Shown: in pieces, positions 1 to 64,000 of the stretch
Numbering within the stretch: the stretch's first letter is position 1
Layout: every line of letters starts with the position of its first letter
Translations under genes and position numbers: made by a program
Assembly (NCBI RefSeq): GCF_013410775.1
Contig: NZ_JACCFH010000001.1
Span: forward strand, 4,278,001-4,342,000
Length of the DNA stretch: 64,000 bases
From: Sphaerotilus montanus
Lineage (GTDB): Bacteria > Pseudomonadota > Gammaproteobacteria > Burkholderiales > Burkholderiaceae_C
Reading direction: 5' to 3'
The notes under the pieces: model-generated
What the model was told of the DNA's origin: nothing
The model's database searches: none
Seen by the model: only the letters and a program-made list of their open reading frames with translations

Positions 1-1128
1 GCCAGTGACGGCGCGGCGCTGGTGCGCACGGTCGATGAACTGCGTGGCCTGGGCCTGTCCGCTGCGGGCACGCTCGAAGAACTGGCGACCTTCGCGCAGC
101 AGATGGCGCTGGTGCAGGCCGTGCCGGACGCCGCCGATCCGACCGACCCGGACACGCCTGCCGTGCGCGCGCTCGCGCCGCTGCTGGCGCCGGACGAGAC
201 GCAGGTGCTGTACAGCATCGCGCTGCACGGCCGTGCCGAACTCGCGCTGGCGCCGGACGAATACAGCGGGCTGATGATGGTGCTGCTGCGCCTGCTGGCC
301 TTCCGGCCGCAGGGGGCGGCGGTGGTCGCTGCGCCGCCGGTGGCAGCTCCCGTGGCATCGGTGGCGGCACCTCGGTCGGCCCCGCCCGCTCCTGTTGCAG
401 CGAAACCGGCGCCCGCGGTGGTGTCGTCCCGCGAACTGCTGCGACCGGTCGTGGCGAGCGCGCGGGTGGCGGTGGCGCCGTTGCAGGAGGCGGCTCCGAC
501 GCCAGTTCCGGCACGCCCGGTGTCACCTGTGCGGCCACCCGAACGGCCGGCACCGGCCGTCCAGGCCAGCAAGCCGCGCACGGTCGCGCCTTGGGAAGAA
601 GGCCCGCCCGCCGACTGGGACGAGATTCCACTGGAGGGTGATCCCGCGCCGATGCCCGCACGCGCGGTGGCGCCCGTTGCAGCCGCTCCCGCCACCGAGC
701 CGGACGCGCTGAACGCGCTGGACGATCCCCTCGTGACCCGCTGGTCGGCGCTGTTCACCGAACTGGCGGGCCGCGGCGGCATGAACGGCCTCGTGCGTGA
801 GCTGGCATGGCAGGCGCAGTGCCTGTCCATCGACGAGCAGGCCACCCCCAGGCGGATCGTGCTGCGCGTCGAGCGCGAATCGCTGCGCCAGCCCGGTCAC
901 CGGGATCGCCTGCAGACGGCGTTGGGCGAGTTGCTGGGCGATGCTGTCGTGCTGGAAGTCGTGGCCGGCGCGGTGACCGACAGCGCCGCTCGCCGCGATG
1001 CCGCCCGCCGCCTGCAAGCCCAGAACGACGCCGAAGCGGCCATCACGCAAGATCCGATGGTGATCGACCTGCTCGCGCGCTACCAGGGCGCGCGGATCGT
1101 GCACGGCTCGATCCGCCCGGTCGCCTGA
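1..1128 (+). CDS. dnaX: DNA polymerase III subunit gamma/tau, C-terminal part
   Basis: The reading frame is open from the first base, so the N-terminal ATPase lies before the window and 375 residues remain. The first ~90 residues match the clamp-loader domain III of DnaX ([18 protein letters not shown], then [19 protein letters not shown]). A Pro/Ala/Val-rich linker of about 140 residues follows, with the [16 protein letters not shown] patch that is common in beta-proteobacterial tau. The last ~130 residues form the tau-specific domain that binds the polymerase alpha subunit and the DnaB helicase. The protein loads the sliding clamp and couples polymerase to helicase. I see no A-rich slippery heptamer in this part that would yield the short gamma form; it could lie upstream. 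ybaB and recR follow in the conserved order. Confidence 0.95.
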
Positions 1129-1181
1129 ACCGCATCCTCCGAATTTTCTCTCCGCAAGACCGCTCCCAGAAAGGACACCCC

Positions 1182-1508
1182 ATGCTCAAAGGACAGCTCG
1201 CCGGCCTGATGAAACAGGCCCAGGCCATGCAGGACAACCTGAAGAAGGCCCAGGACGAACTCGGCCTGATCGAGGTCGAAGGCCAGTCCGGCGCCGGTCT
1301 GGTCAAGGTCGTGATGACCTGCAAGCACGACGTCAAGCGCGTCACCATCGATCCCAGCCTGCTCGCCGACGACAAGGACATGCTCGAAGACCTGGTTGCC
1401 GCCGCGTTCAACGACGGCATCCGCCGCGCCGAAGCCCTCAGCGCCGAGAAGATGGGCAAGCTGACGGCCGGGATGCCGCTGCCGGGTGGCATGAAGTTCC
1501 CGTTCTGA
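1182..1508 (+). CDS. ybaB: YbaB/EbfC family nucleoid-associated protein
   Basis: A 108-residue protein starting [20 protein letters not shown], the usual length and N-terminus of the YbaB/EbfC family. These small dimeric DNA-binding proteins are encoded between dnaX and recR in most bacteria. The helical N-terminus is followed by the conserved [20 protein letters not shown] strand region and a Gly/Met-rich tail ([12 protein letters not shown]). The ATG is preceded by AAGGACA about 6 bases upstream. It lies 53 bases after dnaX and is probably co-transcribed with dnaX and recR. The exact cellular role (nucleoid organisation, recombination support) is known only loosely for the family. Confidence 0.95.
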
Positions 1509-1545
1509 TGCGGCGGCTGGCGTTGGTTCCAGGGCGAGGCCGCGC

Positions 1546-2136
1546 GTGAGTGCGCCGGACGCACTGGCCACGCTGGTCGAGGCCCTGCGCCGCCTGCCCG
1601 GCGTGGGCGTCAAGTCGGCGCAGCGGATGGCCTACCACCTGCTGCAGCACGACCGCGATGCAGCGATGCAGTTGTCGTACGCGCTGGACCACGCGGTCCA
1701 CAGCATCCGGCACTGCGCGCGCTGCCACACCTTCACCGAGCAGCCGGTGTGCCTCACCTGCCTCGACCCGATGCGCGACGAGCACACGCTGTGTGTCGTG
1801 GAAACGCCCGCCGACCAGGCCGCGATCGAGCGCACGGGCAGCTACAAGGGCCTGTACTTCGTGCTGATGGGCAAGCTGAGCCCGCTCGACGGCGTCGGCG
1901 CCCATGACATCGGGCTGCCGGAACTGCTGGAGCGGGTGGGCGACGGGGTGGTGCAGGAGTTGATCATCGCGACCAGCTTCACCGCCGAGGGCGAGGTCAC
2001 CGCCCACGTCATCGGCGAGGCGCTGCGGCCCCGCGGCGTCAAGGTCACCCGGCTGGCGCGGGGCGTGCCGATCGGCAGCGAACTCGAATTCGTCGACCTC
2101 GGCACCATCGCCTACGCCTTTTCGGACCGCCGCTGA
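1546..2136 (+). CDS. recR: Recombination mediator protein RecR
   Basis: A 196-residue protein with the full RecR layout. A helix-hairpin-helix ([20 protein letters not shown], residues 15-34) comes first. A C4 zinc finger with Cys57, Cys60, Cys69 and Cys72 follows, then a Toprim domain from about residue 80 ([20 protein letters not shown]) and the C-terminal Walker-B-like region. RecR works with RecO/RecF to load RecA on SSB-coated single-stranded gaps. The start is a GTG; no in-frame ATG gives the conserved N-terminus. It is the third gene of the dnaX-ybaB-recR set and ends 33 bases before the convergent mltD gene. Confidence 0.97.
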
Positions 2137-2169
2137 ACACGGCAATCCGGGGTCGCACCGGCCCGGCGC

Positions 2170-3891
2170 TTACTTGCGGGCCAGGCGCGTCGGGCTGATC
2201 TTGGTGCCCTTGACCGCCGCCGTGCGGTTGCGCGGCGCTGCGGCGGCCATCTGACGCCGAGCGGCGTTGCCCGCCAGCTTCGTGCCCGATTTGCCGCTCG
2301 ACTTGCCAGCCGATGCCATTTCACGCCGGGAAGCTCCGGCCTCCTTGACCGGTTGCCAGATCACGAGAGATTGCGCCTTCTTGAAGCGGGTACCGTCGTC
2401 GATGCGGTTCCACTGTGCGATCTGCGCAGCCGTCACGCGGTAGCGCTTGGCCAGCGCGAGCACGGTGTCGCCCTTGCGCGCCTTGATGGCCACCTTGCGC
2501 AGCGGCGGCACGTCCGGGGCCAGTGCCATGTGGGCGTTGTCGGCAATGTGTTCCGGCACGTCCTGCACACGGTGCTCGCTGCGCAGCACAAGCAGCGTGG
2601 AGCCGGCCTTGACGAGCATCTTCGGCGGGATGCGGTTGATGTCGCGCAGCGTCTCTTCGGCCATGCCGGTCAGTCGCGCGACGTCCGCGGTGCGCATGGT
2701 GCTCGGGGCGGTCCAGGCGGTCCAGCTGGCCAACGGGCCACGGTGGTCCGCCAAGCGACGCACGAATCCGTCCGCATTGTCGTAGGGCAGCAGCACCTGC
2801 GGTGTGCCGGCCGCGAGGATGACCGGCTTGTTCATCTGCGGGTTGAGCGCCTTGAACTCCTCCAGCCCCAGCCCGGCCAGACGCGCAGCGACCGCCACGT
2901 CCATGTCACGCCGGATCGGCACGCTGACAAAGTAGGGGTGGTTTTCCAGCGGCGGCAGGCTCAGACCGAAGTCCTGCGGCGCTGACACGATGTTCTTGAC
3001 CGCCTGGAACTTGGGCACGTAATGCCGCGTCTCGGCCGGCATGTTCAGGCTCTCGTAGTCGGTCGGCAGACCCGCACGTTCATTGCGCGCGATGGCGCGC
3101 TTCACATTGCCTTCGCCCCAGTTGTAGGCAGCCAGCGAGAGCTGCCAGTCCCCGTTGAACATCTTGTTCAGGCGACCCAGGTAGTCGAGTGCCGCGCGGG
3201 TCGAGGCCAGCACGTCGCGCCGGTCATCCCGGAACATGTTCTGCTTGAGGGCATAGTCCTTGCCGGTCAGCGGCATGAACTGCCACATGCCGGAGGCGCG
3301 TGCGGACGACATGGCCTGCGGATTGAAGGCGCTTTCGATGAAGGGCAGCAGCGCCAGCTCGGTCGGCATCTTGCGGCGCTGCAATTCCTCGACCACGTGG
3401 AAGAGGTAGCGCGAGCCACGCTCGGTCATGCGCTTGACGTAGTCCGGGCGGCTGGCATACCAGCGCTCGTGCTCCCGGACCAGATCGCTGTCGAGCGTCG
3501 GCATGCCAAACCCTGTCCGGACGCGCCCCCACAGATCCTCGCGGGCATTGGCATCGCCGAGCACCATGGTCTGACCACTCAGCGGGTCTTCCATCGGTCC
3601 GACCGCCTCGCGCGGATCCTCGACGATGGCCCGTGCGGTGGCCGGCAGCGTCGAGCGCGCCACCATCGGCTCGATGCCAGGAACCGGGGAGAGCGGGCCT
3701 TCCGAGCGGGCGATCGCCTGCGGCTGGTCCTTGGAACCGACGGTCGTGACCATCGGTGGCGGCTGGACATCGTTGCTGCTGTCCGGGATCGAAGCACAGC
3801 CGGTCAGGGCCAGCATCAGTGCGGAAAGGGCGAAATGGGTCGGGCGGACAGCGCGGGCGCTCAGGGCCTTGATGCGGGCATAACGGGTCAT
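2170..3891 (-). CDS. mltD: Membrane-bound lytic murein transglycosylase D
   Basis: 573 residues. The N-terminus is a lipoprotein signal with lipobox LTGC (Cys32), so the enzyme is predicted to be anchored in the outer membrane. The SLT domain is in the middle, with the catalytic Glu in ALLPFIESAFNP and the family motifs SGMWQFMP and LAAYNWGEGNVKRA. The C-terminal third carries LysM peptidoglycan-binding segments; the clearest is KARKGDTVLALAKRYRVTA. A basic Lys/Arg/Ala tail follows. It cleaves glycan strands to 1,6-anhydro ends. I chose the ATG at 3891, which gives a proper signal peptide and overlaps the gloB stop by ATGA, over an upstream in-frame start that would add 35 arginine-rich residues before the signal. 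It is translationally coupled to gloB. Confidence 0.92.
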   Translation of the reverse strand: MTRYARIKALSARAVRPTHFALSALMLALTGCASIPDSSNDVQPPPMVTTVGSKDQPQAIARSEGPLSPVPGIEPMVARSTLPATARAIVEDPREAVGPMEDPLSGQTMVLGDANAREDLWGRVRTGFGMPTLDSDLVREHERWYASRPDYVKRMTERGSRYLFHVVEELQRRKMPTELALLPFIESAFNPQAMSSARASGMWQFMPLTGKDYALKQNMFRDDRRDVLASTRAALDYLGRLNKMFNGDWQLSLAAYNWGEGNVKRAIARNERAGLPTDYESLNMPAETRHYVPKFQAVKNIVSAPQDFGLSLPPLENHPYFVSVPIRRDMDVAVAARLAGLGLEEFKALNPQMNKPVILAAGTPQVLLPYDNADGFVRRLADHRGPLASWTAWTAPSTMRTADVARLTGMAEETLRDINRIPPKMLVKAGSTLLVLRSEHRVQDVPEHIADNAHMALAPDVPPLRKVAIKARKGDTVLALAKRYRVTAAQIAQWNRIDDGTRFKKAQSLVIWQPVKEAGASRREMASAGKSSGKSGTKLAGNAARRQMAAAAPRNRTAAVKGTKISPTRLARK

Positions 3892-4658
3892 CGAAACTGG
3901 TCTTTCCACAGTCGTATCGTCGCGAGCACCGACACCGGATCCCGGCCCTCGGCGCCTCGGGCGACCGCACAGGCGATCACGTCCGGCTGGTCGCAACGCA
4001 AATAGGGGTTGATCTGCCGTTCCTGCCCGATCGTCGAGGGCAGGGTGGGGAGACCGCGGTCACGCAGGGACTGGCACTCGGCCTCGTACGCCGCCAGGGC
4101 GAGGCTGTGCGGCTCGACTGCGCGCGCGAAACGCAGATTGGCCAAGGTGTATTCGTGGGCGCAGCAGACCTGCGTCTTGGCGGGCAGTGCGGCAAAACGG
4201 GCCAGTGACGCATGCATCTGCGCTGGTGTGCCTTCGAAGAGGCGGCCACAGCCGCCAGAGAACAGCGTATCGCCGCAGAACAGGATCGATCCGGTGAAAA
4301 ACGCCAGATGTCCCAGCGTGTGCCCCGGCACGGCCATGACTTCGATGTCCAGGCCGAGGCCGGGCAGGGCGATGCGGTCGCCGTCATGGACGGGAATCAC
4401 GGCAACCGGCATCGGCTCGTTACCGGGTCCCCAGACCTGCGCTGCCCGTGCCCGCGGATGGGCCAGCAGCGTCCGCAAACCTCCAACATGATCGGGATGC
4501 TTGTGGGTCACTAGAATGCCCGCAAGCTGCAAGTCGGCCCGGTCCAGTGCGGCAATGACCGGCGTCGCGTCACCCGGATCGACCACCACCGCCTCGCGGC
4601 CGTCGTGGATCATCCAGATGTAGTTGTCGTCAAAGGCGGGTAGAGATAGCAGATTCAT
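3888..4658 (-). CDS. gloB: Hydroxyacylglutathione hydrolase (glyoxalase II)
   Basis: 256 residues, metallo-beta-lactamase fold. The metal motif THKHPDH is at residues 51-57 (THxHxDH pattern), with GHTLGHLAFF, FCGDTLFSGGCGR and the C-terminal HEYTLANLRFA further along, all typical of glyoxalase II. It hydrolyses S-lactoylglutathione to lactate and glutathione in methylglyoxal detoxification. MNLLSLPAFDDNYIW is the canonical start. The stop overlaps the mltD start (ATGA). The start codon lies within a few bases of the divergent methyltransferase gene; a TATAAT hexamer for this strand sits 17 bases upstream. Confidence 0.95.
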   Translation of the reverse strand: MNLLSLPAFDDNYIWMIHDGREAVVVDPGDATPVIAALDRADLQLAGILVTHKHPDHVGGLRTLLAHPRARAAQVWGPGNEPMPVAVIPVHDGDRIALPGLGLDIEVMAVPGHTLGHLAFFTGSILFCGDTLFSGGCGRLFEGTPAQMHASLARFAALPAKTQVCCAHEYTLANLRFARAVEPHSLALAAYEAECQSLRDRGLPTLPSTIGQERQINPYLRCDQPDVIACAVARGAEGRDPVSVLATIRLWKDQFR

Positions 4659-4674
4659 GGCGCAGGATTCCCTG

Positions 4675-4680
4675 ATTATA
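4675..4680 (-). promoter_or_regulatory. Candidate -10 element for gloB
   Basis: Read on the minus strand this is a perfect TATAAT. It lies 16 bases upstream of the gloB ATG, which would give a short leader. The -35 region expected about 17 bases further upstream has only a weak match. The element lies just before, or inside, the 5' end of the divergent methyltransferase gene depending on its true start. Confidence 0.4.
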
Positions 4681-4683
4681 GAG

Positions 4684-5514
4684 ATGGCCCCCTGGCTGAA
4701 GGCACCGGCCGGCCGATATCTGCTGGCCTGGGAGCAGCGACAGCTGGACCGGGTGGTGGCGGACATCTTCGGGTACCACGCGGTCCAAGTCGGATGGCCG
4801 ATGGTGCAGGCCTTGCGCGCCAGCCGCATCAGCCACCGCTGGATGCTCAACGACGGGCAGATCGACGCCGATCTCCTCTTCACCCCGGCCCTTCTGGAGG
4901 ATGCCGATACCGGTCTGCGCGGAGGGGATGGCGCCTTGCCAGTCAGCGTGCTCACCGACTACGACGCACTGCCGTTTCCCAGCAACAGCCTGGATCTGGT
5001 CGTGCTGCCGCACACGCTGGAGATGACGGCGGACGCCCACCACACCCTGCGCGAAGTCGAACGCGTGCTGATGCCGGAAGGCCGGGTGGTGATCGTCGGA
5101 TTCAATCCGACGAGTCTGTGGGGGCTTTGTCACCAGCTCGACACCATCGGGCGCCGTGTCGGCATGACCAGTCCGGTGATGTCCGAAACCGGTGAGTTCA
5201 TCGGTCCACGGCGCCTGCGGGACTGGCTGCGGCTGCTCGGCTTCGAGATCGAATCGGGACAGTTCGGGTGCTATCGTCCACCCTTTGCCTCGCAGGGGTG
5301 GCTGGACCGCAGCGCCTGGTGGGACCACGCGGGTGAGCGCTGGTGGCCGGTGCTGGGCTCGGTCTACATGCTGGTGGCCGTCAAGCGGGTGCGTGCGATG
5401 CGCCTGCTGGGACCGGAATGGAAGCGCAAGCGCCGCACCAGCGCGGCCCCCGCCGTTGTGGCCCAGCGCCAGCCGCATGCCCCCTCCGGCCCGTCCCGGA
5501 ACTCGACCGACTGA
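4684..5514 (+). CDS. SAM-dependent class I methyltransferase
   Basis: 276 residues from the ATG at 4684 (MAPWLKAPAGRYLLAWEQ). A methyltransferase type 11-like core is seen: YDALPFPSNSLDLVVLPHTLEMTADAHHTLREVERVLMPEGRVVIVGFNP, with motif I degenerate and the post-motif strands clear. This family is regularly found next to gloB and rnhA in beta-proteobacteria; its substrate is not known. The start is uncertain. An in-frame ATG at 4657 would overlap the divergent gloB start codon by two bases; homologues I recall start near the WL.PPGRYLLAWEQ segment, which favours 4684. The C-terminus is basic and Ala/Pro-rich. rnhA follows 18 bases on, so the two are probably co-transcribed. Confidence 0.8.
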   Translation: MAPWLKAPAGRYLLAWEQRQLDRVVADIFGYHAVQVGWPMVQALRASRISHRWMLNDGQIDADLLFTPALLEDADTGLRGGDGALPVSVLTDYDALPFPSNSLDLVVLPHTLEMTADAHHTLREVERVLMPEGRVVIVGFNPTSLWGLCHQLDTIGRRVGMTSPVMSETGEFIGPRRLRDWLRLLGFEIESGQFGCYRPPFASQGWLDRSAWWDHAGERWWPVLGSVYMLVAVKRVRAMRLLGPEWKRKRRTSAAPAVVAQRQPHAPSGPSRNSTD

Positions 5515-5532
5515 ACTGAACCACCGCACCGC

Positions 5533-6042
5533 ATGACCGAAGATTCCGTTTCTCCTGCCTCGTCCACCGCGGCAGCCAAGCCTGCGCTGACCGTGACCCG
5601 ACCGAAGGTGGTCATCTACACCGATGGGGCCTGCAAGGGCAATCCGGGCATCGGCGGCTGGGGTGCCTGGCTGCAGAGCGGTGACCACCACAAGGAACTC
5701 TGGGGCGGCGAGTCGAGCACGACCAACAACCGCATGGAGATGACCGCCGTCATCGAGGCGCTGGCCAGCCTGAAGCGCACCTGCGACATCGTGCTCTACA
5801 CCGACAGCGAGTACGTCAAGAACGGCATCACCACCTGGATCCACGGCTGGAAGTCGCGCGGCTGGAAAACCGCCGCCAAGCAGCCGGTGAAGAACGTCGA
5901 ACTCTGGCAGCGCATGGATGCGCTGTCGCAGTTGCACAAGATCGAATGGCGCTGGGTCAAGGGCCACGCGGGTGATCCGGGCAACGAGAAGGCGGATGAA
6001 CTGGCGAACCGCGGGGTGGAATCGACCCGGACGAAGTCCTGA
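5533..6042 (+). CDS. rnhA: Ribonuclease HI
   Basis: 169 residues. After a 24-residue Ser/Ala-rich N-terminal extension comes the standard RNase HI fold with all four acidic catalytic residues: Asp31 ([11 protein letters not shown]), Glu69 (TNNRMEM), Asp91 (LYTDSEYV) and Asp155 ([11 protein letters not shown]). The basic handle ([17 protein letters not shown]) is present. The enzyme removes RNA from RNA/DNA hybrids. The conserved part is the usual ~145 residues, so the short extension could be an overlong start, but the ATG at 5533 is the only one available upstream of the conserved region. The following phosphopantetheinyl transferase begins 13 bases after the stop. Confidence 0.96.
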
Positions 6043-6055
6043 CGTGGAGCACCCG

Positions 6056-6886
6056 ATGGCGGGCCTCGGTCTGGAGCCGGGACGGCTGGACCTCCACCTG
6101 ATGCCCGTCACCACGGACTGCGAGGACGACCGGAGGCTGCTGTCCAGCGACGAACAGGCGCGGGCGCTGCGGTTCCGACGGGTGGCTGACCGGGTGCTGT
6201 TCATCCAGGCGCACGGGTTGCTGCGCCGGGTGCTCAGTCGCCATGCTGCGGTGGCGCCGTCCGAGTGGCAATTCGCGGCTGGTCCCTGGGGCAAACCGGC
6301 GCTGTGCCCGCAACGGCATCCGACGCTGCAGGACCTGCGGTTCAACCTGTCGCATTGCGCTGGTCAGGTGGCCGTGGCCGTGGCCTGGGCACGCGAGGTG
6401 GGGGTCGACATCGAGCGGGTCGATGCACTGCGTCAACCCGGTGAACTGGTCTCATCGGTCCTCGGCCCCCTCGAACAGCAGGGCTGGCAGCAGGTCGGGC
6501 CTGATCTGCAGGCACAGCAGCACTTCCTGATGACACGCTGGACGCTCAAGGAAGCGGTGCTCAAGGCGCTGGGGATCGGACTGACCCAGGTAGCGCCCCA
6601 CCAGCTCGAAGTCCTGCGCACCGAGGATGGCACCGGCTGGCAGATCCGACCTTGCGCAGGACACGCTGCCGCGTTGCAGGACTGGTCACGCCATGGCTGG
6701 CTGCACAGCGGACTGGCGGGCGAAACGCATCGCTGGGCACTCGCGTGCGATCGTCGGTCGGGCGAGGCGGTGTCCTGGCGGCTGATCCACCACCAGGGAG
6801 TCCTCGCCGGCTGTGGCGAGGACTTGTCCGTCGGTCAAGGAGGCGTGCATGGCCTCGGCGGCGTAGTCGAGGGACGCGCGCGGTAG
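6056..6886 (+). CDS. 4'-phosphopantetheinyl transferase, Sfp type
   Basis: 276 residues. The signature pairs are present: GVDIERVD (Asp118 and Glu120, magnesium ligands) and WTLKEAVLKALG (Lys165 and Glu166). An upstream FNLSHC segment matches the family's pantetheine-site motif. It transfers phosphopantetheine from CoA to a carrier-protein serine. Sfp-type enzymes usually serve polyketide or peptide synthetases or a secondary carrier protein; no carrier-protein gene lies in the window, so the partner is unknown. An in-frame GTG at 6044 is a possible alternative start. The last 17 codons overlap the 3' end of the convergent rlhA gene by 52 bases, so one of the two tails is probably not conserved. 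Confidence 0.85.
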   Translation: MAGLGLEPGRLDLHLMPVTTDCEDDRRLLSSDEQARALRFRRVADRVLFIQAHGLLRRVLSRHAAVAPSEWQFAAGPWGKPALCPQRHPTLQDLRFNLSHCAGQVAVAVAWAREVGVDIERVDALRQPGELVSSVLGPLEQQGWQQVGPDLQAQQHFLMTRWTLKEAVLKALGIGLTQVAPHQLEVLRTEDGTGWQIRPCAGHAAALQDWSRHGWLHSGLAGETHRWALACDRRSGEAVSWRLIHHQGVLAGCGEDLSVGQGGVHGLGGVVEGRAR

Positions 6887-8886
6887 AACTGCATCGGCAC
6901 CCCCGCCGCCAGGCTCGCCTTCTCCTCGCGCACCGCCTGGTTCAGCACGTTCTTCTTCATCCGCCCGACGACGTGCATCTCGCAGGGCTTGCAGTCGAAC
7001 TTCAGCGTCAGCACCTCGTCGCCGTTCTGGATCGTCAGCGGCTCGGCGCGGACCGTGCCCTGCACCCCGGTGACGCCCTTGGCCTGCTTCGGACACAGGC
7101 TCATCGAGAAACGCACGCAGTGCTTGGTGATCATCAGGCTGGCCTCGCCGAGCGCCTCGTGGCTCTCGTAGGCGGCGCCGATCACCTTGACGCCGTGGCG
7201 GGCGTAGAAGTCGCGGGCCTTGGCGTTGTAGACGTTGGCGAGGTAGGTCAGCGTGTCTTCGGGGTAGGGCGTCGGCGGCTGCACTTCCGGCTGACGCGGC
7301 AGGCGTACATGGGCCGCCAGCCGCGCCGCTTCGAGCTGCTCGACCGCCTCCCGGCGCAGCGCGTTCAGCACACCCGGCGGCACGAACCACGGCTTGCGTG
7401 TCGCCAGCACCGTCTCGTGCGCGGTGAAGATCGTCGCCCCCAGCTTGCCGAGGTGCTCACGCAGCGCCGCCTCGCCCTTGGCCGCATCGCGTGCGGCTTC
7501 CTTCTTCGGCAGGTCCACCTCGGCGCGCGCTGTGACGCCCGTCTCGTCGGTCAACGTCAGCGCCAGCCCCTGCGGCGTGTCGTCCAGCCGCAGCCACACG
7601 CCGATGCGCCGGTCGGCCGACTTCTTCTCCAGCAGCCGCACCCAGCCCATGTCGCGGTTGCGGCTGATCACGACATCCGGCCGCAGGCCCGGGTAGGTGG
7701 ACAGCGGCTCCTTGGGCACCACGCGCCACAGCCGCTTGCCCTCGTTGAGCAACTGCGCCGTGTCGATCGGCATGCCGACCAGATCTTTCTGCAAGGTGTT
7801 GAACGTCAGCGCATCGTTGTTGTTGAGCGGATCGACGCCCTCATACAGCTTCATGTCCACGTAGTCCGCACCGATCTTCGTCACCCAGCCGACGGGCAGG
7901 CCAGCGTGCTTGGGCGTGTCGAAGGCGCCGATGTCCTCCTGGCGGCCGTTGACGAAGTAGTCGGTGCTGCCGCGGTTGAAGTTGCGGTCCGGGTCGGGCG
8001 TGAAGGTGAAGGTGGCGCGGCCGGCGGACGAGGCGTGCAGTTCCGGCCGGGCCTCGAACAGCTCGTCCAGCAGCTTGCGGTAATGGGCGGTGATGTTCTT
8101 CACGTAGCCCATGTCCTTGTAGCGGCCCTCGATCTTGAAGCTGCGGATGCCGGCGTCCACCAGCGCGGCGAGGTTGGCGCTCTGGTTGTTGTCCTTCATC
8201 GAGAGGACGTGCTGCTCGTGGGCGATGACGCGGCCCTGTGGGTCGGTGACGGTGTAGGGCAGGCGGCAGGCTTGCGAGCAGTCCCCGCGGTTGGCACTGC
8301 GGCCGGTCTGGGCGTGGCTGACGAAGCACTGGCCGGAGTACGCGACGCACAGCGCGCCGTGGACGAAGAACTCCAGCGTCGCGCGGTCGACCTGCGCGGC
8401 GACCGCCTGGATCTGCGGCAGCGTCAGCTCGCGCGCCAGCACGATCTGCGAGAAACCGGCGTCCTGCAGGAAGCGCGCCTTCTCGGGCGTGCGGATGTCG
8501 GTCTGCGTCGAGGCGTGCAGGTCGATCGGCGGCAGGTCGAGTTCCAGCAAGCCCATGTCCTGCACGATCAGCGCGTCCGCCCCCGCCTCGTACACCTGCC
8601 GGACCATCTCGCGCGCCGGGGCCAGTTCGTCGTCGCGCAGGATGGTGTTGAGGGTGACGAAGATGCGGCTGCCGAAGCGGTGGGCGTGTTTCACCAGCCG
8701 CTCGATGTCGCCCACCGAGTTGCCCGCCGACGCCCGCGCGCCGAAGGCCGGGCCGCCGATGTAGACCGCGTCCGCCCCGTGGTTGATCGCCTCGATGCCG
8801 ATGTCGGCGTCTCGTGCAGGGGAGAGCAGTTCGATGTCAGGGCGGAAGTCAGGGCGGAAGAGCGGCATGGCAATGGCAGGCGACAT
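6835..8886 (-). CDS. rlhA: 23S rRNA C2501 hydroxylase RlhA (peptidase U32 family)
   Basis: 683 residues, close to the ~650 of E. coli RlhA (YdcP). It matches that protein almost motif for motif as I remember it: LLSPARDADIGIEAINHGAD near the start, VAYSGQCFVSHAQTGRSANR, GDCSQACRLPYTV, SFKIEGRYKDMGYVKNITAH and FDCKPCEMHVVGRMKKN near the end. The conserved cysteines of the U32 family are present. RlhA makes 5-hydroxycytidine at position 2501 of 23S rRNA, with prephenate-dependent chemistry, and is not a true protease. The start at 8886 (MSPAIAMPLFRP) or the internal ATG at 8868 are both possible. The gene is divergent from the anthranilyl-CoA operon and overlaps the phosphopantetheinyl transferase tail. 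Confidence 0.92.
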   Translation of the reverse strand: MSPAIAMPLFRPDFRPDIELLSPARDADIGIEAINHGADAVYIGGPAFGARASAGNSVGDIERLVKHAHRFGSRIFVTLNTILRDDELAPAREMVRQVYEAGADALIVQDMGLLELDLPPIDLHASTQTDIRTPEKARFLQDAGFSQIVLARELTLPQIQAVAAQVDRATLEFFVHGALCVAYSGQCFVSHAQTGRSANRGDCSQACRLPYTVTDPQGRVIAHEQHVLSMKDNNQSANLAALVDAGIRSFKIEGRYKDMGYVKNITAHYRKLLDELFEARPELHASSAGRATFTFTPDPDRNFNRGSTDYFVNGRQEDIGAFDTPKHAGLPVGWVTKIGADYVDMKLYEGVDPLNNNDALTFNTLQKDLVGMPIDTAQLLNEGKRLWRVVPKEPLSTYPGLRPDVVISRNRDMGWVRLLEKKSADRRIGVWLRLDDTPQGLALTLTDETGVTARAEVDLPKKEAARDAAKGEAALREHLGKLGATIFTAHETVLATRKPWFVPPGVLNALRREAVEQLEAARLAAHVRLPRQPEVQPPTPYPEDTLTYLANVYNAKARDFYARHGVKVIGAAYESHEALGEASLMITKHCVRFSMSLCPKQAKGVTGVQGTVRAEPLTIQNGDEVLTLKFDCKPCEMHVVGRMKKNVLNQAVREEKASLAAGVPMQFYRARPSTTPPRPCTPP

Positions 8887-8997
8887 GGCAGACAGGAAAG
8901 CGCAAGCGGGTCCATGGATTTTAGGTGCGCGACCCGGTCTGGCCGGGTGGGGCGGGTTTGTCTGGAGGCAGGAATCTTTATCGTTGAGTCCTGAATG

Positions 8998-9018
8998 GTT
9001 GACACCTAAACAATCAAC
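8998..9018. promoter_or_regulatory. Inverted repeat / -35 hexamer upstream of the abm-kyn operon
   Basis: GTTGA-N11-TCAAC forms a 21-base interrupted palindrome 36 bases before the abmA ATG. A perfect TTGACA hexamer (8999-9004) lies inside its left arm, but no good -10 is seen at the normal 17-base spacing. The size fits a MarR-type operator, and a marR gene is inside the operon. The link to that regulator is inference. Confidence 0.4.
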
Positions 9019-9054
9019 GTCGAAGATAAGCGCCTGTCCTGCCTGGAGTGCCGC

Positions 9055-11418
9055 ATGAAGATCGTCTGTATCGGTGGAGGCCCCGCCGGCCTGTACTTCG
9101 CCTTGCTGATGAAGCGGCTGGACCCCGCGCATGACATCACCGTGGTCGAGCGCAACCGGCCTTACGACACCTTCGGCTGGGGCGTGGTGTTCTCGGACGC
9201 GACGCTGGACAACATGACCCAGTGGGATCCGGAAACCGCCGCCGAGGTGCGCCAGGCGTTCAACCACTGGGACGACATCGAGCTGCATGTCAAGGACGAG
9301 GTCATCCGCTCCGGCGGCCACGGCTTCGTCGGCATCGGCCGCAAGAAGCTGCTCAACATCCTGCAGGCCCGCTGCGAGCAGCTCGGCGTGCAGCTGGTGT
9401 TCGAGGCCGACGTGGTGTCCGACGAGGAATTCCCCGACGCCGACCTGATCATCGCCAGCGACGGCATCAACTCGCGCATCCGCACCCGCCACGAAGCCGT
9501 CTTCAAGCCCGACATCGTCACGCGGCCCAACCGCTACCTCTGGCTCGGCACGCACAAGCTCTACGACGCCTTCACCTTCCTGTTCGAAAAGACCGAACAC
9601 GGCTGGTTCCAGGCCCACATCTACAAGTTCGACGCCAACACCTCGACGCTGATCGTCGAATGCCCGGAACACGTCTGGCTCGCGCATGGGCTGGACAAGG
9701 CGGACCAGGCGGAATCGATTGCCTTCTGCGAGCGGCTGTTCGCGAAGAACCTGCAGGGCGCGGCGCTGATGACCAACGCCCGCCACCTGCGCGGCTCGGC
9801 GTGGCTGAACTTCCAGCGCGTCAAGTGCGCGCAGTGGTCGCTGTTCAACGGCCACAGCCACGTCGTGCTGATGGGTGATGCGGTCCACACCGCGCACTTC
9901 GCGATCGGCTCTGGCACCAAGCTGGCGATCGAGGACGCGATCGAGCTGACGCGGCAGTTCAAGGAACTCGGCGACACCGCTGAGCAGATCCCCGCCGTGC
10001 TGGCGCGTTACCAGGCGCTGCGCCACATCGACGTGCTGCGGCTGCAGAACGCGGCGTGGAACGCGATGGAGTGGTTCGAGGTCTGCGGCGAGCGCTACTG
10101 CGACCAGTTGCCGCCGCCGCAGTTCATGTACTCGATGCTCACGCGCAGCCAGCGCATCAGCCACGAGAACCTGCGCCTGCGGGATGCGGGCTGGCTCGGC
10201 GGCTACGAGCGCTGGTTTGCCGAGCAGGCGGGCGTGGCGGTGGCGCCGGGTCGGGCGGCACCGCCACCGATGTTCACGCCGTACACCGTGCGCAGCGTGA
10301 CGCTGAAGAACCGCGTGGTCGTCTCGCCGATGGCGCAGTATTCCTGCGTGGACGGGCTGCCGGCCGACTACCACCTGATGCACCTGGGTGCGCGGGCGAT
10401 GGGCGGCGCAGGGATGGTGTTCGCGGAGATGACCTGCGTGTCGCCGGATGCGCGCATCACACCGGGTTGCCCGGGTTTGTGGAACACGCCGCAGCGCAAC
10501 GGCTGGAAGCGCATCGTCGACCACGTCCACACCTGGTCCGACGCGAAGATCGCGCTGCAGATCGGCCACGCCGGCGCGAAAGGCTCGACCCGCGTCGCGT
10601 GGGAAGGCATCGACCAGCCGGTGCGCGAGGCCGATGGTGGCTGGCCGCTGATCTCGGCGTCGCCGCAGCAGTACCTTGACGGTGTCAGCGACTGGTCGCG
10701 GGCGATGACACGCGAGGACATGGACCGGGTGCGCGACGACTTCGTGCGCTCGACCGGGTGGGCGGCGGAGGCGGGGTTCGACTGGCTGGAACTGCACTGC
10801 GCGCACGGTTACCTGCTGTCGTCGTTCATCTCGCCGCTGACGAACCGGCGCGAGGACGACTACGGCGGCTCGCTGGAGAACCGGCTGCGCTACCCGCTGG
10901 AGGTGTTCCGCGCGGTGCGGGCGGCGTGGCCGGCGGATCGGCCGATGTCGGTGCGGATCTCGGCGCACGACTGGGTCGAAGGTGGCATCACGCCCGACGA
11001 CGCAGTGCAGATCGCCCGCGCGTTCAAGGCGGCCGGCGCGGACATGATCGACTGCTCGTCCGGTCAGGTCAGCAAGCAGGAAAAGCCGGTCTACGGTCGC
11101 ATGTTCCAGACGCCGTTCTCCGACCGCGTGCGCAACGAAGCGGGCATCGCGACGATCGCCGTGGGTGCGATCTCGGAGGCGGACCACGTCAACAGCATCA
11201 TCGCCGCCGGCCGCGCCGACCTGTGCGCCGTCGCCCGGCCGCACCTCGCGAACCCGGCCTGGACGCTGACGGAGGCGGCGCGGATCGGCTACCTCGACGT
11301 GGCGTGGCCGCGGCAATACACCTCGGGCAAGGTGCAACTGGAACGCAACCTGGAGCGGGAGCGGCAGCTCGCCGCGCAGGCCGCCGCGCTGAATGCACCG
11401 CGGGGCGGGGACGCCTGA
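9055..11418 (+). CDS. abmA: 2-aminobenzoyl-CoA monooxygenase/reductase (bifunctional flavoprotein)
   Basis: 787 residues in two parts. Residues 1-~395 are a class A FAD monooxygenase: the dinucleotide fold [17 protein letters not shown] is at the N-terminus and [25 protein letters not shown] is the GD-motif region, as in salicylyl-CoA 5-hydroxylase. Residues ~400-780 are an old-yellow-enzyme FMN domain ([50 protein letters not shown]). This fusion is the hallmark of 2-aminobenzoyl-CoA monooxygenase/reductase of Azoarcus evansii, which hydroxylates and reduces the ring of anthranilyl-CoA with NADH and oxygen. It is first in a run of ten coupled genes; its stop overlaps the SDR start by one base. 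The CoA ligase and kynureninase downstream support the assignment over a plain salicylyl-CoA hydroxylase. Confidence 0.9.
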
Positions 11419-12206
11419 TGCGCAGCACCTTGACGTTGACGGGCCGACACGCGCTCATCACCGGTGCCGCCCGCGGCATCGGCGCGGCCATCGCCCGCAC
11501 GCTCGCCGCCCAGGGCGCCACCCTCACGCTGCTCGGCCGCCAGCGCGACGCCCTGCAGCGACTCGCCGACGAATTGCCCGCAGTCGCCGGCCAAGCACAT
11601 GGCTTCGTCGTCGCGGATGTCGCCGACCCCGCGCAGGTCCAGGCCGCGTTCGCCGAAGCCCGCGCCGCCCGTGGCCCGCTGGCGATCCTCGTCAGCAACG
11701 CGGGCCAAGCCGAGAGCGCACCCTTCGGCAAGACTTCGCTCGACCTCTGGCAGCGCATGCTGGCGGTGAACCTGACGGGCAGTTTCCTCTGCGCACAGGC
11801 GGCGCTGCCCGACATGCTCGCCGCCGGCCGGGGCCGCATCGTCCACATCGCCAGCACGGCCGGGCAGCGCGGCTATCCCTACGTCAGCGCCTACGTGGCC
11901 GCCAAGCACGGCGTGATCGGCCTGACACGCTCGCTTGCGCTGGAGCTGGCAACGAAAGGCGTGACCGTGAACGCCGTGTGCCCCGGCTTCACCGAGACCG
12001 ACATCCTGCGCGACAGCGTCGCCAACATCGTCGCCAAGACCGGCCGCACCGAGGCCCAGGCCCGAGCCGACCTGGCCAGCGGCAGCCCGCAGCGCCGCTT
12101 CGTGCAGCCACAGGAAGTCGCCGACGCGGTGGCATGGCTTTGCAGCGACGGCGCGGGGGCGATCACGGGGCAATCGATTTCAGTGTCCGGCGGGGAGGTG
12201 ATGTGA
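11418..12206 (+). CDS. SDR-family oxidoreductase of the anthranilyl-CoA cluster
   Basis: 262 residues, classical short-chain dehydrogenase. The nucleotide motif TGAARGIG is at residues 15-22, NAG at 94-96, and the catalytic set is Ser146, Tyr159 and Lys163 (SAYVAAK). The C-terminal GQSISVSGG is typical. It probably acts as a 3-hydroxyacyl-CoA or ring-alcohol dehydrogenase on the products of the monooxygenase/reductase; this is inferred from position only. It overlaps abmA by one base and marR by one base (TGATG junctions), so translation is coupled. Confidence 0.85.
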
Positions 12207-12715
12207 TGGGCAATGACCGAGCGAACGACGAACACCTGGGTCACGAGGCGCGCGCGCAGGGTGATGACCATCTGGATGTGAAGGTCTGGCTGCGCCTGCT
12301 GGCCTGCAGCACCGAGATCGAGCAGTACATCCGCCAGCGCCTGCGTGCCCGCTTCGGCACCACGCTGCCGCGCTTCGACTACCTCGCGCAGCTGGAGCGC
12401 CACCCGGACGGGCTGCGCATGAACGCGCTGTCGCGCTACCTGATGGTGACCGGCGGCAACGTGACCGGGCTCACCGACCAGTTGGTCAAGGACGGGCTGG
12501 TCGAGCGGCTGGACGACCTCGAAGACCGCCGCTCCTACCGCGTCACGCTCACACCGCAGGGCCGGGCCGACTTCGCTCGGATGGCCGCTGAGCATGAACA
12601 GTGGCTGACCGAGCTGTTCGGCGGCCTGCCGGGTGCGGACAAGGACGCCCTCTACCACCAGCTCGGCCACCTGCGCCAGCACCTGAACGCGACGCTGCGG
12701 AACCCCACGCCATGA
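12206..12715 (+). CDS. MarR-family transcriptional regulator inside the abm-kyn operon
   Basis: 169 residues with a winged helix-turn-helix of MarR type: [20 protein letters not shown] is the recognition region, followed by the wing [22 protein letters not shown] with the conserved DxR. An acidic/polar N-terminal tail of about 25 residues precedes the dimerisation helix. MarR proteins next to aromatic-CoA genes usually repress and respond to the aryl-CoA thioester, so 2-aminobenzoyl-CoA is a reasonable ligand guess. Being in the middle of the operon, it would be self-regulating. It overlaps the SDR by one base and the crotonase by four (ATGA). Confidence 0.85.
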
Positions 12716-13578
12716 ACATGAACCAGACCGTGCCTTCCATCGATCCCGCGCTGCTCGCCGGCAACCGCCAGCGCCTGGCCGACCACACCGCCACGCACTT
12801 CCTCTGGCAGGTCCAGGCCGGCGTCGGCACCATCACGCTCAACCGCCCCGAGCGCAAGAACCCGCTGACCTTCGACTCCTACGCTGAGTTGCGCGACCTG
12901 TTCGGACGACTGAAGTACGCCGAGGACGTGACCGTCGTGGTGGTTCAGGGGGCAGGGGGGAATTTCTGCTCCGGCGGCGATGTCCACGAGATCATCGGCC
13001 CGCTGATTGCGCTGAAGGCACCCGAGTTGCTGATGTTCACGCGCATGACCGGCGACCTCGTCAAGGCGATGCGGGCGTGTCCGCAGCCGATCGTGGCGGC
13101 GGTGGACGGGGTCTGCGCCGGGGCGGGCGCGATCGTGGCGATGGCCAGCGACCTGCGGCTCGGCACGGCGCGCAGCAAGACCGCGTTCCTGTTTAACCGG
13201 GTCGGGCTGGCGGGCTGCGACATGGGCGCCTGCGCGATCCTGCCGCGGATCATCGGGCAGGGGCGGGCGAGCGAGCTGCTCTACACCGGCCGGTCGATGG
13301 GCGGCGAGGAGGCCGAGCGCTGGGGATTCTTCAACCGGCTGGTGGCGCCCGACGCACTCGCTGAAGCCGCGCAGGCGCTCGCCGCTGACCTCGCCGCCGG
13401 GCCGACCTTCGCCAACGGCATCACCAAGACGATGCTGCACCAGGAGTGGGCAATGACGATCGAGCAGGCGATCGAGGCCGAGGCGCAGGCGCAGGCGATC
13501 TGCATGCTGACCGAGGATTTCTCGCGGGCTTACCACGCCTTCGTGGCCAAGCAGCGGCCACGTTTCGAGGGGAACTGA
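12712..13578 (+). CDS. Crotonase-superfamily protein (annotatable as enoyl-CoA hydratase, but lacking its glutamates)
   Basis: 288 residues with the crotonase fold: [15 protein letters not shown], the oxyanion-hole segment [11 protein letters not shown] (residues 81-90) and the second oxyanion segment [13 protein letters not shown] (132-144). By eye alignment to rat mitochondrial enoyl-CoA hydratase, the position of Glu144 is Ile141 and the position of Glu164 is Asn162 or Arg163, so the hydratase pair is missing. Asp170 ([15 protein letters not shown]) falls where PaaG and enoyl-CoA isomerases, and 4-chlorobenzoyl-CoA dehalogenase, carry their catalytic Asp. It may therefore be an isomerase or a C-C hydrolase on the alicyclic CoA intermediate. 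It is coupled to marR (ATGA) and sits 1 base before the acyl-CoA dehydrogenase. Confidence 0.85.
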
Positions 13579-13579
13579 G

Positions 13580-14761
13580 ATGGCGGACACCAAAGCGCAT
13601 GACGCGCACGACCTGCTGGACTGGCCGTTTTTCGAGCCGCGCCACCGTGCGCTGGCAACCGAACTGGACGCCTGGGCGCGCGAACACCTGGCCGGCGCGC
13701 ACGGGCATGACGTCGATGCCGAATGCCGGGCGCTGGTGACCGCGCTGGGTGAGGCGGGCTGGCTGCGTCACGCCGTGGCCGGTACCGACTTCGGCGGCGC
13801 GACCGACGTGATCGACACCCGCACGATCTGCCTGATCCGCCAGACGCTGGCGCGGCACTCGGGGCTGGCGGACTTCGCGTTTGCGATGCAGGGGCTGGGC
13901 TCGGGCGCGATCAGCCTGGCTGGCACACCGGAGCAGCGCGCGCGCTTCCTGCCCGGCGTCGCCAGCGGCCGGACGATCGCGGCGTTTGCGCTGTCCGAGC
14001 CGGAAGCGGGGTCGGACGTGGCAGCGATGGCGTGCGCGGCGCGGCTGGACGGTGACGCGTACGTGCTCGACGGCGAGAAGACCTGGATCTCCAACGGCGG
14101 CATCGCGCACCAGGTCGTCGTCTTCGCCCGCACCGACGACGCGCCCGGCGCCCGGGGCATCAGCGCGTTTGTCGTGGATGCAGACACGCCCGGCTTCGAG
14201 ATCGCCGAGCGCATCGACGTGATCGCGCCGCACCCGCTGGCCCGGCTGCGCTTCAGCGGCTGCCGCGTCCCGGCCGATCGGCGCCTGGGCGCGTCCGGCG
14301 AGGGCTTCAAGATCGCGATGCGCACGCTCGACGTGTTCCGCACCTCGGTGGCCGCCGCCGCGCTCGGTTTCGGACAACGTGCGCTGGCCGAGGGCTTGTA
14401 CCGCGCCCGCACCCGCAAGATGTTCAAGGGCGTGCTGGCCGATTTCCAGCTCACGCAGGCCAAGCTCGCACAGATGGCGACGACGCTGGACGCCGCGATG
14501 CTGCTGACCTACCGCGCCGCGTGGCTGCGCGACCAGGGGCGCACCGTCACCAAGGAAGCCGCGATGGCCAAGCTCGCCGCCACCGAGGGCGCACAGCAGG
14601 TCATCGACGCGGCGGTGCAGCTCTGGGGTGGGCTGGGCGTTGTCAGCGGGCAGCCAGTGGAGCTGCTTTACCGCGAGATCCGGGCGCTGCGCATCTACGA
14701 AGGCGCCACCGAAGTCCAGCAGCTCATCATCGGCCGCGAACTGCTGCGCGAGCCGACCTGA
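13580..14761 (+). CDS. Acyl-CoA dehydrogenase of the anthranilyl-CoA cluster
   Basis: 393 residues, normal acyl-CoA dehydrogenase length. Motifs are [20 protein letters not shown] (FAD/substrate region), [20 protein letters not shown] and, near the C-terminus, [18 protein letters not shown], whose YEG glutamate is in the position of the catalytic base of medium-chain acyl-CoA dehydrogenase. It would introduce a double bond into an acyl-CoA intermediate of the pathway in the cytoplasm, passing electrons to ETF. It lies one base downstream of the crotonase and 45 bases upstream of the ligase. The exact substrate is inferred from context only. Confidence 0.88.
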
Positions 14762-14806
14762 ACCCGTCGCGACCTGTCGCTACCTGCCGCTTCACGAGGA
14801 TCCGCC

Positions 14807-16444
14807 ATGACCGCTCACCTCGACACTTTCGCCCGTGACCACCTGCCGCCCGCGTCTGCGCAGCCGGAGTTCCTGTTCGAGCTGCCCGAGCTGCAGTTCC
14901 CGGCGCGGCTGAACTGCGCCACCGAGCTGCTCGACCGCCGTGTCGCCGAGGGGCAGGGCGATCGGTTGTGCATCAGCGCGCCGGGTGGCCTGCGCTGGAC
15001 GTACGCCGACCTGCAGGCGCGCGCCAACCGCATCGCCAATGTGCTGGTGTGCGAGATGGGGCTGGTGCCGGGCAACCGGGTGCTGCTGAGCGCGCCGAAC
15101 AACCCGATGCTGGCGGCCTGCTGGTTCGCGGTCATCAAGGCGGGCGGCATCGCGGTGGCGACCATGCCGCTGCTGCGCGCCAAGGAGCTGACCGCGATCA
15201 TCGACAAGGCCCGGATCAGCCACGCGCTGTGCGATCTGTGCCTGGCCGGCGAGGTGCAGGCGGCGCAGCACCAGGCACCGGTGCTGCAGAAGGTGCGCTA
15301 TTTCAACCACCCGGATGTGCAGGGCCTCGAAGCCGCCATGGCACGGCACAGCGACCAGTTCGACAACGTGGACACCGCCGCGGACGACACCTGCCTGCTC
15401 GCGTTCACGTCGGGCACCACCGGCGTGCCCAAGGCGACGATGCATTTCCACCGCGACGTGATGGCGGCGTGTGCGTGCTGGCCGAAACACGTGCTGCGCC
15501 CGCAGCCGGACGACGTGTTCATCGGCAGCCCGCCGCTGGCGTTCACGTTCGGGCTGGGCGGGCTGCTGCTGTTCCCGATGTCGGTGGGGGCGTCCACGGC
15601 ATTGCTGGAGCGCGCGTCGCCCGAGCACCTCGTCCAGGGCATCGAGGACCACGGCGCCACCATCCTTGTCACGGCGCCGACCTCGTACCGCACGCTTGCC
15701 GCCCACGGGGCGCGGCTGCGCGCCTCGACCTTGCGGCGCTGCGTCTCGGCGGGTGAAGCGCTGCCGGCGGCGACGCGCACGCTGTGGCGCGCCGCAACCG
15801 GCATCGAGCTGATCGACGGCATCGGCGCGACCGAGATGCTGCACATCTTCATCTCCGCCGACGAGGCCCACGCCCGCCCCGGCGCCACCGGCACGGCGAT
15901 TCCTGGCTACCAAGCCTGTGTGCTCGATGCCAACGGCCAGCCGGTGCCGCCTGGGACGGTGGGCCGGCTCGCGGTGAAAGGCCCGACCGGCTGCCGCTAC
16001 CTCGACGATCCGCGGCAGGCGAACTATGTGCAGAACGGCTGGAACCTGACCGGCGACGCCTACCTGATGGACGCCGACGGCTACTTCGTCTACCAGGCGC
16101 GCACCGACGACATGATCATCTCGGCGGGCTACAACATCGCCTCGCCGGAGGTGGAAGGCGCGCTGCTGGCCCATCCCGCGGTGGCCGAGTGCGGCGTGAT
16201 CGGCGTGCCGGACGCAGAGCGCGGGCAGATCGTCAAGGCGTTTGTCGTGCTGCGTGCGGGCGGTGGGTACTCGCCAGACGCCGCGCTCGTCAAGACGCTG
16301 CAGGACTTCGTCAAGCAGGCCATCGCCCCGTACAAGTACCCGCGCGCCATCCAGTTCGTCACCGAGCTGCCGCGCACCGGGACAGGCAAACTGCAGCGTT
16401 TCCGACTGAACAGCCTGCAAACTTCCCAGGAGAACCCGACATGA
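14807..16444 (+). CDS. abmG: 2-aminobenzoate-CoA ligase
   Basis: 545 residues, ANL superfamily. The P-loop motif FTSGTTGVPKATMHFHRD is near residues 198-215, and the adenylate motifs include GATEMLHIFISA and YLMDADGYFVYQARTDDMII. The C-terminal catalytic lysine lies in RTGTGKLQRF. The sequence is of the benzoate/2-aminobenzoate-CoA ligase type. With an anthranilyl-CoA monooxygenase in the same operon, activation of anthranilate with ATP and CoA is the best assignment; benzoate specificity cannot be excluded. A GAGGATC ribosome-binding site precedes the ATG. The stop overlaps the Rid start (ATGA). Confidence 0.88.
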   Translation: MTAHLDTFARDHLPPASAQPEFLFELPELQFPARLNCATELLDRRVAEGQGDRLCISAPGGLRWTYADLQARANRIANVLVCEMGLVPGNRVLLSAPNNPMLAACWFAVIKAGGIAVATMPLLRAKELTAIIDKARISHALCDLCLAGEVQAAQHQAPVLQKVRYFNHPDVQGLEAAMARHSDQFDNVDTAADDTCLLAFTSGTTGVPKATMHFHRDVMAACACWPKHVLRPQPDDVFIGSPPLAFTFGLGGLLLFPMSVGASTALLERASPEHLVQGIEDHGATILVTAPTSYRTLAAHGARLRASTLRRCVSAGEALPAATRTLWRAATGIELIDGIGATEMLHIFISADEAHARPGATGTAIPGYQACVLDANGQPVPPGTVGRLAVKGPTGCRYLDDPRQANYVQNGWNLTGDAYLMDADGYFVYQARTDDMIISAGYNIASPEVEGALLAHPAVAECGVIGVPDAERGQIVKAFVVLRAGGGYSPDAALVKTLQDFVKQAIAPYKYPRAIQFVTELPRTGTGKLQRFRLNSLQTSQENPT

Positions 16445-16833
16445 ACGTTCTGCTCCCCCCCGGCTGGCCGCGCCCGCGCGGTTATGCCAACGGCGTCACC
16501 GCCCGCGGCCGCATGGTCTTCGTCGCCGGCATGATCGGCTGGGACGCGCAGGGCGTGTTCCACACCGACGACCTCGCCGGCCAGGTGCGCCAGGCGCTGC
16601 AGAACATCGTGGACGTGCTCGCCGCGGGTGACGCCAAGCCCGAACACATCGTGCGCATGACCTGGTACGTCACCGACAAGACCGAATACGTGGCCGCCTA
16701 CCCCGAGATCGGCCGCGCGTTCCGCGAGCTGATCGGCTGCTACAACGCGGTGATGACGGCGGTCGAGGTCAGCGCGCTGGTCGAGGACCGGGCGAAGGTC
16801 GAGATCGAGGTCACGGCCGTCGTGCCGGACTGA
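16441..16833 (+). CDS. Rid-family protein without the catalytic arginine
   Basis: 130 residues, full-length RidA/YjgF/YER057c fold: RMVFVAGMIGWDAQGVFHTDDLAGQVR and the C-terminal EVSALVEDRAKVEIEVTAVV. RidA enzymes hydrolyse enamines/imines using Arg105; here, by eye alignment, that residue is Met105, so it belongs to one of the Arg-less Rid subfamilies. It is translationally coupled to the CoA ligase. The monooxygenase/reductase product is an enamine (2-amino-5-oxocyclohex-1-ene carbonyl-CoA), so a role in handling or deaminating it is attractive but not proven. Confidence 0.88.
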   Translation: MNVLLPPGWPRPRGYANGVTARGRMVFVAGMIGWDAQGVFHTDDLAGQVRQALQNIVDVLAAGDAKPEHIVRMTWYVTDKTEYVAAYPEIGRAFRELIGCYNAVMTAVEVSALVEDRAKVEIEVTAVVPD

Positions 16834-16859
16834 ATGGAACCTGCCCCGGAGCCCTGCCC

Positions 16860-17732
16860 ATGACCCCGAACTACCCCGCGATCTACCGCGAATTCACCGA
16901 CCAGGCGCAGATCGACGCCCAGTACAACCCCTCGCTGCCGGTGGCCGATCCCGCCGCCGAGATGCAGCACTTCGTCACCCAGGCGCAGCGGGCGCGGGCC
17001 ACGCTGCGCGATGTGCCGGACGTGCGCTACGGGCCGACGCTGGCCGAGACGCTCGACATCTATCCCGCCGAACAGCCGAACGCGCCCGTGTTCGTCTTCA
17101 TCCACGGCGGCTACTGGCGGGCGCTGTCGTCCAAGGAGTTCGCCGGCATCGCGCTCGGGCTGCAGCCGCTGGGCATCACGTCCGTGCTGATCAACTACGC
17201 GCTGTGCCCGGCGGTGACGATCGACGAGATCACGCGCCAGACCCGCGCCGCGCTGGCCTGGGTGCTGCAGCACATCCACGAACACGGCGGCGATCCGACC
17301 CGCGTGGCGATCGGCGGTCACTCGGCGGGCGGGCACCTGACGGCGATGGCGCTGCAGACCCGCTGGGCCGAGGACTACGGGCTGCCGGCCGATCCGTTCA
17401 AGGCGGCGGTGCTGGTCAGCGGGCTGTACGACCTCGCGCCGCTGCGTTACAGCTACCTGCAGCCGAAGATCCAGCTCGACGACGGCGTGATTCGCCGCAA
17501 CTCGCCCGCGTTTGGCGTGCGGCCCTGCACGACGCCGATCCACATCACCTGGGGCGGCGCCGAGACGAGCGAGTTCGCGCGGCAGTCGCAGGTGTTCCAC
17601 GACGCCTGGCAGGCCGCGGGCAACACGTCCAAGCTGGCGCCCGTGCCCGGTGCGAACCATTTCAGCGCCATCCACGGCTTCGAGACGCCCGACGGCCACC
17701 TCGCCCGCTGGCTGGCCGATGCCCTTGCCTGA
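16860..17732 (+). CDS. Kynurenine formamidase, alpha/beta-hydrolase type
   Basis: 290 residues with an alpha/beta-hydrolase fold. The oxyanion motif is FIHGGYWRALSSKEF, the nucleophile elbow GGHSAGGHLTAMAL, and the C-terminal histidine segment GANHFSAIHGF; an acidic residue is available in GGAETSEFARQS. HGGYW plus this arrangement resembles eukaryotic AFMID rather than the metal-dependent cyclase-like bacterial KynB. Sitting directly before kynU and kynA, it most likely hydrolyses N-formylkynurenine to kynurenine. It starts 26 bases after the Rid gene and ends 21 bases before kynU. A generic esterase is the alternative. Confidence 0.82.
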   Translation: MTPNYPAIYREFTDQAQIDAQYNPSLPVADPAAEMQHFVTQAQRARATLRDVPDVRYGPTLAETLDIYPAEQPNAPVFVFIHGGYWRALSSKEFAGIALGLQPLGITSVLINYALCPAVTIDEITRQTRAALAWVLQHIHEHGGDPTRVAIGGHSAGGHLTAMALQTRWAEDYGLPADPFKAAVLVSGLYDLAPLRYSYLQPKIQLDDGVIRRNSPAFGVRPCTTPIHITWGGAETSEFARQSQVFHDAWQAAGNTSKLAPVPGANHFSAIHGFETPDGHLARWLADALA

Positions 17733-17753
17733 ATCTCACGGTCCCACGATCCC

Positions 17754-19061
17754 ATGACACCTCCCATCACCCGTGACACCTGCGCCGCGCTGGACGCGGC
17801 CGACACGCTGGCGCCGCTGCGCGACCAGTTCGACCTGCCCGAGGGCGTGATCTACCTCGACGGGAACTCGCTCGGCGTGCTGCCACGCGCCACCGCGGGC
17901 CGCGTGCAGGACGTGATCCGCCGCGAGTGGGGACAGGATTTGATCCAGAGCTGGAACAAGGCCGGCTGGATCGACTACCCGCAGCGCGTCGGCGACAAGA
18001 TCGCCCGGCTCGTCGGCGGCCAGCCCGGCGAGGTGATCGCCGCGGATTCGACCTCGCTGAACCTCTACAAGGTGCTGAGCGTGGCGCTGGCCAGCGTGCG
18101 CGCGTCGGATCCGGACGGACGCCGCCGCGTCATCGTCTCCGAGCGCGACAACTTCCCGACCGACCTCTACATCGCCGAAAGCCTCGCCCGGCAGCATGGC
18201 TTCACGCTGCGGCTGGTCGAAACCGACGAGATCGCCGCGCAACTGACCGGCACGGCGGGCGACGCACTCGCCGTGCTGATGCTCACCCACGTCAACTACC
18301 GCACCGGCCGCCAGCACGCGATGGCCGACGTCACCGCCGCCGCGCACGCCGCGGGCGCGCTGGTGGTGTGGGACCTGGCGCATTCGGCGGGCGCGGTGCC
18401 GGTGGACTTGAACGGCTGCGACGCGGACTTCGCGATCGGCTGTGGCTACAAGTACCTCAACGGCGGCCCGGGTTCGCCCGCGTTCCTGTGGGTGCATCCG
18501 CGGCACCTCGCCCGGCTCGGCGGCGACGGGAAAGATGCGCTGTGGCAGCCACTCGCAGGCTGGATGGGCCACGCAGCGCCGTTCGAGTTCACGCCCGGCT
18601 ACCGGCCGGCGGCGGGCGTGACCGGTTTCCTGTGCGGCACCCCGTCGGCGATCGCGCTGGCGGCGCTGGAGTGCGGCGTGGACACGGTGCTGGCGGCCGA
18701 GGCGCTGGGCGGCATGGCGGCGGTGCGGGCCAAGTCGCTCGCGCTGACCGATCTGTTCAGCGCGCTGGTGGCGCAGCGCTGCGCGGGCCACGGCCTGACG
18801 CTGCAGACGCCGACCGAGCCCGCGCTGCGCGGCAGCCAGGTGAGCCTCTACCGCGACGAGGGTGCCTACGCGATCGTGCAGGCGCTGATCGCGCGCGGCG
18901 TGGTCGGTGACTACCGGGCGCCGGGCATCCTGCGCTTCGGGTTCACGCCGCTGTATCTGCGCTTCGCCGATGTCTGGGACGCGGTGGAGCACCTGGTGCA
19001 GGTGCTGCAGACCGGCGAGTGGCGGGAAGAACGTTTCCATCAACGGGCCGCCGTGACCTGA
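17754..19061 (+). CDS. kynU: Kynureninase
   Basis: 435 residues, fold-type I PLP enzyme. Diagnostic stretches are [12 protein letters not shown], the phosphate-binding [28 protein letters not shown] with the PLP-contacting Asp/His, and [15 protein letters not shown] with the PLP lysine Lys233. It cleaves kynurenine to anthranilate and alanine, supplying the substrate of the CoA ligase encoded upstream in the same operon. Length and motifs are as in Ralstonia/Pseudomonas KynU. kynA begins 10 bases after the stop. Confidence 0.96.
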
Positions 19062-19071
19062 GGAACTGCAG

Positions 19072-19920
19072 ATGACCGACCAGAAACGCACCGAACAGAT
19101 CGTGGCGGAAGAGGGCGCCCAGCTCGATTTCAGCCGCGACATGAGCTACGGCGACTACCTGCACCTCGACCAGATCCTGAGCGCGCAGCACCCGCTGTCG
19201 CCCGCGCACGACGAGCTGCTGTTCATCGTCCAGCACCAGACCAGCGAGCTGTGGATGAAGCTGATGCTGCACGAGCTGCGCGCCGCGATCCGCAGCGTGG
19301 CCGGCGACGACCTGCACAGCGCGTTCAAGATGCTCAGCCGCGTCAGCCGGATCATGGAGCAGCTCGTCGGCGCGTGGAGCGTGCTGTCCACGATGACGCC
19401 GCCCGAGTACACGGCGATCCGGCCCTACCTGTCGAACTCCAGCGGCTTCCAGAGCGCGCAGTACCGCTGCATCGAGTTCGCGCTCGGCAACAAGAACGCC
19501 GCGATGCTCAAGCCGCACGCGCACCACCCGGCGCGGCTGGCCGAAGTGGACGCCGCGTGGCGGGCGCCGTCGGTGTACGACGAGGCGCTGCGGCTGATGA
19601 AGCGCAGCGGGATCGACATGCCGGCGGATCGACTGGAACGCGACTGGACCTTGCCCTATGAAGCCAGCGACGCGGTGCATCAGGCGTGGCTCGTCGTCTA
19701 CCGCGACCCGAAACAGCACTGGGATCTCTACCAGCTCGGCGAGAAGCTGGTCGATCTGGAAGACGCCTTCCGGCTGTGGCGCTTCCGGCATGTGACGACC
19801 GTGGAGCGCGTGATCGGCTTCAAGCGCGGTACGGGCGGCACGGGCGGGGTGAGCTACCTGCGCAAGATGCTGGACGTGGTGCTGTTCCCGGAACTGTGGC
19901 GGATCCGCACGGAGCTTTGA
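19072..19920 (+). CDS. kynA: Tryptophan 2,3-dioxygenase
   Basis: 282 residues, the normal bacterial length. Heme-pocket and substrate motifs are present: [52 protein letters not shown], the distal [16 protein letters not shown] and [16 protein letters not shown]. It opens the tryptophan indole ring to N-formylkynurenine with molecular oxygen. It is the last gene of the operon although it encodes the first step. No convincing terminator is seen in the 134 bases before the convergent PRC-barrel gene. Confidence 0.97.
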
Positions 19921-20054
19921 GGCGCCACAGGTCCTTGTTCATGTCTTCACCTTCGCTTGGCGTGCTTCATTTCAGGCTCATGTGGTCAAGGCCTCCTTGA
20001 AGTGCCAGGCCTGCGACAAGTTGAAGCTGGAGCGACTCCGCCTTCGGCGGGGGT

Positions 20055-20753
20055 TCAGCCCGCGGCCTTCTCGGTCGACTTGCGCAGGCGGGCCGTGGCC
20101 GCACTGACGCTGGCCTCGAACTCCGTCCAGCGCGCCGCGGTGGCCTGCTTCATCTCGGCGAGCCTGGTTTCCGCCGTCTTCACGTCCAGCCGAAGCGCCG
20201 CGAGGTCCAGGTCGATCTTGGCCTTGGCCTCGGTGGCGGCCATGCCGGCTTTCTTTTCGAGACCGGCGACCGCCTCCTTGCCCTTGGCGATGTCCTTGTC
20301 GGCGGCCGTGACGAAGGCATCGCGCCGGCTCGTGTCCGTCGTGTACGTGAACTTCGACATGGCCTTGATCATGTCCTTGGTGGCGCCGGCCATCACGAGC
20401 TTGCCCGCCTTGTCCTGGATCTGCGTGACCGGGATCGCCACGTCGTGGCGGCCGATGCCGATGAAGCCGCCCGCACCGACGATCACGTAGGACACGCTCT
20501 TGTCCGGCGAGATGATCAGGTCTTCCACCTTGCCGACTTTCTCGCCAGCGTCGTTGTAGATGGTCTTGCCCATCAGCGTCTTCTTGACGCTCCAGCCCAT
20601 CGCCAGCTTGGTCGACTCGGTGACGCTGGTGTCCACCGTGGTGGTGCCGCCAGCGACCTGGGCGGTGGCAGATCCGGTGATGCACAGCGCGCCCACGGCG
20701 GTCAGCGTGGCGAACATCAGGTGGGCGGTCCGGCTGGAAAAGTGCTTTTTCAT
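20055..20753 (-). CDS. Exported PRC-barrel domain protein
   Basis: 232 residues. A signal peptide covers about residues 1-32 (hydrophobic LMFATLTAVGALCITGSATA, cleavage near TAQ/V), so it should be periplasmic. Residues ~52-115 are a PRC-barrel: LMGKTIYNDAGEKVGKVEDL, VIVGAGGFIGIGRHDVAIP. The rest (~130-230) is a long Ala/Lys/Glu-rich helix, probably a coiled coil. Its function is unknown; PRC-barrels serve as RNA- or photosystem-associated modules in the cytoplasm, but secreted copies of this kind are frequent in Burkholderiales. It is monocistronic, with about 120 bases to the upstream oxidoreductase gene on the same strand. Confidence 0.85.
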   Translation of the reverse strand: MKKHFSSRTAHLMFATLTAVGALCITGSATAQVAGGTTTVDTSVTESTKLAMGWSVKKTLMGKTIYNDAGEKVGKVEDLIISPDKSVSYVIVGAGGFIGIGRHDVAIPVTQIQDKAGKLVMAGATKDMIKAMSKFTYTTDTSRRDAFVTAADKDIAKGKEAVAGLEKKAGMAATEAKAKIDLDLAALRLDVKTAETRLAEMKQATAARWTEFEASVSAATARLRKSTEKAAG

Positions 20754-20871
20754 GGTTCGGGTTCCTCGTTGGTGTCACGAGGTTTGTAGGCCCATCCAGC
20801 GAGGCTGTCTGTTCTGCACCGCACGCAGCGGCGAGACCCGCACAGTCCGCCCCCGCGGTCGTCCAGTCGCG

Positions 20872-23163
20872 TCATCTGTGCGCCGCAGACCTCGAAAGCG
20901 CCTCCACCACGACCGCCACCCCCGACAGCACCGCATTCCCCGACAGCGGATCCCGCAGCCGCTCGTCCAGCACCGCGTTCAGGTTCGCCCCCGGCCGCTC
21001 GGCGGCGACGTGCAGCCGCGTGCCGGGCTGGTCATGCCCCCAGCCATGGGGCAGGCAGACAACGCCCGGCATCACGCTGTCATCGACGTGGACCTGCACG
21101 GTGATGTGGCGATCGTGGTGCCCGGCGTCGTCTGCTCGGCGAACACAAGCCGAGGCGCCCTCCGCCAGGCCGAGCCGCTGCGCGTCGACCGGATGCACCT
21201 GCATCGCGCCGCGGAACGGCCCCTTGGCCAGCGTCGGCAGGTTGTGCATCCACGAGTTGTTCGAGCGCACGTCGCGCCGGCCGATGATCACCAGCGGCGG
21301 CGCGGGTTCGCGCAGCGCCGCCAGCGCCCGCGGCAGATCAGCGAGCAGCATCGGCGGCGCCAAGTCCACCCGGCCGCTCGGCGTGCGCAAGACTTCCGGC
21401 AAGCGCGGGGCCAATGCGCCGAGGTCGATGCCGGACGGCGCGTCCAGCAGCGCCGCCAGCCGCACGCCGCCCGGCCTGCGCCCGAAATCGTCTCCGTGCG
21501 GCCCGGCACGCAAGGCCAGGTCCAGCCGCCGCTCCGGCCCGCGCCAGCGCGACGCCTCGGCAAACGCCTGTTCGGCCCGGTCGCCCGCGAACCGCTCGGC
21601 CTCCTGACGCGCGAGCCGATCGTCCAGCGCGGCCACATCGACCATGCCACCCGGCCCGCGCCCCTGCGCGATCTCGCTCAGGCGCAGCAGGATCTCCCAC
21701 TCCGCCGGCTGCCCGGAGTCCGCCAACCCGACCGGCGGGCTGTACCGCACGTGGTTGCGCATCGACAACTGCCCGAAGGCGACGTCGAAATGCCCATCCT
21801 CCAGCGGCGAACGGCCGGGCAGGATCACGTCGGCGTGGCGTGTCGTCTCGTTCAGGTAGATGTCCACGCTGACCATGAAGTCGAGCGTGTCCAGCGCCGC
21901 CGCGAGCCTCGGGCTGCCGGGCGCCGACAGCACCGGGTTGGACGCCACCGTGATCAGCGCCTTCACGGCGGGCTGCTCGGGCGAGGTGGCGGGGGTCTCG
22001 ATTTCCTCGGCCAGGCAGGTGATCGGCCATTCCCCGATCACTTCGGGCGCGCCGCTGACGCGGCTGTGGTGGCGGCCCGTGGTGACGCCGCGGCCGATCC
22101 CCGGAGGCCCCATCGTGTTGGCCGCCAGCGCCGCCGCCTTCGGGAACATCACGCCACCCTCGGCGTCCAGCCGCCCGGTCAGCACGTTGAGCACGTCGAT
22201 CAACCACGCCGACAGCGTGCCGAAGGTTTGCCCGTTGGTGCCGATGCGGCCGTAGACAGCGGCCCGCGGCGCGGCGGCCAGTTCGCGGGCGAGGCGGCGG
22301 ATGGTTTCAGCTGGAATCGCACACCGATCTGCAACAACGTCCGGCGCGAACGCCGCCACCGCCGCTCGAACGGCCTCGACATCCTCCGTGCTCACCACCG
22401 ACGCCGCCGCGCCAAGCCGCACCAGCCCTTCCGCGAACAGCGTGTGCACCATCGCGGCGAGCAGGAACACGTCCGCGCCGGGGCGGATCGGCAGGTACTC
22501 GTCGGCAACCTTGGCCGTTTCCGTGCGGCGCGGGTCGATCACCACCAGCCGCCCGCCACGCTGCCGCAAGGCCTTCGCCCGCCCGCGGAAATCCGGCACC
22601 GTCCACATGCTGCCGTTGCTCGCCACCGGGTTGGCGCCGATCACCAGCAGCCAGTCGGTGCGGTCGATGTCAGGCACCGGCACGCTGAACCAGTGGCCAT
22701 ACAGCAGCCCGCAAGCGAGCTGGCGCGGGATCTGGTCAAGCGTGGAGGCGGAATAGACGTGCTTCGTGCCGAGCGATTTCACCAGCGTCGGCACGGTCAG
22801 CGTCAGCCCGAGCTTGTGCACGATCGGGTTGCCGAGCGTGATGCCGACCGCGCCGCGGCCGTGGCGGGCCTGCACGTCGCCCAGACCGCGCGCGATCTCG
22901 GCAAACGCCTCGTCCCAGGTGGCGGGTTCATGCCGTCCGTTGCGCCGGATCAGCGGCTGGCGTAGGCGGTCCGGATCGTCATGCAGGTCTTTCAGCGCGA
23001 CCGCCTTCGGGCAGAGGTAGCCGCGGCTGAACGGATCGCTGTCGTCGCCGCGGATGGTGGCGATGTGCTCGACACCTTGCGTGTCGCGTTCGATGTCGAG
23101 CACGAGGCCGCAGCAGGCCTCGCACAGCGGGCAGATGCGGTGGGCGGTGCGGTGGGTGGACAT
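20872..23163 (-). CDS. Molybdopterin-dependent oxidoreductase, large subunit type
   Basis: 763 residues, DMSO-reductase superfamily. An N-terminal 4Fe-4S motif (CPLCEACCG with a later CPK) is followed by the three molybdopterin-binding domains (GANPVASNGSMWTVPDF, VIDPRRTETAKVADEYLPIR, VASNPVLSAPGSPRL) and the C-terminal binding domain ending in LPHGWGHDQPG. No twin-arginine signal is present, so it is cytoplasmic. Where formate dehydrogenases have Cys/Sec and others Ser/Asp, the local sequence is ASTLDQIPRQ, so Ser or Asp is the likely metal ligand, by rough alignment. No small subunit, chaperone or membrane anchor gene is adjacent. The substrate is unknown. Confidence 0.88.
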   Translation of the reverse strand: MSTHRTAHRICPLCEACCGLVLDIERDTQGVEHIATIRGDDSDPFSRGYLCPKAVALKDLHDDPDRLRQPLIRRNGRHEPATWDEAFAEIARGLGDVQARHGRGAVGITLGNPIVHKLGLTLTVPTLVKSLGTKHVYSASTLDQIPRQLACGLLYGHWFSVPVPDIDRTDWLLVIGANPVASNGSMWTVPDFRGRAKALRQRGGRLVVIDPRRTETAKVADEYLPIRPGADVFLLAAMVHTLFAEGLVRLGAAASVVSTEDVEAVRAAVAAFAPDVVADRCAIPAETIRRLARELAAAPRAAVYGRIGTNGQTFGTLSAWLIDVLNVLTGRLDAEGGVMFPKAAALAANTMGPPGIGRGVTTGRHHSRVSGAPEVIGEWPITCLAEEIETPATSPEQPAVKALITVASNPVLSAPGSPRLAAALDTLDFMVSVDIYLNETTRHADVILPGRSPLEDGHFDVAFGQLSMRNHVRYSPPVGLADSGQPAEWEILLRLSEIAQGRGPGGMVDVAALDDRLARQEAERFAGDRAEQAFAEASRWRGPERRLDLALRAGPHGDDFGRRPGGVRLAALLDAPSGIDLGALAPRLPEVLRTPSGRVDLAPPMLLADLPRALAALREPAPPLVIIGRRDVRSNNSWMHNLPTLAKGPFRGAMQVHPVDAQRLGLAEGASACVRRADDAGHHDRHITVQVHVDDSVMPGVVCLPHGWGHDQPGTRLHVAAERPGANLNAVLDERLRDPLSGNAVLSGVAVVVEALSRSAAHR

Positions 23164-23260
23164 GCGACGTCTCCGGCGGTGGGTCGATCCGGCGGATTCT
23201 GAACGGCACGGAGATTGACTTGCGTCACCGAGGCGTCAGCGGAATCGCCCTGGTACCGGG

Positions 23261-24154
23261 TCAGTCGAGCGCGAGGACGGTGTCCCCGTCGCTTGGGGTG
23301 CAGCCGTCGCCGACCGGCGTCCAGCCGTGGTGGACGACGACACGCTGCCCGGCATGGCAGACCTCGACCCGCGTGGCGCCGGGCACCTGGTCGCGCACGA
23401 AGGCCTCGATCGACGCCGGCATGCTGATCTGGAAGCGGGCAGCCTGCAGGTCGTCCGCGGGATGGTCGTCGGTGTGGACCCACGGGCTGAGGGTGCTCAG
23501 CCACAGCAGCGGCGCGAAGCCGAGGTCGATCACGGTGGGGGTGTAGCGCTGCAGCCGGAGCCAGTCCTGGGCGGCCGACCGGTCGGCTTCTGCCAGCCCG
23601 CCTTGCGCCACCGCCAGCAGCTCGACCGTCCACTGGTTGCAGTTCTGGAACCGCAGGCTCCAGGCGTGGGCATTGGCGCTGTAGGTCGGGCCGAGCAGCG
23701 CCAGCGCCTGCCGGGTGTCGAGGACGGTGCGTTCCAGTGGCGGCGCGGCGTCCGGCGGCAGGAAGACCAGCGACAGGGCGCCGCTGTCCGGGTTGTCGGT
23801 GCCGAAGAGGAAACCGGAGAGCCCTTGATCGAAGACCTTGGGCTGGCCCGCGTCGCAGGCGTAATACAGCTGCCGCACCGACCAGGGGCCGTTGGCGCTG
23901 TGCCGCAAGGTGAAGCCGCTGTGCGAGTAGCGCAGGCCGAGTCGACCGAGGTCCAGCCCGGTGCGCGAGACCAGCGCCACCGACTGGCCAGAGCGCTCCA
24001 GCACGTCCTTCACGACCGCGCTGACCCGCAGCAGGCGGGCCTGTTGTGCGGCCGTGAGCGCGGCCGGCTGGTCACAGAAACGCGGCAGGCCGGCCTGGCT
24101 GGTCAGCGGCGCGGCGGCCAGGGCGATCCACACCCCGGCGACAAGGCGGACCAC
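23261..24154 (-). CDS. DUF2145 family exported protein
   Basis: 297 residues. There is a short signal peptide (LVAGVWIALAAAPLTSQA), then a conserved region with YSHSGFTLRH, FDQGLSGFLFGTDN and FQNCNQWTVELLAVA. The His in the first and the Cys in the third recall the His/Cys placement of permuted papain-like (NlpC/P60-like) hydrolases, but this is only a resemblance. I recognise it as the DUF2145 family, whose function is unknown. It lies 4 bases after the small exported protein gene on the same strand, so the two are likely one transcript and possibly partners in the periplasm. Confidence 0.75.
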   Translation of the reverse strand: MVRLVAGVWIALAAAPLTSQAGLPRFCDQPAALTAAQQARLLRVSAVVKDVLERSGQSVALVSRTGLDLGRLGLRYSHSGFTLRHSANGPWSVRQLYYACDAGQPKVFDQGLSGFLFGTDNPDSGALSLVFLPPDAAPPLERTVLDTRQALALLGPTYSANAHAWSLRFQNCNQWTVELLAVAQGGLAEADRSAAQDWLRLQRYTPTVIDLGFAPLLWLSTLSPWVHTDDHPADDLQAARFQISMPASIEAFVRDQVPGATRVEVCHAGQRVVVHHGWTPVGDGCTPSDGDTVLALD

Positions 24155-24158
24155 TGCG

Positions 24159-24626
24159 TCAGAGCGTCACAGGGTGGGAGGCCAGCTCGCGGTGCCAGGT
24201 GTCGTGCAGCACGAGGAAGAAGGGCTCGCGGGCATCGACGCGGGCGAACTCGATGCCGAAGGTGCGCTGGCGGGTGCGCACCAGGGCGCCGTTGCCGAGC
24301 TGCGCCTGGGCGAGGGTGGTCTTCGGCAGGAACAGCTCGAACTGCGGCTGGCCCGGCACGGTCACCCCTTGCAGCGTCAGGCGCACGACACCCGGACGGT
24401 CAGCGGCTTCCGCCAGGTCGATCACGCGGTAATCGCCGTCAGCCACATCGTTGCCCGGGGACGAGCTGGTGCTGGACTTGCCCAGGGAGTCAGACGCGCT
24501 GCTCGCGGTGCTGGATGCGCTGTCCACGGCGGACGACGCAGCCGTGCTGGACGCATGGGCCGGCAGACAGACCGCGCCCAGGGACAGGACCAGCGCGCTC
24601 AGCAGAAGACGGGGATGCAGGGACAT
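24159..24626 (-). CDS. Small exported serine-rich protein of unknown function
   Basis: 155 residues from the ATG at 24626 (MSLHPRLLLSALVLSLGAVC). The signal peptide ends near PAHA/SS. A low-complexity Ser/Ala/Asp linker (about residues 27-60) follows, and then a compact ~95-residue domain (DYRVIDLAEAADRPGVVRLT through VLHDTWHRELASHPVTL). I do not recognise the domain. A start 8 codons upstream (24650) would lack a ribosome-binding site. The AGGAG Shine-Dalgarno at minus-strand 24637-24633 sits 6 bases before this ATG and lies in one arm of a perfect 7-bp inverted repeat. It is followed after 4 bases by the DUF2145 gene. Confidence 0.75.
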   Translation of the reverse strand: MSLHPRLLLSALVLSLGAVCLPAHASSTAASSAVDSASSTASSASDSLGKSSTSSSPGNDVADGDYRVIDLAEAADRPGVVRLTLQGVTVPGQPQFELFLPKTTLAQAQLGNGALVRTRQRTFGIEFARVDAREPFFLVLHDTWHRELASHPVTL

Positions 24627-24630
24627 CGGG

Positions 24631-24656
24631 GACTCCTCGGGTTCAGGCAAGGAGTC
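24631..24656 (-). promoter_or_regulatory. Hairpin that would pair with a Shine-Dalgarno sequence
   Basis: On the minus strand GACTCCT-N12-AGGAGTC forms a perfect 7-bp stem. The right arm contains the AGGAG ribosome-binding site of the small exported protein. The element is the whole space between the aldehyde dehydrogenase stop region and that start codon. Function as translational control is inference. Confidence 0.45.
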
Positions 24657-24665
24657 GATTGTCGA

Positions 24666-26261
24666 TCAAGCAGACGCCTGAACGCCGCCCAGCACCGCCG
24701 CGCTCCCCTGTACGGCTGCACGTCGATGATAGAAATTCAACGCCCTCAGCCCGCCGAGTTCTTCCCCGCCGCCCGCGCGGCCGGGACCGCCGTGCAGCGA
24801 CTGCGGCATCACGTTGCCGTGGCCGCTCTGCAGCGTGGCGACTTCCGGCGTGATGACGTGGACGCGGCCATGGCTGGCAGCCAGGTCGAGCGCCGTGTCG
24901 GCCAGCGCATGCGCCGAATCGGCACCGTCTTCGCCATACAGCGAGCAGACGAGCGAGCCTTCTCCGCGCGCGACCAGCGCCCGGGCATGGGCCGCGTCGC
25001 GATAAGGCAGCAGCGTGGCGACCGGGCCGAACACCTCGGTGGTGTGGACGATGTCCGTCCCGTCGGCGTCCCGTGTGCCGAGCAACACCGGGGCGATGCA
25101 GGCAGCGATCGCCGGATCGGCATCGATCAGCGCGGCGCCGCGGCCGTCGAACAGCGTCTGCGCGTGTTGCTGCAGCGTGGCCAGGCCGTCCTGCACGCTG
25201 CGCAGTTGCGCGCGGCTGACGAGCGAGCCCATGCGCACGGCCTCGTTGCGCGGGTTGCCGACCGTGGTCTTCGCCAGCCGGGCGCCGATGGCTTCCGCCG
25301 CGGCGTCGTAGAGCGCTTCGGGGACGAAGATCCGTCGGATGGCGGTGCATTTCTGGCCCGACTTGACCGTCATCTCGCGCGCGACTTCCTTGACCAGCAG
25401 GTCGAACGCCGCGCTGCCCGGTACCGCGCCCGGCATCAGCACGGCCGAGTTGACGCTGTCCGCCTCGATGTTCACGCGCACCGAACGCTCGGCAACCGCC
25501 GGATGGCGCCGCAGCAGCGCAGCGGTGTCGGCAGAACCGGTGAACGACAGCACATCGAACGGCCGCAGCGCATCCAGCAGCCCGGCCGAGCTGCCGCAGA
25601 CGATGTTCAGCGCGCCCGGCGGCAGGATGCCCGCCTCGACGACGTCGCGCACCATGCGCTGTGTCAGCCATGCGGTCGACGTGCCGGGCTTCACCACCAC
25701 CGGCACGCCTGACAGCAGCGCCGGTGCCGCCTTTTCCCACAGGCCCCAGGCCGGGAAATTGAACGCGTTGATGAACAGCGCCAGCCCCTGCACCGGCACC
25801 TGCACGTGCTGGCTGCCGAACGCGCCACCCTTGGCCAGCGGCGTGGCATCGCCGTCGAGCAGCGTGAGCCGGTCACCCAGCGCATCACCGAGCCTGGCAT
25901 AGGTGCCGAGCGTGTAGATCGCACCGTCGATGTCCACGGCGGAGTCGTTTTTCACCGTGCCGCTGTTGGCGGTGGCGATCTCGTAGTAGGCATCGCGGTT
26001 CGCCTGCAGCACCTTGCCGATGGCACCGAGCAGCCCGGCGCGGGCACGGTACGTCAACGCCCGCAGCGCGGTGCCGCCAACGCGGCGGGTGTGTTCGAAG
26101 CCGCCGGACAGGTCCAGACCCGTCGCGTCCACGCGGACCAGTTCGGTGCCGAGGACCGGATCGAACAGTGGCGTGGCATCGCCCGTGCCAGCCGTCCAGC
26201 GGCCGCCAAGGTGGTTGAGGAGCAGTTCCGTGCAGGAGGGGGGGAGGGTGATGATCGTCAT
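24666..26261 (-). CDS. PaaZ/BoxD-like CoA-semialdehyde dehydrogenase
   Basis: 531 residues, aldehyde dehydrogenase superfamily. It closely follows the ALDH half of PaaZ and BoxD: FINAFNFPAWGLWEKAAPAL, the catalytic Cys305 in VKSGQKCTAIRR, Glu266 in NIEADSVN, and the end SLHGGPGRAGGGEELGGLRA. There is no hydratase domain, so the size fits BoxD (3,4-dehydroadipyl-CoA semialdehyde dehydrogenase of aerobic benzoyl-CoA breakdown) better than full-length PaaZ. No boxA, boxB or boxC lies in the window. It may instead serve the ring-cleavage aldehyde of another aryl-CoA, for example from the abm operon. The start codon lies inside a 24-base palindrome. Confidence 0.85.
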   Translation of the reverse strand: MTIITLPPSCTELLLNHLGGRWTAGTGDATPLFDPVLGTELVRVDATGLDLSGGFEHTRRVGGTALRALTYRARAGLLGAIGKVLQANRDAYYEIATANSGTVKNDSAVDIDGAIYTLGTYARLGDALGDRLTLLDGDATPLAKGGAFGSQHVQVPVQGLALFINAFNFPAWGLWEKAAPALLSGVPVVVKPGTSTAWLTQRMVRDVVEAGILPPGALNIVCGSSAGLLDALRPFDVLSFTGSADTAALLRRHPAVAERSVRVNIEADSVNSAVLMPGAVPGSAAFDLLVKEVAREMTVKSGQKCTAIRRIFVPEALYDAAAEAIGARLAKTTVGNPRNEAVRMGSLVSRAQLRSVQDGLATLQQHAQTLFDGRGAALIDADPAIAACIAPVLLGTRDADGTDIVHTTEVFGPVATLLPYRDAAHARALVARGEGSLVCSLYGEDGADSAHALADTALDLAASHGRVHVITPEVATLQSGHGNVMPQSLHGGPGRAGGGEELGGLRALNFYHRRAAVQGSAAVLGGVQASA

Positions 26262-26283
26262 TCATGCATGATATTGCATGAAT
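26260..26283. promoter_or_regulatory. 24-base palindrome (TGCA-N6-TGCA) over the BoxD-like start codon
   Basis: ATTCATGCA-N6-TGCATGAAT is a perfect palindrome with 9-base arms. It includes two of the three bases of the aldehyde dehydrogenase ATG on the minus strand. BzdR/BoxR-type regulators of benzoate genes are known to use TGCA-containing operators, so this looks like an operator for such a repressor. A further TGCA lies at 26315-26318. On the minus strand TTGAGG and TATTTT hexamers just upstream make a weak promoter candidate. Confidence 0.55.
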
Positions 26284-26390
26284 TGGAGTATGTGAAAAAT
26301 AAAGAGCATGAAAATGCATCCTCAAGTTTACAAAAATCGCGCCGAAACCTCCTCAGTGCCCTAGTACTGCCGTGCTGACAAGGAAATGCC

Positions 26391-28121
26391 ATGCCCCACT
26401 TGAACAACAAGATCTCCCACCGGCTAGCCGGCGTGCTGGGACTGCTGTTGCTGACCACGCTCGCCATCGTCGGCATGGCGCTATGGCAGATGGGGGTCAT
26501 GCGCACGCTCAGCGCGGAGGTGTCGAACAACTGGTTGCCCAGCGTCGAGACGGTGAACCAGATGAACGCCAACACCGGCGAGTTGCGTGTTGCCGAGTTC
26601 CAGCAGGTGCTGAACACCGACAGCACCAGAGTGGCCGCCCTCGAAAAGACCATGGCCCAGATACAGGCGGAATTCGAGGCGCACCACAAGACCTACGTCG
26701 CGCTGATCAGCAGTCCGGAAGAACACAAGCTGCATGACGCCTTCGATGCGCAGTGGAAGCACTACCTGCAGTTCCATGCACAGATCGTGGAGCTGTCGCG
26801 CAAGAACGAACAGGCGCAGGCCAGGGAGTTGCTCGAAGGAGACGCGCAGCGCACGTTCGAAGCCATGAGCAAGGTGCTGGACCAGCTCGTCGAGCTGAAC
26901 CAGACCGGTGCCAGATCCGCCGCCGAGGCGAGCGAGTCGGCCTATCTGATGGCACGCAACGCCATGGTCATCGCGGCCGCACTGGGACTGGCCATGGCCG
27001 TGACCGCGGGGTTGTGGCTGATGCGCTCCATCACGGGGCCGCTGCAGCAGGCACTGCAGGCCGCACACCGCGTGGCCGATGGAGACCTGTCCTGCGTGAT
27101 CGAGCACCAGTCTCAGGACGAATCCGGCCAGGTGCTGCAGGCCTTGCAGCAGATGCAGACCAGCCTGGAAGGCGTGGTCACCAAGGTGCGCGACAACGCC
27201 GACAGCGTGGCCACCGCCAGCCAGCAGATCGCCAATGCCAGCCAGGACCTGTCGTCGCGGACCGAGGAACAGGCCAGTGCGCTGGAAGAAACGGCGGCGA
27301 CCATGGACGAGCTGGCGGCCACCGTGCGCACCAACACCGAGAACGCCCAGCAAGCCGATCAGCTGGCCCGCAGCGCGTCAGCCATCGCCGTGCAGGGTGG
27401 CGAGGTGGTGGGCAAGGTGGTCACCACGATGCAGAACATCAACGCCAGTTCGCGCAAGATCAGCGACATCATCGGCGTGATCGACGGCATCGCGTTCCAG
27501 ACCAACATCCTGGCCCTGAACGCGGCGGTCGAAGCGGCCCGTGCCGGCGAGCAGGGGCGCGGATTTGCCGTGGTGGCCTCCGAGGTCCGCAGCCTGGCGC
27601 AGCGCAGTGCCGAGGCCGCCAAGGAAATCAAGACCCTCATCAGTCGCAGCGTCGAGCAGGTGTCACATGGCACCGATCTGGTGGACCAGGCCGGCAAGAC
27701 CATGGGCGAGATCGTCGGCTCGATCCGGCGGGTCAGCGACATCGTCACGGAAATCACCACCGCGACGCAGGAACAGAGCCTGGGCATCCAGCAGGTCGGC
27801 CAGGCCATCAGCCAGCTCGACCAGACCACCCAGCAGAACGCCGCCATGGTCGAGGAGAGTGCGGCCGCGGCCGAGACGCTCAAGGACCAGGCGATGCAGC
27901 TGGTGCAGACCGTGGCGGTGTTCCGACTGTCAGGGACGCCGTCGACGCGTGCTTCGGCCATGCCGGCCGCACCGCGCCAGACCGCGCCCCAGACCCGCGC
28001 GGCCACCATGCCTGCACCACGGCCGACCTTCAGGTCCGCTCCGGCGCACACCGCCGTCCAGACCTCTGCGGGCACACCGGCCGCGGCCGAGCCGGTCAGC
28101 GACGACTGGGCGAAGTTCTGA
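26391..28121 (+). CDS. Methyl-accepting chemotaxis protein
   Basis: 576 residues with the standard transducer layout. TM1 spans about residues 12-33, then a four-helix-bundle periplasmic sensor of ~155 residues and TM2 at about 190-211. A HAMP domain (to ~264) and the cytoplasmic signalling domain follow. The hairpin tip reads [20 protein letters not shown], with adaptation-helix sequences such as [19 protein letters not shown]. The C-terminal ~60 residues are a Pro/Ala-rich tether ending DDWAKF, not the NWETF pentapeptide, so CheR/CheB would not dock there in the classical way. An AAGGAA site precedes the ATG. The ligand is unknown; neighbouring aromatic catabolism makes an aromatic acid possible. 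Confidence 0.93.
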
Positions 28122-28139
28122 CGCTGGCGCGCGCCACCC

Positions 28140-28598
28140 TCAGGTGGCCGTGTCCCGGTCCGACTCGTTCCGGCTGGCGATCAGGATCCCCAGCATCCGC
28201 ATGAACTCCCCCCGCTCCTGTTCCGGCAGCGGCGCCAGGATGCGCTCCTGCGCCCGCAGCATCGACGGGGTCACGTCCGCCAGGAGCTGCTGACCTGCTT
28301 CGGTCAGCGTCAGCAGCCGCACGCGCCGGTCCTGCGCCGAGGCGCTGCGCAGCGTCAGCCCGCGCGCTTCGAGCCGGTCGATCACCCCCGCGATGGTCGA
28401 GGTGTCGAAGCCGATCGTGCGGGCGAGCGTGCGCTGGTCGGTGCCCGGGACGTTGTGGACCGCCTGCAGCGCGGCGAATTGCACCGGCGTGATGCCAAAC
28501 GACTCCGTTTCCTGCATGAACAGCGCGACGGCAATCTGGTGCAGACGGCGGATGTCGTGTCCGGGCAGGCTGTCGAGGTCGAGCGGCGGCAAGGTCAT
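28140..28598 (-). CDS. MarR-family regulator of the gentisate cluster
   Basis: 152 residues with a MarR winged helix: ITPVQFAALQAVHNVPGTDQ, RTLARTIGFDTSTIAGVIDR (recognition helix) and the wing ASAQDRRVRLLTLTEAG. It is divergent from the 3-hydroxybenzoate hydroxylase gene, and the ~106-base space between them holds two overlapping inverted repeats, a normal arrangement for MarR repression of an aromatic operon with a phenolic or thioester inducer. Inducer identity is not visible from the sequence. Confidence 0.88.
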   Translation of the reverse strand: MTLPPLDLDSLPGHDIRRLHQIAVALFMQETESFGITPVQFAALQAVHNVPGTDQRTLARTIGFDTSTIAGVIDRLEARGLTLRSASAQDRRVRLLTLTEAGQQLLADVTPSMLRAQERILAPLPEQERGEFMRMLGILIASRNESDRDTAT

Positions 28599-28653
28599 CG
28601 CGGGTTTTCACTGAATGGATGGGGATAGATCTGGATCAATGCTAGCATTACAC

Positions 28654-28685
28654 TAATCATCAGCATACTGATTATTTCTATGCTG
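28654..28685. promoter_or_regulatory. Overlapping inverted repeats in the marR / hydroxylase control region
   Basis: TAATCA-N9-TGATTA (28654-28674) and CAGCATA-N11-TATGCTG (28661-28685) are two perfect interrupted palindromes sharing bases. The first lies within the spacer of a candidate promoter (TTACAC at 28648, GATTAT at 28670), where a bound repressor would block RNA polymerase. It is a likely operator for the divergent MarR protein. Confidence 0.5.
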
Positions 28686-28704
28686 ATTGATGGAGCGCAA
28701 TGCA

Positions 28705-29916
28705 ATGAACACGGAACATTCGACCCCTCCCGTCGTGCTCGTCGCCGGCGGTGGCATCGGCGGCCTGGCGGCGGCGCTGGCGCTGGTGCGGCAGGGCTTC
28801 CGCGTCACGGTGCTGGAGCAGTCGCCCGAGATCGGCGAGATCGGCGCCGGCATCCAGCTCGGGCCGAATGCCTTCCACGCCTTCGATGCGCTGGGCATCG
28901 GCGAGAAGGCCCGCGGTCGGGCCGTCTACACCGACTACATGGTCATGCACGACGCCATCAACGCCTACCAGGTCGGCAAGATGCCCACGGGCGAATCCTT
29001 CCGGCAGCGCTTCGGCAATCCCTACGCGGTGATCCACCGGGCCGACGTCCACCTGTCGCTGCTCGAAGGCGCGCAGGAGACCGGACTGGTGGACTTCCAC
29101 ACCTCCACCCGCGTCGTCGGCATCGAACAGGACGGTGACGGCGTGACCGTGACGGCGCAGGACGGGCGTACCTTCCGCGGCGTCGCGCTGATCGGAGCGG
29201 ACGGCGTCAAGTCGGTGGTGCGCCAGCAGTACGTGGGCGATCCGGCACGGGTGACCGGCCATGTCGTCTACCGCGCCGTCGTGGAAAAGCAGGATTTCCC
29301 GCAGGAACTGCAATGGAACGCGGCCAGCATCTGGGTCGGCCCGAACTGCCACCTCGTCCATTACCCCCTGCGTGGCGGCGAGCAGTACAACGTGGTCGTC
29401 ACCTTCCACAGCCGGGAGCAGGAGGAATGGGGCGTGCGCGAGGGCAGCAAGGAAGAGGTGCAGAGCTACTTCCAGGACATCTGCCCGAAGGCGCGCCAGC
29501 TCATCGACCTGCCGAAGTCCTGGAAACGCTGGGCCACCGCCGACCGCGAGCCGATCGGGCAATGGACCTACGGCCGCGTCACGCTGCTCGGCGACGCGGC
29601 CCACCCGACCACGCAGTACATGGCACAGGGCGCCTGCATGGCGATGGAAGACGCGGTGACGCTCGGCGAAGCCCTGCGCAGCTGCGGCAACGACTGGACG
29701 CAGGCGCTCGACCTCTACCAGCGCGCCCGCGTCGCCCGCACCGCGCGCATCGTGCTCTCCAGCCGCGAGATGGGCCGCATCTACCACGCCAAGGGCGTCG
29801 AGCGGCTGGTGCGCAACGACCTCTGGCGCGGCCGCACGCCCGAGCGCTTCTATGACGCGATGGAGTGGCTGTACGGCTGGAACGTCGGCAACTGCCTCGA
29901 CGCAGCCCGGCGCTGA
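28705..29916 (+). CDS. FAD-dependent hydroxylase, 3-hydroxybenzoate 6-hydroxylase-like
   Basis: 403 residues, class A flavoprotein monooxygenase. The Rossmann motif is VLVAGGGIGGLAAALALVR at the N-terminus. The family DG motif (GVALIGADGVKSVVRQQYVG) is near residue 170 and the GD motif (VTLLGDAAHPTTQYMAQGAC) near 297. In front of gentisate dioxygenase and fumarylpyruvate hydrolase, the best assignment is 3-hydroxybenzoate 6-hydroxylase, which makes gentisate with NADH and oxygen. Salicylate-type substrates are the alternative. The start at 28705 has GGAG nine bases upstream; in-frame TTG and ATG codons at 28687 and 28690 are less likely. Probably repressed by the divergent MarR. Confidence 0.85.
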   Translation: MNTEHSTPPVVLVAGGGIGGLAAALALVRQGFRVTVLEQSPEIGEIGAGIQLGPNAFHAFDALGIGEKARGRAVYTDYMVMHDAINAYQVGKMPTGESFRQRFGNPYAVIHRADVHLSLLEGAQETGLVDFHTSTRVVGIEQDGDGVTVTAQDGRTFRGVALIGADGVKSVVRQQYVGDPARVTGHVVYRAVVEKQDFPQELQWNAASIWVGPNCHLVHYPLRGGEQYNVVVTFHSREQEEWGVREGSKEEVQSYFQDICPKARQLIDLPKSWKRWATADREPIGQWTYGRVTLLGDAAHPTTQYMAQGACMAMEDAVTLGEALRSCGNDWTQALDLYQRARVARTARIVLSSREMGRIYHAKGVERLVRNDLWRGRTPERFYDAMEWLYGWNVGNCLDAARR

Positions 29917-29949
29917 TCGCCAGTGTCCCGAATCACCAGGAGAGATCCG

Positions 29950-31005
29950 ATGCAAGACGACGCCCCGCTGGGCCGCCTCGAAGACCTGCCCGCCGAGTAC
30001 GTGCAGGCCTTGCGCGACAAGAACCTCGTGCCGCTGTGGCCCAGCCTACGCGGCGTGCTGCCGCCCCAGGTGCCCACGCGCCAGACCCAGCCCATCCACT
30101 GGGCCTATGCCGACATCAAGCCATTGCTGCTGCAGGCCGGCGAGCTGACGCCGATCGAGAAGGCCGAGCGCCGCGTGCTGGTGCTGGCCAACCCCGGCCA
30201 CACGCTGGAGAAGATGCAGGCCAGCGCCGCGATCTACCTCGGGATGCAGCTGCTGATGCCGGGCGAGTGGGCACCGTCGCACCGCCACACGCCCAACGCG
30301 GTGCGCATGGTGGTCGAAGGCGAGGGCGCCTGGACGACGGTGGACGGCGAACGATGCCCCATGTCCCGCGGCGACCTGATCCTCACCCCCACCGGCCTGT
30401 GGCACGAACACGGCCACGACGGCGACACGCCGGTCGTGTGGCTGGATGTGCTGGATCTGCCGCTGGTCTATTACATGGAAGCCAGCTACCACCTCAACGG
30501 CGCACGGCAGACCGTCCAGCCCGGCCGCGGTGACCGCAGCTACCAGCGCGCCGGTCTGGTGCCGTCGCCGGTCTTCGGCCGCAGTGGCAAGCGTTATCCG
30601 ATGCTGCGCTATCCGTGGGTCGACACCCGCGCAGCGCTGCAGGCCCTGGCCGGCGACCAGCCTGGTCTCGACGCGGTGCAGCTCACTTACGTCAATCCCG
30701 AAACCGGCGAGGACGCCGAGAACATCCTCGGCTTCTACGCCCTGATGCTGCGCCCCGGCCAGACGCTGCGGTTCCCGGCCCGCTCGCCGGCCTGTGTCTT
30801 CCACCTGATCGAAGGCAGCGTCGACATCGCCATCGAGGCCGCCACGCCGCGCGCCTTCACGCTCGCCGAAGCCGACACCTGCTGCGCGCCCGGCTACACC
30901 GGTGTGACGCTGCGCAACCGGTCCGCCGACCAGCCTGCCTTCGTCTTCCTCGCCGACGAAGCACCGCTGCACCGCAAGCTCGGCGTCCACGAAGTTCGCG
31001 CCTGA
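29950..31005 (+). CDS. gtdA: Gentisate 1,2-dioxygenase
   Basis: 351 residues, bicupin. The N-terminal cupin shows the iron-binding SHRHTPNAVRMVVEGEGAWT with its His-x-His pair and the later RGDLILTPTGLWHEHGHDG. The C-terminal cupin is degenerate (GQTLRFPARSPACVFHLIEG). The enzyme opens the gentisate ring to maleylpyruvate using Fe(II). The ATG at 29950 has a strong AGGAGAG site 6 bases upstream, so it is preferred to the in-frame codon at 29923. It lies 33 bases after the hydroxylase and before the fumarylpyruvate hydrolase. Confidence 0.93.
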   Translation: MQDDAPLGRLEDLPAEYVQALRDKNLVPLWPSLRGVLPPQVPTRQTQPIHWAYADIKPLLLQAGELTPIEKAERRVLVLANPGHTLEKMQASAAIYLGMQLLMPGEWAPSHRHTPNAVRMVVEGEGAWTTVDGERCPMSRGDLILTPTGLWHEHGHDGDTPVVWLDVLDLPLVYYMEASYHLNGARQTVQPGRGDRSYQRAGLVPSPVFGRSGKRYPMLRYPWVDTRAALQALAGDQPGLDAVQLTYVNPETGEDAENILGFYALMLRPGQTLRFPARSPACVFHLIEGSVDIAIEAATPRAFTLAEADTCCAPGYTGVTLRNRSADQPAFVFLADEAPLHRKLGVHEVRA

Positions 31006-31016
31006 TCCCACGCCCT

Positions 31017-31049
31017 CCCGTCATGCCCGCGCACGCGGGCACCCACGCC
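31017..31049 (+). repeat. REP-like palindromic repeat, copy 1
   Basis: A short intergenic unit with CCCGTCAT followed by the hairpin GCCCGCG-CA-CGCGGGC and ACCCAC. The same plan, CGTCAT then a G+C hairpin then CCCAC, recurs at 36091, 36126, 37672 and 40051. It lies between the dioxygenase and hydrolase genes. Confidence 0.65.
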
Positions 31050-31066
31050 AACAAATCACCTCCCGC

Positions 31067-31771
31067 ATGACCACCCCCTACCTCTGGACCCCGCCCGCCG
31101 TCCCATCCCTGCCCATCCGCGGCTCGGACGCCCGCCTGCCGATCAACCGCATCTTCTGCGTCGGCCGCAACTACCACGCCCACGCCGTCGAGATGGGCCG
31201 CCCCGTCGACAAGTCGGCCGAGCGGCCGTTCTATTTCACCAAGTCGACGCAGACGCTGGTCGAGAGCGGCGCGACCGTGCCGTATCCGCCCGGCACGTCG
31301 AACTACCACTACGAGATGGAACTCGTGCTCGTCATCGGCAAGCCGGGCTTCCGGGTCGCCGCCGAAAACGCGCATGAACTGGTCTACGGCTACGCCTGCG
31401 GCCTCGACATGACGCGCCGCGACCTGCAGCTCGTCGCGCGCGACAAGGGCCGGCCGTGGGACCTGGGCAAGGACATCGAGCAGGGATCGGTGTGCAGCGA
31501 AGTCGTGCCGATGCCCGGCGTCGTGATCGAGTCGGGCGCAATCGCGCTGCAGGTCAACGGCGTCACCAAGCAGTCGTCGGACGTGGACAAGCTGATCTGG
31601 AACATCCGCGAGATCCTCGCCGACCTGTCGCAGTTCTATCACCTGGAACCCGGTGACCTCATCTACACCGGCACCCCGGAAGGTGTTGGCGCGGTGCTGC
31701 CCGGGGACCAGATCCGCGGGCAGGTGGCGGGGGTTGGCGAGGTTGTCCTCCACATCGGTGCTGCCGAATAA
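31067..31771 (+). CDS. nagK: Fumarylpyruvate hydrolase (FAA hydrolase family)
   Basis: 234 residues, fumarylacetoacetate hydrolase fold. Motifs are RIFCVGRNYHAHAVEMG, the metal-binding YHYEMELVLVIGK and the C-terminal YTGTPEGVGAVLPGDQI. With gentisate dioxygenase directly upstream it most likely splits fumarylpyruvate to fumarate and pyruvate. No maleylpyruvate isomerase gene lies in the window, so either that step is encoded elsewhere or this enzyme acts on maleylpyruvate directly. A REP-like element separates it from gtdA. Confidence 0.87.
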   Translation: MTTPYLWTPPAVPSLPIRGSDARLPINRIFCVGRNYHAHAVEMGRPVDKSAERPFYFTKSTQTLVESGATVPYPPGTSNYHYEMELVLVIGKPGFRVAAENAHELVYGYACGLDMTRRDLQLVARDKGRPWDLGKDIEQGSVCSEVVPMPGVVIESGAIALQVNGVTKQSSDVDKLIWNIREILADLSQFYHLEPGDLIYTGTPEGVGAVLPGDQIRGQVAGVGEVVLHIGAAE

Positions 31772-31822
31772 TTCGCGACCACAACGAAATCACAAGATCG
31801 CAAGATCCACGGAGACAAGCCG

Positions 31823-32806
31823 ATGAACCGCCAGACCTTCCTCGCCGCGCTGATCGGCGCTGCGGCCTTCACCCACCTGCCGGCCCGCGCCGAGACGGCG
31901 GCCGACTTCCCCACGAAGCCAGTGACCCTGTTCACCGCCTTCGCCCCCGGCAGCGGCCCGGACGCCACGCTGCGCATCCTGGCCGAGAAGCTCGGCAAGC
32001 TCTGGAACCAGCGTGTCGCCGTCGAGAACCGTCCCGGCGGCGGCGGATTCATCGCGATGGACGCGGTCAAGCGGGCCGCGCCGGACGGCTACACGCTGCT
32101 GCAGCTCGACAGCGACCACCTCTCCGCCGTGCCCCACCTCTACAAGCAGCGCGGCGCCGACGCGGTGAAGAACTTCGAGCCGGTGGCGTCGATTTTCCGC
32201 ACCACCTTCCTGGTCGCGGTGGGCGCCGAATCGAAGTGGAAAACCATGGGCGACCTGATCGCCGCCGCCAAGGCCGAGCCGGGCAAGGTGACCTACGGCT
32301 CGTGGGGCGTGGGCAGCCCCGGCCACCTCGGCGGCGAATTGCTGGAAGAGCTGACCGGCATCCGGATGCAGCACATCCCCTACCGCGAGGTGAGCCAGCT
32401 CTTCCCCGCGGTCGGCTCGGGTGACGTGGCGTGGAGCCTGGGCACGCTGCCGTCCAGCTCCGGCGCCTACAGGGCCGGCAAGCTGCGCTATCTGGCAGTG
32501 GCATCGACCAAGCGCCTGCCGCAGATGCCCGATGTGCCGACCGCCACCGAAGCCGGCGCGCCCGCGGGCTTCGACGTGAACGCCTTCGTCGTGCTGGTCG
32601 CGCCGAAGGGCCTGCCGGCGCCGCTGCGCGCGAAGATCAACGCCGACGTGGCCAAGGTCATCACCGATCCGGAGCTGAAGGCCCGCTTCGACACCTTCGC
32701 CTTCGAGCCGATCGCCTGGACGCCCGAGGAGATCACCCGCGGCGTCGAGGCCAAGTCCAAGGTCTACGAGGTGCTGGTGAGGAAGGCCAACATCAGCCTG
32801 GACTGA
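31823..32806 (+). CDS. Bug-family (TctC) tripartite tricarboxylate transporter receptor
   Basis: 327 residues. A signal peptide of about 23 residues (FLAALIGAAAFTHLPARA) is followed by the Bug fold: FPTKPVTLFTAFAPGSGPD, VENRPGGGGFIAMDAV, PDGYTLLQL and HIPYREVSQLFPAV. It is a periplasmic binding protein for a carboxylate. It lies 51 bases after the fumarylpyruvate hydrolase on the same strand, so 3-hydroxybenzoate, gentisate or a related acid is a sensible ligand guess. No tctA/tctB membrane genes are adjacent. Its stop abuts the stop of the convergent LysR gene. Confidence 0.9.
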   Translation: MNRQTFLAALIGAAAFTHLPARAETAADFPTKPVTLFTAFAPGSGPDATLRILAEKLGKLWNQRVAVENRPGGGGFIAMDAVKRAAPDGYTLLQLDSDHLSAVPHLYKQRGADAVKNFEPVASIFRTTFLVAVGAESKWKTMGDLIAAAKAEPGKVTYGSWGVGSPGHLGGELLEELTGIRMQHIPYREVSQLFPAVGSGDVAWSLGTLPSSSGAYRAGKLRYLAVASTKRLPQMPDVPTATEAGAPAGFDVNAFVVLVAPKGLPAPLRAKINADVAKVITDPELKARFDTFAFEPIAWTPEEITRGVEAKSKVYEVLVRKANISLD

Positions 32807-33718
32807 TCAGCCCGGAACGGCTTCGGCGTCCCGCAGGGTCTGGCGCATCCACTCGCGCACCAGCGCCAGCCCCGGCGCCGGTGTGCGGGCGGACAGCGTC
32901 ACCAGACCGAAGCGGGCGCTGGCCTGCAGCGGGGGCGCCAGTGCCAGCTCGACCAGGTCCGGCCCGGCGGCGCGGATCGCGATCAGCACCGCATCGCTGC
33001 GCAGCGCCACCGCCACCAGGCTCGGGATCTCCTCGCAGCGCAGCGTGACGCACTGCGCCGGATGGGCGGCCGGCCCGTAACGCTCCATCAGCACCCGCGC
33101 CACCTCGTCGCTCAGTGGCGTCGAGGCGATCGGGTAGCGCTGCACATCGGCAAACGCCACCGCGCCGTCCCGCGCCGCCTGCGCGGCCAGCGGGTGGCCC
33201 GGCCGGCAGAGAAACGCGCCGCGCATCTCCGAGACCGTGTCCACGCACAGGTCGGGCGCCGGGACGAGCGAGCGCACATCCAGCACCAGCGCATCCAGCG
33301 TCCGTTCGCGCAGCGCCTGCACCAGCAGCGCCGTCGTCGCGCGCGAGATCTCCAGATGCAGGCCGGGCCGCTGCGTGGCCACCGCCATCAGCAGCGGTGT
33401 CATCAGCATCGCCCCCGGCCCCGAGCCCATGCCGATGCGCAGCACGCCCGCTTCGCCTGCGCCGATGCGCCGGCCGCTGTCGAGCAACTCGTCCGCATCC
33501 AGCACCACCTGGCGCGCCCGCGCCAGCACTTCCCGTCCGAAGGGTGTCAGCTCGCTGTGCCGACCGATGCGGTCGAACAGCGGCTGGCCCAGATCGTCTT
33601 CCAGCGCCCGGATGCTGCGGCTGAGCGCTGGCTGTGTCAGGAACAGCGCTTCGGCGGAGCGGCTGAAGGAGCCGCTTTCCGCCAATGCAATCAGGTGCTT
33701 GAGTTGAACCAGCGTCAT
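32807..33718 (-). CDS. LysR-family transcriptional regulator
   Basis: 303 residues from the ATG at 33718 (MTLVQLKHLIALAESGSFSR). An N-terminal winged helix with recognition sequence AEALFLTQPALSRSIRALED is followed by the periplasmic-binding-like effector domain. An upstream in-frame ATG at 33760 would add 14 residues and lacks the usual LysR N-terminus. It is divergent from the second Bug receptor and amidohydrolase genes, which it probably controls through the palindrome at 33751-33780. The effector is not known. Confidence 0.9.
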   Translation of the reverse strand: MTLVQLKHLIALAESGSFSRSAEALFLTQPALSRSIRALEDDLGQPLFDRIGRHSELTPFGREVLARARQVVLDADELLDSGRRIGAGEAGVLRIGMGSGPGAMLMTPLLMAVATQRPGLHLEISRATTALLVQALRERTLDALVLDVRSLVPAPDLCVDTVSEMRGAFLCRPGHPLAAQAARDGAVAFADVQRYPIASTPLSDEVARVLMERYGPAAHPAQCVTLRCEEIPSLVAVALRSDAVLIAIRAAGPDLVELALAPPLQASARFGLVTLSARTPAPGLALVREWMRQTLRDAEAVPG

Positions 33719-33750
33719 GCTGCGTGCCTCGGCGTTCAAACCATGAGTCA

Positions 33751-33780
33751 AATGCATCATAAATCTTAAAACAATGCATT
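33751..33780. promoter_or_regulatory. AATGCAT inverted repeat between lysR and the Bug receptor gene
   Basis: AATGCAT-N16-ATGCATT is a perfect 7-base inverted repeat over 30 bases in an A+T-rich patch. It lies 33 bases before the chosen lysR start and 67 before the receptor gene. Such interrupted palindromes in divergent lysR promoters are usual regulator-binding sites. Confidence 0.45.
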
Positions 33781-33847
33781 GGACGCCTAGTTCTTCGGGT
33801 TCTACGATGAAGCATCACCCCACGAACCGCCCTCCGGAGCACAGTCC

Positions 33848-34852
33848 ATGCACCCCAAGCGCTTTTCCCTCCGCGCCCTTGTCCTGCTCGCCGGCCTGAC
33901 TCTGGTCAGTGCCTCCGCCGTGGCGCAGACCTTCCCGAGCAAACAGGTCAACCTGATGGTGCCGTACCCGGCGGGCGGACTCTCGGACGTGATCGCGCGC
34001 ATCGTCGAGAAGCCGCTGACCCGGGCGCTCGGCCAGCAGGTCATCGTCGAGAACCTCGGCGGTGTCAGCGGGGCGCTGGCCGCGCAGAAGGTGCTGGCAG
34101 CGCCTGCGGACGGACACCTCGTATTCCAGGGCTCCCCCAACGAGCTGATCCTCGCACCGCTGGCCAACGCGGCGGTGAAGTTCAAGTCGGAAGACTTTCG
34201 CCTCGTGCAGATGATCGGCGTTTCTCCGATCACGATCCACGCCCGCAAGGGACTGCCAGCGAACAACGTCGACGAGCTGGTCGCACTGGCCAGGAAATCA
34301 GCCGCAGCGGGCAAGCCACTCACCTACGGCAGTGTCGGCTACGGCTCGTTCTACCACGTGCTCGGCGCGCATTTCGCGCAGACCATCGGGGCGGAGATGG
34401 TGCACGTCCCGTACAAGGGGGCCGCGCCGCTGCTGCAGGACATGGGCGGCGATCTGGTGGACATCTCCGTGCTGGTCACCGGACTGCAGTCGGCCGGTCT
34501 GGCCGACCAGGGGCGGCTGAAGATCCTCGGCACGCTGGCGCCCGCGGGCAAGGTCGAAGTGCCGTTCCTCAAGGCCTACCCGAGCATCAACGACAGCAAG
34601 AGCGTCAAGGGCTTCGCCTACAACATCTGGACCGGCTATCTGGTCAGGAAGGACACGCCGGAGCCGGTGGTGCAGGCGCTGAACAAGGCACTGACGACGG
34701 TACTGGGCGATCCGGTGGTGCGGGCCGAGCTGGAAAAGCAGGGGCTGATGGTCGCCACGCCGCTGTCGGTGGCCGACGCAGCGCGTGAATACGAGACGCT
34801 GACCACCAGCTTCCGCGCCATCGCCAAGGCCATCAAGCTCGAAGCGCAGTGA
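33848..34852 (+). CDS. Bug-family (TctC) solute receptor, second copy
   Basis: 334 residues. The signal peptide (residues ~1-26, ending VSASAVAQ) is followed by FPSKQVNLMVPYPAGGLSDV, VENLGGVSGALAAQKVL and HVPYKGAAPLLQDMGGD, all standard Bug motifs. The PAGGLSD ligand loop with Asp differs from the first receptor's GSGPD, so the two are unlikely to bind the same compound. It starts an operon with the M20 amidohydrolase (25 bases apart), which suggests the ligand is an N-acyl or amide-linked compound. No TctAB permease genes are near. Confidence 0.9.
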   Translation: MHPKRFSLRALVLLAGLTLVSASAVAQTFPSKQVNLMVPYPAGGLSDVIARIVEKPLTRALGQQVIVENLGGVSGALAAQKVLAAPADGHLVFQGSPNELILAPLANAAVKFKSEDFRLVQMIGVSPITIHARKGLPANNVDELVALARKSAAAGKPLTYGSVGYGSFYHVLGAHFAQTIGAEMVHVPYKGAAPLLQDMGGDLVDISVLVTGLQSAGLADQGRLKILGTLAPAGKVEVPFLKAYPSINDSKSVKGFAYNIWTGYLVRKDTPEPVVQALNKALTTVLGDPVVRAELEKQGLMVATPLSVADAAREYETLTTSFRAIAKAIKLEAQ

Positions 34853-34877
34853 CGCGCGGCCGAGAACGAGCCACGCC

Positions 34878-36080
34878 ATGACCTACCTGCTCGACGCACT
34901 GCGCACCCGGATCGGCGAATTTGTCCACCTGCGCCGCGACCTCCACCAGCACCCCGAACTCGCCTTCGAGGAGCACCGCACCGCCGCACTCGTCGCCGAC
35001 AAGCTCGAAGGCTGGGGTTACACGGTCGAACGCGGTGTCGGCGGCACGGGCGTGGTCGGTCGTCTGGTGCGCGGCACGGGATCGCGGCGGCTCGGGCTGC
35101 GCGCGGACATGGACGCGCTGCCGATCGACGAGACCTCCGGCGTCGCATGGGCCAGCACCCGGCCCGGCCTGATGCACGCCTGCGGCCACGACGGCCACAC
35201 CGCGATGCTGCTGGCCGCGGCGCGCCACCTCGCCGAACACGGCAGCTTCGATGGCACGCTGCACCTGGTCTTCCAGCCCGCCGAAGAGGGCGGGGGCGGC
35301 GCCCTGCGGATGATGTCGGACGGACTGTTCGAGCGCTACCCGTGCGACGCTGTCTTCGCGATGCACAACATGCCCGGCATCGCGCAAGGCCACCTTGTCT
35401 TCCGTGACGGCGCCGCGATGGCGTCCTCCGACTACGCGACCATCACGATCGAGGGCGTCGGCGGCCACGGCGCGATGCCCCACCGCGCCGCCGACCCGAT
35501 CGTCGCCGCGGCCAGCCTCGTGATGGCGCTGCAGACCATCGTCTCGCGCAATGTCGATCCGCTGCACGCGGCGGTGGTGACGGTCGGCGCGCTGCAGGCC
35601 GGTCAGGCGAACAACGTGATCCCGGCCAGCGCGCGGCTGGAGCTGAGCATGCGGGCGCTGGACCGCGAGGTGCGGGCGCTGCTGGAGCGGCGCATCCGGG
35701 CGCAGGTCGCGGCGCAGGCGGAGAGCTTCGGCTGCACGGCGCGCATCGACTGGCGTCCCGGCTACGCGGTGCTGGTCAACACGCCGGCCGAAACCGCGTT
35801 TGCCCGCGAGGTAGCACTCGACCTGCTCGGCCCCGACAAGGTCACGCTGAACGGCCCGCCGCTGACCGGCAGCGAGGATTTTGCGTTCATGCTGGAGCGC
35901 GTGCCAGGCAGCTACCTGCTGATCGGCAACGGGCTGGGGGAGCAGGGCGGCGGCGGCGACAGCCCGGCCGCGTCGGCCTGCATGGTCCACAACCCGGGCT
36001 ACGACTTCAACGACGCGAACCTGCCGGTCGGCGCCGCCTACTGGGTGCGGCTGGCCGAGCGGTTCCTGGTGAAAGAATGA
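34878..36080 (+). CDS. M20-family amidohydrolase (hippurate hydrolase-like)
   Basis: 400 residues, M20D/HipO-AbgB-type metallohydrolase. The metal-binding segments are GLRADMDALPIDE, LMHACGHDGHTAMLLAAARH and LVFQPAEEGGGGA, with the lid domain EGVGGHGAMPHRAADPIVAA and the late LTGSEDFAFML histidine-like region. It would release an amino acid or carboxylate from an N-acyl amino acid in the cytoplasm. Together with the Bug receptor upstream and the divergent LysR, it forms a small uptake-and-hydrolysis unit. The natural substrate is unknown; hippurate-type aromatic conjugates would suit the surrounding aromatic catabolism. Confidence 0.88.
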   Translation: MTYLLDALRTRIGEFVHLRRDLHQHPELAFEEHRTAALVADKLEGWGYTVERGVGGTGVVGRLVRGTGSRRLGLRADMDALPIDETSGVAWASTRPGLMHACGHDGHTAMLLAAARHLAEHGSFDGTLHLVFQPAEEGGGGALRMMSDGLFERYPCDAVFAMHNMPGIAQGHLVFRDGAAMASSDYATITIEGVGGHGAMPHRAADPIVAAASLVMALQTIVSRNVDPLHAAVVTVGALQAGQANNVIPASARLELSMRALDREVRALLERRIRAQVAAQAESFGCTARIDWRPGYAVLVNTPAETAFAREVALDLLGPDKVTLNGPPLTGSEDFAFMLERVPGSYLLIGNGLGEQGGGGDSPAASACMVHNPGYDFNDANLPVGAAYWVRLAERFLVKE

Positions 36081-36090
36081 CCCACCCACC

Positions 36091-36158
36091 CCCGTCATCC
36101 TCGCGAAAGCGAGGGCCCACCCGACCAGTGGGTTCCCGCTTTCGCGGGAATGACGGGA
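36091..36158. repeat. Two REP-like units in inverted orientation, copies 2 and 3
   Basis: CCCGTCAT with hairpin CTCGCGAAAGCGAG (36091-36122) faces TGGGTTCCCGC and GCGGGAATGACGGG (36126-36157). The outer CCCGTCAT and ATGACGGG are exact reverse complements, so the pair can form one long stem after the amidohydrolase stop. It may act as a transcript-end or mRNA-stabilising structure; no T-run follows. Confidence 0.65.
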
Positions 36159-36170
36159 GCGGTTGATCGA

Positions 36171-36176
36171 TAGAAT
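36171..36176 (+). promoter_or_regulatory. Candidate -10 element for the riboswitch-dadA transcript
   Basis: TAGAAT (5 of 6 to TATAAT) lies about 11 bases before the first conserved riboswitch base. The -35 region, within the REP-like unit, matches poorly. Confidence 0.35.
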
Positions 36177-36186
36177 CGATTCACAG

Positions 36187-36377
36187 CAGGAGAGCACCGG
36201 CCCCGAGCCGGTCACCGAAGGCGCAAACTCCCATGAACGCTCAGGTCCACGCACTGCAAGCACACACGCCGTCTGGAGAGACTCCACGCCCGCACCACGG
36301 GGGGTGAAGCACCGAAGGAGCAAGGCACCGGGACCGTCCCGGCGCTGAATCTCTCAGGTACCAAGGACAGGGGGAGC
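36187..36377 (+). promoter_or_regulatory. Tandem glycine riboswitch
   Basis: Two consecutive aptamers are recognisable from their conserved cores. The first has GGAGAGCACC at 36189, CACCGAAGGCGCAA at 36213 and CGCTCAGGT at 36238. The second has GGAGAG at 36275, CACCGAAGGAGCAA at 36310, CTCTCAGGTA at 36351 and GGACAGGGGGAG at 36365. This is the typical glycine riboswitch pattern with a short linker between aptamers. It ends about 30 bases before the dadA start, so it probably lets glycine switch on an amino acid oxidising enzyme. An AGGGGGAG purine run at its 3' end lies 5 bases before an ATG at 36381 that is out of frame with dadA. Confidence 0.88.
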
Positions 36378-36406
36378 GGCATGACCAGCGCGCAAGCGTC
36401 TTTCTC

Positions 36407-37663
36407 ATGCAAGTCATCGTCCTCGGTGCCGGCCTGCTCGGCACCACGTCCGCCCATTTCCTGCGCCAGCTCGGCCACGACGTCACCGTCATCGACCGGC
36501 AGGCCGCGCCCGCCGCCGAAACCAGCTTCGCCAACGGCGGCCAGATCTCCGTCAGCCACGCCGAGCCATGGGCCAACCCCTCCGCGCCGCTCAAGGTGCT
36601 GCAGTGGCTGGGCAAGGAAGACGCGCCGCTGCTGTTCCGCCTGCGCGCCGATCCGCAGCAGTGGCGCTGGGGCCTGCAGTTCCTGCGCGAATGCACGCCC
36701 GCCCGCACCCGCCACAACATCGCGCAGATCGTCCGCCTGGGCACCTACAGCCGCGACACGCTGCAGCAACTGCGGCGCGACCTCGGCCTGCAATACGACC
36801 AGCGCACCCAGGGCATCCTGCACTTCTACACCAGCCAGAAGGAGTTCGACGCCGCCGAAGCCCCCGCGGCGCAGATGCGCGATCTGGGCTGCGACCGGCG
36901 CGTGATCTCGGCGGACGAAGCCGTGCGGCTGGAGCCGGCGCTGCGCCACATCCGGCCGCAGCTGGCCGGGGCGACCTTCACCTCGGAAGACGAGTCGGGC
37001 GATGCGCGCCAGTTCACGCTCGCGCTGGCCGAGCGCTGCCGGCAGGACGGGGTGCGCTTCCTGATGGGGCACCACGTCATGGCGCTGCGCGAGGTGGGTG
37101 GCCGGATCGACCATGTCGAGGTGACCGATGCTGACGGGGCGTTCCAGCGGCTGCGCGCCGATGCGTTTGTCCTGGCCATGGGCAGCTTCAGCCCGCTGCT
37201 GGCACAGCCGCTGGGCATCCGGCTGCCGATCTACCCGGCCAAGGGCTACTCGGTGACGATGCCGGTGAAGGACGCGGCGATGGCGCACCAGGTCTCGCTG
37301 ACCGACGACGAGTACAAGCTCGTCTTCTCGCGCCTGGGCGACCGCCTGCGCATCGCCGGCACGGCGGAGCTGAACGGCTACAGCCGCGACCTGAACCGCG
37401 TGCGCTGCGAGGCGATCGTGCGGCGCACGGAACAGCTTTTCCCCGGCGCGGGCGACACGGCGCAGGCGCAGTTCTGGACCGGCCTGCGCCCCGCGACACC
37501 GAGCAACGTGCCGATCATCGGCCAGTCCCGCGTCCCGAACCTGTTCCTCAACACCGGCCACGGCACGCTCGGCTGGACCCACGCCTGCGGCTCGGGCAAG
37601 AGCGTGGCGCGCATCGTCAGCGGACTGGCGCCGGAGCTGGAGTTCGCCTTCACGCGCCCCTGA
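36407..37663 (+). CDS. dadA: D-amino acid dehydrogenase DadA-type flavoprotein
   Basis: 418 residues, the normal DadA length. The FAD-binding motif VLGAGLLGTTSAHFL (GAGLLG at 7-12) is followed by the family signature SFANGGQISVSHAEPWANP and, near the C-terminus, FWTGLRPATPSNVPIIGQS and LNTGHGTLGWTHACGSG. It oxidises D-amino acids (or glycine-like substrates) to 2-oxo acids and ammonia, giving electrons to quinones. Control by the upstream glycine riboswitch suggests that glycine is the physiological signal and perhaps a substrate. No clear Shine-Dalgarno lies just before the ATG at 36407, and no better in-frame start exists upstream. Confidence 0.92.
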   Translation: MQVIVLGAGLLGTTSAHFLRQLGHDVTVIDRQAAPAAETSFANGGQISVSHAEPWANPSAPLKVLQWLGKEDAPLLFRLRADPQQWRWGLQFLRECTPARTRHNIAQIVRLGTYSRDTLQQLRRDLGLQYDQRTQGILHFYTSQKEFDAAEAPAAQMRDLGCDRRVISADEAVRLEPALRHIRPQLAGATFTSEDESGDARQFTLALAERCRQDGVRFLMGHHVMALREVGGRIDHVEVTDADGAFQRLRADAFVLAMGSFSPLLAQPLGIRLPIYPAKGYSVTMPVKDAAMAHQVSLTDDEYKLVFSRLGDRLRIAGTAELNGYSRDLNRVRCEAIVRRTEQLFPGAGDTAQAQFWTGLRPATPSNVPIIGQSRVPNLFLNTGHGTLGWTHACGSGKSVARIVSGLAPELEFAFTRP

Positions 37664-37671
37664 CCCCCACC

Positions 37672-37702
37672 CTCGTCATCCTCGCGAAAGCGAGGACCCA
37701 CC
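37672..37702 (+). repeat. REP-like palindromic repeat, copy 4
   Basis: CTCGTCATCCTCGCGAAAGC then GAGGACCCACCC: the CTCGCGAAAGCGAG hairpin is identical to the copy at 36091. It lies between dadA and the convergent DUF924 gene. Confidence 0.65.
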
Positions 37703-37715
37703 CGCCACTCCCCCC

Positions 37716-38297
37716 TCAGAACCCCGAGCCAGGTTGCTTCAGGAACTCGGCTTCCTCGGCGGTATTCGTCCGGCCAAGCGCCGCATTCCGATGCGGAAAC
37801 CGCCCGAACCGCGCCACGATCACCCGGTGCCGCTCGGCCCATTCCAGCAAGCCCGCCAGCGCCGGTTCGTCCCGGCCGAGCTGCGCGAACAGGCGGATCG
37901 ACTCGTCCTGGTCGGCGAGCGCTTCTGCGTGCTCGAAGGGCAGGTAGACGAACTGGCGCTGCACCCCGGTCAGCGTCCTGTCCGCACCAGACGCGACCAG
38001 CGATTTCGCCAATGACAGCGCCCGCGGATCGCCCGCGAAGGCGCGCGGCGTGTCGCGGCCCGTGTTGCGGGTGAACTGGTCGAGGACGAGGATCAGCGCG
38101 AGCGTGCCGGTGGGGGTGGCGGTCCAGTCCTGCAGGCCGCAGGCAAGGGCTTCGTCGATCAGCGGGCCGAAGCGGCGGGCGATCTCGGCGTCGTGCTGGG
38201 GGTCCTTGCGGAACCACTCGGGGCGGGAGTGGATGTGGGCGGGGTCGGTGGCGGGGCCGAACCAGAAGTCGAGGATGGCGCTTGGGTTGGGTTGCAT
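37716..38297 (-). CDS. DUF924 family protein
   Basis: 193 residues from the ATG at 38297 (MQPNPSAILDFWFGPATDPA). Typical DUF924 features are the N-terminal LDFWFG, the central ALILVLDQFTRNTGRDTPRAF and RQFVYLPFEHAEAL, and the C-terminal RFGRFPHRNAALGR. The family is all-helical, TPR-like and of unknown function. An in-frame ATG at 38342 would add 15 residues before the conserved start. It is convergent with dadA across a REP-like unit and divergent from the DUF1993 gene. Confidence 0.9.
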   Translation of the reverse strand: MQPNPSAILDFWFGPATDPAHIHSRPEWFRKDPQHDAEIARRFGPLIDEALACGLQDWTATPTGTLALILVLDQFTRNTGRDTPRAFAGDPRALSLAKSLVASGADRTLTGVQRQFVYLPFEHAEALADQDESIRLFAQLGRDEPALAGLLEWAERHRVIVARFGRFPHRNAALGRTNTAEEAEFLKQPGSGF

Positions 38298-38401
38298 GGC
38301 GATCGATGGTACGACTGGTTTCACGATGGCAGGACTCTGCATCCACGAGAAAAAACTGCTAGCGTCGTGGACTGTCCCGAGTCACCACCAAGGAACCCCG
38401 C

Positions 38402-38926
38402 ATGACCATCTCCATGTCCTCCGCCAGCCTCCCCGTCTTCACCACCATGCTGCGCAACCTGAGCCACTGCATGGACAAGGCCGAAGCGTCCGCCGCCGCC
38501 CGCAAGTTCGACGTGAACGTGCTGGTGCAGGCCCGCCTGGCGCCAGACATGCTGCCGTTCGCCTCGCAGGTGCGCATCGCCTGCGACGCCGCGAAGCTGG
38601 CCGCCGCGCGCCTCGGCGGCCTCGACGCCCCCAAGTTCGCCGACGACGAAACCACCTTCGCCCAACTGCAGGAGCGCATCGCCAGGACGCTGGCGTTCCT
38701 CGTCACCGTGCCGCCCACCGCCCTCGACGGCACCGAGGACAAGGACATCACCTTCCCCGTCGGCCGCGACGGCTCGACCCGCACGATGAAGGGCGAGGAC
38801 TACCTGAAGCACTGGGCGCTGCCGAACGTGTTCTTCCACGTCACCACCGCCTACGCGCTGCTGCGCCACAACGGCGTGGACCTGGGCAAGGTGGATTACC
38901 TGGTGGGGGCTCAGGCTGCGGCCTGA
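38402..38926 (+). CDS. DUF1993 family protein
   Basis: 174 residues, matching the DUF1993 family: VFTTMLRNLSHCMDKAEASA, the ARLAPDMLPFASQVRIACDA motif, and the end HWALPNVFFHVTTAYALLRH followed by NGVDLGK. The family adopts a DinB-like four-helix bundle; its function is unknown. The GGAACCCCGC stretch precedes the ATG. Its last 16 bases overlap the 3' end of the convergent cytochrome b gene. Confidence 0.9.
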   Translation: MTISMSSASLPVFTTMLRNLSHCMDKAEASAAARKFDVNVLVQARLAPDMLPFASQVRIACDAAKLAAARLGGLDAPKFADDETTFAQLQERIARTLAFLVTVPPTALDGTEDKDITFPVGRDGSTRTMKGEDYLKHWALPNVFFHVTTAYALLRHNGVDLGKVDYLVGAQAAA

Positions 38927-39579
38927 ACCAGCCAGAACCCGACCACCGCCGCGATCAGCAGCGCCGCCACGAACCCGTGGTTGCGCTGTGCCAGATCCGG
39001 GCCGGCGCCGGGAATCCGCCCGGTGAGCATCGGCCGCGCCGCATTGGTCCGGCGCAGCAGGCTCAGCAGCGCGATCAGGCCGATGTGCCCCAGCACCAGT
39101 GCCAGCATGCCGTTGGCGAACAGTTCGTGCGTTTCCTCCAGCACCTCGCCGACCAGATCGCCACCCCATTCGTTGTAGGTCGCGTAACCACTGAGCGTCA
39201 GTGGCACGACGGTCACCATCAGCGCCAGCACGGCCAGCGCCATGCCCAGGTTCTGCGCCTGCCGGCCGTTGAACTGCCCGGCGCGGGCGCTCGCCAGCCA
39301 CGGCTTCAGCCCCGAGAGCTTGCGCAGCAGCAGCCCGAGCCGCGCTTGCCGCGGCCCGACCAGCCCCCACACGATGCGGAACGCCAGCAACCCGGCCAGC
39401 GTGTAGCCCAGCGTGACGTGCACCAGCCGCCAGTGCTCGGACTCGGCGGTCAGGTACGCGCCGGTGAAGCACAGCGCGAACAGCCAGTGGAAGACGCGGG
39501 TCGGCGCATCGGTGACACGGCGGGTCGGGGTGGTCGTGGTCGCGCCAGCAGAGGCAGCGTTCAGGGTGGAACTGGTCAT
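38911..39579 (-). CDS. Cytochrome b (b561 family) of the SHP/diheme cytochrome module
   Basis: 222 residues with four predicted membrane segments. They start RVFHWLFALCFTGAYLTAES and continue through WRLVHVTLGYTLAGLLAFRI, LAVLALMVTVVPLTLSGYAT and the pair ALVLGHIGLIALLSLL and FVAALLIAAVVGFWLV. Histidines suited to bind two b hemes are H in VFHW, HVTLGY, EETHELF and LGHIGL. It would move electrons between the quinone pool and the periplasmic diheme cytochrome. The ATG overlaps the stop of that cytochrome's gene (ATGA), so the two are coupled. The 3' end overlaps the DUF1993 gene by 16 bases. Confidence 0.9.
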   Translation of the reverse strand: MTSSTLNAASAGATTTTPTRRVTDAPTRVFHWLFALCFTGAYLTAESEHWRLVHVTLGYTLAGLLAFRIVWGLVGPRQARLGLLLRKLSGLKPWLASARAGQFNGRQAQNLGMALAVLALMVTVVPLTLSGYATYNEWGGDLVGEVLEETHELFANGMLALVLGHIGLIALLSLLRRTNAARPMLTGRIPGAGPDLAQRNHGFVAALLIAAVVGFWLVQAAA

Positions 39580-40046
39580 TTCGGAATCCTCACGCGGTCT
39601 TCGTCGAAATCGCCCTTGTCGGCGCCAGCGTGGCAGGCCATGCAGTTGGACGCGCTCTTGATCGAGGCGCGTTTCCAGACGCTGGCGCCGACCTCGTCGT
39701 GCTGCCGGATGAACCAGGCGGAGCGGGTGATGCGGTCCTCGGGCGGCGGGGTGGCGCTGACGCGGCGGCCGGTGCCGGCGTTGTCGGTGAGCCAGCGGGT
39801 GATGAGCTTGACCGACGCGGCGTCGAGCGAGGCGTCCGTGCCGTAGTGCTTGTCCAGACCGCCCATCAAGCGCGTCCACGACGCCGCCGGCAGCATCCCG
39901 GGCGGGTAGGCCATGTGGCAGGCCGCGCATTCCTGCTGGTATTGCGGCAGGGTGGGCACGCGCAGGGCCCGGTGGTGGTCGTCGTCGGCGAATGCGGACG
40001 GTGCGAGCAGCGCGGTGGTCAGGAGCAGGGCGAGGGGTGGGCGCAT
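39576..40046 (-). CDS. Periplasmic diheme cytochrome c (DHC type)
   Basis: 156 residues. A signal peptide of about 20 residues (LALLLTTALLAPSAFA) is followed by two c-type heme sites, CAACH at residues 40-44 and CMACH at 135-139. This size and placement match the DHC proteins that are electron donors to SHP in Rhodobacter and Shewanella. It lies between shp and the cytochrome b gene, all on the minus strand. The stop overlaps the cytochrome b start; a REP-like unit and ~50 bases separate it from shp. Confidence 0.88.
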   Translation of the reverse strand: MRPPLALLLTTALLAPSAFADDDHHRALRVPTLPQYQQECAACHMAYPPGMLPAASWTRLMGGLDKHYGTDASLDAASVKLITRWLTDNAGTGRRVSATPPPEDRITRSAWFIRQHDEVGASVWKRASIKSASNCMACHAGADKGDFDEDRVRIPK

Positions 40047-40050
40047 GGGG

Positions 40051-40079
40051 TGGGTTCCCGCTTGCGCGGGAATGACGGT
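40051..40079 (-). repeat. REP-like palindromic repeat, copy 5
   Basis: TGGGTTCCCGC, TT, then GCGCGGGAATGACGG: the unit read on the minus strand matches the copy at 36126. It lies between shp and the diheme cytochrome gene inside a single operon. Confidence 0.65.
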
Positions 40080-40095
40080 GAGGGGAACAGTGGGC

Positions 40096-40539
40096 TCAGC
40101 GCTTCTGGGCGATGAGGTAGGCGAGGACGTCGGCCTTTTCGGCGGCGCTGCACTCGCGGCTCACGACGTCCTTGCAGTTGCGGCGGAACCACTTGTCCAC
40201 CTTGGCTTCGTCGGTGAAGGCCTTGGCGTTGAAGGCGGGGGCCATCGGGGCAATGGGCTTGCTGGTGCTGGCGTGCTTGCCTTCGGTGGTCGGCGGCGCG
40301 TTGTGGCAGGACGAGCAGGACCACTCGCCGCCGTGCTTGCTGGTGAAGAACACCCGCCCGCGTTCCGCACTGGCCGGCGCGCCAGCGGCCACGGTCCAGC
40401 GCTGGAGCTGGGCGTCGGGCGTCGTGTCACCCGCTTCGGCCGGCATCGCCAGCAGCAGCGAAGCGGCCACGGCCGCGAGGGCGGTGAGCGTGGTGCGGAC
40501 CAGGTGGGGACGGGCGGAAGGGGTGCGGTAGGAGTGCAT
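40096..40539 (-). CDS. shp: SHP-type monoheme cytochrome c (DUF1924)
   Basis: 147 residues with an N-terminal signal to about residue 36 (PAEA/G). The single heme site is CSSCH (75-79). Downstream, KWFRRNCKDVVSREC gives Asn121 next to Cys122 and a second Cys130. In Sphaeroides heme protein an Asn in exactly this RNC context is a releasable sixth heme ligand, and the two cysteines form a disulfide. SHP binds oxygen and NO; its physiological role is unsettled. It is the first gene of the shp-dhc-cytochrome b operon and divergent from the PepSY/two-component genes. Confidence 0.87.
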   Translation of the reverse strand: MHSYRTPSARPHLVRTTLTALAAVAASLLLAMPAEAGDTTPDAQLQRWTVAAGAPASAERGRVFFTSKHGGEWSCSSCHNAPPTTEGKHASTSKPIAPMAPAFNAKAFTDEAKVDKWFRRNCKDVVSRECSAAEKADVLAYLIAQKR

Positions 40540-40662
40540 GGCTGCATTCTGGAAAACCGCGGCTGTACCTTGTCTGAATCGACCGTTTACCTGGGGTTCA
40601 GATTCGGATGTGGACAATCCGGGGTGCAAGTGCCGGACGGTCTGGCGCGGAAGGATCTCGGA

Positions 40663-41034
40663 ATGTCGAAGCGGGCCCTGCAACAGCTGGGAATGGCGGC
40701 GGTGCTGATGGCGGCCTGCTGCAGTCCCGCCGTGTCCATCGCCCGCGAGCGGGACGACCATGAGCGCGCCCGGCAGGCGGTCGAGGCGGGCCAGATCCTG
40801 CCGCTCAAGGCGATCCTGGCGCGGGTGGAACGCGACATGCCGGGCGAGGTGCTCGAAGTCGAGCTGGAGCAGCAGGACAGCGGGGTCTGGATCTACGAAC
40901 TCAAGGTGCTGCAACCCGGCGGTGTGCTGACCAAGCTCAAGCTGGACGCCCGAACCGGCGCCATGCTGAAGACCCGCGCCCAGCGCGCTGGCACCCGCGA
41001 ACGCGGCCATGAACGCGATCGCGAAAGAGACTGA
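40663..41034 (+). CDS. Exported PepSY-domain protein
   Basis: 123 residues. The signal peptide (LGMAAVLMAACCSPAVSIA) is followed by a PepSY-like domain: AVEAGQILPLKAILARVERD, MPGEVLEVELEQQDSGVWIY and KLKLDARTGAMLKTRAQRAG. The very basic Arg-rich C-terminus is notable. Such proteins often sit just upstream of a response regulator/kinase pair and are thought to modulate periplasmic sensing. The response regulator ATG follows three bases after the stop, so the three genes form one operon. Confidence 0.85.
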   Translation: MSKRALQQLGMAAVLMAACCSPAVSIARERDDHERARQAVEAGQILPLKAILARVERDMPGEVLEVELEQQDSGVWIYELKVLQPGGVLTKLKLDARTGAMLKTRAQRAGTRERGHERDRERD

Positions 41035-41037
41035 TTG

Positions 41038-41694
41038 ATGCGCATCCTGGTGGTGGAAGACGAAGCAACGCTCGCAGCCCAGCTGCAGCAGGCGCTGGCC
41101 GACGCCGGCTACACCAGCGAACTCAGCCGCGACGGGCGTGACGCCTGGTACCGCGGCGAGGTCGATGCCTTCGACGCGGTGGTGCTCGACCTGGGCCTGC
41201 CGGAGATCGACGGCCTGACCGTGCTGAAGCGCTGGCGCGCGGCGGGTCGGCGGATGCCGGTGCTGATCCTGACCGCGCGCGACAACTGGCACGAGAAGGT
41301 GACCGGCATCGACGCCGGGGCCGACGACTACCTGACCAAGCCCTTCCACATGGAAGAGCTGCTGGCCCGGCTGCGGGCGCTGATCCGGCGCGCGGCGGGG
41401 CAGGCCTCGGCGCAGCTGTGCTGCGGTGCGGTGCAGCTCGACACGCTGAGCGGCCGTGTCACGGTGGACGGACAGGCCGTGACGCTGACCAGCCACGAGT
41501 ACAAGGTGCTCGCCTACCTGATGCACCGGCCGAACCGCATCGTCTCGCGCGTGGAGCTGATCGAGCACCTCTACGCGCAGGACTTCGACCGCGAGTCCAA
41601 CACCATCGAGGTCTTCATCGGCCGGCTGCGGCGCAAGCTGCCAGCGGAGCTGATCGAGACCGTGCGCGGCCTGGGCTACCGCCTCAATGCATGA
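41038..41694 (+). CDS. Response regulator, OmpR family (QseB-like)
   Basis: 218 residues. The receiver domain has the acidic pocket in VVEDEA, the phospho-acceptor Asp51 (VVLDLGLPEIDG) and the lysine in DDYLTKPFHMEEL. The C-terminal winged helix (LTSHEYKVLAYLMHRPNRIV, ESNTIEVFIGRLRRKL, VRGLGYRL) binds DNA. The sequence type is QseB/PmrA-like. It is encoded between the PepSY gene and its kinase. A TTG three bases upstream is in frame but unlikely. By analogy with known shp clusters it may control the divergent cytochrome operon. Confidence 0.93.
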   Translation: MRILVVEDEATLAAQLQQALADAGYTSELSRDGRDAWYRGEVDAFDAVVLDLGLPEIDGLTVLKRWRAAGRRMPVLILTARDNWHEKVTGIDAGADDYLTKPFHMEELLARLRALIRRAAGQASAQLCCGAVQLDTLSGRVTVDGQAVTLTSHEYKVLAYLMHRPNRIVSRVELIEHLYAQDFDRESNTIEVFIGRLRRKLPAELIETVRGLGYRLNA

Positions 41695-41709
41695 CGGCGT
41701 GAACCGCCC

Positions 41710-43113
41710 ATGAACCGGCTGTTCGGCGCCTCGCTGCGGGTGCGGCTGCTCATCGGCACGCTGCTGGGCGTGAGTGCGGCGCTGCTGGTGGCAGGACTGG
41801 TGCTGTCGAACCTGTTCCGCGAGCAGGTGGCGCGGCAGTTCCAGGCCGGCCTGCGGGTGCATCTGGACCAGCTCACCGCCAGCGTGGAGGCCGGCCCCGA
41901 TGGCCAGCCCGTGCTCTCGGCCGCGCTGGTGGATGCGCGCTGGAACAAGCCGTACTCGGGCCTCTACTGGCAGGTCGACGGACTGCAGGGTGGCCGGACG
42001 GTGCCCGCGCTGCTGCGCTCGCGGTCGCTGTGGGATGCGACCTTGTCAGTGCCCGCGGACGTGCTGGCAGACGGCGAGGTCCACGTCCACGACATCACCG
42101 GGCCGGATGGGCTGGGCCTGCGGGTGCTCGAACGCGTGGTGCATCCGGACGACCGGCCTGCCACGTCCTGGCGCCTGAGCGTAGCGCAGGACACGCGCGA
42201 GCTGGACGAGGCGGTGTCGTCCTTCGTGGGCATGCTGGTGCTGTCGCTGGGCGTGCTCGCCGTGGCGCTGATGGCGGCTGCTGCTGCGCAGGTCGTCGTC
42301 GGGCTGGCGCCGCTGCGCAGTCTGCAGGCAGCGGTGTCTGCCTTGCGGGCCGGTCGGCTGCAGCGGCTGGAGGGCGATTTCCCGGCCGAGCTGCAACCGC
42401 TGGTGGACGATTTCAACGGCGTGCTCGACCAGAACACCCAGATCGTCGTGCGCGCCCGCACGCAGGCCGGCAACCTGGCCCACGCGATCAAGACGCCGCT
42501 GGCGGTGCTGTCCAACGCGGCGGCGCGCCCGGACACCGCACAGGGCGCGCTGGCGCGGCTGGTCGACGAGCAGGTGGCGCAGGCGCAGCGGCAGGTCAAC
42601 TGGCACCTGTCACGGGCGCGGGCCGCGGCGGCAGTCGGTGTGCCGGGGGTGCGCACCCTGGTGTCCGCGGTGGCGGGGCCGCTGGTGAAGGTGATGGACC
42701 GGGTCCACGCCGGGCGCCATCTGGATTTCGACGACCGCACCGCCGACGTCCCGCTGTGGTTCGCCGGTGAAGAACAGGATCTGCAGGAGATGCTGGGCAA
42801 CCTGCTCGACAACGCCTGCAAGTGGGCGCGCTCGTCGGTGCTGGTGGAGGTGTCGGCGACATCAGCGGAGAAGGGCGCGCCACGGCCCTGTCTGCAGATC
42901 ACGGTCGAAGACGACGGGCCCGGCATCGCGGAGGCGCTGCGCGAGAAGGTGCTGGTCCGCGGCGCCCGGATCGACGAGCAGATGCCGGGCTCGGGGCTCG
43001 GGCTGGCGATCGTCCTCGATCTGGCGCAGTTGCACGGCGGCACGCTGCGGCTGGAGCGCTCCGAGGCGCTGGGCGGCTTGCGGGCGCGTCTGGTGCTACC
43101 CGCCGCGGTGTGA
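41710..43113 (+). CDS. Sensor histidine kinase partner of the response regulator
   Basis: 467 residues. TM1 is at about 11-35, then a ~130-residue periplasmic sensor, TM2 at about 167-195 and a HAMP-like linker. The H-box is AGNLAHAIKTPLAVL with phospho-acceptor His258. The ATPase domain has N-box GNLLDNACKWARSS, DDGPGI and a G2 box GSGLGLAIVLDLAQL. The type is close to PhoQ/QseC-like kinases. The C-terminal 18 bases overlap the convergent araC gene. The ligand is unknown; association with the heme cluster makes a redox or gas-related signal plausible. Confidence 0.92.
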   Translation: MNRLFGASLRVRLLIGTLLGVSAALLVAGLVLSNLFREQVARQFQAGLRVHLDQLTASVEAGPDGQPVLSAALVDARWNKPYSGLYWQVDGLQGGRTVPALLRSRSLWDATLSVPADVLADGEVHVHDITGPDGLGLRVLERVVHPDDRPATSWRLSVAQDTRELDEAVSSFVGMLVLSLGVLAVALMAAAAAQVVVGLAPLRSLQAAVSALRAGRLQRLEGDFPAELQPLVDDFNGVLDQNTQIVVRARTQAGNLAHAIKTPLAVLSNAAARPDTAQGALARLVDEQVAQAQRQVNWHLSRARAAAAVGVPGVRTLVSAVAGPLVKVMDRVHAGRHLDFDDRTADVPLWFAGEEQDLQEMLGNLLDNACKWARSSVLVEVSATSAEKGAPRPCLQITVEDDGPGIAEALREKVLVRGARIDEQMPGSGLGLAIVLDLAQLHGGTLRLERSEALGGLRARLVLPAAV

Positions 43114-43962
43114 CGCACCCGCGCCCGCCGCCTCGCCCCCGAAGAAGCGACTCGGCGCCATGCCCACGGTGCGGGTGACCATCGCGGTGAACGCACTCGG
43201 GCTGGCGTAACCCAGCTCGGCGGCGATGTGGCTCATCGGCTTGCCACGCGCCGCCAGCGCCAGCGCCCGGGCCAGCAGTACCTGGTGGCGCCACTGCACG
43301 AAGCTGGTGCCCAGCTCGTCCCGGAACAGCCGGGCCACCGTGCGCGCGCTGGCCCCGGATTCGGCCGCCCAGGCGTCCAGCGTCGCGTGGCGGGTCGGCG
43401 CATCCAGCACGGCTTCGCAGAGGTGCCGCAGCCGCTTGTCCTGCGGCAGCGCCACCCCCAGCGGCAGCGGCTGGGCGCGGCGCAGCTCGTCCAGCACCAG
43501 CGTGCCGATGCAGCGCTCGCGCAGCTGGTCGGCCGCGTCCGGCAGGGTGTCGGGATCGAGTTCGGTGAGCTGCTGCACCAGCTCGCGCAGCAGCGACGAC
43601 ACCTCGATGACGCGGCAGCGGCGCCAGGCGTCTTCCTGCGCGGCCGGCACGTCCGGGCCACAGCGGTCGGCGGGCTGGTGGACGTAGAGCGTGCGCATGT
43701 CGGCGTCCTGCACCACGGTCACGGTGTGCACCACCTGCGGCGGGATCCACACCGCGCGCGAGGGCGGCACGAGGTAGGTGCTGTGGTCGGCGGTGACCCG
43801 CGTGACGCCAGTCGCCGAGAACGCGACCTGCGCCCAGGCATGGCTGTGGGGCGCGACGCGGGTGTCGGCCTCCAGGCGCCGCGACTTGCCACGCACGGGG
43901 CGGGCGGCGGTCGGTGCAAAGCGCTGGGGATCGAGCGGAGCGATGCTGCGGTGCGGAAGCAT
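43096..43962 (-). CDS. AraC-family regulator with N-terminal cupin
   Basis: 288 residues. An N-terminal cupin-like sensor (HSHAWAQVAFSATGVTRV, PPSRAVWIPPQVVHTVTVV) precedes two helix-turn-helix motifs: ATLDAWAAESGASARTVARL and KPMSHIAAELGYASPSAFTA. It resembles the NimR/YeaM-type AraC proteins, which are usually encoded divergently from an MFS exporter, as here. Probable self- and MFS-gene control through the palindrome at 43979-43993. The 3' end overlaps the kinase gene. Confidence 0.9.
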   Translation of the reverse strand: MLPHRSIAPLDPQRFAPTAARPVRGKSRRLEADTRVAPHSHAWAQVAFSATGVTRVTADHSTYLVPPSRAVWIPPQVVHTVTVVQDADMRTLYVHQPADRCGPDVPAAQEDAWRRCRVIEVSSLLRELVQQLTELDPDTLPDAADQLRERCIGTLVLDELRRAQPLPLGVALPQDKRLRHLCEAVLDAPTRHATLDAWAAESGASARTVARLFRDELGTSFVQWRHQVLLARALALAARGKPMSHIAAELGYASPSAFTAMVTRTVGMAPSRFFGGEAAGAGASHRGG

Positions 43963-43978
43963 GGAGATGGCCGAATCG

Positions 43979-43993
43979 CGACAGAGAATGTCG
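43979..43993. promoter_or_regulatory. CGACA-N5-TGTCG palindrome between araC and MFS genes
   Basis: A perfect 15-base interrupted palindrome lying 17 bases before the araC start and 45 before the MFS start. It is a likely operator for the AraC protein; the assignment is by position only. Confidence 0.4.
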
Positions 43994-44037
43994 TTCTATC
44001 GTAACCCGGACGCAGACAGCACCTCTACAGTGCCCGG

Positions 44038-45303
44038 ATGCACTCCACCACCTTGCCCTCGAACGCCGCCGCCGCGGCAGACGACGACCGCGCCCGGGCG
44101 CGCCGCGATGTCTCCACCATCGGCCTGATCGGGCTGGCCCACGGCACCTCGCACTTCCACCACCTGCTGCTGCCGCCGCTGTTCCCGCTGTTCATCCGCG
44201 ACTTCGGGCTGAGCTATTCGGAACTCGGGCTGCTGGTGACGGTGTTCTTCGTGATCTCGGGCATCGGTCAGGCGCTGTCCGGCTTCCTGGTGGACAAGGT
44301 CGGCGCGCGCCCGGTGCTGTACGCGGCGATGGGCAGTTTCATCGCGGCGTCGCTGGCGGGCGCGATGGCGCAAGGCTACGGCGGGCTGATGCTGGCCGCG
44401 GCGCTGGCGGGGCTGGGCAATGCACCGTTCCATCCGGTGGACTTCACGATCCTGAACAAGCGGGTGTCGCCGCAGCGGCTGGGGCACGCCTTTTCCGTCC
44501 ACGGAATCAGCGGCAACCTGGGCTGGGCGGTGTCGCCGGTGTTCCTGATCGGCCTGTCCTCGGCGTTCGGCACCTGGCGGGCGGCCTACCTGGGGTCGGC
44601 GCTGGTCGCGGCGGTGGTGCTCGGTCTGCTGTTCCTGAACCGCGCTGCCATCGACGACCGGCAGGGCGCCTGGTCGCACCAGGGCGCCGGGGCCAAGGGC
44701 GATCCTGCGCTGGCCGACGAACATCCGATGGCCTTCCTGCGGCTGCCGTCGGTGTGGATGTGCTTCTCGTTCTTCTTCTGGACGACGGCCGCGCTGTCGG
44801 CGATCCAGAGTTTCGCGAGTCCCGCGCTGGGCCAGATGTACGGTCTGCCGACATCGGCCACCGCCTATGTGGTGACCGGCTACATGCTGTGCGGAGCCGT
44901 GGGCATGGTGATCGGCGGCTTTCTGGTGCCGCGGGTGGCGCGGCTGGAGCGCACGATCGCAGTGGCGATGGCCTTGTCGGCGGTGCTGCTGCTGCTGGCG
45001 GGCACGGGCTGGCTGTCCGGCATGGCCTCGGTCGCGGCGGCAGCGCTCGCAGGCATCGGCACCGGACTGGCCGGACCTTCGCGCGACATGCTGATCAAGC
45101 GCGCGGCCCCGCCGGGTGCAACCGGGCGGGTCTACGGCACGGTGTATTCAGGGCTGGACGCAGGCTTCGCACTGGCGGCCCCGGTGTTCGGTGCCTTGCT
45201 CGACCGCGGCATGGCGCCGGCCATCTTCTATGGAGCGGCCGCGGCGATGACGCTGGGCATCCTGTCCGCGGCGGTGGTGGGGCGCGGCTTGAAGCGGGCC
45301 TGA
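44038..45303 (+). CDS. MFS transporter
   Basis: 421 residues with about 12 hydrophobic segments. MFS features include the start LIGLAHGTSHFHHLLLPPLF, the loop-2-like SGFLVDKVGARPVLY, GLGNAPFHPVDFTILNKRVS and the second half starting VVTGYMLCGAVGMVIGGFLV. The FHPVD motif resembles that of fosmidomycin-resistance-type and related exporters. Divergent from an AraC regulator, so likely an efflux or uptake system induced by its substrate, which is unknown. Confidence 0.88.
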   Translation: MHSTTLPSNAAAAADDDRARARRDVSTIGLIGLAHGTSHFHHLLLPPLFPLFIRDFGLSYSELGLLVTVFFVISGIGQALSGFLVDKVGARPVLYAAMGSFIAASLAGAMAQGYGGLMLAAALAGLGNAPFHPVDFTILNKRVSPQRLGHAFSVHGISGNLGWAVSPVFLIGLSSAFGTWRAAYLGSALVAAVVLGLLFLNRAAIDDRQGAWSHQGAGAKGDPALADEHPMAFLRLPSVWMCFSFFFWTTAALSAIQSFASPALGQMYGLPTSATAYVVTGYMLCGAVGMVIGGFLVPRVARLERTIAVAMALSAVLLLLAGTGWLSGMASVAAAALAGIGTGLAGPSRDMLIKRAAPPGATGRVYGTVYSGLDAGFALAAPVFGALLDRGMAPAIFYGAAAAMTLGILSAAVVGRGLKRA

Positions 45304-45316
45304 ACACCGGCCCGAC

Positions 45317-45349
45317 AACAAAAAGACCCGGCGTGGTCAGCGCCGGGTC
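45317..45349 (-). terminator. Rho-independent terminator for the first phasin gene
   Basis: On the minus strand: stem GACCCGGCG, 7-base loop, CGCCGGGTC, then TTTTTGTTG. It lies 59 bases after the phasin stop. It would also give a strong hairpin at the 3' end of the MFS transcript, but without a T-run in that direction. Confidence 0.85.
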
Positions 45350-45407
45350 GGGTGGTGCAAAGGCCGTTGCCGGCCCCGCACCAAAGACACATCCTGAACC
45401 TGAAGGA

Positions 45408-45929
45408 TCAGGCGGCCTTGGAGACAACCTTGGTCATCGACTGGATGTTGGCTTCAGCGGCGCTGACGGCTTGCTTGGCAGCCTTCTGGGCCGATTCCAT
45501 CGCGGTGGAGCTGGCGGTCATCGCTTGCTTCATGAACGCGACGGCGCTTTCGCTGCCGGCGGGAGCGTTCTTCAGAGCGGCTTCGACGAAGCCTTGCACC
45601 GATTGCTGCGAAGCGGAGACCTGGCCTTCGAACAGCTTGCTGATGTCGGCTTGCGTGGCAGCAGCGATTTCATAGACCTGGCGGCTGTAGGCGGTGGCCT
45701 TTTCAGCAGCGGGTTGCAGCACGCTGGATTGCAGGGCAGCCAGACCTTGCGCATCCTTGACGGACAGCAGGGCCTTGGCGTTGGCGGCGGACTCGTCCAG
45801 TGCGGCACGGGCGGTCTGCAGGTTCAGTTCCACCAGCTTTTCCACGCCACCGAAGGCCTTCTGGCCCAGAGCGACAGCGGTGTCCAGATTGGATTGGGCG
45901 GCGGCGGCGAATTGGTCGGCATTGATCAT
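45408..45929 (-). CDS. phaP: Phasin family protein (PHA granule-associated), first copy
   Basis: 173 residues, the phasin_2 family. The start is MINADQFAAAAQSNLDTAVA, the core [20 protein letters not shown], then ALLSVKDAQGLAALQSSVLQ and a helical Ala/Lys/Ser-rich C-terminus. Phasins coat polyhydroxyalkanoate granules and influence their size. The ATG at 45929 has an AGGACTGCTCACC leader. An in-frame upstream ATG would extend into the promoter region. The promoter and two CTGC-N3-GCAG palindromes upstream point to PhaR control; a terminator closes the single-gene unit. Confidence 0.93.
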   Translation of the reverse strand: MINADQFAAAAQSNLDTAVALGQKAFGGVEKLVELNLQTARAALDESAANAKALLSVKDAQGLAALQSSVLQPAAEKATAYSRQVYEIAAATQADISKLFEGQVSASQQSVQGFVEAALKNAPAGSESAVAFMKQAMTASSTAMESAQKAAKQAVSAAEANIQSMTKVVSKAA

Positions 45930-45975
45930 GGTGAGCAGTCCTTTTGTGGAAAGAGGATGCCGGTGGACCCGGCTT

Positions 45976-45990
45976 TGCTGCACTGCAGCA
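45976..45990. promoter_or_regulatory. PhaR-like operator at the first phasin start site
   Basis: TGCTGC-ACT-GCAGCA, a perfect palindrome containing CTGC-N3-GCAG, the pattern reported for PhaR of Paracoccus denitrificans. It lies 8 bases downstream of the -10 element, so over or next to the transcription start. Confidence 0.6.
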
Positions 45991-45998
45991 TTGTTGCC

Positions 45999-46026
45999 AG
46001 TATAGAGGGTGCGCCCGGGATTGCAA
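45999..46026 (-). promoter_or_regulatory. Sigma-70 promoter of the first phasin gene
   Basis: On the minus strand TTGCAA (46026-46021), a 16-base spacer and TATACT (46004-45999). It is flanked on both sides by PhaR-like palindromes, and about 70 bases separate the -10 from the phasin ATG. Confidence 0.6.
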
Positions 46027-46031
46027 GCGGT

Positions 46032-46050
46032 CATGCTGCGATGCAGCATG
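46032..46050. promoter_or_regulatory. Second PhaR-like palindrome, upstream of the phasin promoter
   Basis: CATGCTGC-GAT-GCAGCATG, perfect 8-base arms with CTGC-N3-GCAG at the centre. It lies just upstream of the -35 element. Confidence 0.55.
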
Positions 46051-46070
46051 GATTAGATCGAAAGCTCTAA

Positions 46071-46101
46071 TCAAAAAAAACCCGGTGGGATCACCACCGG
46101 G
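46071..46101 (-). terminator. Rho-independent terminator for the second phasin gene
   Basis: On the minus strand CCCGGTGG, 5-base loop, CCACCGGG, then eight T. It is about 140 bases beyond the second phasin stop; the bases between (46102-46238) show no other gene. Confidence 0.85.
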
Positions 46102-46238
46102 ATGGAAGGTACCGGAAAGCGTTCTTTCACAAGGTACCGAGGAGACAACCAGTCACGAACCCTTGAAGACAAGGGCACGCATCCGGAAAGATCAGGTCGG
46201 AAGACGAAAGTTCAATCGACAGATCAACAAATTCAATT

Positions 46239-46769
46239 TCAATTCTTCTGGTTCCGGTTCTGATCCGGGTGGTTCATCGCCTCGAAGTTGGCCTCGGCCA
46301 CACTCAGCGCCTGCTTGGCGGCCTGCTGGACATTGACCAGCGCACCGTTGGCGGCCACGACGGCCTGCTTGATCATGGCCAGCGACTCTTCGCCGCCGGC
46401 GGGTGCGTTCTTCACGGCAGCATCCACCAGCCCCAGGATCTTCTCCTGTGCGACAGCCATCTGCGACTCGACCAGCTTCGACATCTCCGACTGCGTGCTG
46501 GTGGCGATGTCATAGACCTGCCGGCCGTACGCGGTGACCTTCTCGGCCGCGGGTTGCACCAGATCGGCCTGCAGCGCGGCCAGGGACTGCGGATCCTTGG
46601 CGGCCAGCAGGGCCTTGGACTGCTCCACCGAGTCGCCCATCGCCGCGCGCACCGCCTGCAGATTCAGTTCGACCAGTTTCTCGACGCCCTCGAAGCTCTT
46701 GCGGGCGAGTTCGACCAGTGCATCCAGGTTGGCCTTGTTGGCGGCAGCGAATTGTTCCGGGGTCAGCAT
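46239..46769 (-). CDS. phaP: Phasin family protein, second copy
   Basis: 176 residues, paralogue of the phasin 300 bases downstream. [60 protein letters not shown] and [20 protein letters not shown] align with the first copy throughout. The C-terminus ends in a polar [10 protein letters not shown] tail, unlike the Lys/Ala-rich end of the first. The ATG at 46769 is preceded by GGAGATTCACC. It has its own promoter, its own PhaR-like site and its own terminator, so the pair arose by duplication but is expressed separately. Confidence 0.93.
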
Positions 46770-46823
46770 GGTGAATCTCCAGTGGCGGGACTTGGGACTG
46801 CGTGCAAGTCACAGGCAGTGCGA

Positions 46824-46840
46824 TTGCTGCATTGCAACAA
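46824..46840. promoter_or_regulatory. PhaR-like operator at the second phasin start site
   Basis: TTGCTGC-ATT-GCAACAA, a palindrome with one mismatch, similar to the site at the first phasin promoter and again 6 bases downstream of the -10. Confidence 0.5.
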
Positions 46841-46846
46841 TATGTG

Positions 46847-46875
46847 ACTATAGGGGCGCCAAGCGGCTGGATCAA
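46847..46875 (-). promoter_or_regulatory. Sigma-70 promoter of the second phasin gene
   Basis: On the minus strand TTGATC (46875-46870), a 17-base spacer and TATAGT (46852-46847). Layout relative to the palindrome is the same as at the first phasin gene. It overlaps the region just before the divergent deacetylase-like gene. Confidence 0.55.
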
Positions 46876-46895
46876 GCCTTGGTCACAATGTCGCG

Positions 46896-47894
46896 ATGCG
46901 CGCCTACTACGCCGACCATTTTGTACTGCCTCTGCCATCCGGGCACCGGTTTCCGATGCAGAAATACCGCCTGTTGCGCGATGCGATCGTGGCGGAGCTG
47001 CCCGCCGTGCGCCTCGAACAGGCGCCGCTGGCGACCGAAGGCGAACTGGCACTGGTGCACACGCCTGGCTACGTGGACGCGGTGCTGCAAGGCACGCTCA
47101 GCGCGGCACAGCAGCGCGAGATCGGCTTCCCCTGGTCACCGGCCATGGCCGAGCGGGCACGCCGTTCGGTCGGTGCCACGGTCAGCGCGGCCAGGGACGC
47201 GCTGCGCGAAGGCATCGCCGCGAATCTGGCCGGCGGCACCCACCATGCCAGCGCCGACACCGGCAGCGGCTACTGTGTCTTCAACGATCTGGCGGTCGCC
47301 GCCCGGCTGATGCAGGCCGAGTGGAGCGGCCCGCAGCGCCGACCGCTCCGGGTCGCGGTGGTCGATCTGGATGTCCACCAGGGCAATGGCACCGCCGCCA
47401 TCTTCCGCGAGGACCCGACGGTCTACACGCTGTCGATGCATGGCGCCAGGAACTTTCCGTTCCGCAAGGTGGCTGGCAATCTCGATGTCGATCTGCCCGA
47501 CGGCTGCACGGACGGGCCGTACCTGGCGGCGCTCGACGACGCACTGGAGCAGCTCTGGCAGGACCACGCAGACCAGCCACCGGAGCTCGTCTTCTACCAG
47601 GCCGGGGCCGATCCGCACGAAGGCGACCGCCTCGGCCGCCTGAAGATCACCGCCGCCGGCCTGGCCGAACGGGACCGGCGTGTCTTCGACGCCTGCCGGT
47701 CGCGCGGCATCCCGGTCGTGCTGACGATGGGCGGCGGCTACGGCCATGTCATCGAGGACACGGTGGCCGTGCAGCTGCAGACCTACCGCGAAGCGCTGGC
47801 CACCTGGCACCGCTGCAACCCCGGCAAACCCGAGGTGCCGGCCATGCTGCATCGCGGAAATAATGCGACGCACCACACCGACACCCCGAACTGA
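46896..47894 (+). CDS. Histone deacetylase family protein
   Basis: 332 residues with the class II-like arginase/deacetylase fold. Catalytic features are GGTHHASADTGSGYCVFND (paired His), VVDLDVHQGNGTAAIF (zinc Asp and His) and QAGADPHEGDRLGRLKIT (second zinc Asp), with the final GGGYG in TMGGGYGHVIE. In bacteria such enzymes deacetylate acetylpolyamines, acetoin-related targets or proteins. The YRLLRDAIVAELP N-terminus resembles the group found in beta-proteobacteria; the substrate is unknown. It is divergent from phasin 2 and 10 bases ahead of a nitroreductase. Confidence 0.92.
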   Translation: MRAYYADHFVLPLPSGHRFPMQKYRLLRDAIVAELPAVRLEQAPLATEGELALVHTPGYVDAVLQGTLSAAQQREIGFPWSPAMAERARRSVGATVSAARDALREGIAANLAGGTHHASADTGSGYCVFNDLAVAARLMQAEWSGPQRRPLRVAVVDLDVHQGNGTAAIFREDPTVYTLSMHGARNFPFRKVAGNLDVDLPDGCTDGPYLAALDDALEQLWQDHADQPPELVFYQAGADPHEGDRLGRLKITAAGLAERDRRVFDACRSRGIPVVLTMGGGYGHVIEDTVAVQLQTYREALATWHRCNPGKPEVPAMLHRGNNATHHTDTPN

Positions 47895-47904
47895 AAGCGC
47901 CCCC

Positions 47905-48603
47905 ATGCTCACCGACGAACAGCGCCGCACTGCCGTGGACGACGCCATCACTTCCCGACGTTCGATGCGCGCCTATCTGCCGACGCCCGTGCCGCGCGAG
48001 ACCATCGAGGACATCCTGCAGGTCGCCTCGCGGGCGCCGTCAGGCACCAACACGCAGCCATGGAAGGTGCACGTGCTGACCGGCGCCTCCCTGGAGGCCC
48101 TCGGCGCCAGCATCCTGGCCGCGCACGACGACCCGGCCGTCGCTGCGACCCACACCGAGGAATACGCCTACTACCCGACCCAGTGGCAGTCGCCCTACAT
48201 CGACCGCCGCCGCAAGGTCGGCTGGGACCTGTACGGTCTGCTCGGGCTGGCGAAGACCGACAAGGCCGGCATGCACCGCCAGCACGGCCGCAACTACACC
48301 TTCTTCGACGCCCCGGTCGGCCTGGTCTTCACGATCGACCGCGTGATGCAGCAGGGCTCATGGCTCGACTACGGCATGTTCCTGGAAAACATCATGGTCG
48401 CCGCCCGCGGCCGCGGTCTCGACACCTGCCCGCAGGCCGCCTTCACGCAGTACCACCGCCTGATCGCCGAGCACCTCGGCCTGGGCGCGCACGAGATGGT
48501 CGTCTGCGGCATGGCGCTCGGACACGCCGATCCGCAGGCCGTGGAAAACACGCTGGTCACGGAGCGTGCACCGGTGAGCGCATTCACCACGTTCCACGGA
48601 TAG
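47905..48603 (+). CDS. Nitroreductase family protein
   Basis: 232 residues, FMN-dependent nitroreductase fold: SRRSMRAYLPTPVPRETIED, ASRAPSGTNTQPWKVHVLTG (FMN and substrate contacts), AAFTQYHRLIAEHLGLGAHE and MALGHADP. It would reduce nitroaromatics or quinones with NAD(P)H. It lies 10 bases after the deacetylase-family gene, so the two are probably co-transcribed. The natural substrate is not known. Confidence 0.9.
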   Translation: MLTDEQRRTAVDDAITSRRSMRAYLPTPVPRETIEDILQVASRAPSGTNTQPWKVHVLTGASLEALGASILAAHDDPAVAATHTEEYAYYPTQWQSPYIDRRRKVGWDLYGLLGLAKTDKAGMHRQHGRNYTFFDAPVGLVFTIDRVMQQGSWLDYGMFLENIMVAARGRGLDTCPQAAFTQYHRLIAEHLGLGAHEMVVCGMALGHADPQAVENTLVTERAPVSAFTTFHG

Positions 48604-48743
48604 TCCGGCCGCCGGCGGACAGGCGCCTCGTCAATGCCACGTAAGGGACCGCTCGGATCGGCACCGACCCCGATTGCCGATACGATCGCCGCTCGATCCT
48701 GACGACGGTCAAGACCCCTGGGCAACAAGAGGACAAGTCCCCC
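48604..48743. other. Intergenic leader of the antiporter gene
   Basis: 140 bases between the nitroreductase stop and the antiporter ATG. It contains a short GTCCG/CGGAC stem near 48603-48620 and several GATCG-type stretches, and ends with AGAGGACAAG as ribosome-binding region. I see no coding sequence and cannot assign a known riboswitch. Confidence 0.4.
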
Positions 48744-50159
48744 ATGAACCTGAGCAAATCCGCACGCTGGCTGGTCGCGGCCCTGCTGAGCGCCACACCG
48801 ATGCTGTCCCAGGCGGCCGAACTCGACGGCGCGGCGCTGTCGGTGTGGTGGGGCGTACCGTTTGCGGGCATCCTGCTGTCGATCGCGCTGTGCCCTTTGC
48901 TGATGCCCGGCGTGTGGCACCACCACTACGGCAAGATCGCCGCCGGCTGGGCACTGGCCTTCCTGCTGCCGTTCGCCGCGGTGTTCGGCCCGGGCATGGC
49001 CGGCGCGGGCCTCGTGCATGCGCTGGCGGCGGAGTACATCCCGTTCATCGTGCTGCTGACCGCGCTCTACACCGTGGCGGGCGGCATCTACATCCGCGGC
49101 AACTTCCACGGCAGCCCCGGCTTCAACGTGCTGCTGATGCTGATCGGCGCCGTGCTGGCCAGTTTCATGGGCACGACCGGCGCCTCGATGCTGATGGTGC
49201 GGCCCCTGATCCGCGCCAACGACAACCGCCGGCACACCGCGCATGTGCTGGTCTTCTTCATCTTCATCGTCAGCAACGCCGGCGGCTCGCTGACGCCGCT
49301 GGGCGATCCGCCGCTGTTCCTCGGCTTCCTCAAAGGCGTGGACTTCTTCTGGACCGCGAGCCACATCTTCCCGGAGACGCTGTGCCTGATCGGCGCGTTG
49401 CTGGCGATCTTTTTTGCGATCGACACCTGGTACTACCGCCGCGAAGGCGTGACCCGCGCCGACCCGACGCCGGACGACCACACCTTCGGCATCGAGGGTG
49501 GCGTGAACGGTCTGCTGCTGCTGGCGGTGATCGGTCTGGTGCTGATGAGTGGCACCTGGAAGCCCGGGATCACCTTCGACATCGCCGGCACGGCGGTTGG
49601 CCTGGAGCAGCTGGTGCGTGACGGGGCGCTGGTGGTGGTCACGCTGCTGTCGCTGAAGCTCACCCCGCCGGATGCCCGCGAGAAGAACCAGTTCAACTGG
49701 GCGCCCATGCAGGAGGTCGGCAAGCTCTTCGCCGGCATCTTCCTGACCATCACGCCCGTGCTGGCCATGCTCAAGGCGGGCATGGACGGCGCCTTCGCGC
49801 CCGTCGTCGCGCTGGTGACCGGGCCGGACGGGCAGCCGATCCCCGCCATGTACTTCTGGGCCTCGGGCCTGCTGTCGTCCTTTCTGGACAACGCACCGAC
49901 CTACCTCGTGTTCTTCAACCTCGCCGGCGGTGACCCGCAGGTGCTGATGACCACGCTCGCGCCGGTGCTGGCGGCCGTCTCGGCCGGCTCGGTCTTCATG
50001 GGCGCCAACAGCTACATCGGCAACGCGCCCAACCTGATGGTCAAGGCCATCGCCGAAGACCGGGGCGTGAAGATGCCGAGTTTCTTCGGCTACATGGCGT
50101 GGAGCTTCGGCATCCTCGTGCCGCTGTTCGTGGCGATGACCTTCCTCTGGTTCCGATGA
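48744..50159 (+). CDS. Sodium:proton antiporter-like membrane protein
   Basis: 471 residues, about 11-13 hydrophobic segments, ion-transporter superfamily. Key loops are GTTGASMLMVRPLIRANDNR, SNAGGSLTPLGDPPLFLGFL, SSFLDNAPTYLVFFNLAGG and GANSYIGNAPNLMVKAIAED; the GDPP and NAP motifs in two half-repeats are typical of the citrate/arsenite/NhaD-like group. A hydrophobic signal-like N-terminus ends near SQAAE. It probably exchanges Na+ for H+ across the inner membrane; substrate is by family only. The 2-hydroxyacid dehydrogenase starts immediately downstream. Confidence 0.85.
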   Translation: MNLSKSARWLVAALLSATPMLSQAAELDGAALSVWWGVPFAGILLSIALCPLLMPGVWHHHYGKIAAGWALAFLLPFAAVFGPGMAGAGLVHALAAEYIPFIVLLTALYTVAGGIYIRGNFHGSPGFNVLLMLIGAVLASFMGTTGASMLMVRPLIRANDNRRHTAHVLVFFIFIVSNAGGSLTPLGDPPLFLGFLKGVDFFWTASHIFPETLCLIGALLAIFFAIDTWYYRREGVTRADPTPDDHTFGIEGGVNGLLLLAVIGLVLMSGTWKPGITFDIAGTAVGLEQLVRDGALVVVTLLSLKLTPPDAREKNQFNWAPMQEVGKLFAGIFLTITPVLAMLKAGMDGAFAPVVALVTGPDGQPIPAMYFWASGLLSSFLDNAPTYLVFFNLAGGDPQVLMTTLAPVLAAVSAGSVFMGANSYIGNAPNLMVKAIAEDRGVKMPSFFGYMAWSFGILVPLFVAMTFLWFR

Positions 50160-50170
50160 AAGACCTGTCC

Positions 50171-51154
50171 ATGACCCGACCCGCTGTCCTTGTCGCCCGC
50201 CGCCTGTTCCCCTCGGTGGTGGAACGCCTGGCCGCCCACTTCGATGTCGAGACCAACGACGCCGACACGCTCTGGAGCCGCGGCGACCTGATCGCCCGCC
50301 TGCAGGGCAAGCAGGGTGTCTTCGTCACCACCGGCGAGCCGATCGACGCCACGCTGGTGGCCGCCTGCCCGGACCTGCAGGCCGTGTGCTCGATGGCCGT
50401 CGGCTACAACAACATCGACGTGGCCGCCTGCCACGCCCGTGGCATCACGGTGACCAACGCGCCGGACGTGCTGACCGAGACGACCGCCGACTTCGGCTTC
50501 GCGCTGATGATGGCGGCGGCACGGCGCATCACCGAGGGCGAGCGTTTCCTGCGCAGCGGCGCGTGGAGCAAGTGGGCGCCGGACTTCTTCGTCGGCGCGG
50601 ACATCCATGGCGCGACGCTCGGCATCCTCGGCATGGGCCGGATCGGGCAGGCCATCGCGCGGCGCGGTGCGCTCGGTTTCGGCATGAACGTGATCTACCA
50701 CAACCGCTCGCGGCTGCCGCTGGCGGACGAGGCACCGATTGGCGCGCGCTGGGTGGACAAGGCGACGCTGCTGGCCGAGGCGGATCACCTGGTCGTCGTG
50801 GTGCCATACGGGCCGGCGTCGCACCACCTGATCGGTGCGGTGGAACTGGCGCAGATGAAGCCGACCGCGACGCTGACCAACATCGCCCGCGGTGGGGTGG
50901 TGGACGACGCCGCGCTGGCGATGGCGCTGCGGTCGAACCGGCTGGCTGCGGCCGCGCTGGATGTGTTCGAGGGCGAGCCGTCGGTCCACCCCGCGCTGCT
51001 GGAGGTACCCAACGTCGTGCTGACCCCGCACATCGCCAGCGCCAGCCTGCCGACGCGCCTGGCCATGGCCGATCTGGCCGCCGACAACCTGATCGCGCTG
51101 CTCCAGGGCGGTGCGGCCATCACCCCAGTCCCGACGCCTTCACACAGGAGCTGA
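50171..51154 (+). CDS. 2-hydroxyacid dehydrogenase (GhrB-like glyoxylate/hydroxypyruvate reductase)
   Basis: 327 residues, D-isomer 2-hydroxyacid dehydrogenase. The nucleotide motif is GILGMGRIGQAIARRG; the catalytic residues are Arg in NIARGGVVDDAAL, Glu in DVFEGEP and His in LTPHIASASL. It reduces glyoxylate or hydroxypyruvate with NAD(P)H. An in-frame ATG at 50156 overlaps the antiporter stop (ATGA) and would add five residues; either start is possible. msrA follows one base after the stop. Confidence 0.9.
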   Translation: MTRPAVLVARRLFPSVVERLAAHFDVETNDADTLWSRGDLIARLQGKQGVFVTTGEPIDATLVAACPDLQAVCSMAVGYNNIDVAACHARGITVTNAPDVLTETTADFGFALMMAAARRITEGERFLRSGAWSKWAPDFFVGADIHGATLGILGMGRIGQAIARRGALGFGMNVIYHNRSRLPLADEAPIGARWVDKATLLAEADHLVVVVPYGPASHHLIGAVELAQMKPTATLTNIARGGVVDDAALAMALRSNRLAAAALDVFEGEPSVHPALLEVPNVVLTPHIASASLPTRLAMADLAADNLIALLQGGAAITPVPTPSHRS

Positions 51155-51155
51155 C

Positions 51156-51653
51156 ATGACGCATGAAACGACCGAGACCGCCTACCTCGCAGGCGGCTGC
51201 TTCTGGGGGATGGAAGACCTGCTCCGCCGCATTCCGGGCGTGCTCGACACGGAGGTGGGCTACACCGGCGGCTGGCTGGAGAACCCGCGCTACGACGACA
51301 CGCACGACTCGAAATCCGGCCATGCCGAGGCGGTGAAGATCGTGTTCGATCCGGCGATCCTGGCGTTCGAGGACCTGCTCGTGCACCACTTCTTCCGCAT
51401 GCACGACCCGTCCACGCCCGACCGCCAGGGCAACGACCGGGGCACGCAGTACCGCTCGGCGATCTTCTTCACCAGCGCGGCACAGGAGGCGGCGGCGCGG
51501 GCGGCGGTGGAGCGGGTGCAGGCGTCCGGGCTGTGGCCGCGGCCGATCGTGACGCAGATCGCGCCGTTCAGCCGCTGGTGGCCCGGCGAGGACTACCACC
51601 AGGACTACCTGGTGCGCTACCCGAACGGCTACACCTGCCACTTCATGCGCTGA
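51156..51653 (+). CDS. msrA: Peptide-methionine (S)-S-oxide reductase
   Basis: 165 residues, canonical MsrA. The active-site motif is AGGCFWGMEDLLRRIPGV with Cys15, followed by TEVGYTGGW, GHAEAVKIVFDP, FFRMHDPSTPDRQGNDRGTQ and YRSAIFF. It repairs the S-epimer of methionine sulfoxide using thioredoxin. No MsrB domain is fused. The ATG has AGGAG 6 bases upstream and lies one base past the dehydrogenase stop, so the two are one transcript. Confidence 0.96.
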   Translation: MTHETTETAYLAGGCFWGMEDLLRRIPGVLDTEVGYTGGWLENPRYDDTHDSKSGHAEAVKIVFDPAILAFEDLLVHHFFRMHDPSTPDRQGNDRGTQYRSAIFFTSAAQEAAARAAVERVQASGLWPRPIVTQIAPFSRWWPGEDYHQDYLVRYPNGYTCHFMR

Positions 51654-51680
51654 CCGCCGCGCGGCCAGCGGAGCAGGGCG

Positions 51681-52712
51681 TCAGGCGATCTCGATCGCCA
51701 CCTTGCCGAACTGCGCGCCGGACTCCAGCCGATCCAGCGCGGCATGCGCATCGTCCAGCCCGTAGCGGCGGTCGATGATCGGCCGGATCAGGCCCCGCTC
51801 GCACACCTGCAGCAGGTCGCGGAACTCGCTCAGGTCGCCCAGCGTCGAGCCCATGACCTGCAACTGGCGGATGAACAGCCGGCGCAGGTCGGCTCCCGGC
51901 TGGTCCCCTGTGGTGGCGCCGCAGGTGACGAGGCGGCCCCCGCGCACCAGCGATTTCATCGCGCTGGACCAGACCGCGGCCCCGACGTTCTCGAACACGA
52001 CATCCACGCCGCGCCCGCCGGTCAGCGCCAGCACGCGGCGGGCGATGTCTTCCTTGGCGCCGTTGACTGCGTGGTCAGCGCCCAGGGCCAGGGCGCGCTG
52101 CAGCTTGTCATCGTCCCGCGAGGTGACGATCGCGGTGGCGCCGGTCATCTTCACCAGCTGCAGGGCGGCCAGCGACACGCCGCCACCCACACCGAAGATC
52201 AGCACTGTCTCCCAGGGCTTGAGCTGCGCCTTGGTGAACAGCATCCGCCAGGCGGTGAGGTGGTTGACGCCGAGCGCCGCCGCCTCGGCCCAGTCGAGCG
52301 CTGCCGGCTTGGGGAAGACATTGGACGCCGGCAGGCTGACGAACTCGGCAAGCGTGCCGTCGCGGTGCTCGCCCAGGTAGCGCACCGAGGTGCACAGCAC
52401 GCCCTGGCCGCGCAGGCAGAACTCGCAGCGCCCGCAGGACAGGCCGGGGTGGAGCACGACCGGCTGGCCGGGTTTCAGCAGCGGCTCGTCGTCGTCCACC
52501 GCCTCGACGATGCCGGCGCCGTCCAGCCCCATCGTCTGGGGCAGCTGGTGCGTGATGCCGGCACCGCTGTCGCGCATGTAGAGGTCGACGCGGTTGAGCG
52601 TGGCCGCCTTCATGCGCACCAGCACCTCGCCGCGGCGGCGCTCGGGCATCGGACGCTCGCCGATGGTGACCACGTCGTTGCCGCCGTGGCCGGTGATGCA
52701 GACGGCTTTCAT
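51681..52712 (-). CDS. Zinc-binding alcohol dehydrogenase / quinone reductase-like enzyme
   Basis: 343 residues, medium-chain dehydrogenase/reductase. The structural zinc cysteines are in GLSCGRCEFCLRGQGVLC and the nucleotide-binding loop is VLIFGVGGGVSLAALQLVKM. The catalytic-zinc position is NRVDLYMRDSG, where Cys of true zinc alcohol dehydrogenases is missing, so it is probably a reductase of the quinone oxidoreductase group that keeps only the structural zinc. The substrate is unknown. The promoter region is shared with the divergent GH19 gene. Confidence 0.87.
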   Translation of the reverse strand: MKAVCITGHGGNDVVTIGERPMPERRRGEVLVRMKAATLNRVDLYMRDSGAGITHQLPQTMGLDGAGIVEAVDDDEPLLKPGQPVVLHPGLSCGRCEFCLRGQGVLCTSVRYLGEHRDGTLAEFVSLPASNVFPKPAALDWAEAAALGVNHLTAWRMLFTKAQLKPWETVLIFGVGGGVSLAALQLVKMTGATAIVTSRDDDKLQRALALGADHAVNGAKEDIARRVLALTGGRGVDVVFENVGAAVWSSAMKSLVRGGRLVTCGATTGDQPGADLRRLFIRQLQVMGSTLGDLSEFRDLLQVCERGLIRPIIDRRYGLDDAHAALDRLESGAQFGKVAIEIA

Positions 52713-52843
52713 GGCCGGTCTCCTTGTCGCTTGGTTGTCCAGTTACAAAATAGAACCAATGCGCGCCAGCCGGGTCACCCGGGCAACTTGTGCCGGCCCG
52801 GCAGACACGGCAATGTGCAGCGCCACACCCATTGGAGACTGCC

Positions 52844-53527
52844 ATGCTGACCGACGCCCAACTCGCCGCGATCATGCCCAACATGCCGGCCGCGCGGCGG
52901 GCGCTGTTCCTGCCCGCACTGAACCAGACGATGCAGGCCTACACGATCAGCAACCGGCTGCGTGCGGCGGCCTTTCTCGGCCAGCTCGCCCACGAATCCG
53001 GCGAATTCAGGTTCATGGAAGAACTCTGGGGGCCGACCACCCAGCAGAAGCGCTACGAGCCGCCGAGCGACCTGGCCACCCGACTCGGCAACACGCAGCC
53101 AGGGGACGGCAAGCGCTACAAGGGCAGGGGACCGATCCAGATCACCGGCCGCGCCAACTACAAGCGCTATGGCGATCTGCTCGGCCTGAACCTCGTCGCG
53201 CAGCCGGAGCTGGCGGCCACGCCAGCCATCGGGCTGTCGGCGGCAGGCATGTACTGGCGCACGAACGGTCTCAACGCGCTGGCAGAACTGCAGGACTACC
53301 GCGGCATCACCCGCCGCATCAATGGCGGCTACATCGGCTGGGACGAGCGGCTGCGCTACTACGAACTGGCCAAGAAGGTGCTGGGAACCGGATTCTCGGT
53401 CTCGAAGGGGGTCGACGTGCCCGTGCCGAAGACCCGCAGCCGGGCGCCAGTCACGCCGTTTCCGGTCCCCGTCCGCATCCCTCGCAAGCCGCTGGAGCGC
53501 GGGCTGGAGGAGGCGGGGGAATCCTGA
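52844..53527 (+). CDS. GH19 chitinase/endolysin-like glycoside hydrolase
   Basis: 227 residues. The catalytic region FLGQLAHESGEFRFMEELWG holds the general-acid Glu of GH19 enzymes, followed by KRYKGRGPIQITGRANYKRY and the C-terminal RRINGGYIGWDERLRYY. No signal peptide is evident. Proteins of this shape are often phage or tailocin endolysins cutting peptidoglycan, but no phage genes surround it here. A basic Pro/Arg-rich tail of ~35 residues follows the catalytic domain. Only 7 bases separate it from the convergent LuxR-type gene. Confidence 0.88.
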   Translation: MLTDAQLAAIMPNMPAARRALFLPALNQTMQAYTISNRLRAAAFLGQLAHESGEFRFMEELWGPTTQQKRYEPPSDLATRLGNTQPGDGKRYKGRGPIQITGRANYKRYGDLLGLNLVAQPELAATPAIGLSAAGMYWRTNGLNALAELQDYRGITRRINGGYIGWDERLRYYELAKKVLGTGFSVSKGVDVPVPKTRSRAPVTPFPVPVRIPRKPLERGLEEAGES

Positions 53528-53534
53528 CCGCGGA

Positions 53535-54101
53535 TCAGGTGCTGAGCAGCTTGTTGACCAGCTCCGGCGTGGTCGCCGCTTCGTACTTGCGCATCAGCCG
53601 CGCCCGGTAGACATCGACCGTGCGCGGGCTGATGCCCAGGCGCCGCCCGATCAGCTTGCTCGTCAGGCCTTCGACCAGCAGCGCGGCGATCTCGCGCTCG
53701 CGCGGAGTCAGTTCGGCCTTGATCTGGCGCTTGGCGGAGAGGTCGTCGAAGGACCAGATGCCCGCGGCGTGCGGATCGGCAGGGTCCAGCGCTCGGCCGG
53801 AGACATGGCACCAGAACAGCGTCTCCTGGCCGGCTGGCGCGGTCAGGCGCTTCATCACGCGGTCATCGGCGTAGCGTCCCGCACGGTCCAGACTGGCCGC
53901 GATGCGCGCGCCTGTGCGCTCGAACTCGGCATGGCTGGGATAGAGCACCTCGAAGCTCTGCCCGATGAGCTGCGCCCGCTGCGCGCCGAACATCGCCAGC
54001 ACGTGCTGGTTGCAGTCCACCATCAACCGGCGGCGCGAGAGGATCAGCCCGACCGGAGCCAGGTCGAAGGCGATGCGGTAATCGAGATCAAGGGCAACCA
54101 T
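53535..54101 (-). CDS. PAS-LuxR family transcriptional regulator
   Basis: 188 residues. The N-terminal ~125 residues form a PAS-like sensor (YRIAFDLAPVGLILSRRRLM, CNQHVLAMFGAQRAQLIGQS). The C-terminal helix-turn-helix of LuxR/FixJ type is LTPREREIAALLVEGLTSKL, then IGRRLGISPRTVDVYRARLM. There is no receiver domain. Divergent from scoAB, whose promoter region carries three TACGTA motifs, so it probably controls CoA-transferase expression, perhaps with ketone-body metabolism as signal. Confidence 0.88.
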   Translation of the reverse strand: MVALDLDYRIAFDLAPVGLILSRRRLMVDCNQHVLAMFGAQRAQLIGQSFEVLYPSHAEFERTGARIAASLDRAGRYADDRVMKRLTAPAGQETLFWCHVSGRALDPADPHAAGIWSFDDLSAKRQIKAELTPREREIAALLVEGLTSKLIGRRLGISPRTVDVYRARLMRKYEAATTPELVNKLLST

Positions 54102-54111
54102 TACTCAATTC

Positions 54112-54140
54112 TACGTACCCCCTACGTAAGGCGTTACGTA
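54112..54140. promoter_or_regulatory. Three phased TACGTA motifs in the luxR/scoA control region
   Basis: TACGTA occurs at 54112-54117, 54123-54128 and 54135-54140, spaced 11 and 12 bases, so all on about one face of the helix. The last overlaps a weak TATTAC -10-like hexamer for scoA. It looks like a multi-site operator for the divergent LuxR-type regulator. Confidence 0.5.
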
Positions 54141-54178
54141 TTACAGTGCGGCGTCGGAAATTTGCGGAGACTCTGCAC

Positions 54179-54880
54179 ATGAACAAGGTTTATCCGAGCG
54201 CCGCAGCCGCGCTCGAAGGCATCGTCCGGGACGGTCAGCTGATCGCGGTGGGTGGTTTCGGCCTGTGTGGCATTCCCGAGGCGCTGATCGATGCGCTGGC
54301 GGCCAGTGGCGTGCAGAACCTGACCGCCATCTCCAACAACGCCGGTGTCGACGGCTTCGGCCTGGGCAAGCTGCTCAACACGCGCCAGATCAAGAAGATG
54401 ATCTCCAGCTACGTGGGCGAGAACAAGGAGTTCGAGCGCCAGTACCTGGCGGGCGAGCTGGAGCTGGAATTCACGCCGCAGGGCACGCTGGCCGAGAAGC
54501 TGCGCGCCGGTGGTGCCGGCATCCCCGCGTTCTTCACCAAGACCGGTGTCGGCACGCTGGTGGCCGAGGGCAAGGAACTGCGCGAGTTCGACGGCGAGGT
54601 CTACGTGATGGAGCGGGCGCTGATGCCCGAGGTGTCGCTGGTCAAGGCGGACGTGGCCGACATGTCCGGCAACCTGCGCTTCAACAAGACGGCGCGCAAC
54701 TTCAACCCGGCCGTCGCGATGGCCGGCAAGATCTGCATCGTCGAGGTCGAGCGCATCGTGCCGACCGGCGAGATCGCACCCGACGACGTGCACCTGCCGG
54801 GCATCTACGTGCACCGCATCGTGGTCAACGCGACCCCCGAGAAGCGCATCGAGAAGCGCACCACCCGCGACCGCAAGTAA
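54179..54880 (+). CDS. scoA: 3-oxoacid CoA-transferase subunit A
   Basis: 233 residues, CoA-transferase family I alpha subunit. The start MNKVYPSAAAALEGIVRDGQ is typical; an upstream in-frame ATG at 54146 would extend into the operator. Motifs are VGGFGLCGIPEALIDALAAS, AISNNAGVDGFGLGKLL and AGGAGIPAFFTKTGVGTLVA. With ScoB it moves CoA from succinyl-CoA to acetoacetate, in ketone-body or PHB use. scoB follows 12 bases on. The transferase links well to the phasin/PHA genes nearby. Confidence 0.95.
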   Translation: MNKVYPSAAAALEGIVRDGQLIAVGGFGLCGIPEALIDALAASGVQNLTAISNNAGVDGFGLGKLLNTRQIKKMISSYVGENKEFERQYLAGELELEFTPQGTLAEKLRAGGAGIPAFFTKTGVGTLVAEGKELREFDGEVYVMERALMPEVSLVKADVADMSGNLRFNKTARNFNPAVAMAGKICIVEVERIVPTGEIAPDDVHLPGIYVHRIVVNATPEKRIEKRTTRDRK

Positions 54881-54892
54881 GGAGCACACACC

Positions 54893-55531
54893 ATGGCATG
54901 GACGCAAGACCAGATGGCCGCCCGCGCGGCGCAAGAACTGCAGGACGGCTTCTACGTCAACCTCGGCATCGGCATCCCGACGCTGGTGGCCAACCACGTG
55001 CCCGACCACGTCGAGGTTTGGCTGCAGAGCGAGAACGGCATGCTGGGCATCGGCCCCTTCCCCTATGAGGACGAGGTCGACGCCGACCTGATCAACGCCG
55101 GCAAGCAGACCGTCACCACGATGAAGGGCTCGTCGATCTTCGGCAGCCACGACAGCTTCGCGATGATCCGCGGCGGCAAGATCAACCTGTCGATCCTGGG
55201 CGCGATGCAGGTGACCGACAAGGGCGATCTGGCCAACTGGATGATCCCGGGCAAGATGGTCAAGGGCATGGGCGGCGCGATGGACCTGGTCGCCGGCGTC
55301 AAGCGCGTCATCGTGCTGATGGAACACGTCGCGAAGAAGAAGGACGGCACGGTCGACCTGAAGATCCTGCCTGCCTGCACCCTGCCGCTCACCGGCGTGG
55401 GCGTGGTCGACCGGATCATCACGGACCTCGGCGTGTTCGACGTGACCCCCGCAGGGCTGCAGGTCGTGGAGATGGCGCCCGGCGTGACGCTGGAGGAAAT
55501 CGCCTCCAAGACGGGTGTGCCGCTGGTCTGA
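54893..55531 (+). CDS. scoB: 3-oxoacid CoA-transferase subunit B
   Basis: 212 residues, beta subunit. The conserved [20 protein letters not shown] and the active-site glutamate in [16 protein letters not shown] are present, as are [20 protein letters not shown] and the end [19 protein letters not shown]. It carries the Glu that forms the CoA thioester. An AAGGAGC site precedes the ATG. It is in an operon with scoA. Confidence 0.95.
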
Positions 55532-55626
55532 CGCCCCGGCGTGCGCGCCGTCATCGCGGCGACTCCGGCTGGCCCTACACTTCGCGGTTTTCCATCGTTC
55601 AGTTCACAGGTCTCGGAGTCGCCCGC

Positions 55627-57885
55627 ATGCAGCGTTTCAACTTTCCCATCGTCATCATCGATGAGGACTACCGTTCGGAGAACACCTCCGGTCTGGGCAT
55701 CCGCGCACTGGCGCAGGCGATCGAGAAGGAAGGTTTCCAGGTCCTGGGCGCCACCAGCTACGGCGACCTGAGCCAGTTCGCCCAGCAGCAGAGCCGCGCC
55801 AGCGCCTTCATCCTGTCGATCGACGACGAGGAGTTCACCCCCGGCCCCGAGCTGGACCCGGCGGTGCTGAACCTGCGCAAGTTCATCGAGGAGATCCGGT
55901 TCCGCAACACGGACATCCCGATCTACATCTACGGCGAGACGCGTACCTCGCAGCACATCCCGAACAGCATCCTGCGCGAGCTGCACGGCTTCATCCACAT
56001 GTTCGAGGACACGCCCGAGTTCGTGGCGCGTCACATCATCCGTGAAGCCAAGAGCTACCTCGACGGGCTGGCCCCGCCGTTCTTCAAGGAGCTGATGGAC
56101 TACGCCCAGGACGGCTCCTACTCGTGGCACTGCCCGGGGCACTCCGGCGGCGTCGCCTTCCTGAAGAGCCCGGTCGGCCAGATGTTCCACCAGTTCTTCG
56201 GCGAGAACATGCTGCGCGCCGACGTGTGCAACGCGGTGGAAGAACTCGGCCAGCTGCTCGACCACACCGGCCCGGTCGCGGCCAGCGAGAAGAACGCCGC
56301 GCGCATCTTCAACGCCGACCACTGCTTCTTCGTCACCAACGGCACGTCCACGTCCAACAAGATGGTGTGGCACCACACGGTGGCCCCGGACGACGTGGTG
56401 GTCGTGGACCGCAACTGCCACAAGTCGATCCTGCACGCGATCATCATGACCGGCGCGATCCCCGTCTTCATGACGCCGACGCGCAACCACTACGGCATCA
56501 TCGGCCCGATCCCGCAGAGCGAGTTCACCCGCGAAGCCATCCAGGCCAAGATCGCACGCAACCCGCTGCTGGCCGGCGTCGACGCCAAGACGGTCAAGCC
56601 GCGCATCATGACGCTGACGCAGAGCACCTACGACGGCGTGCTCTACAACACCGAAACCATCAAGGGGATGCTGGACGGCTGGATCGACACGCTGCACTTC
56701 GACGAAGCCTGGCTGCCGCACGCCGCGTTCCACCGCTTCTACGGCTCGTACCACGCGATGGGCAAGAACCGCGCGCGCCCGAAGCAGGCGATGGTCTACG
56801 CCACGCAGTCGACCCACAAGCTGCTGGCCGGCATCAGCCAGGCCTCGCAGGTGCTGGTGCAGGACGCGCAGGAGCAGAAGCTCGACCGCCACCTCTTCAA
56901 CGAGGCCTACCTGATGCACTCGTCCACCAGCCCGCAGTACGCGATCATCGCCTCGTGCGACGTCGCTGCGGCCATGATGGAGCCCCCGGGCGGCACGGCA
57001 CTGGTCGAGGAAAGCATCAAGGAAGCGCTGGACTTCCGCCGCGCCATGCGCAAGGTCGAGGACGAGTTCGGCCTGGACTGGTGGTTCAAGGTCTGGGGTC
57101 CGGAAGCGCTGGCCGCCGACGGCATGGGCCACTCGGACGGCTGGATCCTGGAGGCCAACGAGACCTGGCACGGTTTCGGCGATCTGGCCCCGGGCTTCAA
57201 CATGCTCGACCCGATCAAGTCGACCATCATCACGCCCGGGCTGAACATGTCCGGCTCCTTCGACAAGACGGGCATCCCGGCCTCGATCGTCACCAAGTTC
57301 CTCGCCGAACACGGCGTGGTGGTGGAGAAGACTGGCCTCTACAGCTTCTTCATCCTGTTCACCATCGGCATCACCAAGGGCCGCTGGAACACGCTGCTGA
57401 CCGCGCTGCAGCAGTTCAAGGACGACTACGACCGCAACCAGCCGATCTGGCGCGTGCTGCCCGAGTTCGCCGCCAAGTACCCGATGTACGAACGCATGGG
57501 CCTGCGCGACCTCTGCCAGCAGATCCACGAGGCCTACGCCGAAGGCGACATCGCGCGCCTGACGACCGAGATGTACCTGTCGGACCTGCACCCGGCGATG
57601 AAGCCGAGCGAGGCCTATGCCTACATCGCCCACCGCAAGACCGAGCGCGTGGAGATCGACCAGCTCGAAGGCCGCATCACCACCTCGCTGCTGACGCCGT
57701 ACCCGCCGGGCATTCCGCTGCTGATCCCGGGCGAGCGCTTCAACAAGAAGATCTGCGACTACCTGCGCTTCACCCGCAAGTTCAATGACCGCTTCCCCGG
57801 CTTCCACACCGACGTGCACGGTCTGGTCGAAGAGGACATCGGTGGCGGCCAGCACCGCTACTACGTCGACTGCGTGAAGCAGTGA
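55627..57885 (+). CDS. Biodegradative basic amino acid decarboxylase (Lys/Arg/Orn type)
   Basis: 752 residues, group III PLP decarboxylase. The N-terminal wing domain (FNFPIVIIDEDYRSENTSGL to about residue 130) is followed by the PLP domain, with the internal-aldimine lysine in ATQSTHKLLAGISQASQVLV and the FDEAWLPHAAFHRFY Asp/His pair. The C-terminal domain ends HGLVEEDIGGGQHRYYVDCV. It is of the AdiA/LdcA/SpeF family; which of lysine, arginine or ornithine it uses cannot be settled here. Products are cadaverine, agmatine or putrescine, with a role in acid tolerance or polyamine supply. No cognate antiporter gene is next to it. Confidence 0.9.
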   Translation: MQRFNFPIVIIDEDYRSENTSGLGIRALAQAIEKEGFQVLGATSYGDLSQFAQQQSRASAFILSIDDEEFTPGPELDPAVLNLRKFIEEIRFRNTDIPIYIYGETRTSQHIPNSILRELHGFIHMFEDTPEFVARHIIREAKSYLDGLAPPFFKELMDYAQDGSYSWHCPGHSGGVAFLKSPVGQMFHQFFGENMLRADVCNAVEELGQLLDHTGPVAASEKNAARIFNADHCFFVTNGTSTSNKMVWHHTVAPDDVVVVDRNCHKSILHAIIMTGAIPVFMTPTRNHYGIIGPIPQSEFTREAIQAKIARNPLLAGVDAKTVKPRIMTLTQSTYDGVLYNTETIKGMLDGWIDTLHFDEAWLPHAAFHRFYGSYHAMGKNRARPKQAMVYATQSTHKLLAGISQASQVLVQDAQEQKLDRHLFNEAYLMHSSTSPQYAIIASCDVAAAMMEPPGGTALVEESIKEALDFRRAMRKVEDEFGLDWWFKVWGPEALAADGMGHSDGWILEANETWHGFGDLAPGFNMLDPIKSTIITPGLNMSGSFDKTGIPASIVTKFLAEHGVVVEKTGLYSFFILFTIGITKGRWNTLLTALQQFKDDYDRNQPIWRVLPEFAAKYPMYERMGLRDLCQQIHEAYAEGDIARLTTEMYLSDLHPAMKPSEAYAYIAHRKTERVEIDQLEGRITTSLLTPYPPGIPLLIPGERFNKKICDYLRFTRKFNDRFPGFHTDVHGLVEEDIGGGQHRYYVDCVKQ

Positions 57886-57902
57886 GCTGAGCACCGCACC
57901 AC

Positions 57903-58880
57903 ATGGCGCTGGGGATGGCCTTCGCCCTGCTGGCAGGGCTGGTCTGGGGGCTGGTGTTCGTCGCGCCGCTGCTGCTGCCGCAGTATTCGGCCGCGCTGCT
58001 GACCTGCGGGCGCTATCTGGCTTTCGGGCTGGTGGCGCTGCCGCTGGGCTGGCTCGACCGGGCCCGTCTGCGGGAGTTCGCGCCCGCGGACTGGCTGGAG
58101 GCGCTCAAGCTCTCGGCGGTCGGGAATTTCCTCTACTACCTGTGTCTGGCTGCCGCCATCCAGCGCGCGGGCGGGCCGCTGCCGACGATGGTCATCGGCA
58201 CACTGCCGGTGGTGATCGCGATCAGCTCCAACCTGCGCGATGCGCAGCGTGACGGCCGGCTGCCCTGGCTGAAGCTGCTGCCCTCGCTGGCCCTGATCGC
58301 CACCGGCATCGCCTGCGTGAACCAGGTGGAGCTGCAGCAGCTGCGCCTGGAGCGCGACTTCGACTTCGGGCGCTATGGCAGCGGCCTGTTGCTGGCGGTG
58401 GGCGCGGTGGTGTGCTGGACCTGGTATCCGATGCGCAATGCCGACTGGCTGCGGGCGCACGCGGACCGCAATCCACGCAGCTGGGCGACGGCGCAAGGGC
58501 TGATGACACTGCCACTCGCGGTGCTGGGCTATGGCGCACTCTGGCTCTGGAGTGCCTTCGGCGGTGACCCCGGGCTGTCGATGCCGTTCGGGCCGACCCC
58601 GCAACGCTACCTCCTGCTGATGCTCGCCGTCGGACTTCTGGCGTCCTGGGTCGGCACGCTCTGCTGGAACGAGGCCAGCCAGCGTCTGCCCACGGCGCTG
58701 GTCGGGCAACTCATCGTCTTCGAGACGCTCTCGGCGCTGAGCTATGCCTTGCTGTTGCGCGGTGTCTGGCCCGATGCGCTGACCCTTGCGGGTATCGGCC
58801 TGCTGGTGGCTGGCGTCCTGTGGGCCGTGCGCATCAAGCCGGTGCCCGTGCCCGGCCTGGTGTCACCGGCGCCCCCCTGA
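57903..58880 (+). CDS. EamA/DMT family transporter
   Basis: 325 residues with ten hydrophobic helices in two EamA repeats: AFALLAGLVWGLVFVAPLLL at the start, the first-repeat end LVIGTLPVVIAISSNL region and VLLGVWPDALTLAGIGLLVA-like helices at the end. It is an inner-membrane drug/metabolite transporter with unknown substrate. The gene begins 17 bases after the decarboxylase stop, so it may be co-transcribed and could carry the amine product, although that is speculation. Confidence 0.85.
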   Translation: MALGMAFALLAGLVWGLVFVAPLLLPQYSAALLTCGRYLAFGLVALPLGWLDRARLREFAPADWLEALKLSAVGNFLYYLCLAAAIQRAGGPLPTMVIGTLPVVIAISSNLRDAQRDGRLPWLKLLPSLALIATGIACVNQVELQQLRLERDFDFGRYGSGLLLAVGAVVCWTWYPMRNADWLRAHADRNPRSWATAQGLMTLPLAVLGYGALWLWSAFGGDPGLSMPFGPTPQRYLLLMLAVGLLASWVGTLCWNEASQRLPTALVGQLIVFETLSALSYALLLRGVWPDALTLAGIGLLVAGVLWAVRIKPVPVPGLVSPAPP

Positions 58881-58922
58881 ACAGGTGGTGGCGTGCCGAC
58901 GCTGGCGTCATCCTGATTCCGA

Positions 58923-58962
58923 CACCGGTTTTGCCGGTTCTCCAATGGGCACGGAACCGGTG
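58923..58962. promoter_or_regulatory. Nested inverted repeats before the small unknown gene
   Basis: CACCGGTT-N24-AACCGGTG spans 40 bases. An internal CCGGTTC-N13-GAACCGG shares the right arm, so two alternative hairpins or operators are possible. It lies about 50 bases before the ATG at 59012. Confidence 0.4.
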
Positions 58963-59011
58963 CGTCCCTACAGTGGCTCCATCGATCCTGTCCGGATCGC
59001 CGGAGAACCCC

Positions 59012-59230
59012 ATGAACGCTCAACAGCACGTCCGCCATCCCTTCGCCCTGATGATCAACGCACAGGACGTTCTGGCGGCCATGGAATGCTCCGAGCGACT
59101 GCAGCACCTGCAGCGCCGGATCTGTCGCCCGCTGGACAAGCCGCTGATCCCGCACGCTCTCAGCGATCTGGAACTCTACGATCGCAGCATCGACGCCGGA
59201 CTGGACAGCACGGAGCCGGACCAGGACTGA
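59012..59230 (+). CDS. Small protein of unknown function
   Basis: 72 residues, MNAQQHVRHPFALMINAQDV and then ECSERLQHLQRRICRPLDKP. No signal peptide or membrane segment is seen. It has the look of a small conserved Burkholderiales protein but I do not recognise a family. GGAGA lies 8 bases upstream of the ATG, and codon use matches its neighbours. Its stop abuts the stop of the convergent acetyltransferase-like gene. The inverted repeats upstream suggest regulated expression. Confidence 0.65.
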   Translation: MNAQQHVRHPFALMINAQDVLAAMECSERLQHLQRRICRPLDKPLIPHALSDLELYDRSIDAGLDSTEPDQD

Positions 59231-60388
59231 TCAGGCTGGTACCCGCGGACCGGGTGCACCCACCGTGGTCTCCACAGCGCCTTCGGCATGGCGCGCGCGG
59301 TGTTCCTGCCGCCAGCCAGACAAGGCGTGTGCCACGCGGCCCACCGGTGTCGGCGGAAACAGGCTGACGCTGTCCACCGGGGTCAGGTGCGGTTTCCAGA
59401 GATGGGCCCACGGTGGATGGGTCACGAAACTCAGGCGGTCAAGCGACGGATCCGCACACACCTGCTCGATGGTGTGGCGCATGGCCAGGTTGCCCGGCGC
59501 GATGCTGGCGTGTTCCTGGCTGTAACCGATCTTGAGCAGATTGAGCTGGCGGTCACTGACCAGGCCGAACTGGGCGGCGATCGTCACGCCATCCAGCGTC
59601 AGCAGGTTGATGCGGCAGGCGCCGCGTGTCCCGAATTCGTTGACCAGCCGGCGGTAGAACGCGACGAGCACCGGGTCCAGCGCGATGGCCGTGCCGCTGT
59701 CCTTCTTCCAGCCCGACGATTCCACCCCGAGGAACTGCTCCAGCGCCTGCTCCAGCGCCTGCGGCGCCGTGACCGTCTGATAGCCGAGCGTCCCCATCGA
59801 CTGGGCGCGGCGCGTGAGCCGGTTCAGGTTCTGGTGGAAGGACTTCGACACCGACTGGGTGGCATGGGCCAGGTCCCGGCTGCAGTCCAGCCAGGCCGAT
59901 CGGGTGCGGGTCGTGCGCAGGCAGCGGGGCGTGCCGAGCGCCGGCAGGACCTGGCCCAGCACCGAGCTGGCAGCGACCGCCGGCAGGCGCAGGACCGCCC
60001 AGCGCATCGACCGCTGCCGCACCAGCCAGTCCAGCATCGCCGGCCAGAGGCTGCGGTCCCGCACATCCCCGACCAGGTCGGCCAGCACCATGTGCTCGCC
60101 CGTCACCATCTCCACCTCGGGCTTCAGCCATGCCTGCAGTCCGGCAGACCGCTTCAGCACCAGCACGCCGCCCAGTTCCGTGCCCCGGCTGGCAGCCACG
60201 AAGTAGAAGGTTTCATCCGGCCTGGCGATGGCGTCCAGGTAGCTGCCGATCCAGCCCGGCTGCTGCAGATAGGTGCTGTTCGGCAACCCGTCCACCAGGG
60301 CCTGCCAGCGCGGGCGCAGGACATCGAATCCCTGGCGTCCGCGCAGGATCTCGAAACGCCATGTCGGGTCTGTCCGATTCGTCAGCAT
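59231..60388 (-). CDS. CelD/BcsL-like GNAT-family acetyltransferase
   Basis: 385 residues from the ATG at 60388 (MLTNRTDPTWRFEILRGRQG). The N-terminal FDVLRPRWQALVDGLPNSTY and the C-terminal acetyltransferase-like LTLDGVTIAAQFGLVSDRQL, LNLLKIGYSQEHASIAPGNL and AMRHTIEQVC match the CelD/BcsL group, linked to cellulose or exopolysaccharide synthesis. An in-frame ATG at 60454 is less likely. It stands alone, with no polysaccharide synthase genes nearby. It may modify a surface sugar; the substrate is unknown. Confidence 0.82.
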   Translation of the reverse strand: MLTNRTDPTWRFEILRGRQGFDVLRPRWQALVDGLPNSTYLQQPGWIGSYLDAIARPDETFYFVAASRGTELGGVLVLKRSAGLQAWLKPEVEMVTGEHMVLADLVGDVRDRSLWPAMLDWLVRQRSMRWAVLRLPAVAASSVLGQVLPALGTPRCLRTTRTRSAWLDCSRDLAHATQSVSKSFHQNLNRLTRRAQSMGTLGYQTVTAPQALEQALEQFLGVESSGWKKDSGTAIALDPVLVAFYRRLVNEFGTRGACRINLLTLDGVTIAAQFGLVSDRQLNLLKIGYSQEHASIAPGNLAMRHTIEQVCADPSLDRLSFVTHPPWAHLWKPHLTPVDSVSLFPPTPVGRVAHALSGWRQEHRARHAEGAVETTVGAPGPRVPA

Positions 60389-60569
60389 GGGGGCTGATCG
60401 ACCGGTCGGCGGCCAACTTGAATGCACCCGCGGCGGCGACAGCGCTGCGCGCACGCGCCCCGTGCATTATTCAGCGGTCCGACATCACGCCAGGCGCTGC
60501 GGCGGCCCCGATTCCTGCGGATTCACAAGGGTCCTGGAAGGGTGGGTTTCGGCGAAGTTACATGGCAAG

Positions 60570-62246
<1,677 letters not shown>

Positions 62247-62260
62247 GCGAGACCTGAACC

Positions 62261-64000
62261 ATGGCGAGCAAGACTCCTGCAGCAAAGACCCCCGCCCGCA
62301 AGGCACCGGCCAAGACGGCCGCCTCCGAGGCCAAGGCGACGCCAGACATCGGCCAGGTCGACGCCGACACGCTGGCCGCACTGATGCGCGCAGACCACGG
62401 CGATCCGTTCGCCGTGCTGGGCATGCACCACACCGGCATGGCGCTGGTCGTGCGGGCGCTGCTGCCCACCGCGGAGAAGGTGGAATTGCTCGACACGCTC
62501 GGGCGCTGTCTGTGCGAGCTGACGCGGCAAGGCGACAGCGACCTGTTCACCGGCGCCGTGCCGCGTCGCCGCAACCCGTTTGCCTACCGCCTGCGCGTCC
62601 AGTGGCGTGCCCATGACGGCCAGTCGGCACACACGACCGAGCTGGAAGACCCGTACCGCTTCCCCGCGCTGATCACCGAAACCGACATCTACCTGCTCGC
62701 CGAAGGCACGCACCACCGCCCCTACGAGTGGCTCGGCGCACACCTGAACACCGTGGACGGCGTGGCCGGCACGCGCTTCGCCGTCTGGGCGCCGAGCGCA
62801 CGCCGCGTGTCGGTGGTCGGCAACTTCAACCAGTGGGACGGCCGCCGCCACATGATGCGGCTGCGCCATGAGTGCGGCGTCTGGGAAGTCTTCGTGCCGC
62901 AGGTGGGCGAGGGCGACCTCTACAAGTTCGAGATCCTCGGCGCCGACGGAGCCGTGCACTCCAAGGCCGACCCGTTCGCTTTCCGCGCCGAGATCCGGCC
63001 GCAGACCGCCTCGGTCGTCCAGCGCCTGCTGCCCGGTCTGGCCATCAGCGAACAGCGCCAGCGCGCCAATGCGCTGGATGCGCCGATCTCGGTCTACGAG
63101 GTCCACCTCGGCTCCTGGAAGCGCAACGCCGACGGCGAGTGGCTCACCTACCGCGAACTCGCCGAACAGCTGGTGCCGTACGTGCGTGACATGGGCTTCA
63201 CGCACATCGAGCTGCTGCCGATCCACGAACACCCGTTCGACGGTTCGTGGGGCTACCAGCCGACGGGCCTGTACGCGCCCACCTCGCGCTTCGGCACGCC
63301 GTGGGACTTCCGCGCCTTCGTCGATGCGGCGCATGAGGCTGGCCTCGGCGTGATCCTCGACTGGGTGCCGGCGCACTTCCCGACCGACGCTTTCGGTCTG
63401 GCGAACTTCGACGGCACGCACCTCTACGAACATGCCGATCCGCGCGAAGGCTTCCACCAGGACTGGAACACGCTGATCTACAACTTCGGCCGGGCCGAGG
63501 TGCGCAACTACCTCGTCGGCAACGCGCTGTACTGGATCGAGCGCTACGGCATCGACGGGCTGCGCGTGGACGCGGTGGCCTCGATGCTCTACCGCGACTA
63601 CAGCCGCAAGCACGGCGAGTGGATCCCGAACAAGGACGGTGGCCGCGAGAACCTCGAAGCGATCGAGTTCCTGCGCCGCGTGAACCACATCGTCGGCACG
63701 CAGCGTCCCGAAGCCATGACCGTGGCCGAGGAATCGACCGCCTTCCCGATGGTGACGCGCCCGCCGTCGCCCGACCTGCAGTCCGGCGGCCTCGGCTTCC
63801 ACTTCAAGTGGAACATGGGCTGGATGAACGACACGCTGAGCTACTTCGCGCGTGACCCGCTCTACCGCAAGTACCACCACGACCAGATCCGCTTCTCGCT
63901 GATGTACGCCTTCAGCGAAAACTTCCTGCTGCCGCTCTCGCACGACGAGGTGGTGCACGGCAAGGGCTCGCTGCTGCAGAAGATGCCCGGCGACGAGTGG
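62261..64000 (+). CDS. glgB: 1,4-alpha-glucan branching enzyme, N-terminal part
   Basis: 580 codons are present and the gene runs off the end of the window. A Lys/Ala/Thr-rich leader ([20 protein letters not shown]) of ~25 residues precedes the N-terminal CBM48 domains ([32 protein letters not shown]). The catalytic barrel has [20 protein letters not shown], the nucleophile Asp437 in [11 protein letters not shown], the general acid Glu490 in [10 protein letters not shown] and [16 protein letters not shown] near the edge. The 53-residue spacing between Asp and Glu equals that of E. coli GlgB. It introduces alpha-1,6 branches in glycogen. Confidence 0.96.

Follow-up and report, generated by a model that had tools for sequence, protein, structure and literature searches.

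A predicted ten-gene operon joining tryptophan and anthraniloyl-CoA catabolism in Sphaerotilus montanus

Background

The abm cluster of Azoarcus (Aromatoleum) evansii, ascribed to Schuhle et al. in 2001, reportedly encodes the 2-aminobenzoyl-CoA pathway through a CoA ligase, a fused monooxygenase/reductase, beta-oxidation genes, a MarR regulator and a small Rid-type protein. According to excerpts of an account of early abm chemistry (PMC4539516), the anthraniloyl-CoA enzyme is a 170-kDa homodimer with a reductase half. Excerpted sources further show that the route from tryptophan to anthraniloyl-CoA has already been named as a pathway (PMC9007349), and that a CoA ester of C7H8O4 occurs in Arthrobacter grown on anthranilate (PMC3534580). 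Gene presence alone does not ensure growth, because Cupriavidus metallidurans CH34, again according to excerpts, is described as having both abm and kyn genes yet does not grow on anthranilate (PMC8879955) and reportedly cannot use tryptophan (PMC2842291). Among the matches listed in searches of open literature, none described a fused kyn-abm operon. Here we analyze such a candidate in a 64,000-nucleotide stretch of the Sphaerotilus montanus genome, referred to below as the window.

Results

Ten genes are packed on the plus strand at 9055-19920 of the window, in the order abmA-sdr-marR-ech-acad-lig-rid-form-kynU-tdo (Table 1). All ten lie where the original prediction had placed them, their junctions fall within the range it gave (4 bases of overlap at one extreme, a gap of 45 bases at the other), and Pfam and NCBIfam agree with its gene families, with two refinements (the fold of the formamidase and the NCBIfam label of AbmA). 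Families and gene positions also support its joining of the kyn and abm pathways in a compact, same-strand layout. The gene order was said to be roughly the reverse of pathway order; this holds in outline, but the ligase (step 4) is encoded downstream of the genes for beta-oxidation, and form (step 2) precedes kynU (step 3). No transporter gene lies within the row, unlike in some relatives, an observation that we counted against the best explanation.

Table 1. Features of the ten-gene row, in window coordinates, with junctions read from the sequence
Feature	Position	Strand	Length (aa)	Assignment	Junction with next gene
TTGACACCTAAA	8999..9010	+		Likely promoter -35 hexamer merged with half-site of likely MarR operator; 44 bases before abmA	
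abmA	9055..11418	+	787	2-aminobenzoyl-CoA monooxygenase/reductase; fused FAD monooxygenase (N-terminal half) and old-yellow-enzyme reductase (406-738); Pfam PF01494 + PF00724	1-base overlap
sdr	11418..12206	+	262	SDR-family dehydrogenase, likely beta-oxidation step; best NCBIfam SDR subfamily match 233 bits, below cut-off 258	1-base overlap (4 with GTG at 12203)
marR	12206..12715	+	169	MarR-family regulator; Pfam PF12802/PF01047	4-base overlap
ech	12712..13578	+	288	Crotonase (enoyl-CoA hydratase family); PF00378; NF006107 499 bits, above cut-off	1-base gap
acad	13580..14761	+	393	Acyl-CoA dehydrogenase; PF00441/PF02770/PF02771	45-base gap
lig	14807..16444	+	545	Aryl-CoA ligase, likely 2-aminobenzoate-CoA ligase; PF00501; best solved relative anthranilate-CoA ligase 4wv3, E 4e-83	4-base overlap
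rid	16441..16833	+	130	Rid-family protein; Met105 at RidA Arg position; PF01042	26-base gap
form	16860..17732	+	290	Alpha/beta-hydrolase; likely kynurenine formamidase (or N-acyl-anthranilate amidase); HGGYW, S155, E235, H267	21-base gap
kynU	17754..19061	+	435	Kynureninase; TIGR01814 above cut-off; 1qz9 E 3.5e-146	10-base gap
tdo (kynA)	19072..19920	+	282	Tryptophan 2,3-dioxygenase; TIGR03036 above cut-off; 2nox E 6e-132	

We predict from these sequences that the ten genes form a single tryptophan-catabolic operon under MarR control, leading from tryptophan through anthraniloyl-CoA to beta-oxidation, and put the probability of this reading at about 0.84. The row contains both tryptophan 2,3-dioxygenase (TDO) and kynureninase. 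By similarity its ligase is likely a 2-aminobenzoate-CoA ligase, with a TIGR02262 score of 356 bits, below that model's cut-off of 375. An SDR protein (assigned from NCBIfam profiles only), a crotonase and an acyl-CoA dehydrogenase supply the beta-oxidation families; an NCBIfam scan gave no equivalog above cut-off for the last. As for competing anthranilate routes, no ring-hydroxylating dioxygenase in the genome reaches the cut-off for anthranilate dioxygenase (the single alpha subunit found scores 36.6 and 38.8 bits against 671.9 and 750). The absence of any match to 3-hydroxyanthranilate dioxygenase (PF06052) in the same genome is a weak negative, as the controls also matched nowhere.

The original prediction had called for a search for the same ten-gene order in other genomes, and the order does recur, identically, in another species of the genus (genome G009), with proteins 67-84% identical. 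Four proteins encoded beside the row in the window find no counterpart in the 25 kb examined of G009 (in a search with a self-match control), and no neighborhood common to the two loci was found. Because the ten-gene order is kept at this level of identity without the flanking proteins, it is more than chance. G000 groups with G009 in the trees of TDO (99/93; the tree mixes loci picked for kyn-abm linkage with loci picked for the hydrolase), of KynU (98/92, with G009 a long branch) and, by a quick method, of acad, lig and rid together (SH-aLRT 100).

The two halves had been described as known separately. Instead the two show strong co-occurrence and frequently lie side by side, for the most part as a kynB-kynU-tdo unit divergent from the abm unit. 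Across 299 genomes of the family, 159 have both AbmA and TDO, 39 TDO only, 11 AbmA only and 90 neither, a strong co-occurrence by Fisher tests that ignore kinship. Linkage was counted in 117 genomes among the matches listed, with the genes on different contigs in 61 and more than 15 kb apart on one contig in 15 more; of the 41 linked AbmA-TDO loci among those matches, 38 have tdo upstream and divergent, and two have the ten-gene row. At 53 loci where 8.7 kb or more of downstream sequence is available, drawn from the best 80 of 592 named AbmA loci, neither kynU nor tdo lies downstream on the same strand. An Azohydromonas locus considered as a second fusion was rejected; its tdo shares the strand of abmA but is separated from it by several other genes.

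A formamidase had been claimed for the row. A likely formamidase gene does fill that slot, but it encodes an alpha/beta-hydrolase instead of a member of the metal-dependent KynB family. The HGGxW motif is characteristic of alpha/beta-hydrolase kynurenine formamidases of the animal/fungal type, and esterases of the same fold can share it. In form, HGGYW (residues 82-86) and a Ser-acid-His triad (S155, E235, H267) are invariant in an alignment of 16 sequences and align to Drosophila kynurenine formamidase (4e11), which ranks third among solved structures (E 4e-18) behind a lipase and a putative esterase. The cluster contains no metal-dependent KynB; an orphan KynB is encoded elsewhere (C1:311576-312190; TIGR03035, 281 bits). 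Because a true KynB exists in this genome, the hydrolase need not be a formamidase: the orphan could perform that step, with the hydrolase acting on a different amide or on a CoA intermediate, and genomes G032, G099 and G274 do combine an abm-linked hydrolase with a KynB about 2 kb from tdo on the same contig. We consider this unlikely, however, since among 198 TDO genomes KynB (E up to 1e-40) is missing from 12 of 19 that have the hydrolase and from 20 of 179 that lack it (odds ratio 0.07, Fisher p 1e-6, in a test that ignores kinship), G009 carries the operon without any KynB match, and form adjoins tdo in G089 and G193.

Both the layout and a conserved promoter-like TTGACA/CTAAA motif before the first gene, abmA, are consistent with a single unit. 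Among 125 abmA upstream regions (some of them near-duplicates), TTGACA occurs in 69 (11-14 in five shuffles) and CCTAAA in 57 (6-15). With up to 2 mismatches allowed, where chance alone would give 1.6 matches, the motif before abmA turns up nowhere else in the window. It is the conservation upstream of abmA that underlies the promoter claim, because a promoter scan of 8600-20300 found nothing above threshold. A terminator scan returned five terminator-like sites against 4.1 expected; the two on the plus strand are past tdo, each at about 20230, and none on that strand lies inside the ten-gene row. Across the whole genome, TTGACANCTAAA has two exact matches, one of them before abmA. At up to one mismatch it has 11, against 6 for a reversed control pattern; this ratio of just about two was also counted against the best explanation.

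The row might alternatively be two abutting functional units, an anthranilate operon running from abmA to rid-form, whose last gene would encode an N-acyl-anthranilate amidase, and behind it kynU-tdo, read from a separate promoter within form or the short gaps. The form protein shares 37% identity with the alpha/beta-hydrolase encoded next to meqE on plasmid pAL1 of Arthrobacter Rue61a, which we take to be an N-acetylanthranilate amidase. Moreover, abmA through lig, then about 5 kb, then rid-form, without kyn genes, is found in the 19.5 kb examined of G099, G274 and G032, and likewise in Comamonas odontotermitis, where annotated transporter and thioesterase genes lie in between. There is scant room for a second promoter in gaps of 21 and 10 bases, however; the scan gave no promoter-like site above threshold, TTGACANCTAAA is absent from the rest of the window even at 2 mismatches, and the rid-form-kynU-tdo order is kept in G009. 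A division into two units is in our judgment distinctly improbable, and we infer one transcript.

AbmA, at 787 aa, corresponds to the abm-type fusion of a flavin monooxygenase with an old-yellow-enzyme reductase, of about 85 kDa. It matches NCBIfam NF006101, "bifunctional salicylyl-CoA 5-hydroxylase/oxidoreductase," at 1374 bits (cut-off 1078), a score that by itself does not part anthraniloyl- from salicylyl-CoA enzymes; the family name probably misnames many AbmA-type proteins. That AbmA acts on salicylyl-CoA, so that the row would join tryptophan genes to a salicylate-to-gentisate route, fits this score and the gentisate-dioxygenase-like and fumarylacetoacetate-hydrolase-family genes at 29-32 kb of the window, but is very improbable given the reductase half reported for the anthraniloyl-CoA enzyme (PMC4539516, in excerpt), the anthranilate-CoA ligase as best match of the ligase, a kynureninase product that is anthranilate and not salicylate, the presence of TDO in 159 of the 170 sampled family genomes that have AbmA, and the 3-hydroxybenzoate 6-monooxygenase (705.8 bits) that the gentisate-type genes have as their own companion. 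The search for gentisate dioxygenase does not count against this alternative, because the gene at 29950-31002, about 10 kb downstream of the row, is a match within the window, at 242 bits, below the cut-off of 442.

Discussion

In the predicted operon, tryptophan dioxygenase would open the indole ring to give N-formylkynurenine, the alpha/beta-hydrolase would remove formate, and kynureninase would release alanine and anthranilate. The ligase would convert anthranilate to anthraniloyl-CoA, which AbmA would hydroxylate and reduce to 2-amino-5-oxocyclohex-1-ene-1-carboxyl-CoA. Nitrogen would then be released by hydrolysis, possibly with help from the Rid protein, and the crotonase, SDR protein and acyl-CoA dehydrogenase would open the ring skeleton and shorten it via beta-oxidation. 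MarR, encoded within the operon, is expected to repress one promoter before abmA, with release probably by anthranilate or its CoA ester.

The Rid protein lacks the Arg of RidA at position 105, which we take to be the catalytic one, and has Met there, as do all 70 aligned abm-linked Rids, the window's included. Among five aligned Rid structures, Arg is present at that position in 2dyy, 8v8r and 3vcz, and another residue in 5v4f and 3i7t. More tentatively, and as a reading less likely than not, we suggest that in this CoA-linked tryptophan operon an Amq/AFMID-like alpha/beta-hydrolase has taken the place of metal-dependent KynB and acts on N-formylkynurenine as well as on N-acyl-anthranilates. 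On the same reading, the Arg-less Rid would belong to a distinct deaminase class acting on the ring enamine of a CoA thioester, and would supply the nitrogen-release step that the abm pathway is missing.

The chemistry is already known, and the two halves are often neighbors; the exact ten-gene row occurs in just two of the genomes surveyed, and the details new here are the unusual enzyme swap at the formamidase, the invariant Met of the Rid protein and the conserved motif before abmA. The row would offer a compact, clonable unit leading from tryptophan to beta-oxidation that bypasses free catechol, and it links the abm pathway, which has received little study, with a natural anthranilate source throughout a family of bacteria. 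It makes two questions directly testable, namely which enzyme removes nitrogen after AbmA, and whether an alpha/beta-hydrolase is the bacterial kynurenine formamidase where KynB is absent.

With the Azoarcus evansii abm cluster, on its reported gene list, the row shares the CoA ligase, the fused monooxygenase/reductase, the beta-oxidation genes, MarR and Rid; it differs in having no transporter gene among its ten and in continuing into form-kynU-tdo. The kynB-kynU-tdo sets of the same family have homologous kynureninase and tryptophan dioxygenase, but here the alpha/beta-hydrolase replaces KynB, and the genes are joined behind abm, not divergent from it. Hyphomicrobiales plasmids (Aminobacter MSH1 pAM01 and Ensifer PDNC004) carry kynA, kynU, the ligase, MarR and abmA-sdr-ech-acad within about 19 kb; there, however, the ligase directly precedes kynA (with a 4-base overlap in MSH1), transporter genes follow ligase-kynA, kynU is on the opposite strand with other ABC genes, and abmA begins a further unit. 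Arthrobacter Rue61a pAL1 resembles the row in its alpha/beta-hydrolase and, according to excerpts of its description (PMC3534580), in processing anthranilate via CoA esters, but its anthranilate comes from quinaldine, not tryptophan.

The ten-gene row and its junctions

The original prediction placed ten consecutive plus-strand genes in this row, with junctions between a 4-base overlap and a 45-base gap, and both statements are borne out by the open reading frames: marR/ech and lig/rid overlap by 4 bases, and the 45-base gap lies at acad/lig. In sequence searches against solved structures, the tdo product matches tryptophan dioxygenase 2nox (E 6e-132), the kynU product kynureninase 1qz9 (3.5e-146) and the lig product anthranilate-CoA ligase 4wv3 (4e-83), while each of the best 60 of 140 chains matched by AbmA covers one half only.

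Features of the window and of the source genome discussed in the text
Feature	Position	Strand	Description	Basis
U32-peptidase-like gene		-	start 186 bases before abmA	ORF, named by eye
TTGACACCTAAA	8999-9010		one of two exact genome matches	
Ten-gene row	9055-19920	+	the ten genes below, in order	
abmA			787 aa; FAD monooxygenase + old-yellow-enzyme domain	Pfam, NCBIfam
sdr			SDR	NCBIfam
marR			MarR	Pfam/NCBIfam
ech			crotonase	Pfam/NCBIfam
acad			acyl-CoA dehydrogenase	Pfam/NCBIfam
lig			AMP-forming aryl-CoA ligase	Pfam/NCBIfam
rid			Rid	Pfam/NCBIfam
form	16860-17732	+	alpha/beta-hydrolase	Pfam/NCBIfam
kynU			kynureninase	Pfam/NCBIfam
tdo			tryptophan 2,3-dioxygenase	Pfam/NCBIfam
ORF		-	end 134 bases after tdo	ORF
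3,4-Dehydroadipyl-CoA semialdehyde dehydrogenase	24669-26261	-		868.5 bits
Gentisate-type group	28140-32806		MarR-like (-), 3-hydroxybenzoate 6-monooxygenase, gentisate-dioxygenase-like, fumarylacetoacetate-hydrolase-family, periplasmic binding protein	MarR-like gene and binding protein named by eye
True KynB	C1 (source-genome contig) 311576-312190; L125 1327-1956	-		TIGR03035, 281 bits vs 223

All ten genes recur in identical order and strand in another species of the genus (G009), and its junctions, leaving the start of acad aside, are tight as well: marR/ech, acad/lig and lig/rid each overlap by 4 bases, and with the nearest upstream start rid/form is separated by 33 bases, form/kynU by 58 and kynU/tdo by 33. 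The proteins are 67 to 84% identical to those of the window (tblastn), so the gene order has persisted through considerable divergence. Four proteins flanking the row, all of which match the window as a control, have no match in 25 kb of G009 or 26 kb of G004, a further genome of the genus. Window and G009 pair in trees of the dioxygenase (99/93), of kynureninase (98/92, where a long branch is flagged for G009) and of acad+lig+rid (SH-aLRT 100 in a quick search, G009 flagged for composition). Of 13 genomes of the genus, searches recover full-length AbmA from 3 and the dioxygenase from 6; in G004 marR, kynB, kynU and tdo lie on the strand opposite the abm genes, three more (G006, G011, G012) have kynB-kynU-tdo and lack full-length AbmA, and the dioxygenases of these four do not group with that of the window.

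An alpha/beta-hydrolase in the formamidase slot

The gene originally predicted to encode the formamidase encodes an alpha/beta-hydrolase and not KynB, the metal-dependent formamidase. Among solved structures its matches are lipase 9n8r at E 5e-31, the putative esterase 2pbl at 1e-20 and, at 4e-18, kynurenine formamidase 4e11 from Drosophila. HGGYW, S155, E235 and H267 show no variation in a 16-member alignment. The true KynB lies elsewhere in the genome, where the surrounding 3.4 kb contain no recognisable kyn gene, and is perhaps a remnant left after a formamidase swap.

Of 299 family genomes, 20 encode a close relative of the hydrolase (E up to 1e-70). Among the 198 that encode the dioxygenase, with an E limit of 1e-40 for KynB, 12 have the hydrolase without KynB, 7 both, 159 KynB only and 20 neither (odds ratio 0.07, p 1e-6 for hydrolase versus KynB, uncorrected for kinship). 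The last 20 may rely on a third formamidase or on more distant ones, or their assemblies may have gaps. One clade of the dioxygenase tree (96/94) comprises the window, G009, G089, G193, G179, G064 and Azohydromonas, and in each of these seven the hydrolase gene and tdo lie no more than about 8 kb apart. Several of the loci were chosen for holding the hydrolase, which makes this no more than suggestive.

Speaking against a purely kynurenine role are four loci (G099, G274, G032 and Comamonas odontotermitis) in which rid-hydrolase ends the abm cluster and kyn genes are absent from the stretches examined. The 37% identity to the hydrolase beside meqE on Arthrobacter pAL1, which we take to be an N-acetylanthranilate amidase, also speaks against it. 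On these grounds the protein is probably (about 0.7) an aryl-formamidase/amidase serving N-formylkynurenine here. A haloarchaeal plasmid (Natronosalvus halobius) groups indoleamine 2,3-dioxygenase, kynureninase and a hydrolase 47% identical to form with a branched-chain-type transporter and a benzoate-CoA-ligase-family gene.

Fates of anthranilate and the substrate of AbmA

A Pfam search of the genome finds a single alpha subunit of a ring-hydroxylating dioxygenase, and it scores well below the cut-offs for anthranilate dioxygenase. Within the scope of these few searches, the CoA route is therefore the sole recognised catabolic fate of anthranilate. A search of the same genome for 3-hydroxyanthranilate dioxygenase (PF06052) gave no match, a weak result as the controls were likewise without match.

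The NCBIfam label NF006101, "salicylyl-CoA 5-hydroxylase/oxidoreductase", would make salicylyl-CoA the substrate of AbmA; anthraniloyl-CoA is favoured by the presence of kynureninase, by the structural match of the ligase and by the joint occurrence of AbmA and the dioxygenase. Gentisate cleavage does not discriminate between the two, since the gentisate-type group has its own 3-hydroxybenzoate 6-monooxygenase (705.8 bits). Kyn-linked AbmA proteins, those of Aminobacter and Ensifer among them, carry the same label, which on such proteins is probably misleading. The dehydrogenase at 24669-26261 is of box-pathway type and may point to a further aerobic CoA route. On an Azospirillum thermophilum plasmid, indolepyruvate oxidoreductase genes, a ring-hydroxylating dioxygenase and an AMP-binding gene precede the abmA cluster on the same strand, possibly an indole-acid to anthraniloyl-CoA cluster.

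Rid and MarR

Met105 is found in all 70 aligned abm-linked Rids (window plus 69 loci), and Rids of Comamonas, Aminobacter and Azospirillum thermophilum have Met in the same context. It aligns with Arg in Rid structures 2dyy, 8v8r and 3vcz; the Rid-like structures 5v4f and 3i7t in the same output likewise lack Arg there, so its absence is not unique to abm-linked Rids. The classical RidA mechanism uses this Arg, and abm-linked Rids therefore lack what that mechanism requires. According to PMC3534580, anthranilate-grown Arthrobacter contains a CoA ester of C7H8O4, perhaps cyclohexanedione-carboxyl-CoA, which makes hydrolytic nitrogen loss at that stage plausible; the Rid of the row may help it.

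Upstream of abmA, TTGACA running into CTAAA is common, in some regions as TTTAGTTGACACCTAAAC. Across 125 such regions, near-duplicates included, TTGACA occurs in 69 (11-14 in five shuffles) and CCTAAA in 57 (6-15), with exact dyads less common (TTTAG-N7-CTAAA in 12, TAGTT-N8-AACTA in 15). The left arm is not kept in the window, and a promoter scan found no full promoter. Allowing one mismatch, TTGACACCTAAA has 11 genome matches versus 6 for the reversed control. MarR would bind at this predicted operator and control the whole row.

Distribution and relation to known systems

In 299 family genomes, AbmA and the dioxygenase occur together in 159, the dioxygenase alone in 39, AbmA alone in 11 and neither in 90 (Fisher p 2e-32, uncorrected for kinship), with AbmA counted at E up to 1e-200, so that fragments are missed. 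The best 150 places per search gave 117 genomes with both, on different contigs in 61, more than 15 kb apart in 15 and within 15 kb in 41. The two halves, which the original prediction knew separately, co-occur strongly and are often adjacent. At 38 of the 41 linked loci tdo lies upstream on the opposite strand, at one (G064) upstream on the same strand, and at two, the source genome and G009, downstream on the same strand. We retrieved the 39 others for comparison: 34 carry kynB, kynU and tdo in the opposite orientation to abmA, three have kynU-tdo without kynB at the site, and G064 has tdo in tandem ahead of abmA. In the remaining one, from another genus (G183), abmA-sdr diverges from a same-strand block marR-ech-acad-lig-rid-kynU-tdo, which makes it a second fusion, though a partial one. 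The G183 genome has only a weak KynB-model match (2.8e-12), and a close relative of the hydrolase was not found in it. The ten-gene order that the original prediction proposed to seek in relatives is thus present in G009 and in none of these 39, and kynU/tdo lie downstream on the same strand in none of 53 named AbmA loci with enough downstream sequence (from the best 80).

The 2-aminobenzoyl-CoA pathway is established (PMC4539516), the route from tryptophan to anthraniloyl-CoA has already been named as a pathway (PMC9007349), Price et al. is prior work on the known side, and Cupriavidus genome papers give abm genes and, in one case, kyn genes (PMC8879955, PMC2842291). Cupriavidus metallidurans CH34 is there credited with both, yet it failed to grow on anthranilate (PMC8879955) and, according to PMC2842291, does not use tryptophan, a caution against inferring growth from such genes. 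A literature search of mostly open-access papers recognised no description of the fused row. Counts in the family, named AbmA loci and plasmids show that kyn-abm linkage is widespread and the exact row rare in these samples. On plasmids of Aminobacter MSH1 and Ensifer PDNC004, a stretch of about 19 kb holds kynA, kynU, ligase, MarR and abmA-sdr-ech-acad, but there, unlike in the window, the ligase stands directly ahead of kynA.
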